Shown here in pieces: positions 1 to 64,000 of a stretch of DNA of 64,000 nt. This DNA comes from Acidimicrobiia bacterium (GTDB lineage: Bacteria; Acidobacteriota; Terriglobia; Bryobacterales; Bryobacteraceae), in contig VFZE01000015.1 of the NCBI GenBank assembly GCA_016871315.1, forward strand, positions 1-64,000, in the 5' to 3' direction. Each line of letters opens with the position of its first letter. Positions within the stretch are counted from its first letter, which is position 1. The notes under the pieces were generated by a model. That model saw nothing but the letters and a program-made list of their open reading frames with translations. It was not told the DNA's origin and made no database searches. The position numbers and the translations under genes were made by a program.

Positions 1-2461
1 AGAACTCCAGCCGCCCGGTCTTGGTGTACCAGGGCCGCGAGTCCACTACCTGCTCATAGCCGACATTCTTCGGGGTGGTGCGGCTGTTCATCAGCGCCGG
101 CACTCCACGCAGCGCCTTGGCCTCCAGCTCGGTGAACTTGTAGCCCTTGGTGTTGGTGGAGAAATCGACGATGCGCTGCAGGTAGGCAGTGACGTTGTTC
201 TCCTCGACGAACTTCCAGGCATCGGCAAAGCGGCGGTCGCCGGTGAGTTTGGCCATGTGCTTGCCAACCAGCGCCAGCACATCGATATCGCCGATGGTGT
301 TGAAGATGCGCTGGAGCGGCGTGCGCGGGAAAACCTGGAGGAACGGATTGGTGACCGAGGCGGTCACGTCGGGATGCTTCAACTCGGCCCAGGAGTCGAC
401 GCCGAAGACGACATCGGCCCATTCGCAGGAAGCCGTCCACCACCACTCCTGCACGGCGATCATTTCAATCCGCGGCAGCACGTTGATGACGGTGTTGTAG
501 TGCCACTTCACGTTGCCGAGAATCGAGTTGGCGTTGGCGAACCACATCGCCTTGGTAGGAGCGGGCATGTGCGTCGCGCCGGTGAGCAGCTTCTTGCCGA
601 CGCGCAGCGGATGATCTTCGTGGTTGTAGTAGTGCGCCGATTCCGGCCGCCAGTACTGGCGAGGCCGAGCCGGCTTGGCGGGATCGAGTTCCAGGTCGAA
701 CGGATTCTCATTGATGTACTGCGGCACGCCGTTAAACAGCGCGACACGGTAGTTGCCGGCATAGGAGCCGACGTTGCCGCCGATCTTTCCGACGTTGCCC
801 GTAAGCGCCGCCAACAGGAAGATGTCGCGGTCTTTGTTGTCGTTGTTGAAGAACTGGTTGGGCCCCATGCCGACGGCAAACAAGGTCGTGCCCGGCACGC
901 GGGCGATCTCACGCGCCAGTTGCTCGACCGCCGCCGCAGGAGCCCACGTCATCTCCTCGGTCGTCTTCGGATCAAAATGCGCGGCGTATTCCTTCACCAG
1001 GTCGAACACAGGCCGGCAGCGGACCTTCTTGCCATCGGCAAGCGTCACCTCCACCGAACCCTCCAGCAACGCATCGCCGATGCCGGAGTTTTTGCCCACC
1101 ATGTCGCGGGTGAGCATCTTGGCCGACTTGGTGGCGCGGTCCCACCAGACGTAGTCGCCCCACTCCAGCCGCATCTTCTCCGGAACGATCATGTCGGTGT
1201 GCGCGGCAGGCGGAGGTTCGCGTTCGCCGTCCTTCAGCACGCGCGTGGCGCTGAGCGCCGCGGGCTTCAGCCCGAGCGTCTCCTCGGCGCGCAGCATCTT
1301 CAGCGTGTCCATGCGAACCAGCAGCGGCAGGTCGGTCCATTGCTTGACGTAGGCTTCGTCGTACAGCTTCTCCTTGAGAATGACGTTGGAAAGGCCGAGC
1401 GCCAGCGCCGGCGTGGTTCCGGGCCGCACGACAATCGCCTGATCGGCCTTCGAAGAGGTCGCAGAATATTCGCAGGCGATCACCACCACCTTGGTCCCCT
1501 TCAGCCGCGCCTCGGTCAGCCAGTGCGAATCCGGCATCTTCGTCGTGATCCAATTCATGCCCCAGACCACCAGCACGCGGGCATGCTCGGCCGAGTTCAG
1601 ATCCCATTCCACCGTCTGCTGGCCGGTCACCATCGGATGGCCCGGTGGCAGATCGGTGTGCCAGGAGTAGTTGTCGAAGCCGCGCGCGCCGAGCGCCTTG
1701 TCCGGCCCCACGCCGCGGATCTTGGCATCCAGCAGCGCCATGCAGTTGGCCATCCGGTAGAGCCCGAACACGCGCGTCAGCCCGAGCAGCGGCATGCCGC
1801 CGCGGAACTTCAGCGTCTGCGTCCCGGCGCCCTGCATCGCATCGATCGTCTCCTGCTCGTAGTGCTGTTCCTTCAGCCGCCGCTTTCCTTCCTCGCCGCT
1901 GTAGGTTTCGGCGATGTTCTTGAGCGAGGTGGCCACAATCCTGGCCGCCTCGTCATGCGACACGCGCACCCACTGGTCGCGCGCGCGGTTGAAGTATTTC
2001 TCCGGCGGCCGTCCGTCGTTGCCGCGCGGGAAGCCTTCCTCCACCCACTGCTTGAATCCCGCGCGCACCATGCACTGGTTGATTCTGCGGTCGCCGTAGA
2101 AGCGGCGTGTCAGCGCCAGACCCTTCTGGCAGACGCGCGGGTCCCAGCGCGAGGAGGTCCGGTTGCCGGCCAAGTCGGCCGCCTCGCCGTACTTCATCGT
2201 TGGGCCGATGCGCGTGATCACGCCGTTGCGGACGTAGGCATTGAGCAGGCAGTTGTGCGTATCGTTGGGAGCGCACAGGAACGTGAACAGCGAATCATGT
2301 TTGAACAAGTCGCGATAGACGCGTTCCCAGCCGCGGTCCGGGTAGGCCGCCAGCGGATTGGAAACGGCCTCCAATCCCCAGGCATCCTTCACGGATGTGG
2401 CCAGCCCGCCGAAGCCGGCGGCGGTCATCATGGCGGCGAAATCTCTGCGGGAAAGTTTCAT
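1..2461 (-). CDS. Tat-exported NarG/NxrA-like molybdopterin oxidoreductase, catalytic subunit (3' end outside window)
   Basis: This is the catalytic subunit of a type II DMSO-reductase-family enzyme; about 820 N-terminal residues are visible. It opens with a twin-arginine signal ([19 protein letters not shown]), so the enzyme should act outside the cytoplasmic membrane. The FS0 cluster motif near residue 50 reads CAPNDTHNC, with a fourth Cys about 39 residues later (DPRVCQKG). An Asp therefore occupies the place of the second Cys of the usual (H/C)x3Cx3C motif. As I recall, this C-x3-D-x3-C form is found in Nitrospira/anammox NxrA. The segment [12 protein letters not shown] carries the Asp expected to ligate molybdenum in type II enzymes. 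Its start overlaps the stop of the cytochrome c gene (ATGA). A NarH-like Fe-S subunit would be expected beyond position 1. Nitrate reduction or nitrite oxidation is likely but unproven; related enzymes act on chlorate, selenate or hydrocarbons. Confidence 0.8.
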
Positions 2462-4113
2462 GGCTTGCTCCCCTCCCAGGAGCGTATGAAGGACACCACC
2501 GAGGCGATCTCGTTATCGGAAAGCGCCTGGCGCGCCGGGCTTGGAGTGCGGAAGCCCTCCATGGTGGTACCGCGGCGGCCCCGCCCGATGGTCTCCATCA
2601 GGAAGGCGTTGGTGGCGATGGAAAGAAAAACCTTGTTGTTGAGCGACGGACCGGCGGCGCCTTCGCCCTTGGGGCCGTGGCAGCCGGCGCAGGCCGAAGC
2701 ATAAATCCGCGAACCGGCCGCGGAAGCGCCCGGCAGCGCTTGCGTGGGCGCAGGCTGAGGCCGCGCCTGCACGCCGCTCATCTGGCGCAAGTAGCCGACA
2801 ACGGCCAGGATTTCCGGCTGGCGCAATCCGCCGTCCCTGTCCCAACCCGGCATGCGGCGTCCGGGACGGCCCTTGCGGATGGTTTCGATCAGGAATTCAT
2901 CGGAGACCAACTCAAGCAGGTCGGGGTTGGAGATCGACGGAAAGGCCGGCATGCCGGGCGAGCGGAAGCCTTTGCCGTCCGCTCCGTGGCAACCGGAACA
3001 GAACGCGCCGTAGATGGTAGCGCCGTCGGTTGCGAACTCGCGCTCGCCGAATTGCAGCGCGCGCACGCGATCCTTCGGCGCGAAGCTGACGGGAACGTCG
3101 CGGCGGCGCAGGCTGAACAGGTAGAAGTTGAGAAGCTCCATCTCCTCCGGCGGCACGTGCAGGGCCGGCATCAGCGATCCGGTCACCGTCCCTGAGGGAG
3201 ATCGGAAATGTTCGGTGAACCAGTTTTCGACAGACTCCTTCCCCGGCACGTGAGTGAAGTCCATCAGCGCCGGATCCTTCAGGCCGGCGAGCGACAGCTC
3301 CGGCCCGTCATCGCCGCCGATGGCGCCGGTCTTGTGGCAACCCAGGCAGCCGGAGGAAAGAAAGACAGACTTGGCTTCCACCAGCTTCGGCGCTCCGACG
3401 CGGGTGTCGAGGAAAGTAGCGAGCAGCTCCAGGTCGGCCTGCGTGATGGGCGCGAAGGAGGTTTTCCACGGCCCGCGCGCGGCCTGCTGGGACTGGCGCA
3501 GGTGCTTCCCGTACCATTCGCGGTCATACCCTGAGATGCCTGTGCGCGACAGATCACCGCCCTCCATGCCGCCGCCATCGGGCCGCAGTAGTCCACCGCG
3601 CCCGTCCATGCTGTGGCAGGCGGCGCAGTCCAGCCGCTCATAGGCTCCGCGTGCGCGGCGGAACCCGTCGCGCCCGGGCGCGTTCAGCGCGATGTGGCAG
3701 GTCCCGCAGCCGGCGTAGGAGAGGCGGACCGGAATCATCGGCTCCGGCCAGAAGTGCACGTCGCCGTGCGCGTCGTCCTTTTCGGTGGCATGACCTTGTC
3801 CGCCGTGACAGACGGTGCAGCCGTATTCCGCCGGGTCATGCACCACGGGCTTGTGCGCGGTGAGCACGCCGGGACCGGCGGCATTCTGCTCGCCGGGGCC
3901 CATGCTCACGTGACAGGAGGTGCAGCGGTCGCTCAGGTTGAGTCCGCGATTGATGACTTGACGCAACTGCACCGCGACAGGCCCTTCCTCGGTCTTCGCC
4001 GTCGCCTGAATCTTGCGCCAATCCTTCAGAAAGTTTTCCTGCACGGCGGCAACGGCCAGCAGGACGAAGACCCCCAGGCTGGATGCGAGCAACAAGTATT
4101 TGTTCTTTTTCAT
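2458..4113 (-). CDS. membrane-anchored heptaheme cytochrome c
   Basis: A 551-residue protein with an N-terminal signal-anchor ([20 protein letters not shown]) and seven CxxCH heme motifs: CTSCH, CTVCH, CGTCH, CAACH, CLGCH, CSGCH and CAGCH. The first four lie in the N-terminal 200 residues and resemble a multiheme module. The last three look like successive monoheme class I domains (for example [11 protein letters not shown] and [11 protein letters not shown]). It should sit on the outer face of the membrane and carry electrons between the Rieske/cytochrome b module and the molybdoenzyme encoded next. The gene starts 4 bases after cytochrome b and its TGA overlaps the ATG of the molybdoenzyme. 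The electron-transfer partner is inferred from the operon; the heme count is read directly. Confidence 0.88.
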
Positions 4114-4117
4114 GGCA

Positions 4118-5668
4118 TCAATGCCTCGGCCAGTCCGATGGCGACCAGTAAAAGACCCAGTTCGGGCCGCGGAACCAGGTGCCGATGATTGTCAGCACCA
4201 GGAATCCGCACAGGAAGCAGGTGAACAGTCCCAGCGCGCCCGCGCGCGCCGATTGATAGCGCTTCACCAGCCACACCGAATAGGCGCCGTAGAGCAGCGT
4301 GATCAGCGTGGCCGGATTGATCAGGGTGACGATCAGCTGCGGCACATTCGGGAACCATTCCCGCAGCCAGCCGAAACGAATCACAAGCGCCTCCACCGCC
4401 AGGCATGCGCCCAATCCGTAGGCGACGGCCTGGCGCACCAGCTTCCAGCCGCCCGGTCCGCCGAACCAGACGCCGGTGCCGGTGCGCTCGCGGTCCAGAT
4501 AGGGAATCAAGCCAAGCCCGATGATCACGATCGTCGGAATGCCGATGCCGCCCATGAAGGCGGAAAACGAAACCAGCTCCTGGAGGCCCAGGAAGTACCA
4601 CGGCGCCTTGGCCGGATTTTCGGGAATGTTGGGATTCGCGATGTCCTTCAGCGGCGCGTCGGAAACCAGCGCCAGCGCCAGGCAGACCAGCATCGTCAGC
4701 ATCAGCACGGCCAGTTCCGCATAGAACAGATGCGGCATCGAAGGCACCGTATTTTCCGGACCGCGGTTGACCACTTCCGTCTTGCCGCGCACGATCGCCG
4801 CCAGCTGGTAGGTTTTCGCCGGCTGCTCAGTGAATACCGGATAGGTGTCGCGCTCGCGCCCGCTCAGCCGCGCATCGGCATCCTCGGGCTTCGCCAGGCC
4901 GCCGTCCTTGCGGATGCGCCAGAAGTGCACGCCCATCAGCGCCGCCAGCACCAGCGGCAAAATCATCACGTGCAGCAGGTAGAAGCGGATGAGCGATTCC
5001 GAGCCCACTTCATCGGAGCCGAGCAGCAGCAGCCGCTGCAAACCGCCGGGATCGAAGTATTCGGTGATGCCGACCGCATCGGTCACCTCGCGCGGCGATT
5101 GCGCGATGTTGGCGCCGATCGTGATGGCCCAATAAGCCAGCTGATCCCACGGCAGCAGGTATCCGGTGAAGGACAGCCCGAGCGTGGTGATCAGCAATCC
5201 GAGTCCGATCAGCCAGTTGAATTCGCGCGGACGCCGATAAGCGGCGGTGTAGAAGGCGCGCGCCATGTGCAGAATCACGGTGACCACCATGACGTTGGCC
5301 GCCCAGCGGTGAATGTTGCGCATGAATCGGCCGGTGGGAACGACGAAGTGGATGTCCTTGATCGAGTCGTAGGCAACGTCGGGATAGGGCTTGTAATAAA
5401 ACATCAGCAGAATGCCGGTGACCAGCGTGATCAGAAAGGCCGCCGTCGAAGCGATGCCCAGGCCCATCGTCGTCGACCAGCGGAGGCTCCACAGGTGCGT
5501 GCGCACCGAATGCAGGTGGAGGAAAAGGTTGCCGAACACGAAGGAGGAGCGCGTGCGGTCCGTCACCGGCTTGCCGGAGCGGAACGCCGTCTCGTAAATG
5601 CGCCGCGGCGCCGCGCGCAGGTTCTGCCAGAACTCCTGCATCGCCGTGTTGGTGGTGGCCGGGTTCAT
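4118..5668 (-). CDS. cytochrome b of a bc-type quinol oxidoreductase complex
   Basis: A 516-residue integral membrane protein of the cytochrome b/b6 family, with the N-terminal four-helix core and a C-terminal petD-like part in one chain. The helix carrying [20 protein letters not shown] and the later [20 protein letters not shown] supply pairs of heme-ligating histidines. [11 protein letters not shown] is the typical segment after the second helix. The quinol-site PEWY motif appears as [14 protein letters not shown], i.e. PWYF, as in b6f-like proteins. Together with the Rieske protein upstream (ATGA overlap) it forms the quinol-oxidising or quinone-reducing core of the complex. Comparable Rieske/cytochrome b genes occur next to periplasmic nitrate reductases of haloarchaea and in anammox bacteria. 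Confidence 0.92.
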
Positions 5669-6150
5669 GCGTTCACCTTCGTTCCCGGCGGCACCATTTC
5701 GCCCTCATCCACCGTGAAGGCTCCGCCGGCGGCGGTCACCTTCAGCCACGGCAGCGGCTGCGGGGCCGGGCCTTTGGTCACCGTGCCGTCGGCGGAAAAC
5801 TTCGAGCCGTGGCAGGGGCATTCAAAACCGCCTTCAGCCTGCTTCACCAGGCAGCCCAGGTGCGTGCAGACGGTGGATACCGCGTAGACGCCCTCGGCGT
5901 CGCGGAACAGCGCCACCTTGCGCCCGGCGGGCATGAACACCTCGCCGGGGCCGAGCGTCTCCGGCAGAGTGACGCGGAACTTCTTGGATGGCGAACTAAG
6001 CACGGCGGCTTTCGGCAGCCGGGCGATACCGAACATTCCAAACAGCATCGCCAGCGCGGTTGACCAGAGTGAGGCCAGCCCGAGCATGTCCCGCCGCGGC
6101 ACGGGCTCCGGATCAAGCCGCGATCGGGTGGGTCCAGGGTGGAGAGTCAT
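5665..6150 (-). CDS. Rieske [2Fe-2S] subunit of the bc-type complex
   Basis: A 161-residue protein with a hydrophobic N-terminal anchor ([20 protein letters not shown]) followed by a Rieske fold. Both cluster-binding boxes are present: CTHLGC (Cys and His ligands) and CPCHGS. The start chosen is the ATG at 6150, which overlaps the TGA of the upstream oxidoreductase gene. A longer reading frame extends upstream but runs inside that gene and is ignored. The stop overlaps the cytochrome b start by ATGA. The protein should pass electrons from quinol bound at cytochrome b to the multiheme cytochrome. An Arg pair ([11 protein letters not shown]) precedes the anchor, so Tat insertion is plausible, as for other Rieske proteins. 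Confidence 0.93.
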
Positions 6151-8033
6151 ACGGTCCTCCAGAATGTGTGGAAGGTGACGCGTTCCATGCTGATGGCGTC
6201 CACTGGGCAGCGCATCGCGCATAGCGCACACCGGATGCAGCGGTCCTCGTCCTTGAGGATCGCGGTGTTTTCCTCGGGCGCGGCCTCCGGGCCAAGCAGG
6301 CGGCCGATGGCCTCGGCGATCGGGGCGTCCGGCAGCAGCCGGTCCAGGCTCACCAGCTTCAGGCACTGCGTCGGGCAGACGTCGGCGCAGCCGCCGCAGA
6401 GCACGCAACGCAGGCCGTCAAAGACCGGGGTGACGCCGCAGTCCAGGCACCGGCTGGCTTCGCGCATCGCCTCCTCGGCGCTATAGCCGATTTCCACCGG
6501 GTGGTCCATTCCCGCCAGCCGCTCGCCGGGCTCGGCGGCGGGAACCGGCACGCGCCGCAGCGATTCATAGCCGCGTTCCCGCCGGTAGTTGTCCAGCACC
6601 AGGTGCGCGTGCGTGGAGGCGGCATGCAGTTCCCGCCCGGTGATGTACTGGTACACGGAGCGGGCAGCGGCCTTGCCGCTGGCCACGGCGTCGATCAGCA
6701 GGCGCGTGCCGTGGGCAAGGTCGCCGGCGACAAACACGCCGGATTCGGTGGTGGAAAGAGTAGCCGGGTCCACCTTGGGCCAGCCGGGGCGGAAGAACTC
6801 GATGCCGGCGCCGTCGAGGAAGCTCACGTTGGGCGACTGGCCGACCGCCAGGAGCACCGTATCGCAGGGCACGCTGACCCTGTCGGTGTCGTCGAAGACG
6901 GGGGCAAAGCGGCGTTGGTCATCGTAGACCCGCCGGCAGCGCTGGAACAGGACACCGCCCGGCATCCCGTCAGGGCCGCGCTGGATCTCCACCGGACCCC
7001 ACCCGTTTAGCCGCTCAATGCCCTCTTCATCGCCTTCGATGATTTCCACCGTATCGGCCGGCATCTCCTCCAGCGATTCGAGCGATACGAGGCGCACCGC
7101 GGAGGTCGAGCGCAGGCGCGCGGCGGTGCGCGCCGTGTCGAGCGCGATCTGGCGCACTACCGTGCGCGCGACATCGTAAGCAACGTTGCCGCCGCCGATG
7201 ACCACCACATCGCGCCCGATGTCGACCGGCTTGCCAAGCGATACGGCGCGCAACAGATCGACGCCGCCGAACACACGGGGTCCGTTTTCGCCGGGCAGCC
7301 CGAGACCGCGCGACGCCTTGGCACCGACGGCGATAATCACGGCGGCGAAGTCGCGGCGAAGATCGGCAAAGCTGACGTCCTGGCCCACCGTAACCCCGCA
7401 GCGGATCTCAACCCCCAGTGCCTGGATTACCGCCACCTCGCGCTCAATCACCTCGCGCGGCAGCCGGTAGGCTGGGACGCCGACCGTAAGCATGCCGGCG
7501 GCGACCGGCTCCAGTTCGAAGACAACCGGACGGAATCCCATCAGCGCCAGGTCATGCGCGGCGGAAAGTCCGGCCGGGCCGGCGCCGATGATCGCCACCG
7601 GCTGGCCTCCAGCCTTTTCAAAGCGGCCTTGCAGACTGCTCTGGATCAGCGCCGCCATCTCTTCGGCATCGGCGGCGACCTGGGGCACATAGGATTGCAG
7701 GGAGTCCAGCTTGACCGGATCGGCGAGGTCACAGACGAAACGCTTGAGCGCGCGAATCGCGATCGGGCGGTCGACGGCGACAAAGCGGCCGTCATCATCC
7801 ACGCGCGGCACTTTACCGCGGCGGCAAGCCACTTCACACGGGGCGCCGCAGATGCGGCCGCAGATGGAGGCGAACGGATTCGGCCCGCGCGCGATGAGAT
7901 AGGCTTCTTCGAAGCGGCCTTCGGCGATGGCCCGGACATAGCCGCGGGCGTCGGTATGCACAGGACAGGCGCGCTGGCACGAGATCAGCCCCTGGTGGTA
8001 GCCGTTCGCCGGGATTTCGACCTTCAATTGCAT
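6147..8033 (-). CDS. GltD-like NAD(P)H/FAD oxidoreductase with extra 4Fe-4S domains
   Basis: A 628-residue soluble flavoprotein. The N-terminus carries the Cys-rich Fe-S domain typical of glutamate synthase small subunits (CQRACPVHT, then [17 protein letters not shown]). An FAD fold follows ([15 protein letters not shown]) and a nested NAD(P) fold ([14 protein letters not shown]). The C-terminus has two ferredoxin-type clusters, [15 protein letters not shown] and [15 protein letters not shown]. No signal peptide is present, so it should sit on the cytoplasmic side. Being the second gene of the operon and coupled to the Rieske gene, it probably links the quinone pool or cytochrome b to NAD(P)H; the direction is unknown. 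NAD(P)-oxidoreductase subunits are reported for anammox Rieske/cytochrome b complexes, which is the closest precedent I know. It is not a genuine gltD, because no gltB is adjacent. Confidence 0.85.
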
Positions 8034-8036
8034 CAG

Positions 8037-8504
8037 TTAATGCCTCAGGTGGCTCATCGGGAGGCTGCCCTGCAAAACACAAGTGACGCTGGTTTCCAGT
8101 GGCAGCCGAGGCGCCGGCCGCGCCACCAGTTGTGCCAGGTTCCAGCGCGACAGAACAAAGATGATGGCCTGCCGGAGCTCCGCGGCGGCTTGGTGATAGG
8201 CGCAAGTGTCGTCCGGGTCGCAGACCACGCTGCAATAGTCGCCGACAATGGTTCCCTGGCAGGCCTCGACGATTTCCAGTAGCGAGATCTGTTCCGGCGA
8301 GCGGCTGATCTCGACCCCGCCTTTGGAGCCTTTGTGAGAGCGCAGGATTCCGGCCTTGACCAGGAGCCGGGAGATTTTTGCCATATAAGTAGGTGATTCA
8401 TCAATGGCTTCGGCGAGTTTGCGAGGGGAGAAGAGGCGGACGGGATCGAGTTTGGCCAGGAAGACGAGGCCACGGATGGCGGAGATGGAGGTTTTTTGGA
8501 TCAT
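8037..8504 (-). CDS. Rrf2-family Fe-S transcriptional regulator, first gene of the respiratory operon
   Basis: A 155-residue winged-helix regulator. The N-terminus (MIQKTSISAIRGLVFLAKLD) and helix region (SPTYMAKISRLLVKAGIL, HKGSKGGVEISR) match IscR/NsrR/RsrR. Three cysteines in CSVVCDPDDTC (C-x3-C-x5-C) could bind an Fe-S cluster, suggesting a sensor of nitric oxide, oxygen or redox state. The ATG at 8504 is preferred over an in-frame ATG at 8543. The family alignment begins there, GAGAG lies just upstream, and the 8543 codon falls inside a palindrome at the predicted transcription start. The stop is 3 bases before the oxidoreductase start, so it is co-transcribed with the respiratory genes and probably controls them and itself. 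Confidence 0.88.
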   Translation of the reverse strand: MIQKTSISAIRGLVFLAKLDPVRLFSPRKLAEAIDESPTYMAKISRLLVKAGILRSHKGSKGGVEISRSPEQISLLEIVEACQGTIVGDYCSVVCDPDDTCAYHQAAAELRQAIIFVLSRWNLAQLVARPAPRLPLETSVTCVLQGSLPMSHLRH

Positions 8505-8532
8505 AAACTCTCGAACCGCTCCAAATTCCTTC

Positions 8533-8557
8533 AACGCGGACAATACATATCCGCGTT
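8533..8557. promoter_or_regulatory. 25-bp perfect inverted repeat at the predicted transcription start, likely Rrf2 operator
   Basis: AACGCGGA (8533-8540), 9-base spacer, then TCCGCGTT (8550-8557), a perfect 8-bp dyad. It begins 3 bases downstream of the -10 box and covers the expected transcription start. Rrf2 proteins bind dyads of about this total length as dimers, so autoregulation by the encoded Rrf2 protein is the simplest reading. The link is inferred. Confidence 0.55.
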
Positions 8558-8560
8558 ATC

Positions 8561-8589
8561 ATTCTAAACAAGAGTTTAGGACCTGTCAA
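8561..8589 (-). promoter_or_regulatory. sigma-70-like promoter of the Rrf2/respiratory operon
   Basis: On the minus strand a perfect -35 box TTGACA (8589-8584) is followed after exactly 17 bases by a -10 box TAGAAT (8566-8561). The predicted start of transcription is near 8554, about 50 bases before the Rrf2 start codon at 8504. The spacing and match are the best promoter-like signal in the window. Confidence 0.72.
8564..8579. promoter_or_regulatory. second perfect palindrome between the -35 and -10 boxes
   Basis: CTAAAC (8564-8569), AAGA, then GTTTAG (8574-8579). This perfect 6-bp dyad overlaps the -10 box and lies in the promoter spacer. A protein bound here would block RNA polymerase. Its sequence differs from the neighbouring 25-bp dyad, so it may serve a different regulator. 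Confidence 0.45.
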
Positions 8590-8682
8590 TCTCTTTTATT
8601 GAAAATATGCCTCTTCGGCTCTGGCCAGATTCCACAGCCCGAGCTATACTAGCTCAAGTTTCCTTAACAGGAGTCTATTTTG

Positions 8683-11600
8683 ATGAACAACCCCTTACTG
8701 CGCTTCGGCGCACTGATGCTTGCCCTGTCCTTTGCCGCATTGGGCCAGGAAACCCGTTCGATGCTGTTCGGCCGCGTGCTGGATCCGCAAGGTTCCGCCG
8801 TCGTCGGCGCCACGGTGGTGATCCGCAATGCGGAAACCGGCGTCACGCAGACCATGCGCACCAACGACACCGGCTACTACGAAGGCAACCTGTTAATGCC
8901 CGGCCAATATGAAATCTCGGCCGAGATGGCCGGCTTCAAGAAACTGGTCCGCAAGGGCATTTCGCTGCCTGTTTCCTCGCGAATTGAAGTAGCCTTGCAC
9001 CTGGAAATCGGCGGCGTGACGGAGACCGTTTCGGTGACCGCGGAAGCGCCGCTGCTGGAAACCAACGCGGTCAGCACAGGCCGCGTCATCGACAACAAGT
9101 CGCTCATGGAACTGCCGGTGATGGGCAACAGCGCCCTGCTTTTGGTGAAGCTGGCTCCCGGCGTGCAGACCGGCGGCGTGAACAACTACCTGGCGTTGCA
9201 TTCCAACGTGGGTGGCTCCGACTACAACGTGAGCGGCAACATCGGCGGCAACGCCTGGACGCTGGACGGCTCGCCCAACCAGGGCCCCAGCCGCCGCACC
9301 GCCTATCTGCCCTACACCGACGCCATCGATGAGTTCAAGGTGGAGACCAACAACTTCAACGCCGAAATCGGCCAGAGCACCGGCGCCGCGATCACGATGA
9401 TCTCGAAATCGGGCACCAACAGTATGCACGGAACCGGCACATGGCAGCACTGGCAGCAGCGCTGGCAGGGTACGCCATTCTTCGTCAAGCAGCAATACTA
9501 CCGCCGCATCGCAGCTGCCGAAGCGGCAGGCAACAGCGCTCTCGCCCACCGGTTGCGCGACACACCGAAGCAGCCCACCGGCCGCTCGAATAACTGGGGC
9601 GCTTCTGCCGGCGGGCCCGTGGTGATACCCAAGCTGTTCAACGGCCGTAACAAGATGTTCTGGTTCTTCACCTACAACGGGTTCAAGGACGTGAAGGTGG
9701 AAGACGCGGCCAACTTCAACCGCACCGTGCCTACGTTGAAAAACCGCGACGGCGACTTCAGCGATCTTCTGCTGGTTCGGAACAATCCGGCGCGGTACAT
9801 TATTCACGACCCCACCTCCATCGTGCGCGATCCGGCACGGCCGAACAACTTCATCCGCACGCCATTCCCGGGCAACATCGTCCCGCGCAGCCGGTTCGCG
9901 AACCCCGCCTACGACGCCTACAAGAACATCTACCCGGTGCCAAACGTCGCGATGCCGGAGAGCGAGGACCCCATCAACAACTACCTGGCGAACCAGACTC
10001 CGTACAATTGGGACTACTACGCCTATTCCAACCGCATCGACTATCAGATCAGCGACAAGTGGCGCGCCTTCGGCCGCTGGTCGGTGAACAACTTCGGTCC
10101 GGAAGACCGCGGTGACTGGGTGTATGAAACCGCGCGCGGCCTGAACCTGAACGGCCTGGTGCGGAACAACAAGGGCGGCAATCTTGACATTGTCTACACG
10201 CAGAACCCGACCACGCTGTGGAACTTCAACATCGCCATCAACCAGTTCCGCGAAGGCAACATCCAGCCGAAAGCGCTCGAGTTCAAACCGTCCAGCGTCG
10301 GGCTGCCGGCCTACATGGACGCGAAGGCCGGGGCGCAGGCGCTGCTGCCCCAGATGACCATCACCGATTACTCCACCGTCAGCCCGGGAGGCTTCAACGT
10401 CTGGACGCGTTACCGGATGGCGACCGTGAAGCTGCAAGGCACTTTTATCCGGGGCAAGCACACCATCTCGAGCGCGATTGACCACCGCAACCAGTTCCGA
10501 ACAGGCGGCGGCGGCGGCAACACTAGCGGCAACTTCACCTTCAACCAGAACTACCTTCGCCGCAACGACGACGGCCTGACGCCGGCCAACAACCGCGGCC
10601 TGGGCTGGGCGGCTTTTATCCTGGGGATTCCCTCCAGCGCCAGCGTGGCCACCAACGACAGCTTCGCCACCTACACGCCCTATTACGCCAGCTTCGTGCA
10701 GGACACCTGGCGCGTCACGCCGAAACTGACGCTGAATCTCGGTCTGCGCATGGAGTATGAACGCGGCGCCACCGAACGGTTCAACCGCATGGTGGGCAAT
10801 TTTAACCCCAACATCGACGTGCCGATCGCCGCCGGCGCCCAAGCGGCCTACGCGGCCAGCCCAATTCCGCAGCTGCCCGCCTCGCAATTCCAGATCCGCG
10901 GCGGCAACACCTACGTCGGCGTCGGCGGCGCTCCTCGTGAGCTCTACCAGGACGAAATGATGTGGCTGCCCCGGCTCGGCATCGCCTACCAGCTGGACTC
11001 GAAGACCGTGCTGCGCACCGGCTACGGCATTTTCTACGACACGCTCAATGTGCTGAATTACGGCCCGAACCAGTTTGGCTACTCGCGCGCGACCAACGCG
11101 ATCATCTCGAACGACTTCGGCCAGACCTGGGGCGCGGCATCGGCGCCGTACCCGGCCAACGCCAACCCGAATAACAACCGCAGTATTTTGAACGATCCGT
11201 TCCCGGTCCGCGCCGACGGCACGCGCTTTGACGTGCCCACGCGCGACGCGCTGGGAGCGATGGCTTATGCCGGCCGCGGACTCGGCTTTACGGACTTCAA
11301 CACAGTGCACCCGCGCCAGCACCGCTGGCAGGCCGGCATTCAGCGGCAGTTCGGCTCCACCATGGTGCTGACCACCTCCTACGTCGGCACGCGGGCTTCC
11401 CGCATCTCGCAGTTTTCCTCCGGCGGCAACGTTCCGGGCCTACCGTTGCAGCCGCTGGCGGCGCAGTACTGGGTCTCCGGAAACGCGCGCGACGAATCGG
11501 CACAGCGGCTGCTGAACGAGAACGTCACCAATCCGTTCTTCATCGGCAACTTCCGCCAAGCCGACTTCTCGCCGCTGGTGTGGGCCGATTTGAACGCCAA

Positions 11601-12381
11601 CTCCTTCTTCACGGCGCGGATCATTCCTCGGCACCGTCTGCTGCGAGCTTTCCCGCACATCAACGGCCTGACCAACAACAGCGAAGCCAGTGCAACCACG
11701 AGAACGCACGAGTTCCAGGCTTCGTTTGAGAAGCGCTTCAAGCAAGGCTGGAACCTGAACCTCTCCTACACGGCGATGCGGCTGCGCGACGCCGACATCT
11801 TCCTGAACGAGTTCGACAGGCAGCGCTTCGAGCAGACGTCCAACGACGGGCGCCCGCACCGGTTCACCGGCACCGGCATCTACACCGTCCCGGTGGGCAA
11901 AGGGCGCAGGTACCTGGGCAGCACCAACCGGCTGTTGGACGGCGTGGTGGGCGGCTGGCAGTTTAGCGCGACCTATGAGTGGCAGCCCGGCCCGCTGCTG
12001 AACTGGGGCAACCTGTTCTACAGCGGCGATGTCGAGAACATCAAGAATGTTGACCGCACGTGGGAAACCTGGTTCAACACCAATGGGTTCGAGCGCGTTG
12101 CGGCGCTCGGCCCGGCCGGCTTCCACACCCGTCAATTCCCCACCCGCATCGGCGGCCTGCGTGCCGATTCCACCAGCCAGTGGAACGCCAACGCGGCCAA
12201 GAACTTTAAGCTGACAGAGGGCACGACGTTGCAACTGCGCATGGACGTGCTCAACGTGCAGAACCGCTCGCAAATGGCGGGTCCGAACGTGGATCCGTTC
12301 AACACCAACTTCGGCCGCATCGTTTCGCAGACATCGGCCGTCAACCGCTGGTTTCAAGTCCAGGCTCGGATCCAGTTCTAG
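8683..12381 (+). CDS. Oar-like TonB-dependent receptor with carboxypeptidase-regulatory N-terminus
   Basis: A 1232-residue outer-membrane protein. It has a signal peptide (LRFGALMLALSFAALGQ) and a carboxypeptidase-regulatory-like beta-sandwich (residues about 25-105: GRVLDPQGSAVVGATVVIRN, DTGYYEGNLLMPGQYEIS). A plug domain follows (about 110-240, including WTLDGSPNQGP), then a long beta-barrel ending in aromatic-rich VQARIQF with a terminal Phe, the outer-membrane beta-signal. Such proteins are much larger than classical siderophore receptors and are expanded in Acidobacteriota, where substrates are mostly unknown. AGGAG (8669-8673) lies 9 bases before the ATG at 8683; an in-frame TTG at 8680 is the alternative. 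TATACT at 8645-8650 may be its -10 box. The Gfo/Idh and enolase-superfamily genes downstream suggest a sugar-derived substrate. Confidence 0.88.
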   Translation: MNNPLLRFGALMLALSFAALGQETRSMLFGRVLDPQGSAVVGATVVIRNAETGVTQTMRTNDTGYYEGNLLMPGQYEISAEMAGFKKLVRKGISLPVSSRIEVALHLEIGGVTETVSVTAEAPLLETNAVSTGRVIDNKSLMELPVMGNSALLLVKLAPGVQTGGVNNYLALHSNVGGSDYNVSGNIGGNAWTLDGSPNQGPSRRTAYLPYTDAIDEFKVETNNFNAEIGQSTGAAITMISKSGTNSMHGTGTWQHWQQRWQGTPFFVKQQYYRRIAAAEAAGNSALAHRLRDTPKQPTGRSNNWGASAGGPVVIPKLFNGRNKMFWFFTYNGFKDVKVEDAANFNRTVPTLKNRDGDFSDLLLVRNNPARYIIHDPTSIVRDPARPNNFIRTPFPGNIVPRSRFANPAYDAYKNIYPVPNVAMPESEDPINNYLANQTPYNWDYYAYSNRIDYQISDKWRAFGRWSVNNFGPEDRGDWVYETARGLNLNGLVRNNKGGNLDIVYTQNPTTLWNFNIAINQFREGNIQPKALEFKPSSVGLPAYMDAKAGAQALLPQMTITDYSTVSPGGFNVWTRYRMATVKLQGTFIRGKHTISSAIDHRNQFRTGGGGGNTSGNFTFNQNYLRRNDDGLTPANNRGLGWAAFILGIPSSASVATNDSFATYTPYYASFVQDTWRVTPKLTLNLGLRMEYERGATERFNRMVGNFNPNIDVPIAAGAQAAYAASPIPQLPASQFQIRGGNTYVGVGGAPRELYQDEMMWLPRLGIAYQLDSKTVLRTGYGIFYDTLNVLNYGPNQFGYSRATNAIISNDFGQTWGAASAPYPANANPNNNRSILNDPFPVRADGTRFDVPTRDALGAMAYAGRGLGFTDFNTVHPRQHRWQAGIQRQFGSTMVLTTSYVGTRASRISQFSSGGNVPGLPLQPLAAQYWVSGNARDESAQRLLNENVTNPFFIGNFRQADFSPLVWADLNANSFFTARIIPRHRLLRAFPHINGLTNNSEASATTRTHEFQASFEKRFKQGWNLNLSYTAMRLRDADIFLNEFDRQRFEQTSNDGRPHRFTGTGIYTVPVGKGRRYLGSTNRLLDGVVGGWQFSATYEWQPGPLLNWGNLFYSGDVENIKNVDRTWETWFNTNGFERVAALGPAGFHTRQFPTRIGGLRADSTSQWNANAAKNFKLTEGTTLQLRMDVLNVQNRSQMAGPNVDPFNTNFGRIVSQTSAVNRWFQVQARIQF

Positions 12382-12394
12382 TTATGTGACAAGG

Positions 12395-13579
12395 ATGAAA
12401 CGCAGATCATTTTTGGCGGCGGGGGCTTCAGCTCCCGCCGTTTTTTCTTTCCAGCCCAGCGACAAGATCCGCCTGGGCATTATCGGATTCGGCAGCCGTG
12501 GCGCCTACCTGTTCAATGAAATCCGGCGCGCGAATGAGCCGGGCATGGAAGTGGCGGCGATTTGCGACGTCTACTCGAAAGCCCGCGAGCAGGGCGCGGC
12601 GGCCGTCAAAAAGACCTACAACATCGACGCATTTCTTAGCTCCCGCTTCGAGGAAGTTCTTCATCGTAAAGATATCGACGCAGTCATCTTATCCGCACCC
12701 GATTTTACTCACTCGCCGATGCTGGAGCGCGCCATGCAAGCCGGCAAAGACGCCTATTGCGAAAAGCCGATGGGCACCAACCTTGCCGATGCTCGCAAAG
12801 CCTACCTTGCCGTCAAGCGCGAACCGAAGCGCGTGGTGCAGATCGGGACGCAGCGGCGCTCGGAACCGGGGCTGATCGCCTGCGCGCGCGAGATCCAGGC
12901 GGGCGCGATCGGCAAGATCACCCGCGTCGACACGCAAGTGCATTTCCAGGAGCCGCGCTGGCGGCGCGATCACCACATGATCCAGCCCTCGGAAGTGGAT
13001 TGGGACGCCTTCACGATGGGGCGGTTCCAAAAGCCGTTCGACGCGCGGCTGTTCCGCGAATGGCAGCTGTTCCCGGAGACAACGAACGGCATTCCGGGAT
13101 TGTGGATGTCGCACCTGGTGGACCTGGCCTCGTGGTTCCTGAACGAGCCCTATCCGAAGAGCGCAGTAGCATCCGGCGGCGTCTACCTGTGGAAGGACGG
13201 CCGCGATACCTGCGACGTGTTTCACGCATTGCTTGAGTACACCGATTGCCTGTACGGGTTCGGGATGAGCCTGACCAACAGCGCCGGCTCGCGCAACGAG
13301 TGGTACGGCACTAAGGGAACGCTCGACGGCGACCGGCTGGTGATCATGCCGCGCGGCAGCCGCGCGCCGGACCGCGTCACCGAGGAGCGCAAGATACAGC
13401 CTGTCGCAGGCGTCGAGTCGCACATGGCCAACTGGCTGCGCTGCCTGCGGTCGCGGCAGACGCCTCGGGCCGATATCCAATCGGGCTTCTCGCATGCCGT
13501 TGCCGGATGCATGGCGGCCGAGGCGCTGCGCGCCGGACGCAAGGTGCGGTTCAACACCGGGACGCTTGACTTCGCCTGA
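12395..13579 (+). CDS. Tat-signalled Gfo/Idh/MocA-family oxidoreductase
   Basis: A 394-residue NAD(P)-dependent oxidoreductase. The N-terminus MKRRSFLAAGASAPAVF is a Tat-like signal. A Rossmann motif follows (IRLGIIGFGSRGAYLFNEI), then the family hallmark CEKPMG near residue 125, where Lys is the catalytic base. WMSHLVDLASWFLNEPYP is the conserved C-terminal substrate-pocket helix. Family members oxidise or isomerise sugars and inositols, and exported forms are common in Acidobacteriota and Planctomycetes. The ATG at 12395 is chosen because the Tat signal begins there; a GTG at 12386 would add three residues. It starts 13 bases after the TonB receptor and is followed at once by the enolase-superfamily gene, so one operon is likely. 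Confidence 0.85.
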   Translation: MKRRSFLAAGASAPAVFSFQPSDKIRLGIIGFGSRGAYLFNEIRRANEPGMEVAAICDVYSKAREQGAAAVKKTYNIDAFLSSRFEEVLHRKDIDAVILSAPDFTHSPMLERAMQAGKDAYCEKPMGTNLADARKAYLAVKREPKRVVQIGTQRRSEPGLIACAREIQAGAIGKITRVDTQVHFQEPRWRRDHHMIQPSEVDWDAFTMGRFQKPFDARLFREWQLFPETTNGIPGLWMSHLVDLASWFLNEPYPKSAVASGGVYLWKDGRDTCDVFHALLEYTDCLYGFGMSLTNSAGSRNEWYGTKGTLDGDRLVIMPRGSRAPDRVTEERKIQPVAGVESHMANWLRCLRSRQTPRADIQSGFSHAVAGCMAAEALRAGRKVRFNTGTLDFA

Positions 13580-13580
13580 G

Positions 13581-14738
13581 ATGGACCGCCGCTTGTTTTT
13601 GAGCCTTCCGCTGGGCGCGGCCGCCGCCGAGACGCCGAGAATCCGGACGATCGAGCTGTTTCCGGTAGAGTATCCGGTCACCGGCCACTTTCGCTTCTTC
13701 CCTCGGCCGGTGCGGCCGGCCATCTTTGTGAAGATCGCGCTGGAGGATGGCTTGGCCGGGTGGGGCCAAAGCGTGCCGATCCCGACCTGGAGCTACGAGA
13801 CGCCCGAGTCGGCGCTGCACACGCTGAAGCACTACTTGGCGCCGGCACTCATTGGGCGCGACCCGCGTGATTTAGAGGGCGCGCACCAGGCGATGCGGCG
13901 CGCCATCGCTTCTTCCTTTTCCACCGGCATGCCGATTGCGAAGGCCGGTATCGATCTGGCCCTCCATGATCTGATCGGGCGGCTGGCGCGGAAGAACATA
14001 AACGGCGTATGGGGCCGCAAGCCGCAGGAGAAGATCACGCTCAGCTGGACTTTGAATCCGCGCACGCTGGATGAGACCGCGCCGCTGATGGAGCATGGCC
14101 GCAAGCTCGGCTACCGCCACTTCAACATCAAGGTGGCGCCCGACCCGAAGTTCGATTTGGAACTGGCGCGGATGGTGCGCAAGTTGGCGCCGGAAAGTTT
14201 CCTGTGGGCCGATGCCAACGGCGGCTACGACACCGGGACCGCGCTGGCGGTGGCCCCCAAGCTGGCCGATGCCGGCGTGAACGTGTTCGAGCAGCCGGTG
14301 CCGCCGAACCTGCTGTCCGGCTTCGCGGCGCTGAAGAAGCAGAAGGCGCTGCCCGTGCTGATGGATGAAGGTCTGGTCTCGCACGTGGAACTGGAGGAGT
14401 TTGTGAAGCTGAAGCTGCTGGACGGCGTGGCGTTCAAGCCGGCGCGGACGGCGGGACTGTGGGACTCTTACCGGCAGCTGGAGATCTGCGAGCGCGAGGG
14501 CTTGATGGTGCTGGGCAGCGGCCTCACAGATCCCGATGTGGCGCTGGCGGCGGCGCTCGATTTGTACGGCGCGGCGCGGCTGAAATATCCGGCGGCTCTG
14601 AACGGGCTGCAGTTTCTGACACGCAGTTTTCTGAAGAAGCCCTTTGCGCTGGAAGACGGCGCCCTGCGCGTCCCGGCGGGCCCAGGATTAGGAGTGGAGG
14701 TGGATGAGAATGCGGTACGCGGCGCTGTGGCTGGTTAG
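13581..14738 (+). CDS. enolase-superfamily enzyme (muconate lactonizing/dipeptide epimerase subgroup-like)
   Basis: A 385-residue member of the mandelate racemase/muconate lactonizing group. Candidate catalytic elements are the Lys in RHFNIKVAP, metal ligands Asp in WADANGG, Glu in FEQPVPP and Asp/Glu in LMDEGLV, and a second Lys in FKPARTAG. Lys on both faces of the barrel suits a racemase, epimerase or cycloisomerase better than a sugar-acid dehydratase, which uses His. The N-terminus (MDRRLFLSLPLGAAAAETP) looks like a short Tat-like signal. The ATG at 13581 follows the Gfo/Idh stop by one base. A longer in-frame start lies inside that gene and is rejected. The substrate cannot be assigned from sequence alone. 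Confidence 0.82.
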   Translation: MDRRLFLSLPLGAAAAETPRIRTIELFPVEYPVTGHFRFFPRPVRPAIFVKIALEDGLAGWGQSVPIPTWSYETPESALHTLKHYLAPALIGRDPRDLEGAHQAMRRAIASSFSTGMPIAKAGIDLALHDLIGRLARKNINGVWGRKPQEKITLSWTLNPRTLDETAPLMEHGRKLGYRHFNIKVAPDPKFDLELARMVRKLAPESFLWADANGGYDTGTALAVAPKLADAGVNVFEQPVPPNLLSGFAALKKQKALPVLMDEGLVSHVELEEFVKLKLLDGVAFKPARTAGLWDSYRQLEICEREGLMVLGSGLTDPDVALAAALDLYGAARLKYPAALNGLQFLTRSFLKKPFALEDGALRVPAGPGLGVEVDENAVRGAVAG

Positions 14739-15537
14739 CCTGTTGCCGTTGGCGGCGCAGGTGGAATGGAAGGAGCTGAGCGGCGGGCGGATACAGCTGC
14801 TCGAAAACGGCAGTCCCGTGCTGAGCTACAACGCGGGCGTGCAACTGGCCGCAGGCGCGCCGGACGACCGTGCGAGGTGCTGCTACATTCACCCGGTCTG
14901 GTCGCCGGCAGGCGTGGTTGTGACCGACGATTTCCCCGCCGATCATTACCATCACCGGGGCCTGTTCTGGGCCTGGCCGCAGATCGTGGTGGATGGCAAG
15001 CGGCTGGATTCCTGGATGCTGCGCGGCGTAGCGCCGGCCTTCGTGAAGCTGCATAAGGCGGAGGGCGCCGAGTTGCAGGTGGAAAACGCGTGGATGATGG
15101 GCGACCGGAAACTGCTGCGCGAGATGGTCACAATCCGCCATCTGAAGACAGGCCACTTCCGGCTGGAGTTGGAACTGACGCCGCTGGTTGACCTGAAACT
15201 GGTGGGCGCACCGGAAGCGGGCAAGGGTTACGGCGGCCTGAGCACACGGTTCGCTGCGCGGGAGGGTACCGCGATGCGGTCAAGCGAGGGGGAGGTGAGG
15301 AAAGACGAAGACCTGACACCGCATGCCTGGGCGGAGTTTGAGGCTACCTACCAGGGCCGCCGCGCGCGGTTGCGGATTACGCCCGACCCATCCAATCCCG
15401 GCGAGCCCAACCCGTGGTGCCTGCGCTTTTACGGCTTTCTCGGCTCGTCATGGCCGGCGCGGACACCTGTGGAGATGAAGGCGGGCAGCAACTGGAAGCT
15501 GGTCTACGATGTGGAAGTGGGCGATGTGGTGCAGTGA
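14704..15537 (+). CDS. DUF6807 (PmoA-like) exported protein
   Basis: A 277-residue protein with a signal peptide (RYAALWLVSLLPLAAQ). The fingerprint DHYHHRGLFWAW near residue 80 is the conserved His-rich motif of the DUF6807 family, confusingly annotated as methane oxygenase PmoA. The family is not a methane monooxygenase and its role is unknown. It often sits beside Gfo/Idh/MocA oxidoreductases, as here. The rest is mainly beta-strand and ends with LRFYGFLGSSWP and a Tyr-Asp-Val strand. Its start overlaps the end of the enolase-superfamily gene by 35 bases, so coupling is likely. A second ATG at 14710 is a possible start. Confidence 0.72.
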   Translation: MRMRYAALWLVSLLPLAAQVEWKELSGGRIQLLENGSPVLSYNAGVQLAAGAPDDRARCCYIHPVWSPAGVVVTDDFPADHYHHRGLFWAWPQIVVDGKRLDSWMLRGVAPAFVKLHKAEGAELQVENAWMMGDRKLLREMVTIRHLKTGHFRLELELTPLVDLKLVGAPEAGKGYGGLSTRFAAREGTAMRSSEGEVRKDEDLTPHAWAEFEATYQGRRARLRITPDPSNPGEPNPWCLRFYGFLGSSWPARTPVEMKAGSNWKLVYDVEVGDVVQ

Positions 15538-15569
15538 GCGTAGCAATTTGACGCCTGCCGCTAGCCCCA

Positions 15570-16034
15570 TCACCCCCGCAGATACCTGTTGAAGTGCTCC
15601 AGCGTCCTCTCCCAGGCCAGCTTCGCCGCCGCCTCGTTGTACCTTGGCGTCGTATCGTTATGGAACCCGTGATTGGTCCCCTCATACATATGCGCCGCGT
15701 AGCTCACTTTGTTCGCCTTCAGCGCCTCCTCGTACGCCGGCCACCCCTGGTTGATCCGCTCGTCGTTCTGCGCATAGTGCAGCAACAGCGCCGCCTTGAT
15801 CTTCCCCGCATCCGCTACCGGAGCCTGCGATCCATAAAACGGAACCGCCGCCGCCAGATCCGGCCCCATCCGCACCGCCAGCCGGTTCGAAATCCCTCCG
15901 CCGAAACAGAACCCAACCACCCCCAGCTTCCCCGTGCAATCCGCGCGCCCCTTCAACCACATCCCGGCCGCCCCTCGCCTTATCCTCATCCCCCGGATAC
16001 CCACCCACGCTCGTCAACCCGTCCGGCGCGAACG
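15570..16034 (-). pseudogene. dienelactone hydrolase remnant (5' truncated, internally deleted)
   Basis: The reading frame at 15570-16004 encodes the C-terminal two thirds of a dienelactone hydrolase: [16 protein letters not shown] with nucleophile Cys, then the region with acid Asp ([17 protein letters not shown]) and His ([10 protein letters not shown]). In another minus-strand frame just upstream, [20 protein letters not shown] matches the preceding part of the family. The two pieces are joined with loss of the intervening helix and of frame. Everything N-terminal to FAPDG is gone, because plus-strand protease sequence begins at about 16037. The gene is therefore dead. Confidence 0.75.
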
Positions 16035-16036
16035 TG

Positions 16037-16463
16037 GCGAAGGCTCCGGCGTCATCGTCAACCCCGAGGGCTACATCCTCACCAATGATCACGTCGTCCG
16101 CCAGGCCTCTGATATCCGCGTCACCCTCGGCGAGCTGCCGGAATCCCAGCAGCGCGCAACCCTCTCCGGCTCCGGCGTCGAGATGATGGACGGCGTCCAG
16201 GCGCAGGATCTCACTCCCGAACTCGCCCGCCAGCTCTCACTCCCTCCTGACGCCTTCGGTGTCGTCATTTCCAGCGTCAAGCCCGGTACCCCGGCCGCCG
16301 AAGCCGGTCTTCGCCGCGGCGATGCTGTCCAGGAGGTCAACCGCTCCCGCGTCGCAACGTGGCAGCCTTCCGTCAGGTCATCGCCAAGGCCGGCGGCGGC
16401 TCCGTTGTCCTGCTGGTAAACCGCGGCGGTAACACTCTCTTTCTGGTGATCGAGCCGAGGTAA
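16037..16463 (+). pseudogene. HtrA/DegP-type serine protease remnant with internal deletion and frameshift
   Basis: The piece starts abruptly with the trypsin-fold motif GSGVIVNPEGYILTNDHVV, which keeps the catalytic His. After DIRVTL it jumps straight to what looks like the end of the first PDZ domain (LGELPE) and then a PDZ domain (FGVVISSVKPGTPAAEAGL, RRGDAV). The catalytic Asp, Ser and most of PDZ1 are missing. Near 16355 a one-base shift moves the end into another frame, where the natural C-terminus (KAGGGSVVLLVNRGGNTLF) runs to the TAA at 16461-16463. The deletion looks as if it occurred between two RVTL-encoding stretches. There is no start codon or signal peptide, so this is a fossil. 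Confidence 0.78.
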
Positions 16464-16588
16464 GCCATGACCCTCTACCTCAAGTACCTGATCCGCCTCG
16501 CCGCCGAAGAAATCGTCTCCGAGAAGGAGACTGCCTCCACCTCCAAACCGTGACTCCGCATTCTCTTGCAGGCCTGCGAATTCTCAAT

Positions 16589-18013
16589 CTACGGCGCGCT
16601 CAACTCCAGCGGAACGGTGTTCCCCGGAACTCCATCCACGAACACCGTAATCGCTGCCGACTCCGGCGGCACCATCAGCGGCAGCTTCACCCGCACCAGT
16701 CCCGGCTCAACCGAGATCAGCTCGGCGAGGTACCCGCTGATATAAACCTGCACCGCCTCCGACATCATCCCGTTAGCGTACACGGCGACCACCGGCGAGG
16801 ACGGCTCCAGAATCGCCTTTGTCAGGTTCGGCCTCTCTGCCCGCGAGATCCCTGACGAGGCTACCTCCTCCCTGACGAACCGCCCTCGCGCTCTTACAAA
16901 TTCCACCAGCTTCTCCACCGCTTCCTCGAACTGTTCATTCGTGTACGGCTTCTGCTTGTCCAGCCACGCCGCTGTTCGGATCTGCCGGTAACCCGCCACG
17001 ATCTCCCTCTCCAGCCACCCGTTCTCCTCACCAGCCAGCGCCGCCAGCTTCAGCAGCGACTCCAGGTACGCATCACGCAACTCAGGGTCCTCCAGGCTCC
17101 GCCGCATCACCGGGTTGGTGTACACGTTCGTCCAGATCGGATAATGCTCCCAGTAAAACGACACATCCTTGTCCCAGGCGATCAGCTGCCACTTCTTCTT
17201 CCCCTCGAACCGGTACAGGTAGAAGTTGTTCATCCCCCACTCGCCCAGAACCCCGTCGAAGTCCGACAGAAAATTTTCCACCGCCACGTGCCGCATCAGC
17301 ACCTTCAAGTCCAGGTACGGCTCCATCGCTTTCCGGAACTCACCAGTGCCGGCGTCATGCATCGCGCGGATCATCTCCACCAGCGGCTTGTGGTCCGGAT
17401 CTTTCTCGTGCGTCACCGGCTTGAACGGTACAGGTGCGTAGCGCGCCGGATCGCTCCCGCGGTCCTCAAAACGGTAATCCTCCACCCACTTGTACTCGTA
17501 CAAGTACCCGTCATTCTCTCCAAACACGCGGGACAGCATCCGCTTGTCCACCGCTTCCACCACGCCGTAAAGCCCCACATACACGCCATTCACGTACAGC
17601 CGCGCATGCGCCTCCCGCGGCGCCGGCAAACCCATCCGCTCAAACATCCGCATCGTCAGCCGCTCATGCAGCATCGACGGGTCTTGCGTGAAGTTATCCA
17701 GCACCAGCGACTTCAATCCCAAAAAACTCTGCGTCGTCTGGAACCGGTCAAAATCCACTCGCAACCCGGGCTTCAGCCCGCTCCGGCTGCCCAGCCCGCG
17801 CGACCGGATCCCGATATTCTCCACCTTCAGGCTCCGCCACTGCAGATCGCACAAGTAATAGGTGTTCTCGAGGTAGTTGTCTTTCAGCCGCTGCCAGTCC
17901 GTAGGGTGAATCGTGATCTGGATATCGTGCAGCACCGCCGCATCAAACAACGCATCGGCGCTCTGCCCCATCACCAGGCCCGCGGCCAGCAGTCCTACAG
18001 CAAGCCGCTTCAT
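16589..18013 (-). CDS. CotH-family protein kinase, exported
   Basis: A 474-residue protein with a signal peptide (RLAVGLLAAGLVMGQ). It matches the CotH fold, an atypical kinase known from spore-coat phosphorylation but widespread outside spore formers. Typical segments are GIRSRGLGSRSG near residue 70, VNGVYVGLYGVVEAVDKRML near 150, NNFYLYRFEGKKKWQLIAWD, and the metal-binding DKDVSF that follows. The C-terminal 80 residues form an extra beta-rich domain. The gene is coupled to the upstream phospholipase D gene by an ATGA overlap. The substrate is unknown; a role in modifying secreted or envelope proteins is inferred from the signal peptide. Confidence 0.8.
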   Translation of the reverse strand: MKRLAVGLLAAGLVMGQSADALFDAAVLHDIQITIHPTDWQRLKDNYLENTYYLCDLQWRSLKVENIGIRSRGLGSRSGLKPGLRVDFDRFQTTQSFLGLKSLVLDNFTQDPSMLHERLTMRMFERMGLPAPREAHARLYVNGVYVGLYGVVEAVDKRMLSRVFGENDGYLYEYKWVEDYRFEDRGSDPARYAPVPFKPVTHEKDPDHKPLVEMIRAMHDAGTGEFRKAMEPYLDLKVLMRHVAVENFLSDFDGVLGEWGMNNFYLYRFEGKKKWQLIAWDKDVSFYWEHYPIWTNVYTNPVMRRSLEDPELRDAYLESLLKLAALAGEENGWLEREIVAGYRQIRTAAWLDKQKPYTNEQFEEAVEKLVEFVRARGRFVREEVASSGISRAERPNLTKAILEPSSPVVAVYANGMMSEAVQVYISGYLAELISVEPGLVRVKLPLMVPPESAAITVFVDGVPGNTVPLELSAP

Positions 18014-18846
18014 CGCCGTACCCTCCTGTAGAACCTCCTTAACTCGGCCACCTGGCCCGAATCACGGATTACTACCGCCAGCTCTCGCCTGCCGTCCAGG
18101 CTGCGCGCCGATAGCGCCATGCTTCCGATTACCGCCGCACGGTCATCAATCAACATCAGCTTCCCGTGCGCCTGCATTCCGCCGAGCGCCCTTTTGTCCA
18201 CCACCTCCACCGACAACCCTTCCTGCCGCCTCGCCTCCAACAAGGCCAGCATTCGCGGGTCCGTCAGCTTGTGGTCGATGATCCGTATGCTCTTGCGCGC
18301 AGCCTGGATCAAACCGGCCATTCCTTCGCGTCCCAACACCAGCTCTCGCTTCCCCTCTTCCGGCATCGGCGCACCTTCCACATCGGACCGGAACAGTTGC
18401 AGCAGGACGCCCACCACCTCCCCCTCACGCGTCAGGTACAGGAAGTCACATGTCTCCGTGTAGCATTTCCGCGTGTAGTTTATTGAGCTGATCAGCGCCC
18501 TTTCCCCATCCGCCACGATGTACTTGGCGTGGTACTTGGTCTGTTCCGGTCCGTTGCGATGCACTTTTGCCCCGGCGCTCTCCAGCAGCTTCGCCAGCAC
18601 CTGCAGCTTCTTACGCCAGTGCCGCGCGCGCGCCGTCAGCATCACTTCCACTTCCACGCCGCGCCGCACTGCCGCCGCAATCTCCTCCAGCACCCGGAAG
18701 TCCGAGCACCGGAACAATGAGATCGCCAGATGCCGCCGGGCCGAGCCGATCATCTCCAGCACCGCCTCGCGCCGCTGGCTCGGCTCAAGGATCAGCCGGC
18801 TGATCTGCCGCGCTCGTCCTTTGCACCGGGGTTGCATGCCCTTCAC
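18010..18846 (-). CDS. phospholipase D-like protein with two HKD motifs
   Basis: A 278-residue protein with both halves of a PLD active site: KYHAKYIVADGERALISSIN near residue 105, and QAHGKLMLIDDRAAVIGSM near residue 225. Each holds the full H-x-K-x4-D pattern, so an active phosphodiesterase is expected. There is no clear signal peptide; the N-terminus is basic (MKGMQPRCKGRARQISRL). Bacterial members include nucleases, cardiolipin synthases and phospholipases; at this length a stand-alone phosphodiesterase or nuclease is as likely as a lipid enzyme. It is translationally coupled to the exported CotH kinase downstream, an unusual pairing. Confidence 0.78.
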   Translation of the reverse strand: MKGMQPRCKGRARQISRLILEPSQRREAVLEMIGSARRHLAISLFRCSDFRVLEEIAAAVRRGVEVEVMLTARARHWRKKLQVLAKLLESAGAKVHRNGPEQTKYHAKYIVADGERALISSINYTRKCYTETCDFLYLTREGEVVGVLLQLFRSDVEGAPMPEEGKRELVLGREGMAGLIQAARKSIRIIDHKLTDPRMLALLEARRQEGLSVEVVDKRALGGMQAHGKLMLIDDRAAVIGSMALSARSLDGRRELAVVIRDSGQVAELRRFYRRVRR

Positions 18847-18973
18847 GATGCATCTGTGTTGCCATTTGCTAACGCCTTGAATCTACGCTCCGCCGATCCT
18901 TCCACCTCTATCCTCCCGGATAGGGCGCCCAACTATCGTGGATAGGCCCCGCCTGCGTTACAATGGTCCGCAA

Positions 18974-20284
18974 ATGAGAAAGTGGTCCGTGGGAGTCTGT
19001 CTTGCCTTGCTCGCCCTTGCCTGGGTGCGAACCTCAATCGCCGACAAGGACCCCACCCTCGATCCCAAGATCCTTCACGCCCCCTCGCGCTCTCCGGACC
19101 GCGTCATCCTTACCTGGGCCGGCGACCCGGCCACCACCCAGGCCGTCACCTGGCGAACCTCCACCGATGTGCTGCGCGCCGCCGCGCAGATCGCCGAGGC
19201 CGAAGACGGTCCGCTTTTCAAGCCAAAAGCCGTCGAACACATCGCCAAGTCCGAACCTTTCAAATCCAACCTCGGAGAAGCCCTCTACCATTCTGTCCGC
19301 TTTGAGAACCTCAAGCCCGCCACCAAGTACGTCTACCGCGTCGGCGACGGCTTCAACTGGAGCGAATGGTCTCATTTCCAGACCGCCTCCCTCTCCGAAG
19401 CCCCCGTCGAGTTCGTCTACGTCGGCGACGCCCAGAACAATATCCTCGAACTCTGGTCCCGCGTCATCCGCTCCAGCTTCGCCGACGCGCCCCGCTCCCG
19501 CTTCATCATCCACGCCGGCGACCTCATCAACACCGCCGACCGTGACGAACAATGGGGCGAATGGCACCGCGCCGCCGGTTGGATCAATCAGTCCGTCGTC
19601 AGCTTCCCCGTCCCCGGCAACCACGAATACGGTAAGAGCGAAGCCGGCACGCGCGAACTCAACCGCCACTGGCGACCCCAATTTACCCTTCCGGAAAACG
19701 GTCTCCCCGAGCTTCCTGAAACCAACTACTACGTCGACATCCATGGCGTCCGCGTCGTCGCTCTCAACTCCAACCTCAAGCACGCCGAACAGGCCGCCTG
19801 GCTCGACAAACTCCTTTCCTCCAACCGCAACCGCTGGACCGTGGTCACATTCCACCACCCCATCTTCTCCACCGCCCGCGGCCGCGATAACAAGGACCTC
19901 CGCGCTATCTTCAAGCCCGTCTTCGACAAGCACCGCGTCGACATTGTCCTCACCGGCCACGATCACTCCTACGGCCGCAGCAACGTCATGACCGGCGAAA
20001 ACCGCCGCGAAGGCGGCACCGTCTACGTCGTCAGCGTCTCCGGTCCTAAGATGTACAACGTCACTCCCGCTCCCTGGATGCAGCGCAAGGCCGAAGACAC
20101 GCAGCTCTACCAAATCATCCGCATCAACGGCGAACGCCTCGATTACGAATCCCGCACCGCCCGCGGCGATCTCTATGACGCCTTCCAGCTCCGCAAGCGC
20201 CGCGGCCGCGCCAACCAGATGATCGACCGCACTCCTGACCGTCCCGAGAATCGCCGCCCCCCGGCCGAGCCAACCGGCAACTAG
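18974..20284 (+). CDS. purple-acid-phosphatase-like exported metallophosphoesterase
   Basis: A 436-residue protein with a signal peptide (WSVGVCLALLALAWV). A fibronectin-III-like N-terminal domain of the PAP family follows (RVILTWAGDPATTQAVTW, LKPATKYVYRVG), then a calcineurin-like phosphoesterase domain. Metal-binding blocks seen are VGDAQN, HAGDLIN, PGNHEY, TFHHP and LTGHDHSYGR. In classical purple acid phosphatases the second block is GDxxY, with Tyr bound to ferric iron; here it is GDLIN, so the purple-colour Tyr appears absent. Activity as a phosphatase or phosphodiesterase is still likely. The ATG at 18974 is preferred because the signal peptide starts there; an in-frame GTG lies 36 bases upstream. 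The last 30 residues are Arg/Pro-rich and probably disordered. Confidence 0.83.
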   Translation: MRKWSVGVCLALLALAWVRTSIADKDPTLDPKILHAPSRSPDRVILTWAGDPATTQAVTWRTSTDVLRAAAQIAEAEDGPLFKPKAVEHIAKSEPFKSNLGEALYHSVRFENLKPATKYVYRVGDGFNWSEWSHFQTASLSEAPVEFVYVGDAQNNILELWSRVIRSSFADAPRSRFIIHAGDLINTADRDEQWGEWHRAAGWINQSVVSFPVPGNHEYGKSEAGTRELNRHWRPQFTLPENGLPELPETNYYVDIHGVRVVALNSNLKHAEQAAWLDKLLSSNRNRWTVVTFHHPIFSTARGRDNKDLRAIFKPVFDKHRVDIVLTGHDHSYGRSNVMTGENRREGGTVYVVSVSGPKMYNVTPAPWMQRKAEDTQLYQIIRINGERLDYESRTARGDLYDAFQLRKRRGRANQMIDRTPDRPENRRPPAEPTGN

Positions 20285-20295
20285 TCGAATCCCCC

Positions 20296-21231
20296 ATGGA
20301 CGCGGTCCTCGAACTCCGCGGCGTATCCAAGCAGTTCCACGGGCACCGCGCAGTAGACGACGTCTCACTCGCCGTTCCCCGCGGCTCCCTGTTCGCCCTC
20401 GTCGGACCCAGCGGCTGCGGCAAGACCACCGTTCTGCGCATGATCGCCGGCTTTGAAATCCCGACCACAGGCCAGGTCCTGCTCAGCGGCGCCGACGTCG
20501 CCGGACTCCCGCCCTACCAGCGCAACGTCAGCACGGTCTTCCAAAACTACGCCCTCTTCCCCCATCTCACCGCGCGCCAAAACATCGAATTCGGCCTCCG
20601 CCGCCGAAAAGCCTCCGATCTGGATCGCCGCGTCCGCGACGTCCTCGATCTCGTCCAGCTCGCCGGCAAGGAGCATCGTAAGCCCGCGCAGCTCTCCGGC
20701 GGCGAAAAGCAGCGCGTCGCGCTCGCCCGCAGCCTCGTCCTCGAACCCGACCTTCTCCTGCTCGATGAACCCCTCGCCGCGCTTGACCCCAAGCTCCGCC
20801 GCCAGGTACGCGTCGAGCTCAAATCCATTCAGCGCCGCGTTGGCGTCACCTTCCTCATGGTCACCCACGACCAGGAAGAAGCCATGTCCATGGCCGACTC
20901 CATCGCCGTCATGAACAAAGGCCGCCTGGAACAAATCGGTCCGCCGCGCGAAATCTACTCGCGCCCCGCCACGCGATTCGTCGCCGGCTTCCTTGGCGAA
21001 GTCAGCTGGCTCAACGGCTTCGGCCTGCGCCCGGAATCCATCATCCTCTCCGCCGACGGCAGGCCCGCCACCGTCCGCAGCGCCGTCTACCTCGGCAACT
21101 GCCTGCGCCTCGAACTCCAACTCGAATCCGGCGAAACTCTGCTCGCCGAAACAAACCCCGGCGCCCGCCACACCGCCGGAGATCAGGTCAACGTCACATG
21201 GCGCCCCGAGGACGAACTCCATGTGGACTAA
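20296..21231 (+). CDS. potA: polyamine ABC transporter ATP-binding protein
   Basis: A 311-residue ATPase with Walker A GPSGCGKTT, Q-loop VFQNYALFPHLT, signature LSGGEKQR, Walker B LLLLDEPLAALD and switch His in MVTHDQEEA. The C-terminus holds a shortened TOBE domain, as in PotA/CysA-type importers. It energises uptake through the two permeases encoded next. It is the first gene of a complete potABCD operon and starts 11 bases after the phosphoesterase. Its stop lies 11 bases inside the potB gene. Spermidine/putrescine is assigned by family and gene order; related systems take up other small cations or organic acids. Confidence 0.9.
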   Translation: MDAVLELRGVSKQFHGHRAVDDVSLAVPRGSLFALVGPSGCGKTTVLRMIAGFEIPTTGQVLLSGADVAGLPPYQRNVSTVFQNYALFPHLTARQNIEFGLRRRKASDLDRRVRDVLDLVQLAGKEHRKPAQLSGGEKQRVALARSLVLEPDLLLLDEPLAALDPKLRRQVRVELKSIQRRVGVTFLMVTHDQEEAMSMADSIAVMNKGRLEQIGPPREIYSRPATRFVAGFLGEVSWLNGFGLRPESIILSADGRPATVRSAVYLGNCLRLELQLESGETLLAETNPGARHTAGDQVNVTWRPEDELHVD

Positions 21232-22054
21232 AGTCCGCTTCTGGACCCTCGCCCCCTCCCGCCTGCTGATGGGCCTCCTCTTCGCCGCGCCTCTCTGCAT
21301 CGTCGCCGCCTACAGCCTACTCACCCGCGGCGCTTACGGCGGCCAAAGCCCGCCCTGGACCTTCGAAAGCTACGCCCGCCTGCTCGACCCCCTCTACGCC
21401 GCCATTCTCTTCCGATCCCTCTGGATCGCCGCTCTCTCCACCGCCCTCTGCCTCCTGCTCGGCTTCCCGCTCGCTCTCTTCATCTCCCGTTCCGCAAAAC
21501 GCAAGAACCTCTACCTGCAGCTCGTCATGCTCCCCTTCTGGACCAGCTTCCTCGTCCGCACCTACGCTTGGATGTTCCTCCTCCGCGACACCGGCCTCAT
21601 CAACACCATCCTCCAATCCCTCGGCCTAATCCGTGAACCCCTCCCTCTCCTCTACAACGAATGGGCCGTTGTCGTCGGCCTCGTCTACGGCTATCTCCCG
21701 TTCATGGTCCTCCCGCTCTTCGCCACGCTCGAACGCATTGACCCCAATCTGCTCGAAGCCGCCGCCGACCTCGGCGCACGCGACACCGACACGCTCTTCC
21801 GCATCATCGTCCCGCTCGCCATGCCTGGCATCGTCGCCGGTTGCGTTCTCGTCTTCATCCCCTGCCTCGGCGCATACCTCACTCCCGACCTGCTCGGCGG
21901 CGGCAAGAGCATGATGGCCGGCAATCTCGTCCAGAACCAGTTCACCAACGCCCGCGATTGGCCCTTCGGCTCGGCCGCATCTCTCACCCTCATGGCCATG
22001 GTCATGCTCGCTCTCGCCTGGCTCGCCCGCCGCCAGAAAGGCGACCTGCTGTGA
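21221..22054 (+). CDS. potB: polyamine ABC transporter permease
   Basis: A 277-residue permease with about six membrane segments, the first being LLMGLLFAAPLCIVAAYSLL. The cytoplasmic EAA loop reads EAAADLGARDTDTLFRIIVP, the contact site for the ATPase. The start ATG at 21221 overlaps the end of potA and gives the correct N-terminus; a longer frame from 20993 is an artefact inside potA. Its TGA overlaps the GTG start of potC. It pairs with PotC to form the membrane channel. Confidence 0.9.
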   Translation: MWTKVRFWTLAPSRLLMGLLFAAPLCIVAAYSLLTRGAYGGQSPPWTFESYARLLDPLYAAILFRSLWIAALSTALCLLLGFPLALFISRSAKRKNLYLQLVMLPFWTSFLVRTYAWMFLLRDTGLINTILQSLGLIREPLPLLYNEWAVVVGLVYGYLPFMVLPLFATLERIDPNLLEAAADLGARDTDTLFRIIVPLAMPGIVAGCVLVFIPCLGAYLTPDLLGGGKSMMAGNLVQNQFTNARDWPFGSAASLTLMAMVMLALAWLARRQKGDLL

Positions 22055-22809
22055 GCCGCGCGCTCGCTCTCACCGCCGCCGCCGTTCTCGCCTTCCTCCA
22101 TCTTCCTCTCGCCGTGCTCACCGTCTTCAGCTTCAACGCCTCGCGCTTCACCGTCTGGGAGGGCTTCTCTTTCAAGTGGTACGCCGCGCTCGCTCAGGAC
22201 ACCCGGCTCATCGAAGGAGCATGGAACAGCCTCCTCATCGCCGCCGCCGCCACCATCTTCGCCACCGCGGCCGGAACCCTCTGCGCCTACGGCCTCTGGA
22301 AGCGCCGCGCCCCGCTGCTCACCGGCACTCTCTACCTCTCCCTTGTCACTCCCGAAATCGTCACAGGTGTCTCCCTGCTCGCCTTCTATCAGTTCCTGTT
22401 CCGCTATCTCGACATCCGACTCGGCATGCACACCGTCATCCTCGCCCACGTAACTTTCTCGGTCGCCTTCGTGGTCGTCGTCGTGCTGGCCCGCCTCCGC
22501 ACCATGGACGCCACTCTTGAGGAAGCCGCCATGGATCTCGGCGCAACCGAATGGGGCGCATTCTTCCGCGTCACTCTCCCCGCTCTGCTCCCTGCCGTCG
22601 CCGCCTCCGCCCTGCTCGTCTTCACTCTCTCCTTTGACGACTACGTCATCACCAGCCTCGTCGCCGGCGTCGATTCGGAAACTCTCCCCATGGTCATCTA
22701 CGCCATGGCCCGCCGCGGCGTCAACCCCGCTGTCAACGCCATCTCTGCATTGATCGTCGTCGGCCTCGGCTTCTTCATCCTCGCCGCCGAACGCCTGAGG
22801 GAACCATGA
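22051..22809 (+). CDS. potC: polyamine ABC transporter permease
   Basis: A 252-residue permease with six predicted membrane segments and an EAA loop (EEAAMDLGATEWGAFFRVTL). The conserved SFDDYVITSLVAG stretch near the C-terminus is typical of PotC. The start is a GTG at 22051 that overlaps the potB stop (GTGA). The potD ATG overlaps its own stop in the same way, so potB, potC and potD should be made in balanced amounts. Confidence 0.9.
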   Translation: MSRALALTAAAVLAFLHLPLAVLTVFSFNASRFTVWEGFSFKWYAALAQDTRLIEGAWNSLLIAAAATIFATAAGTLCAYGLWKRRAPLLTGTLYLSLVTPEIVTGVSLLAFYQFLFRYLDIRLGMHTVILAHVTFSVAFVVVVVLARLRTMDATLEEAAMDLGATEWGAFFRVTLPALLPAVAASALLVFTLSFDDYVITSLVAGVDSETLPMVIYAMARRGVNPAVNAISALIVVGLGFFILAAERLREP

Positions 22810-23828
22810 AGCGCCGCCACCTGCTCGCCGCCTTCGCCTCCCTCGCCGCGTGCCGCCGCTCCTTAAAGCCCCGCCTCAATGTCTTCAACTGGTCCGACTA
22901 TGCCGCCCGCGACACCGTCCCTGCCTTCGAACGCCGCCACGGCGTCGAGCTCCGCTACGCCGTCTATGAAAGCAACGAGGAGATGCTCGCCAAAGTCTTC
23001 AGCGGCAATTCCGGCTGGGACATCGTCTTTCCCGCATCCAGCCTGATCGGTCCGATGCGCGAAAACGGCCTCCTCTCCCCCATCGACAGAAGCCAGCTCC
23101 CCAACCTCGCCAACCTCGACCCGCGCTTCCGGCACCCGCCCTGGGACCCACAACTGGAATGGTGCGTCCCCTACATGTGGGGCGCCTCCGGCATCCTCTA
23201 TACACGCAAACTCAACCCGCCCCCGCGCCGCTGGGCCGATCTTTGGGACCCCCGCCTCGGCGGCCGCATCACCATGCTCGACGATCCTCCCGACGCCATC
23301 GGCGCAGCCCTCAAAAAACTCGGCTTCCCTCTCAACTCCACCAACCCCGCCGAGCTCGACGCCGCCCGCGCCGAACTCCTCAAACAGAAGCCCCTTGTCC
23401 GCGCCTACCTGAACGCCGAAGCCCGCGACCAGGTGGTCAGCGGCGACCTGCTCGCCGCCCAGATGTGGGCAACCACCGCACGCCAGGCCATGGACGCCGC
23501 GCCCCATCTCGCCTTCGCCTACCCCGAGGAAGGCTTCTCCCTCTATGCCGACTGCGCCGTCGTCCTCAAGGAAAGCCGCCGCCACGAACTTGCTCACCGC
23601 TTCATGAATTACCTGCTCGAGCCGGAAACCGCCGCTGCCGTCGTTACCGAATGCCTCACCGCCACCGCCAACGCCGCTGCCCAACGCCTCCTTCCCCCCT
23701 CGCTCCGCGATGACCCCGTCCTCTATCCATCCCCCGAAGTGATGAACCGCGGCGAATGGCTCCAAGCACTCCCCCCCGCCGCCCAGCGCCTCCGCGACCG
23801 CATCTGGACCATCGTCAAATCCAGCTGA
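22806..23828 (+). CDS. potD: polyamine-binding protein of the ABC transporter, probable lipoprotein
   Basis: A 340-residue extracytoplasmic solute-binding protein. The N-terminus has an Arg pair and a lipobox (MKRRHLLAAFASLAAC), so it is likely a lipid-anchored, perhaps Tat-exported, receptor. LNVFNWSDYAARDTVPAFER is the PotD signature at the mature N-terminus. WDIVFPASSLIGPM and VPYMWGASGILYTRKL are binding-site strands. PotD-like proteins bind spermidine or putrescine through acidic and aromatic residues. It is the last gene of the operon; the next gene starts 13 bases after it. Confidence 0.88.
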   Translation: MKRRHLLAAFASLAACRRSLKPRLNVFNWSDYAARDTVPAFERRHGVELRYAVYESNEEMLAKVFSGNSGWDIVFPASSLIGPMRENGLLSPIDRSQLPNLANLDPRFRHPPWDPQLEWCVPYMWGASGILYTRKLNPPPRRWADLWDPRLGGRITMLDDPPDAIGAALKKLGFPLNSTNPAELDAARAELLKQKPLVRAYLNAEARDQVVSGDLLAAQMWATTARQAMDAAPHLAFAYPEEGFSLYADCAVVLKESRRHELAHRFMNYLLEPETAAAVVTECLTATANAAAQRLLPPSLRDDPVLYPSPEVMNRGEWLQALPPAAQRLRDRIWTIVKSS

Positions 23829-23841
23829 TCCCTCTGCTATC

Positions 23842-24033
23842 ATGTCGGCGATGGCCGACCAGCGCCTCATCACCTCCGAACCGGGCCGCGACCGTCAGGA
23901 AGCGGATTCCTCCGGTGTCGACATAACTCTAATCCGCTGGTTCCTCAGTCTCACCCCCGCCCAGCGCCTCGATTACCTCCAAAACCATAACGACGCGATC
24001 CTCGCCATCCGCGCCCGCAATGCCCGCCACTGA
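23842..24033 (+). CDS. small conserved protein paired with a nucleotidyltransferase
   Basis: A 63-residue soluble protein rich in charged residues, with a helical C-terminal half (DITLIRWFLSLTPAQRLDYL). I do not know a function. It overlaps the following nucleotidyltransferase gene by 14 bases and lies directly after potD. I recall this small-protein plus nucleotidyltransferase arrangement from other Acidobacteriota-type genomes. The pairing hints at a two-component module of the toxin-antitoxin kind, but no toxin motif (HEPN, PIN or similar) is visible in the small protein. An internal ATG at 23851 is an alternative start. Confidence 0.6.
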   Translation: MSAMADQRLITSEPGRDRQEADSSGVDITLIRWFLSLTPAQRLDYLQNHNDAILAIRARNARH

Positions 24034-24508
24034 TTTCCGCGCTATCCTGAGAATCCTCTCCCGCCACGGCGCTCAATTTGTCGTGGTAGGCGGAGTGGGA
24101 GCCGTTCTGCACGGCGCCCCCATCCACACATTCGATCTCGATATCGTCCACCAGCGAACTGGCGCCAACATCGAAGCGATTCTGGCCGCGCTCCGCGATC
24201 TTAATGCCCGCTATAGGCTCCAGCCGGAAAGAAATCTGCACCCCGATACCGAGCACCTGCTATCACCGGGCCACCATCTGCTGATCACCGACCACGGCCC
24301 CGTGGACCTCCTCGGTTCCATTGCACCCGGATACGGATACGATGATCTCTTGCCAAAATCGGTGACTCTCAGCATCGAAGATGGCCTGGACGTTCAGATC
24401 CTCGGCCTCAGTGCCATCATCGAAAGCAAAGAAGCGGCTGGCTCCGACAAAGACCGCGCCGTGCTCCCCGTGCTCCGCCGGACTCTGGACGAGCTGCCCC
24501 CTAAATAA
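24020..24508 (+). CDS. nucleotidyltransferase-fold protein (MNT/AbiEii-like)
   Basis: A 162-residue protein with the minimal nucleotidyltransferase signature: VVVGGVGAVLHGAPIHTFDL followed by DIV, i.e. GG then the D-x-D metal-binding pair. LITDHGPVDLLGSIAPGYGY and the C-terminal SAIIESKEAAGSDKDRAVLP complete the domain. Family members adenylylate or otherwise nucleotidylate proteins or tRNA and often act in toxin-antitoxin or phage-defence pairs. Here the partner is the 63-residue protein upstream. The gene converges on the zinc-ribbon gene with an 8-base overlap of the 3' ends. Confidence 0.75.
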   Translation: MPATDFRAILRILSRHGAQFVVVGGVGAVLHGAPIHTFDLDIVHQRTGANIEAILAALRDLNARYRLQPERNLHPDTEHLLSPGHHLLITDHGPVDLLGSIAPGYGYDDLLPKSVTLSIEDGLDVQILGLSAIIESKEAAGSDKDRAVLPVLRRTLDELPPK

Positions 24509-24773
24509 ACGCCATCGTCTTGATCCCGCTAATATCGAACTGCTTCCGGCACCGCATATTCGGGCACGACGTCTTATCGTCCATCAGCACCATGTAACTG
24601 GCCGCCTTCGCAAACCGCGCACGGTCCCGCTCATCCGCCCCGCCCGGTATCTTGTCCTTCTTCTTCCGCACCAGCCACCGCAGCTTGTGCTCCCCCACCT
24701 GCCGGCAGTATGGGCAGTTCAACTGCGCCGGCTTCGTCGTCTGTGCCTCGGTATAAAAAGCGCGTTCATCCAT
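24501..24773 (-). CDS. small zinc-ribbon protein
   Basis: A 90-residue protein with two Cys pairs, NCPYCRQVG near residue 20 and SCPNMRCRKQFD near residue 70, as expected for a single structural zinc. A basic stretch (WLVRKKKDKIPGG) lies between them. Function is unknown; nucleic-acid or protein binding is possible. The ATG at 24773 lies 2 bases after the aminotransferase stop, so the two genes are probably co-transcribed. A longer frame starting inside the aminotransferase gene is rejected. Confidence 0.65.
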   Translation of the reverse strand: MDERAFYTEAQTTKPAQLNCPYCRQVGEHKLRWLVRKKKDKIPGGADERDRARFAKAASYMVLMDDKTSCPNMRCRKQFDISGIKTMAFI

Positions 24774-24774
24774 A

Positions 24775-26070
24775 TCAATGCAACGGCGTGTCCTGGAAGC
24801 TCCGGTCCAGCCGCGCCAGGAACTCGTCCACATCCGACTTCCCAATATTCATCGGCGGCGTGATCCGCAGCACGTTGCCGTACAGCCCACCCTTCCCGAT
24901 CAGCAGCCGGTGCCGCCGCGCCGCCTCCAGGATGCAGCCCGCGTGCTGCGCCGCCGGCTTCCGCGTCTCCTGGTCCTCCACCAGCTCCAGCGCCTGCATC
25001 AGCCCCATCCCACGGACCTCGCCGATCAGCCGGTGCTTCTCCTTCAACCCCTCCAGACCCTGCCGCAGATATGCCCCCGTCTCGGCCGCGTTCCGCCTCA
25101 GATCGTTCTGCTCGATAAACTCCAGCACCGCCAGCGCCGCCGCCGTCGACACCGGATTCCCTCCGAATGTCGAAATCGTCGGCGAAGGCATCGCATCCGC
25201 AATCTCCGCCCGCGCCACCGTCACCCCGATCGGCGCTCCATTCGCCAAGCCCTTTGCCGAGGTCATGATGTCCGGCACAACTCCATACTGCTCGATCCCG
25301 AACCACCGGTTCCCCGTGCGCCCCCATGCCGTCTGCACCTCGTCGCTGATGAACAGCCCGCCATACTTGCGCACAATATCGGCGACGATCGAAAAGTATT
25401 CTTTCGGTGGCGTGATGAACCCGCCCACCCCCTGAATCGGTTCCGCCAGAAATCCCGCAATCCGTCCGCTTGTCGTGGTCCGGATCAAATCCTCCACGTC
25501 GCGCGCGCATTTCACTTCGCAATCCGGATACGTCAGCCCGAACGGACACCGATAGCAATACGCATTGTGCGCGAACACGATCCCCGCCTGCGGCGAACCC
25601 GCCGCCTTCCACGGCGCATGCCCGGTCACCCCCATCGCCAGGTTCGACCGCCCGTGATAGGCGTGCCGCAGCGCGATCATCTCGCTCGATCCCGTGTAGC
25701 ACCGCGCCGCCACGATCGCCGCCTCGTTGGCCTCCGTCCCCGAATTCGTGAATATCGATTTCGTCAGCTTCCCATCCGGCGAAATCGAAGCGAGTTTCTT
25801 CGCCAGCTCCACCGCCGGCTGCGTCACGTACACCGTCGACACATGCTGCAATTTGTCGATCTGCTCATGCAGCCGCCGGTTCACGAACTCATTGCAGTGC
25901 CCGACGCTGATCGACAGGATTCCGGCGAAGAAATCCAGGTATTCAACGCCGGCTGTGTCGTAGACAAATTGATCTTTGGCATGGGAGACCACCAGCGGTT
26001 CCTGGTAGTAGTGAAATACGGCTGGAAAGATAAACTCCCGGTCAGCTAGAAGAATCTCCTCGCGAGTCAT
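24775..26070 (-). CDS. class III PLP-dependent aminotransferase (AGXT2/GabT-like)
   Basis: A 431-residue aminotransferase. Landmarks are the phosphate-binding FTNSGTEANEAA, the Tyr/His segment RHAYHGRSNLA, the Glu/Asp box AEPIQGVGG and LFISDEVQTAWGRTG, and the PLP Lys in TSAKGLANGAPIG. The closest known functions are alanine-glyoxylate, beta-alanine or 4-aminobutyrate aminotransferases that remove omega-amino groups. A CYRCPFG plus YPDC stretch near residue 175 is typical of the AGXT2/phospholyase branch. A link to polyamine use is conceivable because potABCD lies 1 kb away, but this is only inference. The zinc-ribbon gene follows immediately. Confidence 0.88.
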   Translation of the reverse strand: MTREEILLADREFIFPAVFHYYQEPLVVSHAKDQFVYDTAGVEYLDFFAGILSISVGHCNEFVNRRLHEQIDKLQHVSTVYVTQPAVELAKKLASISPDGKLTKSIFTNSGTEANEAAIVAARCYTGSSEMIALRHAYHGRSNLAMGVTGHAPWKAAGSPQAGIVFAHNAYCYRCPFGLTYPDCEVKCARDVEDLIRTTTSGRIAGFLAEPIQGVGGFITPPKEYFSIVADIVRKYGGLFISDEVQTAWGRTGNRWFGIEQYGVVPDIMTSAKGLANGAPIGVTVARAEIADAMPSPTISTFGGNPVSTAAALAVLEFIEQNDLRRNAAETGAYLRQGLEGLKEKHRLIGEVRGMGLMQALELVEDQETRKPAAQHAGCILEAARRHRLLIGKGGLYGNVLRITPPMNIGKSDVDEFLARLDRSFQDTPLH

Positions 26071-26174
26071 CAGTGTTCATGGTACCGTACCGGCCTCACT
26101 CTGGGCGCTCCGCGTGCAACCGTACGCAAATGACCCGAATTGACTACTGAGCCTCCATAGGAATAGACCATTGC

Positions 26175-26615
26175 GCAAACCGGTTTCTTCAGGGCAGTGG
26201 CGGCGTAGTTCTGGTTTTCGGCGCGTTGCGCCGCGATGGCGTAGGCGAGTCCGAGTTCGCGGTCGGCCGCGGACATGCCGGGTTGGAAGGGCTTCAGCGG
26301 GCCGGGAGAGGGTTCGCGCTGCGGAACGGGCTTTCGGGGGATGGAATGGTCGGTGTAGACAACATGTTCGGCATCGGCGGCGGGCTGCTTGGGCATGTGG
26401 CAGGCGGCGCATTTGTCGGAGGAGGCGCGGCGGGCGGCGGGCGGCTGCTTGCAGGATTCAACCGCCAGAGGCTGGCCGGGGATGAAGGCAGTGTCGCCGC
26501 GGCCGGCACGCACGACCCGAACGGCGCCCGTAAGGTGACATTGCGCGCAGATGTCGTCGCGGAGGGAAGGGGCCAGTTTGGTGTATCGAAGAGCAGCCCC
26601 CAGCAACCCGCTTTT
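26175..26615 (-). pseudogene. multiheme cytochrome c/TPR protein remnant
   Basis: An internal fragment that retains two heme motifs, CAQCH (APSLRDDICAQCHLTGAVRV) and CAACH (SSDKCAACHMPKQPAAD), with spacing like the TPR-containing multiheme cytochromes common in Acidobacteriota. It then enters a helix start (GLAYAIAAQRAENQNYA) and dissolves into unrelated sequence. No signal peptide, upstream heme sites or complete TPR array remain. The reading frame continues at both ends into sequence with no resemblance to the family. Between it and the aminotransferase (26071-26175) nothing recognisable was seen. Confidence 0.65.
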
Positions 26616-26659
26616 CCATCGCGTTTGCGGACGCGATCCAGGAGAATTACGCGGCATTA

Positions 26660-26910
26660 AGACAACGGCCCTTCCAGGCCCGGTTCGCCACCGGAAAATC
26701 GAGACTTTCAAAATGGTACGCCGCCTGCTTCGCATCCGCCGTATCGGGAAACCGCAGCCGTTCCTTCTTCCGCACGATCTCCAGCACCGGCTTCGGCTCC
26801 GCCTCGAAAAAGTAGTCCAGCCCAACGCTGAACACCATCGCGATCCGCAACAGCGTCGGCAGCGTCGGGTGCATCACGTCCCGCTCCAGCTTGCTCAGCA
26901 TCGCCGGGCT
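26660..26910 (-). pseudogene. XRE-family regulator with cupin-type tail, 5' truncated
   Basis: The fragment begins inside the recognition helix of an XRE helix-turn-helix (SPAMLSKLERD) and continues HPTLPTLLRIAMVFSVGLDY, typical of XRE proteins that carry a C-terminal cupin domain. A linker with RKKERLRFPDTADAKQAAYH follows, and it ends soon after RAWKG. The first helices are missing. The Ser codon of SPAM ends at 26908-26910, the exact base where the plus-strand DUF2867 remnant begins. The cupin domain is also lost. Confidence 0.68.
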
Positions 26911-27306
26911 TTCTGGTACTTCGCCAACCTCCTTTGGAGAATTCGCGGCCTGATCGATCTGCTGCTCGGCGGCGTCGGTATGCGCCGCGGCCGCCCCGAT
27001 CCGGAAATCCCCATGCCCGGCTCAACCCTCGACTTCTGGCGCGTCGAACAATACATCCCCCACAAGAGGCTCCTCCTCCGCGCCGAGATGAAAATGCCCG
27101 GCCGCGCCTGGCTCGAGTTCCTGGCCAACTCCGATGGCGCATCCACCACCCTCCACCAGACCGCGCAGTTTGAGCCCCGCGGCTTCGCCGGACTGCTCTA
27201 CTGGTATCTGCTCTGGCCCGTCCATCAAGTCATCTTCCGCGGCATGCTGCGCCGGATCGCGGCCACCACTCGGGGCATGGCCGACTCCGATGACGCCGCC
27301 GCATGA
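26911..27306 (+). pseudogene. C-terminal DUF2867 domain of an NAD(P)-binding epimerase-like protein
   Basis: About 130 residues match the DUF2867 domain that usually follows an SDR/NmrA-like Rossmann domain: FWYFANLLWRIRGLIDLLLG, GRPDPEIPMPGSTLDFW, RLLLRAEMKMPGRAWLEF and RGFAGLLYWYLLWPVHQ. Family members have a 300-residue NAD(P)-binding half before this, which is absent. The frame upstream of 26911 is antisense to the XRE fossil. No start codon or ribosome site fits. The TGA at 27304-27306 appears to be the original stop. Confidence 0.72.
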
Positions 27307-27400
27307 ATAAAACTTAAGCTGACCCTAGGCTACGCAGCCGTTGACTCTGCCTCTCCGCTGTGGTCCCCTTCTAGATAGAAGACGCACAGGGTCTATTCGT

Positions 27401-27418
27401 CTCAGTCCAAGGACTGAG
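27401..27418. promoter_or_regulatory. 18-bp near-perfect palindrome in the leader of the second TonB receptor
   Basis: CTCAGTCC (27401-27408), AA, then GGACTGAG (27411-27418): a perfect 8-bp dyad with a 2-base centre, 26 bases upstream of the receptor start codon. As DNA it fits an operator for a dimeric regulator. As RNA the loop is too small for a simple hairpin without opening the innermost pair. No other copy was noticed in the window. Confidence 0.5.
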
Positions 27419-27443
27419 TTGTGCGCGGAAAGGGACAATTCAT

Positions 27444-30400
27444 ATGCAACGGAAGCTTGCCACTTGGGCTTTCCTGATTCTCGGAGTCATTCTGTCCGCC
27501 AGCCTTGCCTCGGCGCAAGAAGCGCGCGGCGCCATTACCGGACGTGTCTTGGATTCGCAGGGGGCGCTGGTCCCCGGCGCCCGCGTCGCCGTTACCAATG
27601 CCGCCACCAATGAAACCAGGCGCGGGGAAACCAACGCCACCGGCTACTACGAGTTCAATTACCTGGAACCGTCCTCCTACAATGTCACCGTCGAGATGGA
27701 GGGCTTCAAAAAGATCGTCCGCGGCAACGTCACCGTCAATGTCGGCAGCCGCCTCGAACTCGATTTCACCGTGGAGGTCGGCCAGATCGCCGAAACCGTT
27801 CAAGTCACCTCCGAAATCCCCCTGCTGGAAACCACTACCGCCAGCGGCGGCCGCGTCCTTGACCAGAAGAACCTCGTCAACCTCCCCTTCTCGGACTTGA
27901 ACCCCTTCGCTCTCACCGCCCTCGCGCCGGGCATGCAGTGGACCGGCCAGCCCGAGTACCGCCGCCCCTTTGATAACGGCGGCACCTCCGCCTTCAACAC
28001 CATGGGCGGCGTCGGCCAGAACGAATACACCATCGACGGCATGACCGTCACCGGCACCAACCGCCGTGTCGGCTTCGTTCCCCCCGCCGACTCCATCACC
28101 GAATTCAAACTCGAAACCTCCAACTTCGACGCTTCCCAGGGCTTCACCTCCGGAGCCGCCATCAACGTCGTCTCCCGCTCCGGTTCCAACAAGCTCTCCG
28201 GCAGCCTCTTCAATCAGCACTGGCAGCAGCGCTGGAACGCCACCGGCCACTTCGCCCGGGAAAACTGGAACCAGGCCGTCGCCGCCGGACGCATTTCCCC
28301 CGACACGCAGAAGCAGGCAACCGGCCGCTCCAACAACTACGGCGTCACCGCTTCCGGTCCACTCTGGATTCCCAAGGTTTTTAACGGCAAGGACAAAGTC
28401 TTCTGGACCTTCAACTGGAACGGCATCCGCCAGTCCAAGGCCGAAACCACCGCCGGTGACCTCAACCGCACCATGCCCACTCTGCAGATGCGCGAGGGCG
28501 ATTTCTCCCAGCTCCTCAACGCACCCGACGGCGCGCGCCGCTTCACCATTTACGATCCCCGCAGCGCCCGCCGCGATGGAAACAACGTCGTGCGCACTCC
28601 CTTCCCGGGCAACCGCGGCATCCCCGTGCTCAACCCGATGTACTCTTTCTACCTCAAGCTTTTCCCCACCCCGAACAACGTCCCCGGCCTCGTCACCCCG
28701 GAGCAAACTCTCAACTACCTTGCCTTCGCCATGCCCAAGGATGAGAAGTTCAACTCCGTCGTCACCCGCTTTGACTTCGTCGCCAGTGACAGGCACCGCC
28801 TTAATGTCCGCTATCAGTGGAACGACCGTCTTGCCGACGAATACGACTGGACCTATGAAACCGCCCGCGGCCTGCACTCCAACGGCCTTACCCGCATCAA
28901 CAAGGGCGGCAATGTCGGCTGGCTGTGGACCCTCTCCTCCTCCGACATCCTCGACTTCAACTTCGGCCTCTCCCGTTTTGAGGAAGGCAGCCGCAACCAG
29001 TCGCGCATCGGCTTCGGACCCAAGGATGTCGGCCTTCCCGACTACCTGGAAGCCCGCGCCGGCGCCAACCGCGTCCTGCCGCTGGTCGATTTTGACACCA
29101 TCTCCGACGTCTCCGGCGGCTACCCCGTCGTCGGCGCCATCGGCACCACCGGCGAGCTGCGCCTGCAATTGACCAATGTCCGCGGTAACCACAGCTTCAA
29201 GTACGGCTGGCAGGAGCGCCGCCACTTCTGGACCGGTCAGGGGCCCGGCACTTCCTCCGGAGCCTTCACCTTCCGCAACCAATGGACCCGCTCTTCCAAC
29301 GTCGATAACTTCGCCGCCAACCACGCCCACGATTGGGCCGCCTTCATGCTCGGCGTTCCCAATTCCATCTCCATCGATACCAACGACTCCACCTTCTACC
29401 GCACCCCGCGCCGCTCCTTCTATTTCCAGGATGATTGGCGCGTCAGCCGCCGTCTGCGCCTCTCCCTCGGCCTCCGCTATGAACGCGAAGGCGGCATCTC
29501 GGAGCGCTTCAACCGCGCGATTGGCGGCTTCTTCCTGCCCGACCTCAAACTCCCCTTCACCGACGCTGTCAAGGCCGCCTATGCCGCCAACCCCGTTTCG
29601 CAACTCCCGGCCGCTCAATTCAACCCCGTCGGCGGAACCACCTACCTGGGCCAGAACGGCTTCAACACCGCCACCAAGGGCACCCACATCCTGCTCCCCA
29701 AGATCGGCGTCGTCGTGAACCTCAACAACAAAACCGTGCTCCGCTCCGGCTGGGGCATGTATATGGATACCCTCAACTCCAACAACACGCGGCCCGACAC
29801 CTTCGGCTACAACCAGTCCACCTCCACGCCCATCAGCAATGACGCCGGCCTCACCTTCTGCTGCAACATCGGCGCCGCCGGAAGCCTCGCCGCCAACCGC
29901 ACCGCCCTGCACGATCCGTTCCCCGTGCGCGCCAACGGCACCCGCTTCGACGAGCCCTTGCAGAACCAGCTCGGAGCCATTCCCCGCGTGGGCCGCGGCT
30001 TCACCGGCCTCCCCTATGATTTCCGGCCTCCGCTCCAGCACCGCTGGCGCATCGGCATCCAGCGCGAGCTGATAAGCCAGACCCTGCTCGACGTCTCCTA
30101 CAACGGCGCCTACACCGATGTGCCCGTCAACCAGCGCATCGACTTCCTGCCACAGCAATACTGGAGCACCGGCAACGTCCGCGTTCAGGCCAACGACAAT
30201 CTCCTGAACGGCAACGTCACCAACCCTTACAACATCAATAATCTTCAAGCCCTTCACACCTCTGACCCCGTCATCTACAACTACCTCGCAGGCCAGGGCT
30301 TCTTCACGCGCACCGTCATGCCTCTCAATCAGCTCCTCCGCCAGTTCGGCCACATGTCCAACGTCACCGGCATCCGCCCCGGCCTCAACTGGCGCGACTT

Positions 30401-31154
30401 CCAGGGCTACAACAAGTACCACGACATGCAGGTGCTCATCGAGCGCCGCTACGCCAAGGGCCTCACCAGCAGCTTCATGTACACCTGGGCCTCCTCCTAC
30501 GTGGCCGACTTCTACCTTCAGGAGTTTGACGAGCGTCCCAGCGAGCGTATCAACAACAACGTCATGCCCCACCGCTTCGCCTGGACCACGGTTTGGGAAA
30601 CCCCGTTCGGAAAAGGCCGCAGCATGTTGCGCAGCGGCTTCCTCGGCCACCTGGTCGGCAACTGGAACCTGAGCTGGATCTACCAGCGTCAGACCGGTCC
30701 GGCCACCGACTGGGGTAACCGCTTCTTCTACGGCGACCTCAATCAGCTGGAGAGCCTCGCCAAGTCCAGCGAGATGCGCGCCAGCAACATCCGCCAGTGG
30801 TTTGACGGCTCCATCGCCTATCGCGGCGCCGGCGCCATCCCCGATGGCTTCGTCGGCTTTGAAGGCCGCGCTGCCAATCAGCCCGGTTCCTACCACATGC
30901 GCGTATTCCCGCAGCGCCTCAACTCGATCCGCGCCGACGGCATCCGCAACTGGGACCTCAAGATCGAGCGCCTCTTCCCCATCAGCCTGGAACGCGGCGT
31001 CCAGGCGCGCTTCTCCGTGGACCTGCTCAACGCCACCAACCACACCAACTTCTCCGCCCCGGTCACCGACCCATCCAGCGGCAACTTCGGCCGCGTCACA
31101 GGCCAGCGCGGCCTCCCCCGCGTGATCCAGTTCAACTTGCGTCTGGAATTCTAA
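27444..31154 (+). CDS. Oar-like TonB-dependent receptor with carboxypeptidase-regulatory N-terminus
   Basis: A 1236-residue outer-membrane protein, paralogous to the receptor at 8.7 kb. It has a signal peptide (LATWAFLILGVILSASLASA), a carboxypeptidase-regulatory-like domain (GRVLDSQGALVPGARVAVTN, TGYYEFNYLEPSSYNV), a plug domain with YTIDGMTVTGTNRR, and a barrel ending VIQFNLRLEF with terminal Phe. Shared landmarks such as HWQQRW and TGRSNN show common descent. AAAGGGA at 27429-27435 lies 8 bases before the ATG. Because a tRNA gene follows, it is probably transcribed alone, and an 18-bp palindrome in its leader may control it. The substrate is unknown; the galactonate-dehydratase-like gene downstream makes a sugar derivative possible. 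Confidence 0.88.
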   Translation: MQRKLATWAFLILGVILSASLASAQEARGAITGRVLDSQGALVPGARVAVTNAATNETRRGETNATGYYEFNYLEPSSYNVTVEMEGFKKIVRGNVTVNVGSRLELDFTVEVGQIAETVQVTSEIPLLETTTASGGRVLDQKNLVNLPFSDLNPFALTALAPGMQWTGQPEYRRPFDNGGTSAFNTMGGVGQNEYTIDGMTVTGTNRRVGFVPPADSITEFKLETSNFDASQGFTSGAAINVVSRSGSNKLSGSLFNQHWQQRWNATGHFARENWNQAVAAGRISPDTQKQATGRSNNYGVTASGPLWIPKVFNGKDKVFWTFNWNGIRQSKAETTAGDLNRTMPTLQMREGDFSQLLNAPDGARRFTIYDPRSARRDGNNVVRTPFPGNRGIPVLNPMYSFYLKLFPTPNNVPGLVTPEQTLNYLAFAMPKDEKFNSVVTRFDFVASDRHRLNVRYQWNDRLADEYDWTYETARGLHSNGLTRINKGGNVGWLWTLSSSDILDFNFGLSRFEEGSRNQSRIGFGPKDVGLPDYLEARAGANRVLPLVDFDTISDVSGGYPVVGAIGTTGELRLQLTNVRGNHSFKYGWQERRHFWTGQGPGTSSGAFTFRNQWTRSSNVDNFAANHAHDWAAFMLGVPNSISIDTNDSTFYRTPRRSFYFQDDWRVSRRLRLSLGLRYEREGGISERFNRAIGGFFLPDLKLPFTDAVKAAYAANPVSQLPAAQFNPVGGTTYLGQNGFNTATKGTHILLPKIGVVVNLNNKTVLRSGWGMYMDTLNSNNTRPDTFGYNQSTSTPISNDAGLTFCCNIGAAGSLAANRTALHDPFPVRANGTRFDEPLQNQLGAIPRVGRGFTGLPYDFRPPLQHRWRIGIQRELISQTLLDVSYNGAYTDVPVNQRIDFLPQQYWSTGNVRVQANDNLLNGNVTNPYNINNLQALHTSDPVIYNYLAGQGFFTRTVMPLNQLLRQFGHMSNVTGIRPGLNWRDFQGYNKYHDMQVLIERRYAKGLTSSFMYTWASSYVADFYLQEFDERPSERINNNVMPHRFAWTTVWETPFGKGRSMLRSGFLGHLVGNWNLSWIYQRQTGPATDWGNRFFYGDLNQLESLAKSSEMRASNIRQWFDGSIAYRGAGAIPDGFVGFEGRAANQPGSYHMRVFPQRLNSIRADGIRNWDLKIERLFPISLERGVQARFSVDLLNATNHTNFSAPVTDPSSGNFGRVTGQRGLPRVIQFNLRLEF

Positions 31155-31174
31155 GCGCCAGATAATTACTCCGT

Positions 31175-31202
31175 GGCGGGCCGCGCACCCTCGCGGCTCG
31201 CC
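31175..31202 (+). terminator. strong hairpin after the second TonB receptor
   Basis: GGCGGGCCGCG, loop CACCCT, CGCGGCTCGCC: an 11-bp stem with one G-T wobble, 20 bases after the receptor stop. There is no T-run after it, so it may slow polymerase or protect the 3' end rather than act as a complete intrinsic terminator. Confidence 0.42.
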
Positions 31203-31264
31203 TCATCGCCGCTGTGGTACTCTAGCTTTAGACACGCTAGAAATCCCCCGATTATTCCCCCAAA

Positions 31265-31340
31265 GGGCCGGTAGCTCAGTCGGTAGAGCATTTGACTTTT
31301 AATCAAAGGGTCGCGGGTTCGAGTCCCGCCCGGCTCACCA
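31265..31340 (+). tRNA. tRNA-Lys (anticodon UUU)
   Basis: A 76-base cloverleaf including an encoded CCA end. The acceptor stem pairs GGGCCGG (31265-31271) with CCGGCTC (31330-31336), with one G-T wobble. The D-arm reads GCTCAGTCGGTAGAGC. The anticodon loop is CTTTTAA with anticodon TTT (31297-31299). The T-arm reads GCGGGTTCGAGTCCCGC. The discriminator base is A. It stands alone between two protein genes. Confidence 0.96.
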
Positions 31341-31384
31341 AGAAAAATCATTGTCCCCGGTACCTGATAATCTGTCTGGTGCCT

Positions 31385-32671
31385 ATGGACACACAAGACT
31401 CACTCACTCGCCGCCAATTCTTCCAGTGCGCTTCCCGCACTGCCGCCGCGGGCATCGCCGCCGTCACGGCGCCCGGCAGCGCCTACGCACAGGCCCGCAG
31501 GCAGGCCGCCCCGCTCAACCTCAAGGTCACCGATCTGAAAACCTTCATCGTCAATCGCGGCGGCGACAACGGCGTCAACTACGTCTTCGTGAAGATCTAC
31601 ACCAACCAGGGCATCACCGGGCTCGGCGAAGGCTCGGTTACCTCGAAGGCCCTCACCATGGCCGCCGCCATCGAAGAGCATAAGCGCTATCTCGTCGGCC
31701 GCGACCCCACCGATATCGAGATGCACTGGCAAGCCATGTACCGCTGGCCGCGTTGGCGCGGCGGTCCGATTCTCAACTCCGCCATCAGCGCGGTGGAAAT
31801 CGCGCTCTGGGACATCCTCGGCCAGGCCGTCGGCCAGCCCATCTGGCGCATGCTCGGCGGCAAGGCGCGCGACCGCGTCCAGATGTACGTTCACGCCGGC
31901 GGCAGCTCACCCCAGCAATACGCTGAGAACTGGCTCAAGGCCAAGGAGGAAGGCTGGACCGGTTGCAAGGCCGCCTTCATCACCACCCAGGGCGACGTCA
32001 TTGACCCGGTCCGCTCCGTCCGCGAAGGCATCGCCAATCTCAAGGCCGTCCGCCAAGCCGTCGGCGAGGACTTCCGCATTTGCATCGACCTGCACGGCAA
32101 GGCGACGCCCGTCATGGCCGTCGACTTCTGCCGCCGCGCCGAAGAGTACGCGCCTTTCTTCGTCGAGGAGGCCACGCAAATCGAAGACCTCGACGAACTG
32201 GCCGAGCTGCGCCGCCAGACCCGCATCCCGCTTGCCACCGGCGAGCGACTCTTCACCAAGTACGGGTTCGCCCAGATCTGCGAGCGTCACCTGGTCAACT
32301 ATGTTCAGCCCGACGTCGTTCACTGCGGCGGCATTCTTGAAATGAAGAAAATCGCCACGATCGCCGAAGCGCACCGCATCGAGCTGGCGCCGCACAATCC
32401 GCAAAGCGATGTCAGCACGCTCGCCTCGCTCCACGTCGACATCTCCACGCCCAACTTCGCCATCCAGGAGATCACCCACCGCGGGAGAGAACAATACTGG
32501 ATTGATCTGTTTCAGGGCGGCGGCATCAGCTATGAAAAGGGGTTCGCGCTTCCGCCCGCCTATCCCGGGCTCGGGGTCGGCCTGGATGAAGCGGTGGCGG
32601 CCAGGCGCCCCTACAATCCTCACACCCGCCAACAGCTCCGCTTCCCTGACGGCGGCATAGCCGACCACTAG
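31385..32671 (+). CDS. Tat-signalled enolase-superfamily protein, D-galactonate-dehydratase-like
   Basis: A 428-residue protein of the mandelate racemase family. The N-terminus (SLTRRQFFQCASRTAAAG) is a Tat signal, giving an exported enzyme, whereas characterised galactonate dehydratases are cytoplasmic. Metal and catalytic positions look intact: IDLHGK (Asp plus His as in galactonate dehydratase), FVEEAT, ATGERLFTKYGF, and His in LAPHNPQSDVS, the usual general acid of sugar-acid dehydratases. The ATG at 31385 is chosen because the Tat signal starts there; an upstream frame overlaps the tRNA gene. It may dehydrate a sugar acid in the periplasm. The exact substrate is unknown. Confidence 0.84.
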   Translation: MDTQDSLTRRQFFQCASRTAAAGIAAVTAPGSAYAQARRQAAPLNLKVTDLKTFIVNRGGDNGVNYVFVKIYTNQGITGLGEGSVTSKALTMAAAIEEHKRYLVGRDPTDIEMHWQAMYRWPRWRGGPILNSAISAVEIALWDILGQAVGQPIWRMLGGKARDRVQMYVHAGGSSPQQYAENWLKAKEEGWTGCKAAFITTQGDVIDPVRSVREGIANLKAVRQAVGEDFRICIDLHGKATPVMAVDFCRRAEEYAPFFVEEATQIEDLDELAELRRQTRIPLATGERLFTKYGFAQICERHLVNYVQPDVVHCGGILEMKKIATIAEAHRIELAPHNPQSDVSTLASLHVDISTPNFAIQEITHRGREQYWIDLFQGGGISYEKGFALPPAYPGLGVGLDEAVAARRPYNPHTRQQLRFPDGGIADH

Positions 32672-32695
32672 GGAGGAGAGCGCCTGAAAAAGAAA

Positions 32696-32716
32696 GGCCC
32701 CGGGGAAAGCGGGGCC
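32696..32716 (-). terminator. intrinsic terminator for minus-strand transcription
   Basis: GGCCCCG (32696-32702), 7-base loop, CGGGGCC (32710-32716). Read on the minus strand the hairpin is followed by TTTCTTTTT. It sits about 25 bases after the stop codon of the TonB receptor remnant and was probably that gene's terminator. It may now serve the propeller gene ending at 32902. Confidence 0.6.
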
Positions 32717-32740
32717 CATCCGATGCAGAGTAAATGCCGT

Positions 32741-32842
32741 TTAGAAAACCAGCCGCACCTGATACCGCACTACGCGTCCGCCGCCGTCGGCGACCTGCGG
32801 TTGGAGGAACTGCCCAGCGGGGGCGGTGGTGATGTTTAAATT
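32741..32842 (-). pseudogene. C-terminal tail of a lost Oar-like TonB receptor
   Basis: About 34 codons ending at the TAA 32743-32741 read APAGQFLQPQVADGGGRVV then RYQVRLVF, the typical last strands of an Oar-like receptor with a terminal Phe. Upstream the frame soon meets a stop, and no other receptor sequence is present. A terminator hairpin follows it. The rest of this 230-base gap (32672-32901) holds only a short inverted repeat, TTGGGT with ACCCAA (32841-32861). Confidence 0.6.
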
Positions 32843-32901
32843 GGGTAACTTACTAACCCAAGTAACTCACCACGATTTCTTGCAATTCACCCCAGCCGCC
32901 C

Positions 32902-34410
32902 TCAATGCTCCATCGGGAACCCGAATGCGTACTGCGTCCCGTCGTGCGCTCCCACGTAAACGCGTCCCCCGCCCCCGGCCAGCCCGCCCGTGGTCACTTG
33001 CCCCGCGATCGCATCCTTGCTCATCCACATCGTCTTGCCGCTCGCCCCATCCACCGCATGCAGCACTGCCCGGTTGCGCCCGTCACCGCCGTCCAGCGCG
33101 AAAACCACTCCATGAAAGACCATCGGCGTCCGTGGCGATACCATCTTCGGCGAACTCCAGCCCGCCTCCACGGCAAGCGCTCCGTCACGCTCCACTACCT
33201 TCATCGCCGCCACTTCGCTCTTCAGCGGAGCCAGCAGCCAGCGCTGCCCGCCCGCCTCCTGCCAGCTGGCCAACGCGCCACTGGCCGGTCCGGATGCCGA
33301 GGCCGCCGATTTCCCCAGCAGATTCAGCCCCGCACCGTCCACCAGGTGCACCGTGCCGTCTTCCAACCCCGCCGCCACCACATCCTTCCCCTTGAATTCA
33401 AACACCAATGGCGAGGTCGTAAATTTTGCCCCTGCGCTGTAGGACGACTTCTGCTTCAAAGTACCGGCCTCCAAGGCAAACAACTCGCTCCCGGAGGACA
33501 CATACAGCGTCCCGTCCGGAGCCGCCGCAAAACCCGCCGTTCCGGTAATTCCGGCCGGCGCCTTCCAACTCGTCACCTTTTTTTCCCGGATGTCGAGCGA
33601 CCAGATTCCGTCGGGAACTCCGCCGCATCCGTTCACCGTCGCCGCATAGGCCACGTTCCCGAACACAATCAACCCGCGCGCATGAGCCCCGGCGGGCAGG
33701 AAATCCACCGCCTCATTGGGCTCATCCCCGTTCGACGCGTACAGCGAATGGAACTTCCCGTCCGGCCCGATCGCATGCACATACTGCGGCAGCCGCGCGA
33801 ACGGACTCCCCGGCGGCGCCGTGCGCCCCGGCTTGGCCGCCGCCACCGGCGGTGGCGTGAACTGGCGCTGCTGCTGCTGTTGCAGCGTCACTGCTCCTTG
33901 ATTGGGCTGCCCCACGCCCGATTGCGCCGGCGTCCGTCGTCCCTGGCCTCTCGGGATTCCCGCCGCCGGATAGCCGGATGCGGTATGCCGCGCCAGATTC
34001 GCCGTCATTCCACCTGGACAGGCCGCCGTTCCCGCACCGGCGGCTACCGGCCCCAGATTCTTCTCCCACTCCACGCGCGACAGATCGGTGTCGATCGCCG
34101 TGATGTTCCCTGACGCGCTTCCTGAGAATCCCAGCGTCCGGAACCCGCGGTAGCCGATATAGAAATCCAGCAGCGCCGGCGGCGTCACCGAGCTCGTCTG
34201 CCGCGCCTCCCCTTTCAGCTTCACCTTCCAAACCAGCCCGAAGCCCGGTTTCTTCATCTCTTCCGGCGAGATCTTCCCGTCGTTCCGCGCCCAATGCGAC
34301 CTTTGCGCGTCATGACCGATCGTCATCCAGTCGCCGATCGCCGGCCCGAACTGGGCCGATAGCGGGGTGAGAGCGCACACAAAGGCGGCGGCACGAAACA
34401 TGTGGGGCAT
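32902..34410 (-). CDS. exported PQQ-like beta-propeller protein
   Basis: A 502-residue protein with a signal peptide (MFRAAAFVCALTPLSA) and repeated propeller blades of the PQQ-enzyme type (GSASGNITAIDTDLSRVEWE, APDGTLYVSSGSELFALEAG, LEDGTVHLVDGAGLNLL, GRVYVGAHDGTQYAFG). No Ca/PQQ active-site set like that of methanol dehydrogenase was recognised, so a structural or scaffold role is possible. Two Cys motifs, ACPGGMTAN and NGCGGVPD, are shared with the divergent neighbour. A Gln-rich low-complexity stretch (TLQQQQQRQFTPPP) interrupts the middle. The start at 34410 is set by AGGAGTC 5 to 6 bases upstream; a longer frame from 34434 lacks this. Confidence 0.75.
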   Translation of the reverse strand: MPHMFRAAAFVCALTPLSAQFGPAIGDWMTIGHDAQRSHWARNDGKISPEEMKKPGFGLVWKVKLKGEARQTSSVTPPALLDFYIGYRGFRTLGFSGSASGNITAIDTDLSRVEWEKNLGPVAAGAGTAACPGGMTANLARHTASGYPAAGIPRGQGRRTPAQSGVGQPNQGAVTLQQQQQRQFTPPPVAAAKPGRTAPPGSPFARLPQYVHAIGPDGKFHSLYASNGDEPNEAVDFLPAGAHARGLIVFGNVAYAATVNGCGGVPDGIWSLDIREKKVTSWKAPAGITGTAGFAAAPDGTLYVSSGSELFALEAGTLKQKSSYSAGAKFTTSPLVFEFKGKDVVAAGLEDGTVHLVDGAGLNLLGKSAASASGPASGALASWQEAGGQRWLLAPLKSEVAAMKVVERDGALAVEAGWSSPKMVSPRTPMVFHGVVFALDGGDGRNRAVLHAVDGASGKTMWMSKDAIAGQVTTGGLAGGGGRVYVGAHDGTQYAFGFPMEH

Positions 34411-34440
34411 CGATTGACTCCTGTGGTTCAGCACTTTTGT

Positions 34441-34468
34441 TGTATATTATGTGCGTCGACAGGGTAAA
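34441..34468 (-). promoter_or_regulatory. possible promoter of the minus-strand propeller gene
   Basis: On the minus strand TTTACC (34468-34463), 16 bases, then TATACA (34446-34441). It lies about 30 bases before the start codon in the 72-base divergent gap between the two propeller genes. The AT-rich core (TTGTTGTATATTATG) probably also contains the plus-strand promoter. Confidence 0.4.
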
Positions 34469-34482
34469 GTAAAGTCCTCGCC

Positions 34483-36030
34483 ATGAAACCAATTCTGCTA
34501 TCGTCCGTCCTTTTCTCTTGCGCCGTCGCCGCGCCCGCCGCCGACTGGCTCTCTGACGGCGGTGACGTCAAGCGCACCAACTTCCAGCCTGACGAGAAAA
34601 CTCTCTCCACCTCCACCGTCAAGGACATGAAGCTGTTGTGGAAGATCAAGCTCGACAATGTCCCGCGCGTCATGCATTCCCTGCTGCCACCGCTAGCCAT
34701 CGGCCGCGTGGAAACCACGGCCGGCCCCAAGGAGATCGCCATCCAGGCCGGCGTATCCGATGAGGTCTATGCCATCGACGCCGCAAGCGGCCAGCTCCTG
34801 TGGAAGCGCAAGTTCGACAGTACATTTCAGGACCGTCCCGGCGGCCGCGGCACCAGCGTCCTTTGTCCCGGCGGCATGACCGCCAACGTCACCGTCGGCC
34901 CCGGCGCCGGCCCCGGCAAGTACACCATCTACGCCGCTACCTGGGACGGACGCCTCCGCCGCATCAACGCCGCCGATGGCGAAGACCTCGCCCCGCCTGC
35001 CCTCTTCATGCCCCCCAACGGCAAGCCCTACGCACTCAACCTCTTTAACAACGTCATCTACACTCACTCCGCGCAAGGCTGCGGCGGCAATCCCAACATG
35101 GTCTACACCTACGACCTCGCCACCGAAAAGGTCGGCAGCTGGGGCCCCGCCGGCGGCGGCATGTGGGGACGCTCCGGCCCCGCCATCTCCACCGACGGCA
35201 CCATGTACACCGGCACCGGCGACGGTCCCTGGGCGCCGGAGGAAGGCGTCTACGGCAACGGCATTATCGGCGTCAAGCAGAACCCGGAAACCAAGGCCGT
35301 CGAACTGGTCGACTACTACGGCCCCTCCAACGCCGAATGGCTCTTCAAGCGCGACCTCGACATGCAGGTCACCCCCGTCATTTTCGACTACAAGGGCAAG
35401 GAGTACATGGTCAACGCGGGCAAGGAATGCGTCCTCTACCTCATGGAGACCGAATCCATCGGCGGCGATGACCACCGCACCCCGCTCTTCCGCTCCCCGC
35501 TCATTTGCAACGAAATTGTCGACTTCGCCGAAGCCGGCATCTGGGGCTCCATGGCCAGCTGGGAAGACTCCAACGGAACCCGCTGGGTCCTCACTCCCTT
35601 CTGGGGGCCCAAGCACTCCGCCTTCAAAGCGCCCATCGAACACGGCGCCATCCGCAAGGGCGCCATCGCCGCCTTCAAGGTCGAACCCAAAAACGGCAAG
35701 ATGCAACTTTCCCCCGCCTGGCTTTCCCGCGACATGGATCAGGCAGAACCGCCCATCGTCGCCAATGGCGTCGTCTTCGCCTACGGCAGCGGGGAAAACA
35801 CCGCCCAGGCCTTCCCCGACGTCGGCCTCGATTTCCGCATGGAGCGCCGCGTCGAGAAATCCACCCACGCCGTCCTCTATGCCCTCGACGCACAGACCGG
35901 CAAGGAACTCTGGTCCTCCGGCAAGCAGATCGCCACATGGAACCACTGGTCCGGGCTCGCCGTCGCCAACGGCAAGGTCTACATCAACACCCACGACGGC
36001 ACGCTCTACTGTTTCGGCATCGCCAAATGA
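34483..36030 (+). CDS. exported PQQ-like beta-propeller protein, paralogue of its divergent neighbour
   Basis: A 515-residue protein with a signal peptide ([18 protein letters not shown]). Propeller blades are evident ([66 protein letters not shown]). It shares [10 protein letters not shown] and QGCGGNPN with the neighbouring minus-strand protein, so the two genes are diverged paralogues arranged head to head. It is coupled by ATGA to the SGNH-fold gene downstream. Catalysis cannot be assigned; full quinoprotein active-site residues were not identified. Confidence 0.75.
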
Positions 36031-36695
36031 GGCTGCTGCTTGGCCTGCTCGCGCTCTCCCTCGCGCAGGCCCAGAACGATCCCACTCACCGCATCGCAGA
36101 ACTGGAAAAGGAACTCGCCGCCCACATCCGCCTGCTCACCGACTGGGGCGGCCTCACCGTCTACGGCAGCCTCAACACCGAACTCAAGCCCGCTCCCGGC
36201 CGCGTCGTCTTCCTCGGCGATGAGATCACCCTAAACTGGAAACCCTTCTTCCCCGGCTCGCCCTACCTCAACCGCGGCATCGCCCGCCAGGCCACCGCGC
36301 AAATGCTCGTCCGCTTCCGTCAGGATGTCATCTCCTTGAAACCCGCCGCGGTCATCATTCAGGGCGGCCTCAACGACTTTGCCGGCTTCGCCGGTCCCGC
36401 CACTGTCGGCACCATCTCGGAAAACATCATGTCCATGGCCGAGCTCGCACGGGCCAATCACATCCGCGTCATCCTCGCCTCGCTCACTCCCGCCGGCCCG
36501 CACATCGCCCGCGGCCGCATCCTCGGCATGAACAGCTGGCTCAAGGACTACGCCGCCAAACAGGGTCTCGTTTATCTCGACTTCTACTCCGCCCTCACCG
36601 AACCGGGCACGTTGGACGGCCAGATCCCCACCGCCGCCGGCTACGCCTCCCTCGCCCCCCTCACTGAACACGCCATCCAGGCGGCGCTCAAGTAG
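36027..36695 (+). CDS. SGNH/GDSL-fold protein lacking catalytic Ser and His
   Basis: A 222-residue exported protein (signal [14 protein letters not shown]) with clear SGNH-hydrolase blocks. Block I reads [12 protein letters not shown], where the usual GDS Ser is Glu. Block III keeps the oxyanion Asn ([12 protein letters not shown]). Block V reads [17 protein letters not shown] where family members have DGxHPTxxGY, so the catalytic His is Ile. The fold is well preserved but hydrolysis by the usual mechanism should be impossible. A binding or structural role in the same envelope process as the coupled propeller protein is a reasonable guess. The ATG at 36027 overlaps the propeller stop. Confidence 0.78.
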
Positions 36696-36704
36696 ACTCA
36701 TAGG

Positions 36705-37310
36705 ATGTCCAACGGGCGCCTCTACGAGTGGACCAAGAAAATCCACATGTACTCCGGCCTACTCACCTTCACCGCCTTCCTCATCTGGGGCATCACCGGC
36801 GTCCACGGCGTCTTCCTCCCCTCGCCCGGCCAGTACCTGCCTCCGCCCGTCTCCTCCGTCCGCGAACTCCCCTTCAAAACCCCAGGCTCGCTCGACGACC
36901 AGCAACTCGCCAAGGCGATCTCGGATGTGATCGCCGTCCCCCTCGCCGGCGGCCGCTACAACATCCATCGCGATTCCGATTCCAACCTCGCCTTCAACAT
37001 CTTCACCATCAACGGCGGCCGCGAGGTCACCTATCTCGAACAAGCAGGCATCGTCCGCGTCGCTCACCGCGCCAACAGCCTCCTCTCCTACCTCTCCTCC
37101 ATGCACACCGCCCACTCCCGCCGCCACCGCCTCACCGCCTATGTCATCGCCTGGGGCTATTTCAACGAGTTCTCCACTTGGGCTTTTCTCTTCATGACCG
37201 GCTCCGGCCTCTACATGTGGCTCGCCACTCGCCCGCGCCTGCGTTGGGCGCAACTCTCCCTGCTCGCTAGCGCCGCCTTCACGCTCGCGCTTTGGCTCTC
37301 CATCCGGTGA
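36705..37310 (+). CDS. PepSY-type membrane protein, first of a pair
   Basis: A 201-residue membrane protein. It has an N-terminal helix with a His (KIHMYSGLLTFTAFLIWGIT), a periplasmic loop with a PepSY-like fold (residues about 50-110), a His-containing stretch (SSMHTAHSRRHRLTAYVIAW), and two C-terminal helices. Related PepSY transmembrane proteins include ferric-reductase-like partners of TonB receptors, with histidines that may bind heme. The next gene is a homologue beginning 4 bases later, so a two-subunit membrane complex is likely. Confidence 0.62.
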   Translation: MSNGRLYEWTKKIHMYSGLLTFTAFLIWGITGVHGVFLPSPGQYLPPPVSSVRELPFKTPGSLDDQQLAKAISDVIAVPLAGGRYNIHRDSDSNLAFNIFTINGGREVTYLEQAGIVRVAHRANSLLSYLSSMHTAHSRRHRLTAYVIAWGYFNEFSTWAFLFMTGSGLYMWLATRPRLRWAQLSLLASAAFTLALWLSIR

Positions 37311-37314
37311 CCCT

Positions 37315-37887
37315 ATGTTCCGACTGATGCGCAACATCCACCTCGGCCTGGGACTCATCTTCGTCCTCATGGCGCTCGTCTTCGCCCTCAGCTCGCTCGT
37401 CATCATCTACCGCCCCTACCTCAACACCAAACCCACCGACATCGAACTCACCGTCCCGCTATCGGCCCAAGCCACTCCCCGCGATGCCGCCCGCCAGCTC
37501 ATGTCCGCTCACGCACTCAAAGGCGAACTACGCCAAATCCAGGAGAAAGGTGACACCGTCCGCTTCCGCATCGTTCGCCCCGGCGAAAACGCCGAAGTCG
37601 TCTACACCCCCTCCACGGGCGAAGCGAAGATCAAAATGCGCCGCCACGGCGCTCTCGAAACCCTCGTCCAACTTCACACTAATCACGGTCTCTGGCACGA
37701 CTATCTCCCCTCCAACCTCTGGGCCGCACTCTCCCTACTCGCCTCCATCGGCCTCCTCCTGCTCGGCGCCACCGGCATCTACCTCTGGTTCGCCCACCAC
37801 CACGAGCGCCTCATCGGCACAATCCTGCTCTCCTCCGGCCTCCTCTTCGGCCTCACCACCCTCTACCTCACCCGCCTCCAGCAATAG
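37315..37887 (+). CDS. PepSY-type membrane protein, second of a pair
   Basis: A 190-residue membrane protein with an N-terminal helix preceded by NIHLGLG. A PepSY-like periplasmic domain follows (TPRDAARQLMSAHALKGELR, VVYTPSTGEAKIKMRRHG), then a helix after QLHTNHGLWHDYLPSNLWAA and a last helix after FAHHHERL. Several His residues at the membrane edges could ligate heme or metal. It resembles the preceding protein in layout and presumably dimerises with it. The pair follows a propeller and an SGNH-fold gene on the same strand within 15 bases, suggesting one transcription unit. Confidence 0.62.
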   Translation: MFRLMRNIHLGLGLIFVLMALVFALSSLVIIYRPYLNTKPTDIELTVPLSAQATPRDAARQLMSAHALKGELRQIQEKGDTVRFRIVRPGENAEVVYTPSTGEAKIKMRRHGALETLVQLHTNHGLWHDYLPSNLWAALSLLASIGLLLLGATGIYLWFAHHHERLIGTILLSSGLLFGLTTLYLTRLQQ

Positions 37888-37917
37888 CCTCGCGGGAACA
37901 AACTTCAGTTTGCGGCA

Positions 37918-37940
37918 TTGGTATTGCCCACAGTTACCAA
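37918..37940. promoter_or_regulatory. inverted repeat upstream of vapB, likely autoregulatory operator
   Basis: TTGGTA (37918-37923), 11 bases, TACCAA (37935-37940), followed by another half-site-like TTACCA (37946-37951) next to the antitoxin start. Ribbon-helix-helix antitoxins commonly bind such repeats in their own promoters. The binding is inferred. Confidence 0.45.
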
Positions 37941-37958
37941 GAGTATTACCATGGAGGC

Positions 37959-38201
37959 ATGCAGACGATTTCCCTCAAGCTCCCGGACGACCTCCTCGCA
38001 GACCTCGAACGCGAAGCCAACGCCCGTCGCGTGAGCAAATCCTCGATTGTGCGCGAGAGCCTCAAGATCGCCTTGCGCAAAAAGCCCCCCACCGGCAAGC
38101 TCTCCTGCTACGACCGTGCCCGCGACCTCGCCGGCATCATAAAAGGCCTTCCCAGGGATCTCGCCGAGAATAGCGATTACATGGAAGGCTTCGGCGAGTG
38201 A
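37959..38201 (+). CDS. ribbon-helix-helix antitoxin of a VapBC-type module
   Basis: An 80-residue protein with a classic RHH N-terminus: beta strand MQTISLKLPDDLLADLE, then a helix ending VSKSSIVRESLKIALRK. The C-terminal tail (SCYDRARDLAGIIKGLPRDL) would wrap the PIN toxin. The start overlaps an upstream GGAGG only 1 base away, so initiation may be weak. The stop overlaps the GTG of the toxin gene (GTGA), the usual coupling of antitoxin and toxin. Confidence 0.82.
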   Translation: MQTISLKLPDDLLADLEREANARRVSKSSIVRESLKIALRKKPPTGKLSCYDRARDLAGIIKGLPRDLAENSDYMEGFGE

Positions 38202-38617
38202 AACAGGCCATCTGCCTGCTCGATACCGGACCGCTCCTCAGCTTCCTCGGCGCCGGGCTCAAGCATCACTCCTGGACCGTCGAACAATGGAAGCGTGCAA
38301 GCCCGCCTCTGCTCACTTGTGAACCGGTTCTCACCGAAGCCGCCTTCCTGCTTGAGCGCGAGGGCCGTGGCGCCGACTCCATCTTTGCTCTCTTGGAGCG
38401 CGGCGTCATCCGCCTCGCAATATCCATCCAACAGGAACAGGCTGACCTCCGCGCCCTCATGCATCGCTATCGCAACAGACCCATGTCCCTCGCCGATGCC
38501 TGCCTTGTCCGCCTCTCCGAGATCCACGCTTCCGCCGAAGTTCTTACCCTGGACTCCGACTTCCGGATTTACCGCCGCCACGGCAACAAAGTAATCCCCG
38601 TACGCATGCCCGCCTGA
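38198..38617 (+). CDS. PIN-domain ribonuclease toxin (VapC-like)
   Basis: A 139-residue PIN-domain protein. Acidic residues of the nuclease site are placed as expected: Asp in LLDTGPLLS, Glu in LTEAAFLLE, Asp in MSLADACLV, and Asp in LTLDSDFRIYRRHG. The start is GTG at 38198, overlapping the antitoxin stop. VapC toxins cleave tRNA or rRNA; the specific target cannot be predicted. All catalytic residues are present, so the module is probably functional. Confidence 0.84.
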   Translation: MKQAICLLDTGPLLSFLGAGLKHHSWTVEQWKRASPPLLTCEPVLTEAAFLLEREGRGADSIFALLERGVIRLAISIQQEQADLRALMHRYRNRPMSLADACLVRLSEIHASAEVLTLDSDFRIYRRHGNKVIPVRMPA

Positions 38618-38644
38618 GCCGCCTCGCCACACCCGCCTCCACCC

Positions 38645-38680
38645 ACAGACCGAGCCGCGCGCGTGAGCAAGCGGTTCTGT
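38645..38680. repeat. palindromic intergenic repeat of the LAHARGS type
   Basis: An imperfect dyad in which ACAGA with CCGC pairs with GCGG with TCTGT around a GCGCGTGAGCAA core. On the minus strand it would translate as EPLAHARGSV, a string I recognise from spurious hypothetical proteins in Solibacter-type genomes, where this element is highly repeated. Only one copy was seen in this window. The remaining gap between vapC and the next gene is otherwise featureless. Confidence 0.5.
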
Positions 38681-38724
38681 CTCGGGCGCCAACCACTTCC
38701 CCATCCTTCCTACATAATGAACCC

Positions 38725-39149
38725 ATGAACCGCCTGCTTCCGATCCTCACACTCCCTCTGCTTCTTGCAGCCGAGATCCCACAATCCCAACGAACCACCA
38801 TTGACCGCATCACCGCCGCAAAGGGCGCCTACACCCCCGGCGAAGATGTCTACCCGTCAGTCCGCAACCTGCATCACGCTTCCCCGGACCCGCCGTCCCC
38901 GAAACCAACAACATCACCGCCGCCGCCATCGACACCATCCTCGGCGTCAAGGGACAGGTCAACGACGGCATGTACAAACTCTCCATCGGTCGAAAAGCCT
39001 CCATGCACGGTAAGCCCGTCGGCAACCAGATGGGCGTCAACACCTGGGCCGCCTTTGCCGGCTCCGATCAGGCCGCTTTCGTCGACGGAGACTTCGCCAT
39101 GCTCGAATCCGAGCTTCAACCCGTACTCAAGACGCTGCGCAAAGCTTAG
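38725..39149 (+). pseudogene. DUF1259 family gene, frameshifted and truncated
   Basis: An intact signal peptide (MNRLLPILTLPLLLAAE) and family start (IDRITAAKGAYTPGEDVY) are followed by a shift to another frame. There the second half of the domain continues as ITAAAIDTILGVKGQVNDGM, then KLSIGRKASMHGKPVG, GVNTWAAFAGSDQAAFVDGD and ELQPVLKTLRKA, and a stop at 39147-39149. Intact DUF1259 (LppY/LpqO-like) proteins continue with a His-rich AIHNHM-type segment, which is absent. At least two lesions are needed to explain this, one near 38855-38900 and one at the end. Confidence 0.7.
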
Positions 39150-39766
39150 CGCACGTTGCTGCCCGCCACCGGAACCGTATCGAACTCAAACACCGTATCC
39201 GCCGCATGAAACACCACCTTCCCCGTTCCTAGCGGCCTGCCCGCGTTCGGATAAAACACCGCCCCGTCGGTTGACTCCCCCGGCTTCAGCCTGATCGTCG
39301 GCATCACGATCGCCGCCGCCGCCGCGGCCGCCTTCAGCCTCGGCGAGCTCACCTCCGCGATCGCCGCCTGCCTGCGCGCCTCATACCCATTCGCCGCGTG
39401 CACGCGGTTCATTCCATACAGCCCCATCTCGTACGCCGACACCAGCTTCACCACGTCGTCACGCCCTCCGCGGTTCACGAATCCGGTCACCACGCTCCGC
39501 GCCCCCTCCGCCCGCACCGTCCCCCCGTCCTCCCGCAAGAACCGGAAATCCTCCGGCTTCACCTGCCACGTCTCCTGCGATCCGTTAGAAATCGCCACCT
39601 GGATCACCGCATACTCCCGTACATGCACCGGCAGGTGCGCGAACATCACCGTAACCCCGTTCCGCGTCTGCGTCAGGTATTTCAGCCCGCCCGATTCAAA
39701 CTCGATCACCTGCGCCGGCATTGCCATACACGCGCCTATGCCGAAAAGCAGAGCGGCTGTCCTCAT
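39146..39766 (-). CDS. exported conserved protein of unknown function
   Basis: A 206-residue protein with a signal peptide (MRTAALLFGIGACMAMPAQ). The mature part looks all-beta (VIEFESGGLKYLTQ, EYAVIQVAISNGSQETWQVK), with an Ala-rich helix (SSPRLKAAAAAAAIVMPTI), and ends with strands TGKVVFHAADTVFEFDTV. A negatively charged loop (FLREDGGTVRAEGA) sits in the middle. I do not recognise a family with known function. GGAGG precedes the ATG at 39766 by one base; an in-frame ATG at 39787 is an alternative. Its stop overlaps the end of the convergent DUF1259 pseudogene. Confidence 0.68.
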   Translation of the reverse strand: MRTAALLFGIGACMAMPAQVIEFESGGLKYLTQTRNGVTVMFAHLPVHVREYAVIQVAISNGSQETWQVKPEDFRFLREDGGTVRAEGARSVVTGFVNRGGRDDVVKLVSAYEMGLYGMNRVHAANGYEARRQAAIAEVSSPRLKAAAAAAAIVMPTIRLKPGESTDGAVFYPNAGRPLGTGKVVFHAADTVFEFDTVPVAGSNVR

Positions 39767-39800
39767 GCCTCCATGATAAACTGACATTTTCCTTATCTCT

Positions 39801-41399
39801 ATGGATTCTCGCGGTATCAACCCGGGTAATTTTGATTTGCGCGATCTGGACCTGGCCGATGCCAGCATCGCCCTTTGGAACCTCGGAGCCGCGCAGCTCG
39901 TCGAAGCCGCTCTCACCCGCGGCGAAGGCCAGCTCGCCAGCAACGGCGCCTTCGTCGTCCGCACCGGCAAGTTCACCGGCCGCTCCCCAAAAGACAAGTT
40001 CATCGTCCGCGACCCGTCCTCGGAATCCACCGTTCACTGGGGTCCCGTCAACCAAGCCATCTCCGGCGATCAATTCGACCGCCTCCTGGCCCGCGTCCAG
40101 ACATACTTCCGCGGCATGGAACTCTTCGTCCAGGACCTCAACGGAGGAGCCGACTCCGCCTACACACTCCCCGTACGCGTCGTCAGCGAGCTCGCCTGGC
40201 ACAACCTCTTCGGCCGCCAGTTGCTACTCCGTCCCTCCGCCGAAGCGCTGGCCACCCACAAACCCCAGTTCCACCTTCTCTTCGCTCCTGGCTGCAACGC
40301 CGACCCCGCCCAGGACGGAACAAACTCCTCCACCGCCATCGCCATCAGCTTCACCCGCCGCATGGTCCTCATCCTCGGCACCTTTTACGCCGGCGAGCTC
40401 AAGAAAAGCGTCTTCACCATCCTTAACTATCTCCTCCCAGACCGCGGCGTCTTCCCCATGCACTGCTCCGCCAATGTCGGCCAGGGCGGCGATGTCGCCC
40501 TCTTCTTCGGCCTCTCCGGCACAGGCAAAACCACACTCTCCGCCGATCCCGTCCGCGGCCTCATCGGCGATGACGAGCATGGCTGGAGCGATCACGGCGT
40601 CTTCAACTTCGAAGGCGGCTGCTACGCCAAGTGCATCCGTCTCTCCCGCGAAAACGAACCTCAAATCTGGGACGCCATCCGCTTCGGCAGCGTGCTCGAA
40701 AACGTCCTCCTTGACGAAAACACCCGCGTCCCGGACTACGATTCCGACGAACTCACCGAAAACTCCCGCGCCGGCTACCCCATTGAGCACATCTCTAACG
40801 CCGTCATCCCCGGCGTCGCCGGCCACCCCCGAAACGTCGTCTTCCTCACCGCCGACGCTTTCGGAGTTCTACCGCCCATCTCTCGCCTCACCCCCGAGAT
40901 GGCCATGTATCACTTCTTGAGCGGCTACACCGCCAAGCTCGCCGGCACGGAGCGCGGACTCGGCAAGGAGCCCGTCCCCAACTTCAGTGCCTGTTTCGGC
41001 GCACCCTTCCTCCCCCGTCACCCCGAGGTCTACGCCAAGATGCTCGGCGACAGGCTCCGCAAGCACTCCGCCAATTGCTGGTTAGTCAACACCGGCTGGG
41101 TCGGCGGCGCTTTCGGCACAGGCTCCCGCATGAAGCTCCCCTACACGCGCGCCATGGTCAACGCCGCCATTGAAGGCCGCCTCGACGACATCGAAACCTG
41201 CCCCCACCCCGTCTTCCAGGTCCTTGTCCCCAGGTCCTGCCCCGGCGTCCCCGCCCATCTCCTCGACGCCCGCGGCCAGTGGAAAGACACCGCCGCCTAC
41301 GACAAAGCCTCTTCCAACCTAAGCGCCCAGTTCCGCGACAACTTCCAAAAGTTCGGTTCCATCTCCCCCGATATCACCTCCGCTGGCCCACGCCCCTAA
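39801..41399 (+). CDS. pckA: ATP-dependent phosphoenolpyruvate carboxykinase
   Basis: A 532-residue enzyme converting oxaloacetate and ATP to phosphoenolpyruvate, CO2 and ADP, the entry step of gluconeogenesis. Diagnostic segments are RTGKFTGRSPKDKFIV near the N-terminus, CSANVGQGGDVALFFGLSGT with kinase-1a P-loop GLSGTGKTT near residue 240, and kinase-2-like GDDEHGW just after it. WVGGAFGTGSRMKL near residue 435 completes the nucleotide site. Length matches the ATP-type family. It stands alone, divergent from the small exported protein gene, and is followed by a palindromic intergenic repeat. Confidence 0.97.
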   Translation: MDSRGINPGNFDLRDLDLADASIALWNLGAAQLVEAALTRGEGQLASNGAFVVRTGKFTGRSPKDKFIVRDPSSESTVHWGPVNQAISGDQFDRLLARVQTYFRGMELFVQDLNGGADSAYTLPVRVVSELAWHNLFGRQLLLRPSAEALATHKPQFHLLFAPGCNADPAQDGTNSSTAIAISFTRRMVLILGTFYAGELKKSVFTILNYLLPDRGVFPMHCSANVGQGGDVALFFGLSGTGKTTLSADPVRGLIGDDEHGWSDHGVFNFEGGCYAKCIRLSRENEPQIWDAIRFGSVLENVLLDENTRVPDYDSDELTENSRAGYPIEHISNAVIPGVAGHPRNVVFLTADAFGVLPPISRLTPEMAMYHFLSGYTAKLAGTERGLGKEPVPNFSACFGAPFLPRHPEVYAKMLGDRLRKHSANCWLVNTGWVGGAFGTGSRMKLPYTRAMVNAAIEGRLDDIETCPHPVFQVLVPRSCPGVPAHLLDARGQWKDTAAYDKASSNLSAQFRDNFQKFGSISPDITSAGPRP

Positions 41400-41400
41400 A

Positions 41401-41455
41401 TGTGGGGTGGGCTTTAACCCGCGCGAGGCTTCAGCCTCGCATTCCCCATCCCCGA
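41401..41455. repeat. structured palindromic intergenic element after pckA
   Basis: A perfect hairpin GCGAGGC, TTCA, GCCTCGC (41423-41440) is nested in outer complementary runs TGGGG (41402-41406) and CCCCA (41444-41448). This AGGCTTCAGCCT-centred layout resembles short dispersed palindromic repeats I recall from Solibacter-type genomes. It could act as a terminator-like structure for pckA, although no T-run follows. The rest of this 152-base gap up to 41551 shows only GAAAGGA (41537-41543), the ribosome site of the next gene. Confidence 0.5.
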
Positions 41456-41551
41456 GAAAATATTTCTCCCCTCCCCTCAACAACTTCCCCATTTCAATCT
41501 GACGGACTTTTGACCCCGTCCCGCAGAATCGTCCTCGAAAGGACCCTTATC

Positions 41552-42208
41552 ATGGCTACAACCGCTCAGATCAGCGCAAACCGCAAAAACGCGGCCCTCT
41601 CCACCGGCCCGCGCACCGCCGAAGGCAAACACAAAGTCGCTGCCAACGCGACCAGACACGGCCTCTCCGGGGCCCACATCGTCCTCCACGGCGAAGATCC
41701 CGCACAATACGACGCTTTGCGGAACGAACTCGCTCTCGACCTCCATCCTTCCGGCGTCACCGAAAACTTCCTCGTCGATCAAATCGCCCAAGCCCAGTGG
41801 AAGCTCATGCGCATCGCCCGCATCGAAGCCTGCGAATTCACACCACACCCGGACTACGCCGATCAGTTCCCCAAGGACGGCAACCCCGACGAAGTCAACG
41901 CTGCCATTTATGCCAGCGACTGCTCTAATTCCCAGATTTTCCTCAAGTTCGCCCGCTATGAGTCTGCCGCCCGCCGCGCTTACCACCAGGCCCTTAATCA
42001 GCTCCTCAAGCTCCAGGCCACCCGCCGCAAGCTGCGCCAGGAAGAGTCCGTTCAAGCCGCGCAACCCCAACCCGCTCAGCCCAATACCGCAAATTACAAA
42101 ACAAACCCAATTCTCCCCGATCCCGACCCCGCAATTCCCATCGATCGCCTCCAACTGCTCCAAAAAACCATCCAACGCGCGACCCAGCTAGAGGATTTTC
42201 TCGAATAG
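41552..42208 (+). CDS. SANRKNA...STGPRT family protein of unknown function
   Basis: A 218-residue protein whose N-terminus reads ISANRKNAALSTGPRTAEGK then NATRHGLSG, a very recognisable motif found in many paralogous copies in Acidobacteriota. Function is unknown. The basic, Gly/Asn-rich motif could bind nucleic acid. The middle is helical (LVDQIAQAQWKLMRIARIEA, YHQALNQLLKLQATRRKL) and the C-terminus is Pro/Gln-rich with a final amphipathic helix. The ATG at 41552 follows GAAAGGA by 8 bases and begins the conserved motif; a much longer upstream frame overlaps pckA and is rejected. Its end overlaps the convergent gene by 21 bases. Confidence 0.75.
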   Translation: MATTAQISANRKNAALSTGPRTAEGKHKVAANATRHGLSGAHIVLHGEDPAQYDALRNELALDLHPSGVTENFLVDQIAQAQWKLMRIARIEACEFTPHPDYADQFPKDGNPDEVNAAIYASDCSNSQIFLKFARYESAARRAYHQALNQLLKLQATRRKLRQEESVQAAQPQPAQPNTANYKTNPILPDPDPAIPIDRLQLLQKTIQRATQLEDFLE

Positions 42209-42703
42209 CGACACAAGATACTCCTGATCCAACTCGCCGCTCTTGCTTGACTGCTGGTCAAAGTAGCGCCAGCCGTTCGTCTTGCCCTCCAGGCAAAAGT
42301 AAATCCGGTGCTCACGCACGTCGTCCCTCTCCAGCATCTCCTGGTTGAACCACTGGATTCCGCCCTCCAGCGTATACGGCGTCTTCCAGTTCTCCTTCGT
42401 GATCAGCGGCTCCGTCCCCTGGTATCGCAGCTGGATCACCCGTCCCGCCGCGTTCATCTGGATCAGGTTCAGTCCGCCTTGCCGGAACTCCTCTTCCTGA
42501 AACGTCTCCGGCGTCAGCTGAATCGCGTTATGCCGCAGATGCCGGTTCACTCCGGCCACAAACGCCGCGCACAGCTGGTGCAGTCTTCCCGAGGCCTGCC
42601 GCCGCAGAACCTCAATCTCTTGCGCCCGCTGCACGCGCAGTTCATCGGCCGCCGCCAGGCGGTCCAGTTTTTGCGCCAGCTTCTCCAGTCGATCCTCACC
42701 CAT
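42188..42703 (-). CDS. conserved hypothetical protein with coiled-coil N-terminus
   Basis: A 171-residue soluble protein. The first 45 residues are heptad-like and charged (EKLAQKLDRLAAADELRVQR), predicting a coiled coil. The C-terminal half is beta-rich and aromatic (GGLNLIQMNAAGRVIQLRYQ, HRIYFCLEGKTNGWRYFDQQ). No catalytic motif or known family is recognised. It lies one base after the metalloprotease stop is reached on the same strand from the other side, i.e. upstream of it, so the two could share a transcript. It converges with the SANRKNA-family gene, overlapping by 21 bases. Confidence 0.65.
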   Translation of the reverse strand: MGEDRLEKLAQKLDRLAAADELRVQRAQEIEVLRRQASGRLHQLCAAFVAGVNRHLRHNAIQLTPETFQEEEFRQGGLNLIQMNAAGRVIQLRYQGTEPLITKENWKTPYTLEGGIQWFNQEMLERDDVREHRIYFCLEGKTNGWRYFDQQSSKSGELDQEYLVSLFEKIL

Positions 42704-42704
42704 C

Positions 42705-45700
42705 TCACTCCGGCTCCGATGGCGACTCAGGTCCCGCCACGAACGTCGCGCTCACATTATCCACGATGAATCCGGTCGGTCTCCCCGTGTTTTCCCGCGC
42801 CTGAAATTGCACCAGGATCGATCGCCCGATGTACGGCTTCAAATCGAACGTCCGCTTCACGTACCCCCTCACGCTGTCGGTCCCTTTCGTGTTCGTCAGA
42901 CTCGTGAACGAACCCGCCTCCGCCAGCCTCAGCCCGTTCTCGTCCAGCAATCTCACCACCATCGTATCGGCCGCCGTCGTCTCCTGCGTATCGATCCGCA
43001 GCCGGAAGCTCAGCGCCGCTGCCGTCGCCGTCGCCGGAACCACAAACCGCTGCAACAGCTCGTCCGTATGCGCCACTCCCGATCCTCCCAGCTGCGCATA
43101 CCGGAGTCCCATGAACGACCGCTGCACCGTATCGGTATCCCGCCCGAACGTCGTCTGCCCCGTCGTCAGCCATCCGAATCCGCCCGTTTCGAATCCGCCG
43201 TTCACCACCAGCTGATTCGCCGCCGCCACCGTGAACGTCACCGCGGCCGAATCGGCCAGCTTCGCCCCGCTCCCGTCGAAGACCGTTGCCACCATCGTGT
43301 GCGCCCGCAACGCCAGGCTTTGCGTCGGCAGCACAACCGCGTACGGGCTCAACGTGCTCGACGCCACAACCTCCCCGTTCACCGCGTACTCCACTCTCGC
43401 CGCCTGCCCCGGCCGCAAACCCGCCAGGTTCCTCACCCGGAAAGTCACGCTACGCTCGCCGTTATCCGCATCCGCCTCCGCCGTCACCGAAACCGGCTCC
43501 TCCACCACCAGGCTCACGTTGTCCACGCGAAAACGCGGCGCGCCCGCCGGCGCCGTGCTTGCAAAACGAACCTCCACCGTCCGCCCGCGATAGGCCAGCA
43601 AATCGAATGTCCGCTTTAAATAATGATTGGCAACTTCATCGCGCGTCGTCACCGAATCAAACACCGTCGCCAGCGTCTCCAGCACCGCGCCCCGCTCGTC
43701 CCGGATCTGCGCCTCCAGCCGGTCTCCCGCCAAAGCTCCTCCCGTCTCCACCCGCAGCCGGAAACTCAACGCCGCGCTCGTCGCCGCATCGGAAATCCGC
43801 ACCCGTTGCGACAGGCTCGCATTCCCGGAAAAAGCCGCATGCCGCGTCCCCAGGAACGAATCCGCCGCCCCCGAGCGGATCACCCCGCTCGTCGCCGTCC
43901 ACGCCGAACCCCCGTCTTCCAATCCCCCGTCCTGGATCAGCTGGTTCACCCCGCGCACCGCGAATGTCGTTGTCGAGATCCCCGTCCGCGCCCCGTAGTC
44001 AAGCGCCCGCGCAAGCAGTGTGTGCGTCCCCGGGGTCAGTTTCGCGATGCTCACATACCCCGCGTACGGAGCCCGCGTGCGGCTCACCGCCAACTCGTTG
44101 TTGACCAGAAACTCCACTCGCAGCACCCCGGTATCATCCGCTGCGCCCGCCGACACACGCACGCTTCCCTCTCCCTCATCCAATTCGGAAACGCTCAGCC
44201 CGCTTACCACCGGAGCCGACATGTCCACCACCGGCGCTCCCAGCCCCACCGCCGCGAACGCGTTCTGCGTGATCCGCACTCCGGGCGACTCCGCTCCGAA
44301 CAGCAGCTCCGCCGCTCTCAGAAACGCCTGCCTCAGCTCAAAGAAGTTCGGCTCATCCGGCAAGTAACCGCTCGTTGCCAGGTACCAAAGCTGGGCTGCC
44401 TCCTGCAATCCCAGTCCCGCCATCCCCACCGGAAAGAACCGGCTGTACGTCGCGCTCGTGCGGTCCGCCGAAGCCCCGCGCGCCAGCAACACGAAGAGCC
44501 GTCCATAGATCGTTCCCACCGCATGCTCCACGCGGCTCCCCGCCGTCGCGTCCCACTCCCGCAATCCCCCCACTCGCCCCGGATCCACCATCCGCGCCCG
44601 GAAGTTCCACGGCGCCTCCACGTCCGGCAACACCGTCCCCTGTCCGCGAGAAGCCAACAAGTAAAACTCCACCAATGACGCCACGATGTCCGCGTGTCCC
44701 TCTCCGATTCCCAGCGCCTCGCTTCCATCCAATCCATCGGTCTCGATCTGCGTGTACCACATCCCGTGCCCCAGCTCATGCGCCACCGTCTCCAGATCCG
44801 TTACCGTGAACGGCGAGTTCGGATTCCCGTCCCCGAAGAATGCCGCATTCGCCGACCGGTGCCAGAACGCCCCGTCAAAGCTACTCCCAAAGTGCACCCG
44901 CGTATCGATCCGCGTCCCGCGCCCGTCAAGCCCGCTGCGTCCGAACAGGTTCCGCAACGTGTCCCAGCTCCGCTCCACCGCAAACGCCACGTCCACCGCC
45001 GCCGTCTGTCCGTTGGCCGACGCGCTGCCGCTGGATGCCTCATACCTCCTCCCATCTCCCCAACTGTTCGTGCTGTTGCGGAACGCCGCTGCCGCCGCGC
45101 TCTTCACACTCGTTTGATTGTCCAAATTGCGCACCCTGTTCCCGCCGCGCGTCAAATCCGTCAACTCGAACTGCTGCGGCTGCGCATCCACCGCCGTGTT
45201 CAGTTGAACCGTTCCATGGAAAAGCGACTGGCCCAGGCCCAACGCAGGCTGCGGCCCTTGATTCACCCGCAGCGTCCACCGCCGCAGCACCACTCCCGTC
45301 GTCGCGTCCACCAGCCACCCCATCGGCTCCCGCGCGTCCGGCGACGCATCCATCACCGACGACAGCCCATACCAGACCAACCGGTAGCCTTGCGTCACCC
45401 ATTGGTGCTCCTCCATCGCCGCCGTGTCCAACAACACACGCTTGCTTAGGTCCCCGGTAAACACCAATACCCGCTCCGGCAGGATCGCCAGCCTCACCTG
45501 CACGCTCGGCTCCACCTCGCCCACACCCGCCTCTTGCGCGATCGACGCCCGTGCCGCCGCCTCATCCACCGCCGGCGTCACTTCCATGTTCACGTCCGCG
45601 AACAGCTTCAGCGCGGGCGGCAGCAGCCGGTCCTGCTCATCGATCACCACGATCGCTGACCCGCCCAGCACTCGCACTCCTTTGTAAATCTGGCCGTACC

Positions 45701-45935
45701 GCACGTGCGTCAAACCATACAGGTCCGTCAGCGCGCTTCTCCACTCAAGCTGGTGCGCCTCACTCAACCCGAACTCCCCACGCAACGCGTTCATCCGGTC
45801 AGTCGCCAGCCTCACCCGTTGCCCTTCCGCCGCCTGTATCCGCACCAGATCCTCCGCTCCCACCGGCCGCTTCTGCGCCGCCACCGGCACGCCCGCAAGC
45901 ATGCCCGCCAAGACCCAAATCGCCGCCTTCTTCAT
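42705..45935 (-). CDS. large secreted M4-like zinc metalloprotease with tandem C-terminal beta domains
   Basis: A 1076-residue secreted protein. A signal peptide (KKAAIWVLAGMLAGVPVAAQ) is followed by an FTP-like propeptide (residues about 25-220). The catalytic domain has the zinc motif VAHELGHG near residue 385, a downstream Glu in ALGIGEGHADI, and the conserved His of AGSRVEHAVGTIYGR. The lead-in RSGLDGRGTRIDTRVHFG is M4-like, although GEGHAD also recalls M36. The C-terminal half contains two repeats of an Ig-like domain plus a jelly-roll module (DGGLEDGGSAWTATSG and NGGFETGGFGWLTTG, each closed by a DNVS strand), probably substrate or glycan binding. The start at 45935 is uncertain: ATG at 45944 and GTG at 45947 are in frame. 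Confidence 0.8.
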   Translation of the reverse strand: MKKAAIWVLAGMLAGVPVAAQKRPVGAEDLVRIQAAEGQRVRLATDRMNALRGEFGLSEAHQLEWRSALTDLYGLTHVRYGQIYKGVRVLGGSAIVVIDEQDRLLPPALKLFADVNMEVTPAVDEAAARASIAQEAGVGEVEPSVQVRLAILPERVLVFTGDLSKRVLLDTAAMEEHQWVTQGYRLVWYGLSSVMDASPDAREPMGWLVDATTGVVLRRWTLRVNQGPQPALGLGQSLFHGTVQLNTAVDAQPQQFELTDLTRGGNRVRNLDNQTSVKSAAAAAFRNSTNSWGDGRRYEASSGSASANGQTAAVDVAFAVERSWDTLRNLFGRSGLDGRGTRIDTRVHFGSSFDGAFWHRSANAAFFGDGNPNSPFTVTDLETVAHELGHGMWYTQIETDGLDGSEALGIGEGHADIVASLVEFYLLASRGQGTVLPDVEAPWNFRARMVDPGRVGGLREWDATAGSRVEHAVGTIYGRLFVLLARGASADRTSATYSRFFPVGMAGLGLQEAAQLWYLATSGYLPDEPNFFELRQAFLRAAELLFGAESPGVRITQNAFAAVGLGAPVVDMSAPVVSGLSVSELDEGEGSVRVSAGAADDTGVLRVEFLVNNELAVSRTRAPYAGYVSIAKLTPGTHTLLARALDYGARTGISTTTFAVRGVNQLIQDGGLEDGGSAWTATSGVIRSGAADSFLGTRHAAFSGNASLSQRVRISDAATSAALSFRLRVETGGALAGDRLEAQIRDERGAVLETLATVFDSVTTRDEVANHYLKRTFDLLAYRGRTVEVRFASTAPAGAPRFRVDNVSLVVEEPVSVTAEADADNGERSVTFRVRNLAGLRPGQAARVEYAVNGEVVASSTLSPYAVVLPTQSLALRAHTMVATVFDGSGAKLADSAAVTFTVAAANQLVVNGGFETGGFGWLTTGQTTFGRDTDTVQRSFMGLRYAQLGGSGVAHTDELLQRFVVPATATAAALSFRLRIDTQETTAADTMVVRLLDENGLRLAEAGSFTSLTNTKGTDSVRGYVKRTFDLKPYIGRSILVQFQARENTGRPTGFIVDNVSATFVAGPESPSEPE

Positions 45936-45983
45936 ATAAGTCATCACCAGCTATTGTATGTGAACACCGTATACTGGATTCCA

Positions 45984-47330
45984 GTGGCAATTGCCGCCTC
46001 TCGCCGCGCCTTCCTGCTCTCTGCCACCGCCGCCGCCTTGCCCGCCGCCCCGCGCCCCCACATCCTGCTCATCATGGCCGACGATCTCGGCTACGGCGAT
46101 CTCTCCTCCTACGGCTGCCCCGATATCCGCACCCCGCACATCGACTCCATCGGCCACCGCGGCGTCCGCTTCACCCGCTGCTACGCCAACGCTCCGGAGT
46201 GCACGCCCACGCGCACCGCGCTCCTTACAGGCCGCTACCAGCAGCGCGTCGGCGGCCTGGAATGCGCCATCGGCGTCGGCAACGTCGGCCGCTATGACGA
46301 AGCCGAATGGCTCGCCTCCCGCGGCGAACTCGGCCTGCCGCCAGAGGAAACCTCGCTCGCCCGCATGCTCAAGTCCGCCGGCTACGACACCGCCTGCATC
46401 GGCAAATGGCACCTCGGCTACCCCGCCAAGTTCTCCCCCAACCGCCACGGCTTCGATGAATACTTCGGCATCCTCGGCGGCAATGCCGACTACTTCACCC
46501 ACCGCGAAGAGAGTGGTGACCGAGTCCTCTATCACAACGGCAGATCCGCCGAACGCGAAGGCTATCTCACCGATCTGATCGCCGATCATTCCCTTGCCTG
46601 GCTCCGTAAGCGTTCCGCCAAGCCTTGGCTTCTCTACGTCCCCTTCACAGCTCCTCACACCCCGCTCCAAGGTCCAACCACTGGCCCCGTCAGTGGCGGA
46701 TGGAATGAAGGCACCCGCCAGACCTACGCGCAGATGGTCGAACGCATGGACCATCAGGTCGGCGCGCTGCTCGATCAGCTCGACAAGATGGGCGCCGCCT
46801 CCAACACCCTCGTCATCTTCAAGAGCGACAACGGCGGCTATAACCGCAGCCGCAACTCCCCTCTCCGCGGCGCGAAGGGCTCAACCTGGGAAGGCGGCAT
46901 CCGCATCCCCTGCCTCATGCGCTGGCCTGGCGTCATCCCCGAAGGGAGAACCACCTCCCAATCCGCCATCAGCATGGACCTCACCGCCACCATTCTCGCC
47001 GCCGCTCAAACCAAGCCATCCCGCAAACTCGATGGCGTAGACCTGCTTCCCGTCTTGACCGGCAAGCGTACCCCCTTCCTGCGAACCCTCTTCTGGCGCT
47101 ACAAACGCGCGGACAACCGCCGCTGGGCCGCGCTCGATGGCGACACCAAGTACGTCCGCGACGGCCAGACCGAATCCCTCCACAATCTTCAAACCGACGA
47201 GTCCGAGCAGAACAACCTGCTCTCCACACAACCGGAAACCGCCGTTCGCATGCGCAAGCTGCTCCTCAACTGGGAGCATGAGGTCAAGGCGCCCCGCCTC
47301 GCCGCCTTCCACTCCAAGGAGTCGCCATGA
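45984..47330 (+). CDS. exported arylsulfatase-family enzyme
   Basis: A 448-residue sulfatase. The metal site MADDLGYGDLSSYG follows a Tat-like leader (AASRRAFLLSATAAAL). The formylglycine motif is ECTPTRTALLTGRY, where the Cys would be converted by a sulfatase-maturing enzyme not seen here. CIGKWHLG and FKSDNGG are further family blocks. It should hydrolyse sulfate esters, for example on polysaccharides. The GTG at 45984 is chosen because it begins just before the Arg pair; another GTG at 45960 is possible. Its TGA overlaps the ATG of the permease fragment downstream. Confidence 0.85.
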   Translation: MAIAASRRAFLLSATAAALPAAPRPHILLIMADDLGYGDLSSYGCPDIRTPHIDSIGHRGVRFTRCYANAPECTPTRTALLTGRYQQRVGGLECAIGVGNVGRYDEAEWLASRGELGLPPEETSLARMLKSAGYDTACIGKWHLGYPAKFSPNRHGFDEYFGILGGNADYFTHREESGDRVLYHNGRSAEREGYLTDLIADHSLAWLRKRSAKPWLLYVPFTAPHTPLQGPTTGPVSGGWNEGTRQTYAQMVERMDHQVGALLDQLDKMGAASNTLVIFKSDNGGYNRSRNSPLRGAKGSTWEGGIRIPCLMRWPGVIPEGRTTSQSAISMDLTATILAAAQTKPSRKLDGVDLLPVLTGKRTPFLRTLFWRYKRADNRRWAALDGDTKYVRDGQTESLHNLQTDESEQNNLLSTQPETAVRMRKLLLNWEHEVKAPRLAAFHSKESP

Positions 47331-47557
47331 AGCTACGCGCCCGCCTGGAAAGCCTCCGGCTTCGCCCGCAGGAAACACAAGGCCCGCGCGCTGAACCGCT
47401 CGCCGGCAAGGGGCATGGCTTCGGCACCGCGCCGGTCTTGCTCGCCGCCATCTCCACCATCCTCGGCGCCGTCATGTTCCTCCGCTTCGGCTACGCCGTG
47501 GGCCACCTCGGTCTGGGCGGCTCCATTCTCCTCATCATCCTCGGCCACGCTTCATGA
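47327..47557 (+). pseudogene. N-terminal fragment of an SLC12/APC-type permease
   Basis: A 76-residue piece whose second half (GHGFGTAPVLLAAISTILGA, then FLRFGYAVGHLGLGGSI) matches the first membrane helix and the start of the second in cation-chloride-cotransporter-like amino acid permeases. It then stops. The C-terminal part of the same family begins directly at 47554, so roughly ten membrane helices were deleted. It cannot transport on its own. Confidence 0.7.
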
Positions 47558-49080
47558 TGATGTTCCAGATGAGCCCGCTATATGCGTTGGTCTCCATCGT
47601 CATCATGATCGGCATCTACCAGGGGCTCCAATACACGCGTAAGAGCGAGCGCACCCTCGCCGTCATCATCCAGCGCGTCGTCTTCCAGCTCACCCGCCGC
47701 CTCCACATCGCCGTCCAGAAGTCACGCGCCGCCGGCGCAACACCCGACTGGCGCCCCTCCATCCTCGCCGTCACCCGCGACTCCGCCTCACGCCTCGGCC
47801 ACTTTGATCTGCTGCGCTGGATCTGCCACCGCCACGGTTTCGGCCAGTTCATTCACTTCGTTCAGGGCACACTCTCCTCGGACTCCAACCAGTACGCCGG
47901 CCGCATCCTCGACGACCTTATCCAGCGCACACAGATCTCCGGCGCCGGCGTCTTCGTCGACACCATCATCGCGCCCGACTTCCCCACCGCCCTCAGCTCC
48001 ATGCTTCAAGTCCCCGCCATCTCCGGCATGCGCAACAACACCGTCCTGCTCGAATCCCCCAAGGATGGCTACGACCAAATCCGCGAGATCGCCTACGGCG
48101 CGCAAACCGCCGCCGAGCTCAAACTCAATGTCTGCATGATCCGCTCCTCGGCCGTCCGCTTCGGCTACCGCAAGAACATTCACATCTGGATCACCGAGGA
48201 CGACTACGCCAACGCGCCGCTCATGATCCTGCTCGCCTGCATCCTCACCGGCCATCCCGAATGGGACGACGCCCGCATCTCCGTCTTTGCCTGCTACCCG
48301 GCCGACCGCATGGACCAGGCCGTCGGCAAGCTCGACCAAATGGTCGCCGAAGGCCGCCTCCCCATCACCTCGAAGAACATCTGGCCGGTTCCCTATGAAG
48401 GCGAGCAGGGCCTGGAGAACGCCACGATCGAGCACTCCTCCACCGCCGACCTTGTTATGCTCGGCTTCGACGCCATCGCGAACGTTTCCCGGCAGGTGGA
48501 AGCGGTTTCCCCGCCGCGGCGGTTCCCGCGGCGGCTGAAGTACGCGGGGCTGGCGGTGCTGGCCGCGGTGATCAGGGTGACCGCTTACTATTGGCTGTCT
48601 CCGAAGCCGATCCAAAGAATCGCCGTAATCCCATTCCGGAACATGACGCCGAATCCTTCGACCGACTATATGATCGAAGCAATCAGCGATTCGCTGTTGC
48701 TGGATCTGTCCAGGATGCCTAACCTTCAGGTGGCCGCCCGTTCCGTGGTGCAGCGCTACAAGGGCACGGTTGTCGACCCGCAACAGGCTGGGAGCCACTT
48801 GGATGTTCAGGCTGTCGTCAGCGGGACGGTGTCGCTTCTCGGGGATGCGCTAAGCCTCCAGGTGGAATTGGTGGATGTCGGCTCCGGGATGCAGATCTGG
48901 GGGCAGCGTTACAACCGGAAGATCACGGACCTGGCGGCGGTGCAGGAGAACGTCAGCCAGGACATCTTCGACAAGCTGCGGCTGAAACTAACCGAGGGCG
49001 CCCGGCAGCGGCTGGCGACGACGAGGTGGCGCTCCACTATTGTCCGGACACGTACCGCCCGCTGTCGGTTCCGCTGGTGA
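47554..49080 (+). pseudogene. chimeric frame: permease C-terminal domain fused to a FlgO-like domain
   Basis: A 508-residue open frame built from two unrelated genes. Residues 1-310 carry the last helix (MSPLYALVSIVIMIGIYQGL) and the cytoplasmic domain of an SLC12-like permease (SRLGHFDLLRWICHRHGFGQ, ISGAGVFVDTIIAPDF, WITEDDYANAPLMILLA). From about 48480 the sequence changes to the C-terminal part of a signalling protein: a membrane helix (YAGLAVLAAVIRVTAYYWL), then IAVIPFRNMTPNPSTDYMIE, LQVAARSVVQRYKG and WGQRYNRKITDLAAVQENVS. That is the FlgO/TolB-type domain that follows Ser/Thr kinases or adenylate cyclases. Codon style switches from C-rich to G-rich at the junction. The frame could be translated, but no normal function is expected. 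It ends out of frame in the TfuA piece. Confidence 0.72.
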
Positions 49081-49331
49081 ATCTTCGGGTGGCGCTGGGG
49101 CAGGCAAAGGCGAAGGGGTTGGTGGACGCGGAGGAATGCGCCAGGCTGATCCGGGTCATGAAACGGCTTAACTTTCCGGAGCGGAGCTATGAAAAGCTTA
49201 TGCCGCATGCTGCCGCAAGGATCGGTGAAGAGCGCTGCCAAACGCTCCGGCGATTTCTGGTGCGCGAGGCCGCTGACGCCAAGTCAGACGATGCGCGAGA
49301 AATGCTGGCCGCAATGAGGGCCGCAGTATGA
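49014..49331 (+). pseudogene. C-terminal TfuA-domain fragment
   Basis: About 105 residues starting at GDEVALHYCPDTYRPLSVPL and continuing VNLRVALGQAKAKGLVDAEE, RLIRVMKRLNFPERSYEKLM match the second half of the TfuA-like core domain. Intact TfuA proteins, which partner YcaO enzymes, have another 110 residues before this. No YcaO gene is in the window. The piece joins the FlgO-like domain at about 49014-49020 in a different frame. A GTG at 49026 could in principle start it. Confidence 0.55.
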
Positions 49332-49340
49332 TGAGGGGAC

Positions 49341-51911
49341 ATGGCCGCACGCCTGTTTCTCTTTGACAGCTTCGGCTTCCTCTTCCGCGCCTATCATGCC
49401 CGTGCCCGTTCCGCCGCGCCTCCCATGCGCACGCAAAGCGGCCTCCAGACCGAAGCCGTCTTCATCTTCCACAACATGCTTCGCCGCATGCTGGACCAGC
49501 ACCAGCCCGCCTACGTCGCCGCCGTCTTTGAAAGCGAAGGCCCGACCCTGCGCGAGCAGGAGTACGCCGACTACAAGGCCAACCGCGCCGAAACTCCCGA
49601 CGAGCTTCTTCAGCAGATCCCCTACGTCCGCCGCCTGCTGGATGCCATGAAGGTTCCGGTGCTCGAATTCCCCGGCTACGAAGCCGACGACGTCATCGGC
49701 ACGCTCGCCCGCCGCGCCGCAGACGCCGGCTGCGAAGTGGTCATCGTCTCCTCCGACAAGGACATGCTGCAACTGGTCAACAACCACGTCCGCATGGTCA
49801 ACCCCGCCAAGAACGACGAATGGTATGACCCGGCCAAGGTCGAGGAGTTCCTCGGCGTCGCGCCCTCCCAAGTCGCCGACCTGCTCGCACTCAAGGGCGA
49901 CTCCGTCGACAACATCCCCGGCGCCCCCGGCATCGGCGACAAAGGCGCGCGCGACCTCATCCGCGAGTTCGGCAGCGTCGAAGCCGCCATGGACCGCGCC
50001 GCCGAAGTCCAGCGCAAGAGCTACCGCGAGAGCCTGGAGAACCACCGCCCACAGATCGAGTTGAGCAAGCGCCTGGCCACCATCGCCACCGACGTTCCCA
50101 TCGAGTACAACCTGGAAGCCCTCGCCGGCCGCCAGCCCGACGAGGAAGCCCTTCGGGAACTCTTCACCGAGCTGGAATTCTTCAGCCTGCTGAAGGAACT
50201 GAAAGCCACGCAGCCCTCCGAAGCCCCCTCGCTTCGCCTGATCGGCTCCAAACAGGAACTGACGGACTGGCTCGCCGCTCTGCCCAAGGATGCGCCCGTC
50301 GCCGTTGCGCTGGGCATGGAAGGCGAAGGCCTGCTCGCCATCGAGCGCATGGGACTCGCCTCGCATGCCGGCGAAGGAATCGGGCTGGACGCGGAGTTCT
50401 TCTCCGAGGCAAAACCTCTTCTGGAAGATGTCTCCCGCCCGAAGATCGCCCATGACTCGAAGGCTCTCATGGTCGAGCTTGCCCGCAAGGGCATCGAAGC
50501 CCGCGGCTTCACCGCCGACGTCATGCTCTACGCCTTCCTGCTCTCCGCCGATCCTGGCTCCAGCGCACCGGACGTGATTGCCAGCCGCTACCTCAACCGC
50601 AAGCCCGGCCCGGCCGTGGAAGAGGCCGCCGCCAACCTCATTGAGCTTGCCAGACGGCTTGCTGGGGAGATCGATGAGCGCGGCTTCGGCGAGCTGTACG
50701 AGACCATCGATCTGCCTATGGCCTCCATCCTCGCGCGGATGGAGCGCACCGGCATCCGCATCCAGCGGGCCGCACTGGCCGAGATGTCAGCCGCCATGGA
50801 ATCCGAGATCGAGCGGCTCAGCCAGGAGATCTACTCGATCGCCGGCCAGGTCTTCAACATCAACTCGCCGCAGCAGCTGAGCAAGGTTCTGTTTGACGAC
50901 CTCGGCCTTCCCACTCCGTTCACCCGCTCCAAGAAGAAGGCGCCTTCCACCGCCGCCGACGTGCTGGAGACGCTGGCCGATGAGTTCCCCATCGCCCGGC
51001 TCGTGCTCGAGTACCGCCAGCTCGCCAAGCTGAAGGGCACCTACGCCGACGCGCTGCCCGCGCTCATTCATCCTTCCACCGGCCGCCTGCACACCACCTT
51101 CAATCTCGCCGGCGCCGCCACCGGCAGGCTCTCCAGCTCCAATCCCAATCTCCAGAACATCCCCATCCGCACCGAACTCGGCCGCGGCATCCGCGCCGCA
51201 TTTGTGCCCGAACCCGGCTGGAAGCTCGTCGTCGCCGACTATTCCCAAATCGAGCTGCGCCTGCTGGCCCACTTCTCCCGCGATCCTGTTCTCGTCGACG
51301 CCTTCCGGCGCGGCGAGGACATCCACACGCGCACCGCCGCTGAGGTCTTCGGCGTCGCGCCCCTGGAGGTAACCCCCGAACTGCGCCGCAACGCCAAGGC
51401 CGTGAATTTCGGCATCGTCTACGGACTCAGCGCCTTCGGACTGGCCGGACAGCTCGGCATCACGCGTGGGGAAGCGGAGAGCTACATCAGCGGCTACTTC
51501 GAACGCTACAAGGGCGTGAAACGCTTTATCGAGGAGACCATCTCCGAGGTCCAGCGCACCGGCGTCACGCGTACCCTCTTCGGACGGGAACGCCCCATCC
51601 CCGATATCAACTCGCGCAACCCCAATGCGCGCGGCTTCGCCGAACGCACCGCCGTCAACACGCCGCTGCAAGGCACCGCCTCCGACCTGATCAAGCGCGC
51701 CATGATCCGCATTCAAGCCAAACTGGACGGGCAGAAGATGCAATCGCGCATGCTGCTTCAGGTGCATGACGAGTTGGTCTTTGAGGCGCCGCCGGAGGAG
51801 CTCGACGAGCTGCGCCGGATCGCGCAAAGGGAGATGGAAGCTGCCCATGAACTGGAAGTGCCGCTGGTGGCCGAAACCGGCGCGGGAGATAATTGGCGCG
51901 ATGCGAAATAG
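49341..51911 (+). CDS. polA: DNA polymerase I, proofreading domain degenerate
   Basis: An 856-residue family A polymerase. The N-terminal 5' nuclease has GYEADDVIGTLA, SSDKDMLQLV and LKGDSVDNIPGAPGIGDKG. The middle 3'-5' exonuclease-like domain lacks the D-x-E of motif I (VAVALGMEGEGL) and the Asp residues of motifs II and III, so it should not proofread, as in Taq and Bst enzymes. The polymerase has motif A VVADYSQIELRLLAHF, O-helix RRNAKAVNFGIVYGLSAF, and motif C QVHDELVFEA. It replaces RNA primers and fills gaps. It overlaps the downstream PPIase gene by 11 bases. Confidence 0.96.
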   Translation: MAARLFLFDSFGFLFRAYHARARSAAPPMRTQSGLQTEAVFIFHNMLRRMLDQHQPAYVAAVFESEGPTLREQEYADYKANRAETPDELLQQIPYVRRLLDAMKVPVLEFPGYEADDVIGTLARRAADAGCEVVIVSSDKDMLQLVNNHVRMVNPAKNDEWYDPAKVEEFLGVAPSQVADLLALKGDSVDNIPGAPGIGDKGARDLIREFGSVEAAMDRAAEVQRKSYRESLENHRPQIELSKRLATIATDVPIEYNLEALAGRQPDEEALRELFTELEFFSLLKELKATQPSEAPSLRLIGSKQELTDWLAALPKDAPVAVALGMEGEGLLAIERMGLASHAGEGIGLDAEFFSEAKPLLEDVSRPKIAHDSKALMVELARKGIEARGFTADVMLYAFLLSADPGSSAPDVIASRYLNRKPGPAVEEAAANLIELARRLAGEIDERGFGELYETIDLPMASILARMERTGIRIQRAALAEMSAAMESEIERLSQEIYSIAGQVFNINSPQQLSKVLFDDLGLPTPFTRSKKKAPSTAADVLETLADEFPIARLVLEYRQLAKLKGTYADALPALIHPSTGRLHTTFNLAGAATGRLSSSNPNLQNIPIRTELGRGIRAAFVPEPGWKLVVADYSQIELRLLAHFSRDPVLVDAFRRGEDIHTRTAAEVFGVAPLEVTPELRRNAKAVNFGIVYGLSAFGLAGQLGITRGEAESYISGYFERYKGVKRFIEETISEVQRTGVTRTLFGRERPIPDINSRNPNARGFAERTAVNTPLQGTASDLIKRAMIRIQAKLDGQKMQSRMLLQVHDELVFEAPPEELDELRRIAQREMEAAHELEVPLVAETGAGDNWRDAK

Positions 51912-52533
51912 TCTGCTGATTGTGATGCTTGCCCTGCTTGCCGGCTGCGCCGGCGAGAAGACCGTAGAAAAGAAAGCCGCCCCGCCGCCTCCGGAGAAAC
52001 CGCCGGAGAACTACAAGGTTCGATTCGAAACATCGAAGGGCAACTTCACCATCGAGGTCCATCGCGAATGGGCGCCGCACGGCGCCGATCACTTCTTTGA
52101 GCTGGTGCAGGCCAAGTTCTACGACGGCGTGCGCTTCCACCGCGTCGTGCGGCGCTTCGTCTGCCAGTTCGGCATCAACGGCAATCCGAAGCTCCAGCAG
52201 CTGTGGGGCTCGGCGCAGATTCCCGATGATCCGCTGAAGGAAAAGAACCGCAAGGGCACTATCAGCTACGCCAAGCTCGGCCCGAACTCGCGCACCACGC
52301 AGGTCTTTATCAACCTGGCCGATAACGCCATGCTCGACTCCACCGGCTTCGCCCCGTTCGGCAAAGTCGTCGAAGGGATGGATGTGGTGGAGAAGCTCTA
52401 TTTCGCCTACGGCGAGGTGGCCCCACGCGGCGGCGGGCCGGATCCGACGCAGATCGAGCTGCAAGGCAACGTCTATCTCGACCGCACCTATCCGCGCCTG
52501 GATGCGATTCAAACGGCCACTGTACTAAAGTAG
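51901..52533 (+). CDS. cyclophilin-type peptidyl-prolyl isomerase lipoprotein
   Basis: A 210-residue protein with a lipoprotein signal (LLIVMLALLAGCAGEK; Cys in the lipobox) and a Pro-rich linker (APPPPEKPPEN). A short cyclophilin domain follows: VRFETSKGNFTIEVHREWAP, FYDGVRFHRVVRRFVCQFG, NSRTTQVFINLADNAMLDST, GFAPFGKVVEGMDVVEKL. The catalytic Arg region (FHRVVRRF) and the Gln/Phe pocket (TTQVFINL) are present. It should assist folding of exported proteins while anchored in the membrane. The start overlaps the polA stop. Confidence 0.9.
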   Translation: MRNSLLIVMLALLAGCAGEKTVEKKAAPPPPEKPPENYKVRFETSKGNFTIEVHREWAPHGADHFFELVQAKFYDGVRFHRVVRRFVCQFGINGNPKLQQLWGSAQIPDDPLKEKNRKGTISYAKLGPNSRTTQVFINLADNAMLDSTGFAPFGKVVEGMDVVEKLYFAYGEVAPRGGGPDPTQIELQGNVYLDRTYPRLDAIQTATVLK

Positions 52534-52538
52534 AAGCC

Positions 52539-53501
52539 ATGAAGAGACGCACCTTTCTGCAAAGCACCGCCGCCGCGCTGGGAGTCAACGCCAGCGCGCT
52601 CGCCAACAACGAAATGCCGGTGGCGACGCTCGGCAAGAGCGGGCTGAAAGTCTCCAAGTTCTGCCTCGGCGGCTTCCACATGGCCGTCAAGGGCGAGGAG
52701 ATGGGTATCCGCATCATCCAGCGGGCCATCGATCTCGGCGTCACCTTCCTCGACAGCGCCCACAAGTATCACGACGGCCGCAGCGATGAGATCTACGGCA
52801 AGGCGCTCACCAGTGGACGCCGCCAGAAGGTGATCCTCATGTCGAAGGCGCAGTTCCGCGACCGCGACGGCGCCATGAAGCAGCTGGAGGAAACGCTCAA
52901 GCGCATGAAGACAGACTACCTGGACCTGTGGCAGTGCCACGAGGTTGCCACCCATGAAGAGGTCGATAAGATCTTCGGCCCCAACGGGTCGCTGGAAGCC
53001 TTCGTCAAGGCGAAGAAGGAAGGCAAGGTCCGCCACATCGGCTTCACCGGCCACCACGACTTCACCGTGCATCAGCGGCTGCTCGACGGCTACGGCGGCT
53101 GGGAAACCGTGCAGCATCCGGTGAACCTGGTGGACCCGCACTACCTGAGCTTCATCACTAACTTCCTACCCAACGCCCGCAAGAAGGGGCTCGGCTTGAT
53201 CGCGATGAAGTCGAACGCCATTGGCGGGATCACGCAGCACAAGATCGCCTCGATCCCCGAGTGCCTGCGCTTCAGCCTGAGCCATGACATCGACACGCTG
53301 GTCAGCGGCGTCGAGACCGTCGAGCAGCTGGAAGAGAACGTCCTGGTGGTGAAGACACTCCAGAAGATGTCGCCCACGGAGATGAAGACGCTGCTGTCGC
53401 GCACCAAGGGCGGCCCCACCGGCACCAAGGTGGAGCGCTACAAGAAGCCGGAAGCGGGCGCGCGCCGTTTCCGCCCGCATGAGGATGGCGAATCCGTCTA
53501 G
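52539..53501 (+). CDS. Tat-signalled aldo/keto reductase
   Basis: A 320-residue protein with a Tat-like N-terminus (MKRRTFLQSTAAALGV). The AKR barrel carries the catalytic set Asp in TFLDSAHKYHDG, Tyr in that same segment, Lys in LMSKAQFRD and His in LWQCHEV. LGKSGLKVSKFCLGG is the usual first strand. These enzymes reduce carbonyls with NAD(P)H; an exported version would need cofactor bound before export. It begins 5 bases after the PPIase stop, but the functional link is unclear. Confidence 0.85.
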   Translation: MKRRTFLQSTAAALGVNASALANNEMPVATLGKSGLKVSKFCLGGFHMAVKGEEMGIRIIQRAIDLGVTFLDSAHKYHDGRSDEIYGKALTSGRRQKVILMSKAQFRDRDGAMKQLEETLKRMKTDYLDLWQCHEVATHEEVDKIFGPNGSLEAFVKAKKEGKVRHIGFTGHHDFTVHQRLLDGYGGWETVQHPVNLVDPHYLSFITNFLPNARKKGLGLIAMKSNAIGGITQHKIASIPECLRFSLSHDIDTLVSGVETVEQLEENVLVVKTLQKMSPTEMKTLLSRTKGGPTGTKVERYKKPEAGARRFRPHEDGESV

Positions 53502-53517
53502 CGCCTAGCAGCTAGCC

Positions 53518-53937
53518 ATGTCAGACCGCACACGCTCCCGTATCATCCCTGGGCTGCTCTACCGCAACGCTCCGGAGGCAATCGAATGGCTCTGCCGCGT
53601 GTTTGGTTTCGAAAAGCACGCCGTCCATGAGGGACCCAACAACACGATCCTACATGCGGAACTCACGCTCGGCGGCGGCATGGTGATGCTGGGTTCCGGC
53701 GGCGGTTCCAGCAGCAAGTACCTGAAACAGCCCGATGAGCTGGGCGGCTTCGAGACCCGCTCGGACAACATCATCGTAGAAGATGCCGATGCCGTCTACG
53801 CGCGCGCCAAGGAGGCGGGCGCGGAATTCATCATTGATATCGAGGACAAGCCGTATGGCGGCCGCGGCTTCAGTTGCCGCGACCTGGAGGGCCGCATCTG
53901 GAACGTCGGTACCTACGATCCCTGGCAGCGTAAGTAA
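53518..53937 (+). CDS. VOC (glyoxalase/bleomycin-resistance fold) protein
   Basis: A 139-residue protein with paired beta-alpha-beta-beta-beta units: RNAPEAIEWLCRVFGFEKHA, GGGMVMLGSGGG, VYARAKEAGAEFIIDIEDKP and GRGFSCRDLEGRIWNVGTYD. This is typical of the PhnB-like/YycE branch of the VOC superfamily. Metal-binding residues are not obvious beyond His and Glu in the first module (ILHAELTLG). The substrate is unknown. Confidence 0.8.
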   Translation: MSDRTRSRIIPGLLYRNAPEAIEWLCRVFGFEKHAVHEGPNNTILHAELTLGGGMVMLGSGGGSSSKYLKQPDELGGFETRSDNIIVEDADAVYARAKEAGAEFIIDIEDKPYGGRGFSCRDLEGRIWNVGTYDPWQRK

Positions 53938-53940
53938 GGG

Positions 53941-54672
53941 CTAGTTGGTCGAAAGCCAGGCCAGATAGGCCGCGATCTTCGCTAGTTCGCCATCCTTGTA
54001 ATGGGCGATAGCCTTTGCGTGGCTCCAGCCGGAGCCGCCCGACCAGGTGACGTCGCCTCGCGCCACCGTGCGCAGGACGGGTGGCGCGACGCTCAGGTCG
54101 TACAAAGTAGTCCAGGCGTCCTTGGTCTCCACCAGCAGCGCGGGGAAGGAGTCGCCGCCGATGGCCGCCTTGCGGACCGTGGCGGGCTTGCCTTCGCGGA
54201 TGAGCTTCACGTCGTAGGCCGAGGCCAGGTTGGGGCCCACCGGCGTGCCGATGCCTTCGAGCGAATGACAAGTGCTGCAACGAACGGCGCGCACGGCGTC
54301 GAAGAAGAGCTCCTTGCTCTGGCGCAGCTGTTGCGGCAGCTGCTTTCCGGCCAATACACCCGTGTTGACGCCCTCCTGAACCACTCCGCCGGAGATACGG
54401 ACCACGTAGGCCACCACCGCATTCAATTCGACAACGCTGAGGCGGTCCTTCCAGCCGGGCATGCCGGTGTTGGGGATTCCGTCGCTGGTCACCTTGTGGA
54501 CGTACATGTAGTCGAAGACGCGGCCGAGCATCTTCGGCGCGCGCCCCGCCGCGCCGCCCGAACCGTGACAGTAACCGACGGCACAGGACTGGCGGAAGAC
54601 GGTGGCGCCTATATCCGCATCCGCCGCGGCGGCGGCGCAGGCCAAGGCGAGAAACACTACTGCGGCTTTCAT
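53941..54672 (-). CDS. diheme cytochrome c with one CX4CH motif, partner of the quinoprotein
   Basis: A 243-residue exported protein (signal AAVVFLALACAAAAA). The first heme site reads SCAVGYCHGSGG, where four rather than two residues separate the cysteines. The second is a normal CSTCHS. Met ligands are possible in GMPGWKD. The gene is coupled to the PQQ dehydrogenase by an ATGA overlap, so this is probably its electron acceptor. The second half is longer than a normal class I domain and ends in a helix common in these proteins (LAKIAAYLAWLS). Confidence 0.82.
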   Translation of the reverse strand: MKAAVVFLALACAAAAADADIGATVFRQSCAVGYCHGSGGAAGRAPKMLGRVFDYMYVHKVTSDGIPNTGMPGWKDRLSVVELNAVVAYVVRISGGVVQEGVNTGVLAGKQLPQQLRQSKELFFDAVRAVRCSTCHSLEGIGTPVGPNLASAYDVKLIREGKPATVRKAAIGGDSFPALLVETKDAWTTLYDLSVAPPVLRTVARGDVTWSGGSGWSHAKAIAHYKDGELAKIAAYLAWLSTN

Positions 54673-56309
54673 TGACCCTCCTCCGGAAGCGCGAACGCGT
54701 GAATGGCGGAACCGGGCTGGAAGCGCTCCGCCTCAGGCCACAACTGCACAAGCAGTCCGGCCAGCGCCGAACCCCATCCCGACGGCGTGGCGACGAACTG
54801 CCGCCCCTTCACCGAATAGGCGATCGGTGATCCGCGGTTGCCGCTGCCGGTCTGATAGCTCCATAGCTTCTTGCCCGTCTTGGCATCCAGCGCGAAGAAG
54901 TGGCCTTCGGGGTCGCCGGTGAACAGCACGCCGCCGGCGGTGGTCAGTACCGATGCCAGCAGCGGGTACTTGTTCTTCAGCGTCCAGTGGACCTTGCCTG
55001 TCACGGGATCGATGGCATCCAGGTGACCATAGGCAGGCCCGTCCTTCGGATGTCGCATCTCGAAGACGCCGCCGAAGAAGACCTGGCCTTCGCGCGGCTC
55101 CTCTTCCATCGAGGTGACGTCCTGGCACCACTCAATCGCGGTCGTGTAGAGCCAGCCTGTCTGAGGGGAAAAGGAGGCCTGGTTCCAACTGCGCCCGCCG
55201 CCGATGGCCGGGCAAAGGAACTTCGTCTGGCCCACGACCGGTTCGTTGCGACCCACCAGGCGGCCCTGCTTGTCGACGCCCGAAATCCAGTTGATGTTCT
55301 TCACGATCGGGTAGCCCGAGACAAACTCGCCCGTCGCGCGGTCCACCACCCAGGTGAAACCGCCCTTGTTGATGTTGACCAGCAGCTTGCGCGGCTTGCC
55401 GTCCACCGGCAGGTCGAGCAGAATATTCTCGTAGGCTGTGTCAAAATCCCAGACGTCGTGCGGGATCTGCTGGAAATGCCATTTCAGCTTGCCCGTGTCG
55501 GCATCCAGCGCCACCATTGAATCGGTATAGAGGTTGTCGCCCTTGCGCGAGCGGCCATAAAAATCGGCCGCGGGATTGCCGACGCTCCAGTAGATCAGGT
55601 TCAGCTGCGGATCATACGACCCGGTCATCCAGGTGGAGCCGCCGCCATATTTCCAGCTCTCCCCAGCCCAAGTCTCGTTGCCTTTTTCGCCCGGCCCGGG
55701 GATGGTCCAGAAGCGCCACGCGAGACGGCCGGTGCGCGCGTCGAAGGCATGGATGTAGCCGCGGTGGGCGGAGTCGCCTCCGGTGACGCCGACGATCACC
55801 TTGTCCTTCACCAGCTGCGGCGCGGCGGTGATGTTGCAGCCGCACTGATTGGCATCCTCGACGTTGACGCGCCAGACTTCGCGCCCCGTCTTTTGATCGA
55901 GCGCGACGACATGATTGTCGAGCGTGCCCATGTAAACCAAGCCATGGCCGACCACCACTCCGCGCGAATGCGGGCCGTAGAACGTGGTGAAGCCTTTCGG
56001 CAACGGGAAAATGTAACGCCACAGCTGGCGGCCCGTGGCGGCGTCGAGCGCGTAGACCCAATTGTGCGCGGTGGAGACGTACATTACGCCGTTGTCGACT
56101 ACCGGCGTCGATTGCAGTCCGCCTTCGGAGTCGCCCGTCTGGAAGGTCCAGATGGGGATCAGCTTCTTCGCGTTGGAAGGATTGATCTGGTTGAGCGCGC
56201 TGTAGCGCCAGGAACTGTGCTGGCCGCCGTAGTGCGGCCAGTTCTCGCGCGTGGCATGATCCTGCGCGGCCAGCGCCGCGGTCAGCAACAGCAGAATGTA
56301 GGGTCTCAT
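54669..56309 (-). CDS. PQQ-dependent alcohol dehydrogenase with lanthanide-type Asp pair
   Basis: A 546-residue periplasmic quinoprotein (signal MRPYILLLLTAALAAQ). An eight-bladed propeller is indicated by WTFQTGDSEGGLQSTPVV, VYALDAATGRQLWRY and similar W-motifs. The metal/PQQ site includes GNPAADFYG (Asn) and HDVWDFDTAYE, where D-x-D matches the extra Asp of lanthanide-dependent XoxF/PedH enzymes. The adjacent Cys-Cys disulfide of methanol dehydrogenases is missing; a CGC sequence appears elsewhere (NQCGCNITAAP). The substrate is probably an alcohol or aldehyde. It is coupled to cytochrome c downstream and the PfpI-like gene upstream. The start at 56309 overlaps the PfpI stop; a longer frame lies inside that gene. 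Confidence 0.86.
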   Translation of the reverse strand: MRPYILLLLTAALAAQDHATRENWPHYGGQHSSWRYSALNQINPSNAKKLIPIWTFQTGDSEGGLQSTPVVDNGVMYVSTAHNWVYALDAATGRQLWRYIFPLPKGFTTFYGPHSRGVVVGHGLVYMGTLDNHVVALDQKTGREVWRVNVEDANQCGCNITAAPQLVKDKVIVGVTGGDSAHRGYIHAFDARTGRLAWRFWTIPGPGEKGNETWAGESWKYGGGSTWMTGSYDPQLNLIYWSVGNPAADFYGRSRKGDNLYTDSMVALDADTGKLKWHFQQIPHDVWDFDTAYENILLDLPVDGKPRKLLVNINKGGFTWVVDRATGEFVSGYPIVKNINWISGVDKQGRLVGRNEPVVGQTKFLCPAIGGGRSWNQASFSPQTGWLYTTAIEWCQDVTSMEEEPREGQVFFGGVFEMRHPKDGPAYGHLDAIDPVTGKVHWTLKNKYPLLASVLTTAGGVLFTGDPEGHFFALDAKTGKKLWSYQTGSGNRGSPIAYSVKGRQFVATPSGWGSALAGLLVQLWPEAERFQPGSAIHAFALPEEGQ

Positions 56310-56845
56310 GCGGCTACCGGAGCACCCACCAGCACTTGAATCGTCGCCTGGCAAAAGGCCGGCAGGTCATCCGGTTTGCGCGAGGTGACCAGATTGCCAT
56401 CGACAACCACTTCAGCGTCTTCCCATTTCGCGCCGGCGTTGACCATGTCGTCCTTGATGGCGAAAAACGAAGTGGCGCGGCGGCCCTTGAGCATGCCATG
56501 CGCGGAGCAGAGCACCCATCCGGCGTGGCAGATGGCCGCCACCAGCTTGCCCTGCTTGTTCATGTCGGCGACGAACTGGTTGGCCTTGGCGTGACGGCGG
56601 ATATGGTCCGGCGCGAAACCGCCGGGAATGACGACGCCGTCGAAATCGTTGGCCGAAACCTGGTCATAGGATTTGTCGCAGACGCAAGGATAGCCGAGCT
56701 TGCTCGGGTAGGTATGGCCCGCCTGCGCGCCCACGGTGACGACCTCGGCGCCGGCTTCGCGGAGCCGGTAGAGCGGGTACCAGACCTCCATCTCCTGATA
56801 GAGCTGGTCCACGAGAATGGCGATTTTCTTACCTTTCAGTTCCAT
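56306..56845 (-). CDS. DJ-1/PfpI-family protein
   Basis: A 179-residue cytoplasmic protein of the DJ-1/PfpI superfamily. The catalytic Cys sits in the nucleophile elbow AAICHAGWVL near residue 105, and the conserved acid near residue 18 is in LYQEMEVWYPLYRL. Members act as glyoxalase III/deglycase-like enzymes that repair carbonyl damage. This role would suit an operon with an alcohol dehydrogenase that produces aldehydes, although that enzyme is periplasmic. It is the first gene of the PfpI > PQQ dehydrogenase > cytochrome c operon, and its stop overlaps the dehydrogenase start (ATGA). Confidence 0.87.
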   Translation of the reverse strand: MELKGKKIAILVDQLYQEMEVWYPLYRLREAGAEVVTVGAQAGHTYPSKLGYPCVCDKSYDQVSANDFDGVVIPGGFAPDHIRRHAKANQFVADMNKQGKLVAAICHAGWVLCSAHGMLKGRRATSFFAIKDDMVNAGAKWEDAEVVVDGNLVTSRKPDDLPAFCQATIQVLVGAPVAA

Positions 56846-56851
56846 AGTGAT

Positions 56852-57727
56852 TTATTGTACTTGGTGGCCGTAGCGGTTAGCGCGGGAGAGACGCTCAAAG
56901 TAGTGGTAGACGATGCGCGTCACCTCCTCCACGGGGTTGATCTGCTGGGAGCCGAGGAACGTGGAAGTGACGCTCAGCACAAAGGGCCTGCCGGGGAGCT
57001 TGATAACGCCGGTTTCGCAGCGCACGCCGGTGACGCTGCCGGTCTTCGAGGAGATCGCCACTTCGGCGGGCACGGCCTTGCGCATGCCGCCTTTCACGAG
57101 GCTCATAATCTCGAGCATCTTGCGGCAATCGTCCGGATGCGCCGCCGTGCCGCGGTAGATCATCTCCACCATCCGGGCCATTTCGAGCGGCGTCGAGATG
57201 TTCTCTCTGTCCGCTGCGGCCGCCGCGGTGTCCATCATGATTCGTTGAAGTCGCGTGTTGGCCAGGCCGAGCCGGTTCAGAATCCGGTTGACGCGATCCA
57301 TGCCGGCCATGGCGATGCATTTGTTGGTGGCGGTGTTGTCGCTGGTTTCGATCATCGCCGTGACCAGATCCAGCACCGTCAGGGTGTGCGGCGCCTTGGC
57401 GATCAGCGCATTGAGGTGGCCGCTACCGCCGGCTACATCTTTTTCGGTGAGTGTCAGCTTGCCGGTAAAGGGGAAGCGGGCCTCCCTGGCCGATTCGAAC
57501 ATTGCCATCATGATCGGAATCTTGATGGAGCTGGCCTGCGGAAAAGCCGTGCCGCCGTTGTAGGAGATGACGCGGCCGGTCTCAAGATCAATCGCCGCCA
57601 CGCCCAGCACGCCATCCAGCGCGGCGTCCGCTTTCTCGATTTGTACGAGCATCTTCTTTTCCAGCAGCAACGACGGTTCGCCTTGCGCAAAGCAGGCCAG
57701 CGCGAGAAATCCCAGGCTCCATTTCAT
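56852..57727 (-). CDS. class A beta-lactamase-like serine hydrolase
   Basis: A 291-residue exported protein (signal SLGFLALACFAQG). It has the three class A signatures: S-x-x-K in PQASSIKIPI, S-D-N in IETSDNTATN, and K-T-G in ISSKTGSVTG. A possible E166 equivalent is in DRENISTPLEMA, but the usual ExxLN is not matched. It may be a true beta-lactamase or a related esterase/peptidase of the PF13354 type. It lies 6 bases upstream of the PfpI gene on the same strand, so they could be co-transcribed. Confidence 0.82.
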   Translation of the reverse strand: MKWSLGFLALACFAQGEPSLLLEKKMLVQIEKADAALDGVLGVAAIDLETGRVISYNGGTAFPQASSIKIPIMMAMFESAREARFPFTGKLTLTEKDVAGGSGHLNALIAKAPHTLTVLDLVTAMIETSDNTATNKCIAMAGMDRVNRILNRLGLANTRLQRIMMDTAAAAADRENISTPLEMARMVEMIYRGTAAHPDDCRKMLEIMSLVKGGMRKAVPAEVAISSKTGSVTGVRCETGVIKLPGRPFVLSVTSTFLGSQQINPVEEVTRIVYHYFERLSRANRYGHQVQ

Positions 57728-57756
57728 GACTACACGATCATACCCGAAGCCGGGCT

Positions 57757-57785
57757 TTGCATTATTTGAACGGGGGAGGTATATT
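57757..57785 (+). promoter_or_regulatory. promoter of the subtilase/MBL operon
   Basis: TTGCAT (57757-57762), 17 bases, TATATT (57780-57785), predicting a start near 57792 and a leader of about 88 bases. The spacing is ideal and both boxes match the consensus at four or more positions. The 152-base gap 57728-57879 contains nothing else clear except GGAGA (57869-57873), the ribosome site for the subtilase. Confidence 0.58.
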
Positions 57786-57879
57786 GAGGCCAGTCATTTT
57801 CCCGCTGGAGAGTGCCGGGGAATTACGCGGCATAAAGCGGGAAATTCAATGGTGTTTCTTACAGATTCGGAGAGAATTC

Positions 57880-59907
57880 ATGCCCGCGGAAAAACTGGTT
57901 GGAAAACAGCAGCGGAAGCTGCATCCCAAGCTGCGCGTGATCGCCAACGGCAGCACGCAAGTGAACACGCTACGCAGTGAGCATTGCTCCTCTATCGCCG
58001 TCGACGATGAGCAGACTTTGAAATCGATCGCGCCCGCCCGGGGAGCCGGGATTGCGGCCGCGGCGCTGGAAGTGGCGCCGCCGAAGATCGAGACCCAGAA
58101 GAAACTGGCAACGGGGGTGAAGGCGAACGTCTTCATCCGCACGGCGGCGGCACTGGAGAACGGAGACCGGTTCCCCGGCGAGCAAAGCCGCCGCCGGAAC
58201 CTGGCTGTCGCTTCGGTGACGATGGACCAATTGAAGGAGATCACGGACAATCCCAATGTCACGCATGTGGAGCTGGGTGAGCCGCTGCGCCAGCCGGAGC
58301 CGTTAGTGACGGCCACCGGCATCGCGGCGCCAGCGGTTTCCCTACGGAAATTCGGAGACTCAACGCGCCACAAGGACGGCGAGGGTGTGCTTGTGGGCAT
58401 CATCGATGTCCAGGGATTCGACTTCTCGCATCCGGATTTTCTGAGCGCGGACAAGAAAACGACGCGCTTTGTCCGCATCTGGGACCAGGGCGGCACAACG
58501 CGCCCCGCGCCGGCGGGCGCCGCCTTCCACTTCGGCTCCGAGATCAGGCAGGAGCACATGAACGCCGCCTTGCAGGCCTCCTCGAGTCTTCCGGCGTGGG
58601 AGCTGGAGCCGCAGTCGCAGATGGATCCCGGCTCACACGGCACACACGTGGCCAGCACAGCGGCAGGGAATGCAGGCGTCTGCCGGCGCTCCCCGATCGC
58701 GGCTGTGCTGATTAGCCTGACCGAGGACGACTTCGACCGGCGCAAATCGTTCTTCGATTCCACGCGCCTGGCCTTGGCCGTGGATTACCTGGTACAACTG
58801 GCGACGGAAATGAAGCTGCGGCTGAGTGTGAACATCAGCCTCGGCACCAACGGCCATGCGCATGACGGCAGCAACGCGATCAGCCGGTGGATCGATTCGG
58901 CGCTCGCCATTCCCGGACGAGCTGTTTGCGCAGCCGCTGGGAATGCGGGCCAGGAGAAAGGGGAGACGCCGGATGATTTCGGCTGGATCATGGGCCGCAT
59001 CCACACTTCGGGCCGTGTGCCGAGCGCCGGCCTGACGCGCGATATCGAGGTAGTGGTGGTCGGCAACGGCATCATGGACATTTCGGAGAACGAACTGGAG
59101 ATCTGGTACAGCGCGCAGGACCGCTTCTCGGTATCCGTGCGGCCGCCGGGCGGCAACTTCATCGGGCCGATTCATCCGCGGGAGTTCATCGAGAACCGCG
59201 AGCTGAGCGACGGCAGCTTCCTTAGTGTCTACAACGAGCTGTATCATCCGGCCAACGGCGCCAATTACATTTCGGTGTATTTGAGTCCGCGGCTGGATCC
59301 TAGCGCCATCGTCGGCGTTCGGGCCGGAACGTGGACGATCCGGCTGCATGGAGATGAAGTTCGCGACGGCCGCTACCACGGCTGGATCGAGCGCGACGAT
59401 CCGCGCCGCCGGGGCAGAGTTGGGCCGCGCGAGGCGTGGAACTTCCCCTCCTTCTTCACGGAGGCATCGAATGTGGATGACTCCTCGGTGAGCTCGCTGG
59501 CCTGCACGCATCGCGTAATCTCGGTGGCGAATCTCGATTCGGTGAAGGAGAAGATCAACATCACCTCCAGCCAGGGACCGACCCGCGACGGGCGCACCAA
59601 GCCCGATGTCGCGGCGCCGGGGACCGATATCGTAGCCGCCAACGGCTTTGCCGGTCCCGACGATCTTTGGGTGGGCATGACCGGAACCAGCATGGCCAGC
59701 CCGCTTGTTTGCGGGGTCGTCGGCTTAATGCTGGCAGTAGAGCCGGGACTGACCGCGGCGCAGATGGAAGGAATTCTGCACCGCACGGCGATCCCGCTGC
59801 CGGGAGCCAATTTCGAGTGGCGTAATGACGCCGGTTTCGGGGTCATCAATCCTGAGGCATGTCTGGAGGAGGCGCGGCGCGCCTCGGAAAGGACGGACCG
59901 CACATGA
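57880..59907 (+). CDS. signal-less S8 subtilase with inserted jelly-roll-like domain
   Basis: A 675-residue subtilisin-fold peptidase. Catalytic Asp is in VGIIDVQGFDFSHPDF (about residue 173), His in GSHGTHVASTAAG (about 250), and Ser in MTGTSMASPLVCGVV (about 605). Between His and Ser lies an insertion of about 150 residues rich in beta strands (IEVVVVGNGIMDISENELEI, FSVSVRPPGGNF, ANYISVYLSPRLDPS), like the jelly-roll of Csp-type subtilases. The N-terminus (MPAEKLVGKQQRKLHPKLR) is basic with no signal peptide, so it should act in the cytoplasm; a 120-residue inhibitor-like prodomain may precede the core. The ATG at 57880 has GGAGA 6 bases upstream. The stop overlaps the MBL gene (ATGA). Confidence 0.85.
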   Translation: MPAEKLVGKQQRKLHPKLRVIANGSTQVNTLRSEHCSSIAVDDEQTLKSIAPARGAGIAAAALEVAPPKIETQKKLATGVKANVFIRTAAALENGDRFPGEQSRRRNLAVASVTMDQLKEITDNPNVTHVELGEPLRQPEPLVTATGIAAPAVSLRKFGDSTRHKDGEGVLVGIIDVQGFDFSHPDFLSADKKTTRFVRIWDQGGTTRPAPAGAAFHFGSEIRQEHMNAALQASSSLPAWELEPQSQMDPGSHGTHVASTAAGNAGVCRRSPIAAVLISLTEDDFDRRKSFFDSTRLALAVDYLVQLATEMKLRLSVNISLGTNGHAHDGSNAISRWIDSALAIPGRAVCAAAGNAGQEKGETPDDFGWIMGRIHTSGRVPSAGLTRDIEVVVVGNGIMDISENELEIWYSAQDRFSVSVRPPGGNFIGPIHPREFIENRELSDGSFLSVYNELYHPANGANYISVYLSPRLDPSAIVGVRAGTWTIRLHGDEVRDGRYHGWIERDDPRRRGRVGPREAWNFPSFFTEASNVDDSSVSSLACTHRVISVANLDSVKEKINITSSQGPTRDGRTKPDVAAPGTDIVAANGFAGPDDLWVGMTGTSMASPLVCGVVGLMLAVEPGLTAAQMEGILHRTAIPLPGANFEWRNDAGFGVINPEACLEEARRASERTDRT

Positions 59908-61211
59908 AACTCAGAGTCTTTCAATCCGATAAAGGCGATTGCGTGCTGGTGGAATCTTCCACCGGCTTCCGCCTGCTGGCTGACGGCGGGATGCGCTCCT
60001 CCTATAAGGCGCATGTTGCCGAGTCGATGGGCGAGATCCGCGAGGAGAACGGCAAGCTGGATCTGGTCTGCATCTCGCACATTGATCGCGACCACATTTG
60101 GGGCATTCTCCAGATGCTGGATGACGAAGTGGCCTGGCGCGTGCACGAGTTTCAGCAGGCCAACGGCAACCCAGGCCACAAGAAACCGAAAGCGCCGCGG
60201 CCGCCGAAGATCGATAAGATCTGGCACAACGGCTTCAGCCAGATGGTGGATGACAACAAGGGGAAGCTGAAGAACATGCTGTCACAGTCGGCGGAGATAC
60301 TGTCGGCCTCCGCCGCGCCGGAGATGCTGGACCTCTCCGCGCATCACGCAGAACTGGCGGCAAGCGTGGGCGATGCCGTTCAGTTGAGCCACCGCATCGG
60401 CGACCGGCAGTTGGGCATCCCGCTGAACCCGGAAGCCAACGGGAAGCTGATCATGGTGGGCAAGAAGACGCCGTTGTTGAAGTCGAAGGGGTTTCACGTG
60501 CGCGTGCTGGGCCCATTGGAAGAGGATGTCGAGAAGCTGCGCACGGAGTGGAACAAGTGGCTGGAGCGGAACGAGAACGCGCTGGAGGATATGCGCCGCC
60601 GCGCGTTTGAGGATGAACGCCAGATGGCGTCGAAGAGCGACGTCGACAGGCTGCTGTTGCCGCTGCTGGCACAGGCCGAGCAACTCGGTGACCGCAGCAA
60701 GGTGACGGCTCCGAACCTGGCGTCGATCATGCTGCTGGTGGAAGAGAACGGAGCCACCGTGCTGCTAACCGGCGACGGCCACGCCGAGGACATCCTGAAA
60801 GGCCTCGACCATCATGGCAAACTGGACGCCAAGGGCCGCGCGCACGTGAACGTGCTGAAGGTGCAGCACCACGGTTCCGAGCACAACATCGACGCGGATT
60901 TCTGCGGGCGCGTCACCGCCGATCATTATGTGTTCTGCGGCAACGGCGCGCATGAAAATCCGGACCTGGATGTGGTGGAGACGCTTGTTGCCGCGCGTCA
61001 AGCGGAAAAAGGCAAGCGTGCCTACAAGCTGTGGTTCAATTCGAGTTCTTCGGTGACCGAAGGCGATACGAGCCATATGAGGAAACTGGAACGGCTAGTG
61101 GCCACGCTTCAGAACGCCTCCGGCGGCCGCATGCAGAGCCAGTTTTTGAAGGAGAGTTTCTTCGATTTGGATGCCGCGACCAAGCTGGCGAAGGCGGCCG
61201 GGGCGAGTTAG
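59904..61211 (+). CDS. ComEC-like metallo-beta-lactamase-fold hydrolase coupled to the subtilase
   Basis: A 435-residue protein starting directly with MBL strands (LRVFQSDKGDCVLVESSTGF). The metal site reads ISHIDRDHIWGI, the HxDxDH form seen in ComEC-type and related MBL proteins. It is followed by VLLTGDGHAEDILKGL and VQHHGSEHN. A long inserted helical segment (residues about 85-250, including EKLRTEWNKWLERNENALED) separates the halves. There is no signal peptide or membrane segment, so unlike ComEC it is soluble. ComEC-like MBL domains are nucleases or phosphodiesterases. It overlaps the subtilase gene by ATGA, so the two products probably act together; function is unknown. Confidence 0.82.
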   Translation: MKLRVFQSDKGDCVLVESSTGFRLLADGGMRSSYKAHVAESMGEIREENGKLDLVCISHIDRDHIWGILQMLDDEVAWRVHEFQQANGNPGHKKPKAPRPPKIDKIWHNGFSQMVDDNKGKLKNMLSQSAEILSASAAPEMLDLSAHHAELAASVGDAVQLSHRIGDRQLGIPLNPEANGKLIMVGKKTPLLKSKGFHVRVLGPLEEDVEKLRTEWNKWLERNENALEDMRRRAFEDERQMASKSDVDRLLLPLLAQAEQLGDRSKVTAPNLASIMLLVEENGATVLLTGDGHAEDILKGLDHHGKLDAKGRAHVNVLKVQHHGSEHNIDADFCGRVTADHYVFCGNGAHENPDLDVVETLVAARQAEKGKRAYKLWFNSSSSVTEGDTSHMRKLERLVATLQNASGGRMQSQFLKESFFDLDAATKLAKAAGAS

Positions 61212-62581
61212 TCGATACGGAGGGGAAGGCCGGCCGCGTTTTCGGCAGCCTCCTTGCCCATGCGAATGCAATCCGGCAAGCCGATGCCGTGGTAACCATT
61301 GCCGGCAAGGTAGAGGCCGGTTTGTGATTTGAGGCGGTGGCTGATGCTCTGCACGCGTTCAGAATGGCCGACGTGGTACTGAGCCATGGAGCGGCGCCAG
61401 CGGCTGATGCGTACGAACACCGGCTCCACGCTCACGCCCATGATCTGCCGCAGCTCCTGGCGCACCGTCCGTACCACTGCTTCATCGGACTCTTCGAGCA
61501 TGCTGCCGAGGAAACAGCGCAGCAGCGCGTGTGACTCCGGGACGCGGTGAGAGAACTTCGTGCCCACCCATGTGCAGGCCAGCATCTTTCCACGTTCTTT
61601 CTTCGGCACCAGGAAGCCGAAGCCGTTCAACGGATGTCCGAGCATATCCTTGCGGTAGCCTAACGCGACGGTCATCGAGGAAGAGTAGCCGATGCCGCCA
61701 AGTTGCCCGCTGAGTTCCGCGTCGAGGCCGGCCGTCAGCCGGGAGGCTTCGTGCGCGGGGCAGGCCAGCACCAGTTTGCCGGTCTCCACCCATTCGCCAT
61801 TCACACGAACGCGAAGCTTCTTTTCCCCACGCTCGATCGTTTCCGCCTCGCCGCGCCGGATCTCCACTTTTCCTTCGACGGCCTTCTCCAGCGCCGCGAC
61901 CAATTGACCCAGCCCGCCTTTCATGGTGCGGAACAGCGAACCGACGCCGAGCGAGCCTGCCGTGCGGCCTCCCTCCACCAGAACGCCGCGCGTGAGGCTG
62001 CCGTGTTTTTTCTCCATCTCGGCAAAGCGCGGCAGGACGCTGGCGACACTGAGCTGTTCCGGATCGCCGCCGAAGACGCCGGCCAGCAGCGGCTCTGTGA
62101 GATAGTCGACCACTTCCCGGCCGTAGTGGTCTTCGATGAAACTGGCGACAGAACGGTCCTTACCCGCATCGGGACCGGGCCGGCGGAACCACTCGATCCC
62201 CATGCGGATCTTGGTGCCCCAACTGAGCAGCGGAGAAACGGCGGTGGGCCAGATCTTGGTGGGCACCATCATCATCAACCCGTCGGGTAGCGGGATAAGG
62301 CGCCCGCCCTTGAGGATGTAGGTGACGCGCTGATGATCGTTGGAGCCGATCACTTCGCTCTCCAGGCCAAGCTCCCGGATGAGATCCATCGCCCAGGGTT
62401 TGGCGGCGAGGAAACTGTCTGGGCCGCCCTCAATGACGCAGCCGTTGACGACCTCGGTTTGGATAACTCCGCCAAGGCGCGGGGCGCGTTCCAAGAGCAG
62501 GGGCCGGACACCCAGTTTGGTGAGGTAATAGGCGGCGCTCAATCCGGAGATTCCGCCGCCCACGATGACGACTTGTGGCAA
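61208..62581 (-). CDS. hemY: oxygen-dependent protoporphyrinogen/coproporphyrinogen oxidase
   Basis: A 457-residue FAD enzyme of heme synthesis. The FAD-binding motif VVIVGGGISGLSAAYYL is at the N-terminus. LERAPRLGGVIQT and EGGPDSFLAAKPWAMDLI are hallmarks of the HemG/HemY family. EPLLAGVFGGDPEQLSV and the C-terminal YLAGNGYHGIGLPDCI (second FAD contact) complete the match. It oxidises protoporphyrinogen IX or coproporphyrinogen III using oxygen. No other heme gene is adjacent. Its 3' end overlaps the convergent MBL gene by 4 bases. Confidence 0.93.
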   Translation of the reverse strand: MPQVVIVGGGISGLSAAYYLTKLGVRPLLLERAPRLGGVIQTEVVNGCVIEGGPDSFLAAKPWAMDLIRELGLESEVIGSNDHQRVTYILKGGRLIPLPDGLMMMVPTKIWPTAVSPLLSWGTKIRMGIEWFRRPGPDAGKDRSVASFIEDHYGREVVDYLTEPLLAGVFGGDPEQLSVASVLPRFAEMEKKHGSLTRGVLVEGGRTAGSLGVGSLFRTMKGGLGQLVAALEKAVEGKVEIRRGEAETIERGEKKLRVRVNGEWVETGKLVLACPAHEASRLTAGLDAELSGQLGGIGYSSSMTVALGYRKDMLGHPLNGFGFLVPKKERGKMLACTWVGTKFSHRVPESHALLRCFLGSMLEESDEAVVRTVRQELRQIMGVSVEPVFVRISRWRRSMAQYHVGHSERVQSISHRLKSQTGLYLAGNGYHGIGLPDCIRMGKEAAENAAGLPLRID

Positions 62582-62619
62582 GTTCTGATTTTAGCGCGGC
62601 GGTGGGATACAATCCTGCC

Positions 62620-64000
62620 ATGCGGCGACGGCATTTTCTTGCATTACCGGCGGGATTGGCGCGTGGGGCCGTTCACACGCCGGAGTTGATCCTCTACAAC
62701 GGGAACATTCATACGGTGGATGCGGCACAGCCGAAGGCGCAGGCGGTGGCGATCGGGGGCGGGCGGTTTCTGGGGGTGGGGTCGAATGAAGAGATGCTGG
62801 GACTGGCGGGGCCAAGGACCAGGAAGACGGACCTCGGAGGCCACACGGTGACGCCGGGCTTTATTGACGCGCATTCGCACCCGGCCTCTTCCGGATTGCG
62901 TCACTTGCGTGAGGTGGATTGCGACCTGCGCTCGATCGCGGAGATTCAGGCGGCGATCGGGAAGCGCGCGGCGGCGACGCCGGCCGGGGAATGGGTACTA
63001 GGCTTCAAGTACGACGACACCAAGACGGCGGAGGGCCGCAAGCTGACGCGGGAGGATCTGGACGCCGCCGCGCCGCAACATCCGGTCTTCATCAACCATC
63101 GCGGCGGACACACGGCGTATGTGAACTCGCTTGCGTTCGAGCGGGCGGACGTGAACGACAAGACGCCAGATCCGGCAGGCGGCCACTTTGACCGCGACGG
63201 CGCGGGCCGGCTGACCGGAGGGTTGCGAGAGCTTGCAATGGAGCCGTTCCGCCGCCGGATCCCGACGAGGTACACGGCCGCGGACCGGCGCGAGGGAGTG
63301 AAGCTGATTTCGCAGATGATGAACCGTGCGGGTGTGACGTCGGTTCATGACACGGGCGGTACGCCTGCCGATCTGCGCGCCTATCAGGATGCGCGCGATG
63401 CGGCCGAGCTTGGGCTGCGGGTCTATTGTCTGCTCGGCGTGGCGCACCTGGACAAGATGATCGAGGCGGGAGTGCGCACGGGACTGGGCGATGAGTGGGT
63501 GCGGGTGGGCGCGGTGAAGCTGGTCTGCGACGGTTCGATCTCAGAGCGGACGGCGCGGCTGTCGCAGCCGTATGTCGGGCGGCCGGACGACTACGGAATT
63601 CTGGTGACGCCGGAGGCCGAGCTGTATGAGCAGGCTCGCAAGGCGCACATGGCGGGCTGGCAGATCGGCACGCACGCCAACGGCGACGTGGCGATCGATA
63701 TGACGCTGCGCGTTTATGAGCGGCTGCAAAAGGAGACGCCGCGGCGCGATCCGCGCTTCCGGCTGGAGCATTGCACGCTGATCAACCCGGAGCTTGTGGC
63801 GCGCATCCGCGCGCTGGGGGCGATCCCGAATCCCTTCTCGACCTACGTCTACTATCACGGCGAGAAGATGCGCGAGTATGGCGCCGAGCGGTTGAACCGG
63901 ATGTTCGCGGTGCGCAGTTTTCTGGATGCGGGTATCCGCGTGACGCAGACCTCGGACTATCCGCCGGGTCCGTTTGAGCCGATGATGGCGCTGCAATCGC
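62620..64000 (+). CDS. YtcJ-like exported amidohydrolase (3' end outside window)
   Basis: About 460 residues visible of an amidohydrolase family 3 enzyme. The first metal motif is GFIDAHSHPASSG near residue 85. Later ligands appear in VKLVCDGSISERTA, IGTHANGDVAID, LEHCTLINPE and TSDYPPGPFEP. The N-terminus (MRRRHFLALPAGLARGAV) is a Tat-like signal. Members cleave N-acyl or cyclic amide substrates; the specificity here is unknown. The start ATG at 62620 lies 38 bases from the divergent hemY start. The frame is open to the window edge without a stop. Confidence 0.87.
   Translation, partial: MRRRHFLALPAGLARGAVHTPELILYNGNIHTVDAAQPKAQAVAIGGGRFLGVGSNEEMLGLAGPRTRKTDLGGHTVTPGFIDAHSHPASSGLRHLREVDCDLRSIAEIQAAIGKRAAATPAGEWVLGFKYDDTKTAEGRKLTREDLDAAAPQHPVFINHRGGHTAYVNSLAFERADVNDKTPDPAGGHFDRDGAGRLTGGLRELAMEPFRRRIPTRYTAADRREGVKLISQMMNRAGVTSVHDTGGTPADLRAYQDARDAAELGLRVYCLLGVAHLDKMIEAGVRTGLGDEWVRVGAVKLVCDGSISERTARLSQPYVGRPDDYGILVTPEAELYEQARKAHMAGWQIGTHANGDVAIDMTLRVYERLQKETPRRDPRFRLEHCTLINPELVARIRALGAIPNPFSTYVYYHGEKMREYGAERLNRMFAVRSFLDAGIRVTQTSDYPPGPFEPMMALQS

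Follow-up and report, generated by a model that had tools for sequence, protein, structure and literature searches.

Six genes of the stretch analysed here and three genes on another contig of the same genome may together encode one respiratory unit that bifurcates electrons into a nitrate branch and an NAD+ branch; we put the probability of this reading at about 0.5. The stretch, called the window, comprises positions 1 to 64,000 of the forward strand of contig VFZE01000015.1 (C15; assembly GCA_016871315.1) from an Acidimicrobiia bacterium (GTDB: Bacteria; Acidobacteriota; Terriglobia; Bryobacterales; Bryobacteraceae), and the operon lies within positions 1-8504. The features are as follows.

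2..2461, minus strand: narG/nxrA-type catalytic subunit A, residues 1-820 of about 1147; remainder at C25:1-1137
2458..4113, minus strand: heptaheme cytochrome c, seven CxxCH motifs and one N-terminal membrane helix by hydropathy
4118..5668, minus strand: cytochrome b, fused b6 and subunit-IV-like parts (Pfam PF00033/PF13631), 4+5 membrane helices
5665..6150, minus strand: Rieske [2Fe-2S] protein, 161 aa (Pfam PF00355), with CTHLGC and CPCHGSKF
6147..8033, minus strand: GltD/NfnL-like FAD-NAD(P) oxidoreductase (Pfam PF07992, PF14691, PF00037)
8037..8504 (from ATG), minus strand: Rrf2-family regulator, first gene of the operon (Pfam PF02082, 80.8 bits)
8537..8553, minus strand: candidate operator CGGATA-N5-TATCCG, consensus match with one mismatch in the window
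8561..8589, minus strand: sigma-70-like promoter TTGACA-17-TAGAAT, 11/12 matches in a motif scan
C25:1140-2267: nxrB/narH-like Fe-S subunit B (best PDB match 7b04_A, 378 bits)
C25:2280-3143: haem b gamma subunit, an EBDH/NXR-C-like lipoprotein (EB_dh; best PDB match 7b04_C, 54.8 bits)
C25:3140-3748: narJ-like chaperone

All six operon genes were found on the minus strand by ORF and profile calls. The junctions from the Rrf2 gene to the molybdoenzyme gene, taken from the coordinates, are a 3-base gap, two 4-base overlaps, a 4-base gap and a 4-base overlap. The predicted six-gene respiratory operon with its short overlaps and gaps is real, and it is not a product of chance because 47 of 48 distinct loci show the same gene order. 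Base 1 of the window is also base 1 of C15, where the subunit A gene runs off the contig end. The gene continues at the start of contig C25, which overlaps C15 by about 155 bases with one mismatch; from this overlap and the gene order in relatives we infer that the two contigs are neighbours. The Fe-S partner that the original prediction proposed to look for left of position 1 was found on C25 as the nxrB/narH-like gene, together with the haem b gamma gene.

The Rrf2 reading frame extends to 8543 if read from a TTG, and numbered from this TTG the protein has cysteines at positions including 95, 104, 108 and 114. Sigma-70-like sites numbered two in positions 8000-8900, compared with a shuffle mean of 0.3. 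The operator consensus, at up to two mismatches, occurred in 13 of 22 upstream regions (200 mononucleotide shuffles: mean 0.24, maximum 2), a count that is partly circular, as the consensus was drawn from some of the same regions. Autoregulation by the Rrf2 protein at the promoter palindrome is probable.

In the proposed mechanism, A, B and gamma would form a Tat-exported, lipoprotein-anchored periplasmic nitrate reductase built like NXR-ABC and matured by the NarJ-like chaperone. This reductase would be joined to a Rieske/cytochrome b complex of the anammox type, one subunit of which would be a cytoplasmic NAD(P) oxidoreductase with FAD and Fe-S clusters. Menaquinol would be oxidised at the Rieske/cytochrome b complex, and one electron would pass from the Rieske protein through the heptaheme cytochrome, the gamma haem b, the Fe-S chain of B and FS0 to the Mo site, where nitrate would be reduced to nitrite at about +420 mV. 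The other electron would pass over the b haems and the Fe-S/FAD subunit to NAD+ at about -320 mV. Electron bifurcation of this kind would let the downhill reaction with nitrate drive the uphill one with NAD+. NADH could so be made for biosynthesis during nitrate respiration, while NrfHA would convert nitrite to ammonium.

The order GltD-Rieske-cytochrome b-heptaheme c-A was kept in 47 of the 48 distinct loci, counting that of the window, in which A had at least 70% identity and at least 6.5 kb of upstream sequence. The order A-B-gamma-J was kept in 55 of 55. Enzyme A is not rare: of 257 genomes in the order, 39 have it at an identity of at least 72%, and of 396 genomes sampled across the phylum, 32 have it at 59% or above. 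Among the 257 genomes, 37 of the 39 with A also carry a cytochrome b of at least 70% identity, and every one of the 37 genomes with such a cytochrome b carries A. In these searches the best 3 to 6 candidates were scored per genome, and Fisher p-values ignore shared ancestry. The platform genes were not seen in 15 of 22 loci with A at 50-70% identity, Methanoperedens included, nor in locus L147 (71% identity).

Among solved structures the Rieske protein matched Kuste4569 best (9rk4, 71.3 bits), followed by 8hn2 (58.8) and Kustd1480 (9rk3, 58.0), which bears out the predicted likeness of the bc and GltD-like part to anammox Rieske/b complexes. Its GSKF motif has the Ser/Phe pair of Kustd1480, and the Ser was present in 52 of 55 homologues; excerpts of PMC12954380 give a measured potential of +335 mV for the Kustd1480 Rieske protein with the same pair. 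In the window the cytochrome b is encoded in a single frame (516 aa), and its nine hydropathy peaks agree with four helices plus the five that the Kuenenia models, as described in part of PMC12954380, give to subunit IV. The haem b ligands His 120, 134, 233 and 248 and residues H51, R253 and K254 were invariant (95 rows, 84 distinct). H51 is a candidate for the His of the dimer-interface haem b, but its spacing to R253/K254 differs from the Kuenenia interface haem b numbers in the same excerpts, a comparison made with the published numbers. Among seven platform loci at 64-69% identity, b6 and subunit IV were in different frames in six and in one piece in L151. By the b6f motif, we assign the haem cN cysteine to a position where the window has G69 and all 63 rows of its type likewise have G; among 13 rows from the class of a MAG titled Brocadiaceae, nine have C there. 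Seven CxxCH motifs were found in 57 of 59 homologues of the heptaheme cytochrome, which has one hydropathy peak. Foldseek gave weak matches throughout, none under E 0.001, with a cytochrome of a Kuenenia HAO-like complex first, followed by cytochrome cc of complex III-IV supercomplexes. The cytochrome is proposed to link the Rieske protein and the gamma haem b.

The strongest alternative, which we nevertheless regard as rather unlikely, is that the same complex works without bifurcation: the GltD-like subunit would oxidise NAD(P)H and pass the electrons to the b haems or to the quinone pool, so that nitrate reduction would depend on both NADH and menaquinol and the Q cycle would be an ordinary one. 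Parts and conservation would be identical, the NAD module is reversible in principle, and the glycine at the haem cN position agrees with it; ordinary bc1 likewise has no haem cN cysteine. However, such a route would waste energy compared with a proton-pumping NADH dehydrogenase, an argument made for Kuenenia in excerpts of PMC12954380, and the Rieske protein retains the Ser that accompanies high potential.

The GltD-like flavoprotein has an N-terminal Fer4_20 domain and two C-terminal 4Fe-4S sites. It scored 385 bits against NCBIfam PRK12771, under the cut-off of 516, and its best PDB matches were 9bov and NfnA. We propose it as the NAD site on the cytoplasmic face. Five aligned solved relatives share an RR pair, which presumably marks preference between NADP(H) and NAD(H); the window's protein has LE at this pair, and a ten-residue stretch replaces YRR...MPA. 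Because of this LE, NAD(H) appears more likely than NADP(H). Coupling of nitrate/nitrite chemistry outside to a pyridine nucleotide inside is likely, as predicted, but the nucleotide named then was NADPH. Assignment as a glutamate synthase small subunit was rejected, as the operon has no large-subunit gene and the RR pair is absent.

It is improbable that the flavoprotein is a separate soluble enzyme that is only co-regulated, for example supplying reduced donors or assimilating the ammonium from ammonification. Its annotated relatives include several small subunits of glutamate synthase, and there is no structure of an entire complex. Against this stand the 4-base overlap with the Rieske gene, the Fe-S sites at both ends of the protein, the missing large-subunit gene and the related flavoprotein that stays with Rieske/cytochrome b in three loci adjoining a cbb3-type oxidase.

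Subunit A has the predicted Tat signal (a Tat-like SRRDF motif) and type II Mo ligand (D270 in TDLPPGHP), and the NxrA-like FS0 motif was found as C63-x3-D67-x3-C71, with C111 as the fourth ligand and N66 as the substrate Asn. C63, N66, D67, C71, C111 and D270 were invariant among the 64 rows with at least 70% identity and among the 29 rows at 50-70%, omitting rows whose match starts after residue 60. According to excerpts of PMC8387239, this set of three Cys and one Asp at FS0, substrate Asn and Mo Asp is not exclusive to NXR. The best PDB match was Kuenenia NXR-A (7b04_B, 611 bits; PcrA 148, NarG about 100), and B and gamma likewise matched NXR-B and the haem b NXR-C best. The 820-aa piece reached 127.6 bits against the NCBIfam narG model, with a cut-off of 1084. 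Identity was 56-57% to Methanoperedens Nar (L174, L175, L177) and 38% to Kuenenia NXR. A cytoplasmic NarGHI was rejected on the Tat-like motif and the EB_dh gamma in the place of NarI.

In a quick tree (LG+G4, without bootstrap, Kuenenia as the only named NXR), the window's A fell in a 34-row clade that holds the Methanoperedens nitrate reductase (SH-aLRT 100), in a different sub-branch and with a clade base lacking resolution. Kuenenia NXR grouped, also with SH-aLRT 100, with nine proteins that other genomes of the window's phylum encode. Of the predicted NarG/NxrA-like identity, the nitrate reductase side was therefore favoured, and the enzyme lies outside the Kuenenia NXR clade. The ammonifying nitrite reductase NrfA was found in 27 of 39 genomes with A, the window's own included, compared with 29 of 218 without A; it was not seen in 12 of the 39. 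Because of the clade position and the more frequent NrfA in genomes with A, nitrate reduction appears likelier than nitrite oxidation, which tells against the earlier suggestion of operation in reverse.

That A is a nitrite oxidoreductase working oxidatively, with the bc/NAD module for reverse electron transport, is very improbable. Every FS0, Asn and Mo ligand of the Kuenenia enzyme is conserved, and the trimer architecture is that of NXR-ABC. Excerpts of PMC8387239 describe Kuenenia NXR as operating in both directions, and those of PMC10732223 unite NarG of Methanoperedens with NxrA of Kuenenia in a wide clade, hold direction not assignable by sequence and lean to NxrA for that clade. Excerpts of PMC4683180 give nitrate reduction by the Methanoperedens cluster as itself a proposal from genome and transcriptome. 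On the other side, A lies outside the Kuenenia clade in a tree without Nitrotoga NXR, which is about 40% identical to that of Kuenenia (PMC8387239, in part). Bc/NAD genes occurred in none of nine Kuenenia-type loci with enough flank, A is associated with NrfA, and one related platform adjoins an oxidase. Least probable of all is another oxyanion (e.g. chlorate or selenate) as substrate, with nitrate not the physiological acceptor: the type II DMSO reductase family has diverse substrates and ligands alone do not reveal specificity, but the substrate Asn, the nearest named relatives (nitrate/nitrite enzymes) and the NrfA link speak against it. Automated tools may be expected to label A either narG or nxrA, with opposite ecological meaning.

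Related GltD-Rieske-cytochrome b sets adjoin a PcrA-like molybdoenzyme in five of six loci fetched, the sixth contig ending first, and a cbb3-type oxidase in three of three. In L191 a set of GltD, Rieske, split cytochrome b and octaheme c had no terminal enzyme identified at the locus. The best reading is an exchangeable NAD-linked Rieske/cytochrome b platform, run by nitrate in the window's genome. More tentatively, and with somewhat less confidence than in the nine-gene unit, this may be a widespread platform that bifurcates menaquinol electrons, one to the terminal enzyme plugged in (nitrate reductase here, PcrA-like or cbb3-type in the sisters) and one uphill to NAD+. As far as literature searches show, such machinery has been proposed only for anammox bacteria. 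If this is true, it would be a general bacterial module with nitrate as a natural acceptor, and bifurcation would provide a second route to respiratory NADH beside complex I. The operon and its relatives name plausible electron sinks and make the idea testable outside anammox bacteria, in which mutational studies are impossible (PMC8387239, in part).

Methanoperedens Nar, the nearest named relative of A with a proposed role, also has a Tat signal, NarH, NarJ and a b-type cytochrome in its cluster, but its Rieske/cytochrome b genes are in a separate cluster (PMC4683180, in part). L174, L175 and L177 gave no tblastn match to the window's Rieske, cytochrome b, heptaheme or GltD genes within about 9-10 kb each side; L177 was taken as a Methanoperedens locus, its sameness with the cluster of the published strain being at most assumed. 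Kuenenia NXR-ABC (7b04; excerpts of PMC8387239) shares the trimer, the FS0 with three Cys and one Asp, the substrate Asn, the Mo Asp and the gamma Met/Lys haem b motifs. The window's A is nevertheless 38% identical and in a separate clade, its gamma begins with a lipobox, and 0/9 Kuenenia-type loci had its upstream Rieske/cytochrome b/NAD genes. Haloarchaeal nar clusters (PMC4683180) and the Caldithrix nap cluster (PMC5317091), the latter Nap-type, also encode Rieske/cytochrome b with an outer-face nitrate reductase, and the excerpts mention no NAD(P) oxidoreductase subunit for either. Kuste4569-4574 and Kustd1480-1485 share with the window a close Rieske protein, a five-helix subunit-IV part, an Fe-S NAD(P) oxidoreductase and a multihaem cytochrome c, heptaheme in the window and hexa- or octaheme in Kuenenia. 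Because the haem cN cysteine is absent and b6 and subunit IV are fused, the window's complex differs in these respects from those of anammox bacteria. In the same excerpts (PMC12954380) a bifurcating mechanism of NAD(P)H production is proposed for both Kuenenia complexes, with an HAO-like protein or no partner proposed, one complex being without a proposed acceptor or driving reaction. The window instead brings a complex of the anammox kind and a nitrate reductase together in one operon, with relatives adjoining PcrA-like or cbb3-type enzymes in genomes of several phyla.

The six tightly packed genes of the original prediction were all present, and this observation could be extended beyond the contig edge. 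The left part of the operon (minus strand, 2-8504) has been cut off by the assembly, since the window begins at base 1 of contig C15 (VFZE01000015.1) of a 6.25-Mb genome (G000; 166 contigs, 98.3% complete). A beta-subunit search of this genome gave a match at C25:1206-1997, so that the gene for the Fe-S partner, proposed for a check to the left of position 1, is present on contig C25. This contig opens with the C-terminal 378 residues of the NarG/NxrA-type catalytic subunit (A) that is cut in the window; its overlap with C15 spans about 155 bases, one of them mismatched. A is followed by the Fe-S subunit (B, 375 aa), the haem b subunit (gamma, 287 aa; EB_dh in Pfam) and a NarJ-type chaperone (J, 202 aa; Nitrate_red_del). 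The full operon is therefore rrf2-gltD-rieske-cytb-cytc7-A-B-gamma-narJ. The earlier interpretation of a respiratory operon coupling nitrate or nitrite outside to NADPH inside was half right. Further along C25, at 24147-25814, a second molybdoenzyme match with one internal TGA and an Fe-S subunit match (22630-22908) were seen; as a guess, this is possibly a selenocysteine formate dehydrogenase.

Conservation was counted after removal of 10 repeats, at loci with A at least 70% identical to the window protein and with 6.5 kb upstream or 3 kb downstream. The order gltD-rieske-cytb-cytc-A was kept in 47/48 loci with the upstream region, and A-B-gamma-J in 55/55 loci with the downstream region. L147 (Planctomycetia SJ466) was the sole locus above 70% without genes of the platform (flavoprotein, Rieske protein, cytochrome b and cytochrome c) in the 10 kb upstream of the reductase. 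At 50-70% identity of A the platform was found in 7 of 22 loci, and in the loci of the Kuenenia-type clade in none of nine. A was present in 39 of the 257 genomes of the order (G237, of Kuenenia type, left out of the count), and cytochrome b of at least 70% identity in 37 of the 257, all of them among the 39 carriers of A. The other carriers were G103, whose contig stops inside cytc, and G099.

Relatives of the cytochrome b with 60-66% identity occurred in genomes without the window-type A, and six such loci were fetched (L180, L181, L182, L183, L184 and L185, from G200, G116, G130, G126, G107 and G108, respectively). There, gltD-rieske-cytb-cytochrome c adjoins a 916-aa molybdoenzyme, recognized by similarity in 5/6 loci (the contig of L184 ends first). 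The cytochrome c of L180 has six haems. Its molybdoenzyme, the one that was scored, reached 1118.5 bits with DMSO_red_II, above the cut-off, and its best solved match was PcrA (911 bits). The PcrA-like enzyme of these loci carries an N-terminal RRDF followed by a cysteine (PGC). In three more distant loci (L186, L187 and L190 from G202, G219 and G064; cytochrome b 47-52%) the order was rieske-cytb-heptaheme c-ccoN-ccoO-gltD. The ccoN of the two loci scanned exceeded the cut-off of Pfam COX1; its NCBIfam scores of 324-326 bits fell short of the 583 required. By gene content, these further genomes of the order have a cbb3-type oxidase next to an NAD-linked platform related to that of the window. 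Locus L191 (G016:C20) had gltD-rieske-split cytochrome b-octaheme c (8 CxxCH) and another cytochrome c, and no terminal enzyme was found in the fetched locus. As judged from these gene orders, the NAD-linked Rieske/cytochrome b platform is the constant part, and the terminal oxidoreductase, where identified, is the variable part. A second Rieske/cytochrome b cluster lies to the right of the window, at C15:93700-101700; it also contains genes for an ExtQ-like membrane protein and a haem o synthase, and an ORF with 8 CxxCH.

Two sites matched by sequence lie at the start of the operon:
8561-8589, near-consensus sigma-70 site upstream of rrf2
8537-8553, palindrome CGGATA-N5-TATCCG, candidate operator
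With up to 2 mismatches the palindrome occurred in 13/22 upstream regions versus 0.24 in shuffles, the consensus having been drawn from some of these regions. Among the 44 loci with a 7.5 kb flank, 17 had rrf2 immediately upstream. The Rrf2 protein likely regulates its own operon. A second palindrome, CTAAAC-N4-GTTTAG, in the promoter spacer was rejected, as it occurred in the window alone (1/22 upstream regions). Divergently from the operon, a 1233-aa ORF (8680-12381) is transcribed, which we take to resemble a TonB-dependent outer membrane protein with a carboxypeptidase-regulatory domain.

In the flavoprotein, LE replaces the RR of solved relatives (46/49 homologues at 70% identity or more), which we take as a sign of NAD(H) use; the replacement points to NAD(H) as the nucleotide. 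The four haem b histidines of cytochrome b and H51, R253 and K254 were invariant in 95 rows (84 distinct). The position of the haem cN cysteine was glycine in the window and in 63/63 rows of its type; cysteine stood there in 9 of the 13 rows taken from the class to which a MAG titled Brocadiaceae (L169) belongs. The L169 genome itself gave no match with the cytochrome b query, which matched 14 of the 23 genomes of that class. The AlphaFold model of the heptaheme cytochrome had a mean pLDDT of 72, residues 30-124 being mostly below 50, and Foldseek matches were weak. Among solved structures, the window Rieske protein matched 9rk4 (Kuste4569 of Kuenenia) best, followed by 8hn2 (b6f Rieske) and 9rk3 (Kustd1480). 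The Ser/Phe pair of Kustd1480 was present, the Ser also in 52/55 homologues. Kuste4569 and Kustd1480 were measured at +303 and +335 mV, and their complexes were proposed to produce NAD(P)H via bifurcation; for Kustd1480-1485 no driving reaction has been proposed (PMC12954380).

Reported potentials are about -70 mV for menaquinone, +420 mV for nitrate and -320 mV for NAD (PMC12954380, PMC8387239). Assuming menaquinone, electron bifurcation would be thermodynamically permitted, because one menaquinol electron passing to nitrate would yield about 490 mV, against a cost of about 250 mV for lifting the other to NAD+; beyond the sequence facts, this mechanism is what we infer. The same parts would also serve in an ordinary Q cycle to which NADH contributes as an extra donor.

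The best solved-structure match of A, B and gamma was Kuenenia nitrite oxidoreductase (NXR, 7b04; 611, 378 and 55 bits). The NXR residues listed in PMC8387239 (ligands of the Fe-S cluster FS0, Asn70 and the Mo Asp) were all present in the window A and in 64/64 rows of at least 70% identity. The Met and Lys haem-ligand motifs of gamma both occurred in 55/60 matches; in pairwise alignments the Lys was one residue off against 7b04_C and fell on Lys against EbdC. Gamma is probably a lipoprotein, because the window protein has an N-terminal TAGC lipobox and a loose lipobox pattern, for which there was no control, occurred near the N-terminus in 48/60.

In a quick tree of A (46 rows, 818 columns, LG+G4; Kuenenia as the only named NXR), two clades each had an SH-aLRT of 100: the first joined Kuenenia NXR and nine proteins of the phylum encoded in other genomes, and the second contained the window A together with 33 further proteins, two of them from Methanoperedens-type archaea. 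The base of the latter clade was not resolved, and the archaea were in a different sub-branch from the window. The window A was 38% identical to Kuenenia and 57% to Methanoperedens nitroreducens, and in this tree it is placed outside the clade of Kuenenia NXR. The Methanoperedens cluster was proposed as nitrate-reducing (PMC4683180), and according to PMC8387239 FS0 has 3Cys/1Asp or 3Cys/1His by lineage in both enzyme types. The NXR-like FS0 motif of the original prediction is present, but its Asp characterizes the wider group of these enzymes rather than nitrite oxidation. The Kuenenia-type proteins of the phylum were 54-67% identical to Kuenenia NXR (11 compared). A proteins 40-47% identical to the window were seen in 17/396 sampled genomes of the phylum (L080-L090, L040 and others), and those of this type could be nitrite-oxidizing enzymes of Acidobacteriota. 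In L085 (G267:C16), a member of the Kuenenia NXR clade, the FS0 Asp is replaced by Cys, possibly giving an all-Cys FS0.

NrfA (PF02335, E ≤1e-30) was found in 27/39 genomes with A versus 29/218 without (Fisher 2e-12, not corrected for ancestry). In the window's genome its frame is unbroken (479 aa), and the neighbouring gene, with four CxxCH, looks by eye like NrfH. According to PMC8100337, KEGG annotation of Acidobacteriota MAGs gave narGHI and nrfAH; the words 'Rieske' and 'nxr' are absent from the main text of that paper. The link to NrfA and this annotation, taken with the tree and with the oxidase that neighbours one of the related platforms, favour nitrate reduction and subsequent ammonification. 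Two points speak against a confident assignment of direction: Kuenenia NXR catalyses both directions (PMC8387239), and PMC10732223 describes one broad clade that includes Methanoperedens and tends to read it as NxrA. A lies outside the Kuenenia NXR clade and is associated with NrfA, and on the tree and the NrfA test nitrite oxidation was dropped as the first choice. The genome's own RuBisCO candidate (428 aa, GIDFVKDDE, 233 bits) was left out as a sign of autotrophy, because the family also matches Bacillus subtilis and the RuBisCO form was not resolved. Membership of A with PcrA, SerA or EbdA was ruled out by the solved-structure matches and the DMSO_red_II alpha score (258.6 bits for an 820-aa piece; cut-off 984.75).

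Genes of the Rieske/cytochrome b complex co-occur with narGHI or nxrABC in planctomycete MAGs, as stated in PMC10732223. Among the CC-licensed PMC papers listed, no earlier description of the operon was found in titles or beginnings of abstracts. From its gene content the operon is a new and widespread combination of an anammox-type NAD-linked Rieske/cytochrome b complex with a Methanoperedens-type nitrate reductase. The nine hydropathy peaks of the cytochrome b fit a b6 part of four helices and a subunit IV of five, as in the Kuenenia models (PMC12954380). In the window b6 and subunit IV are fused, unlike in the Kuenenia complexes.
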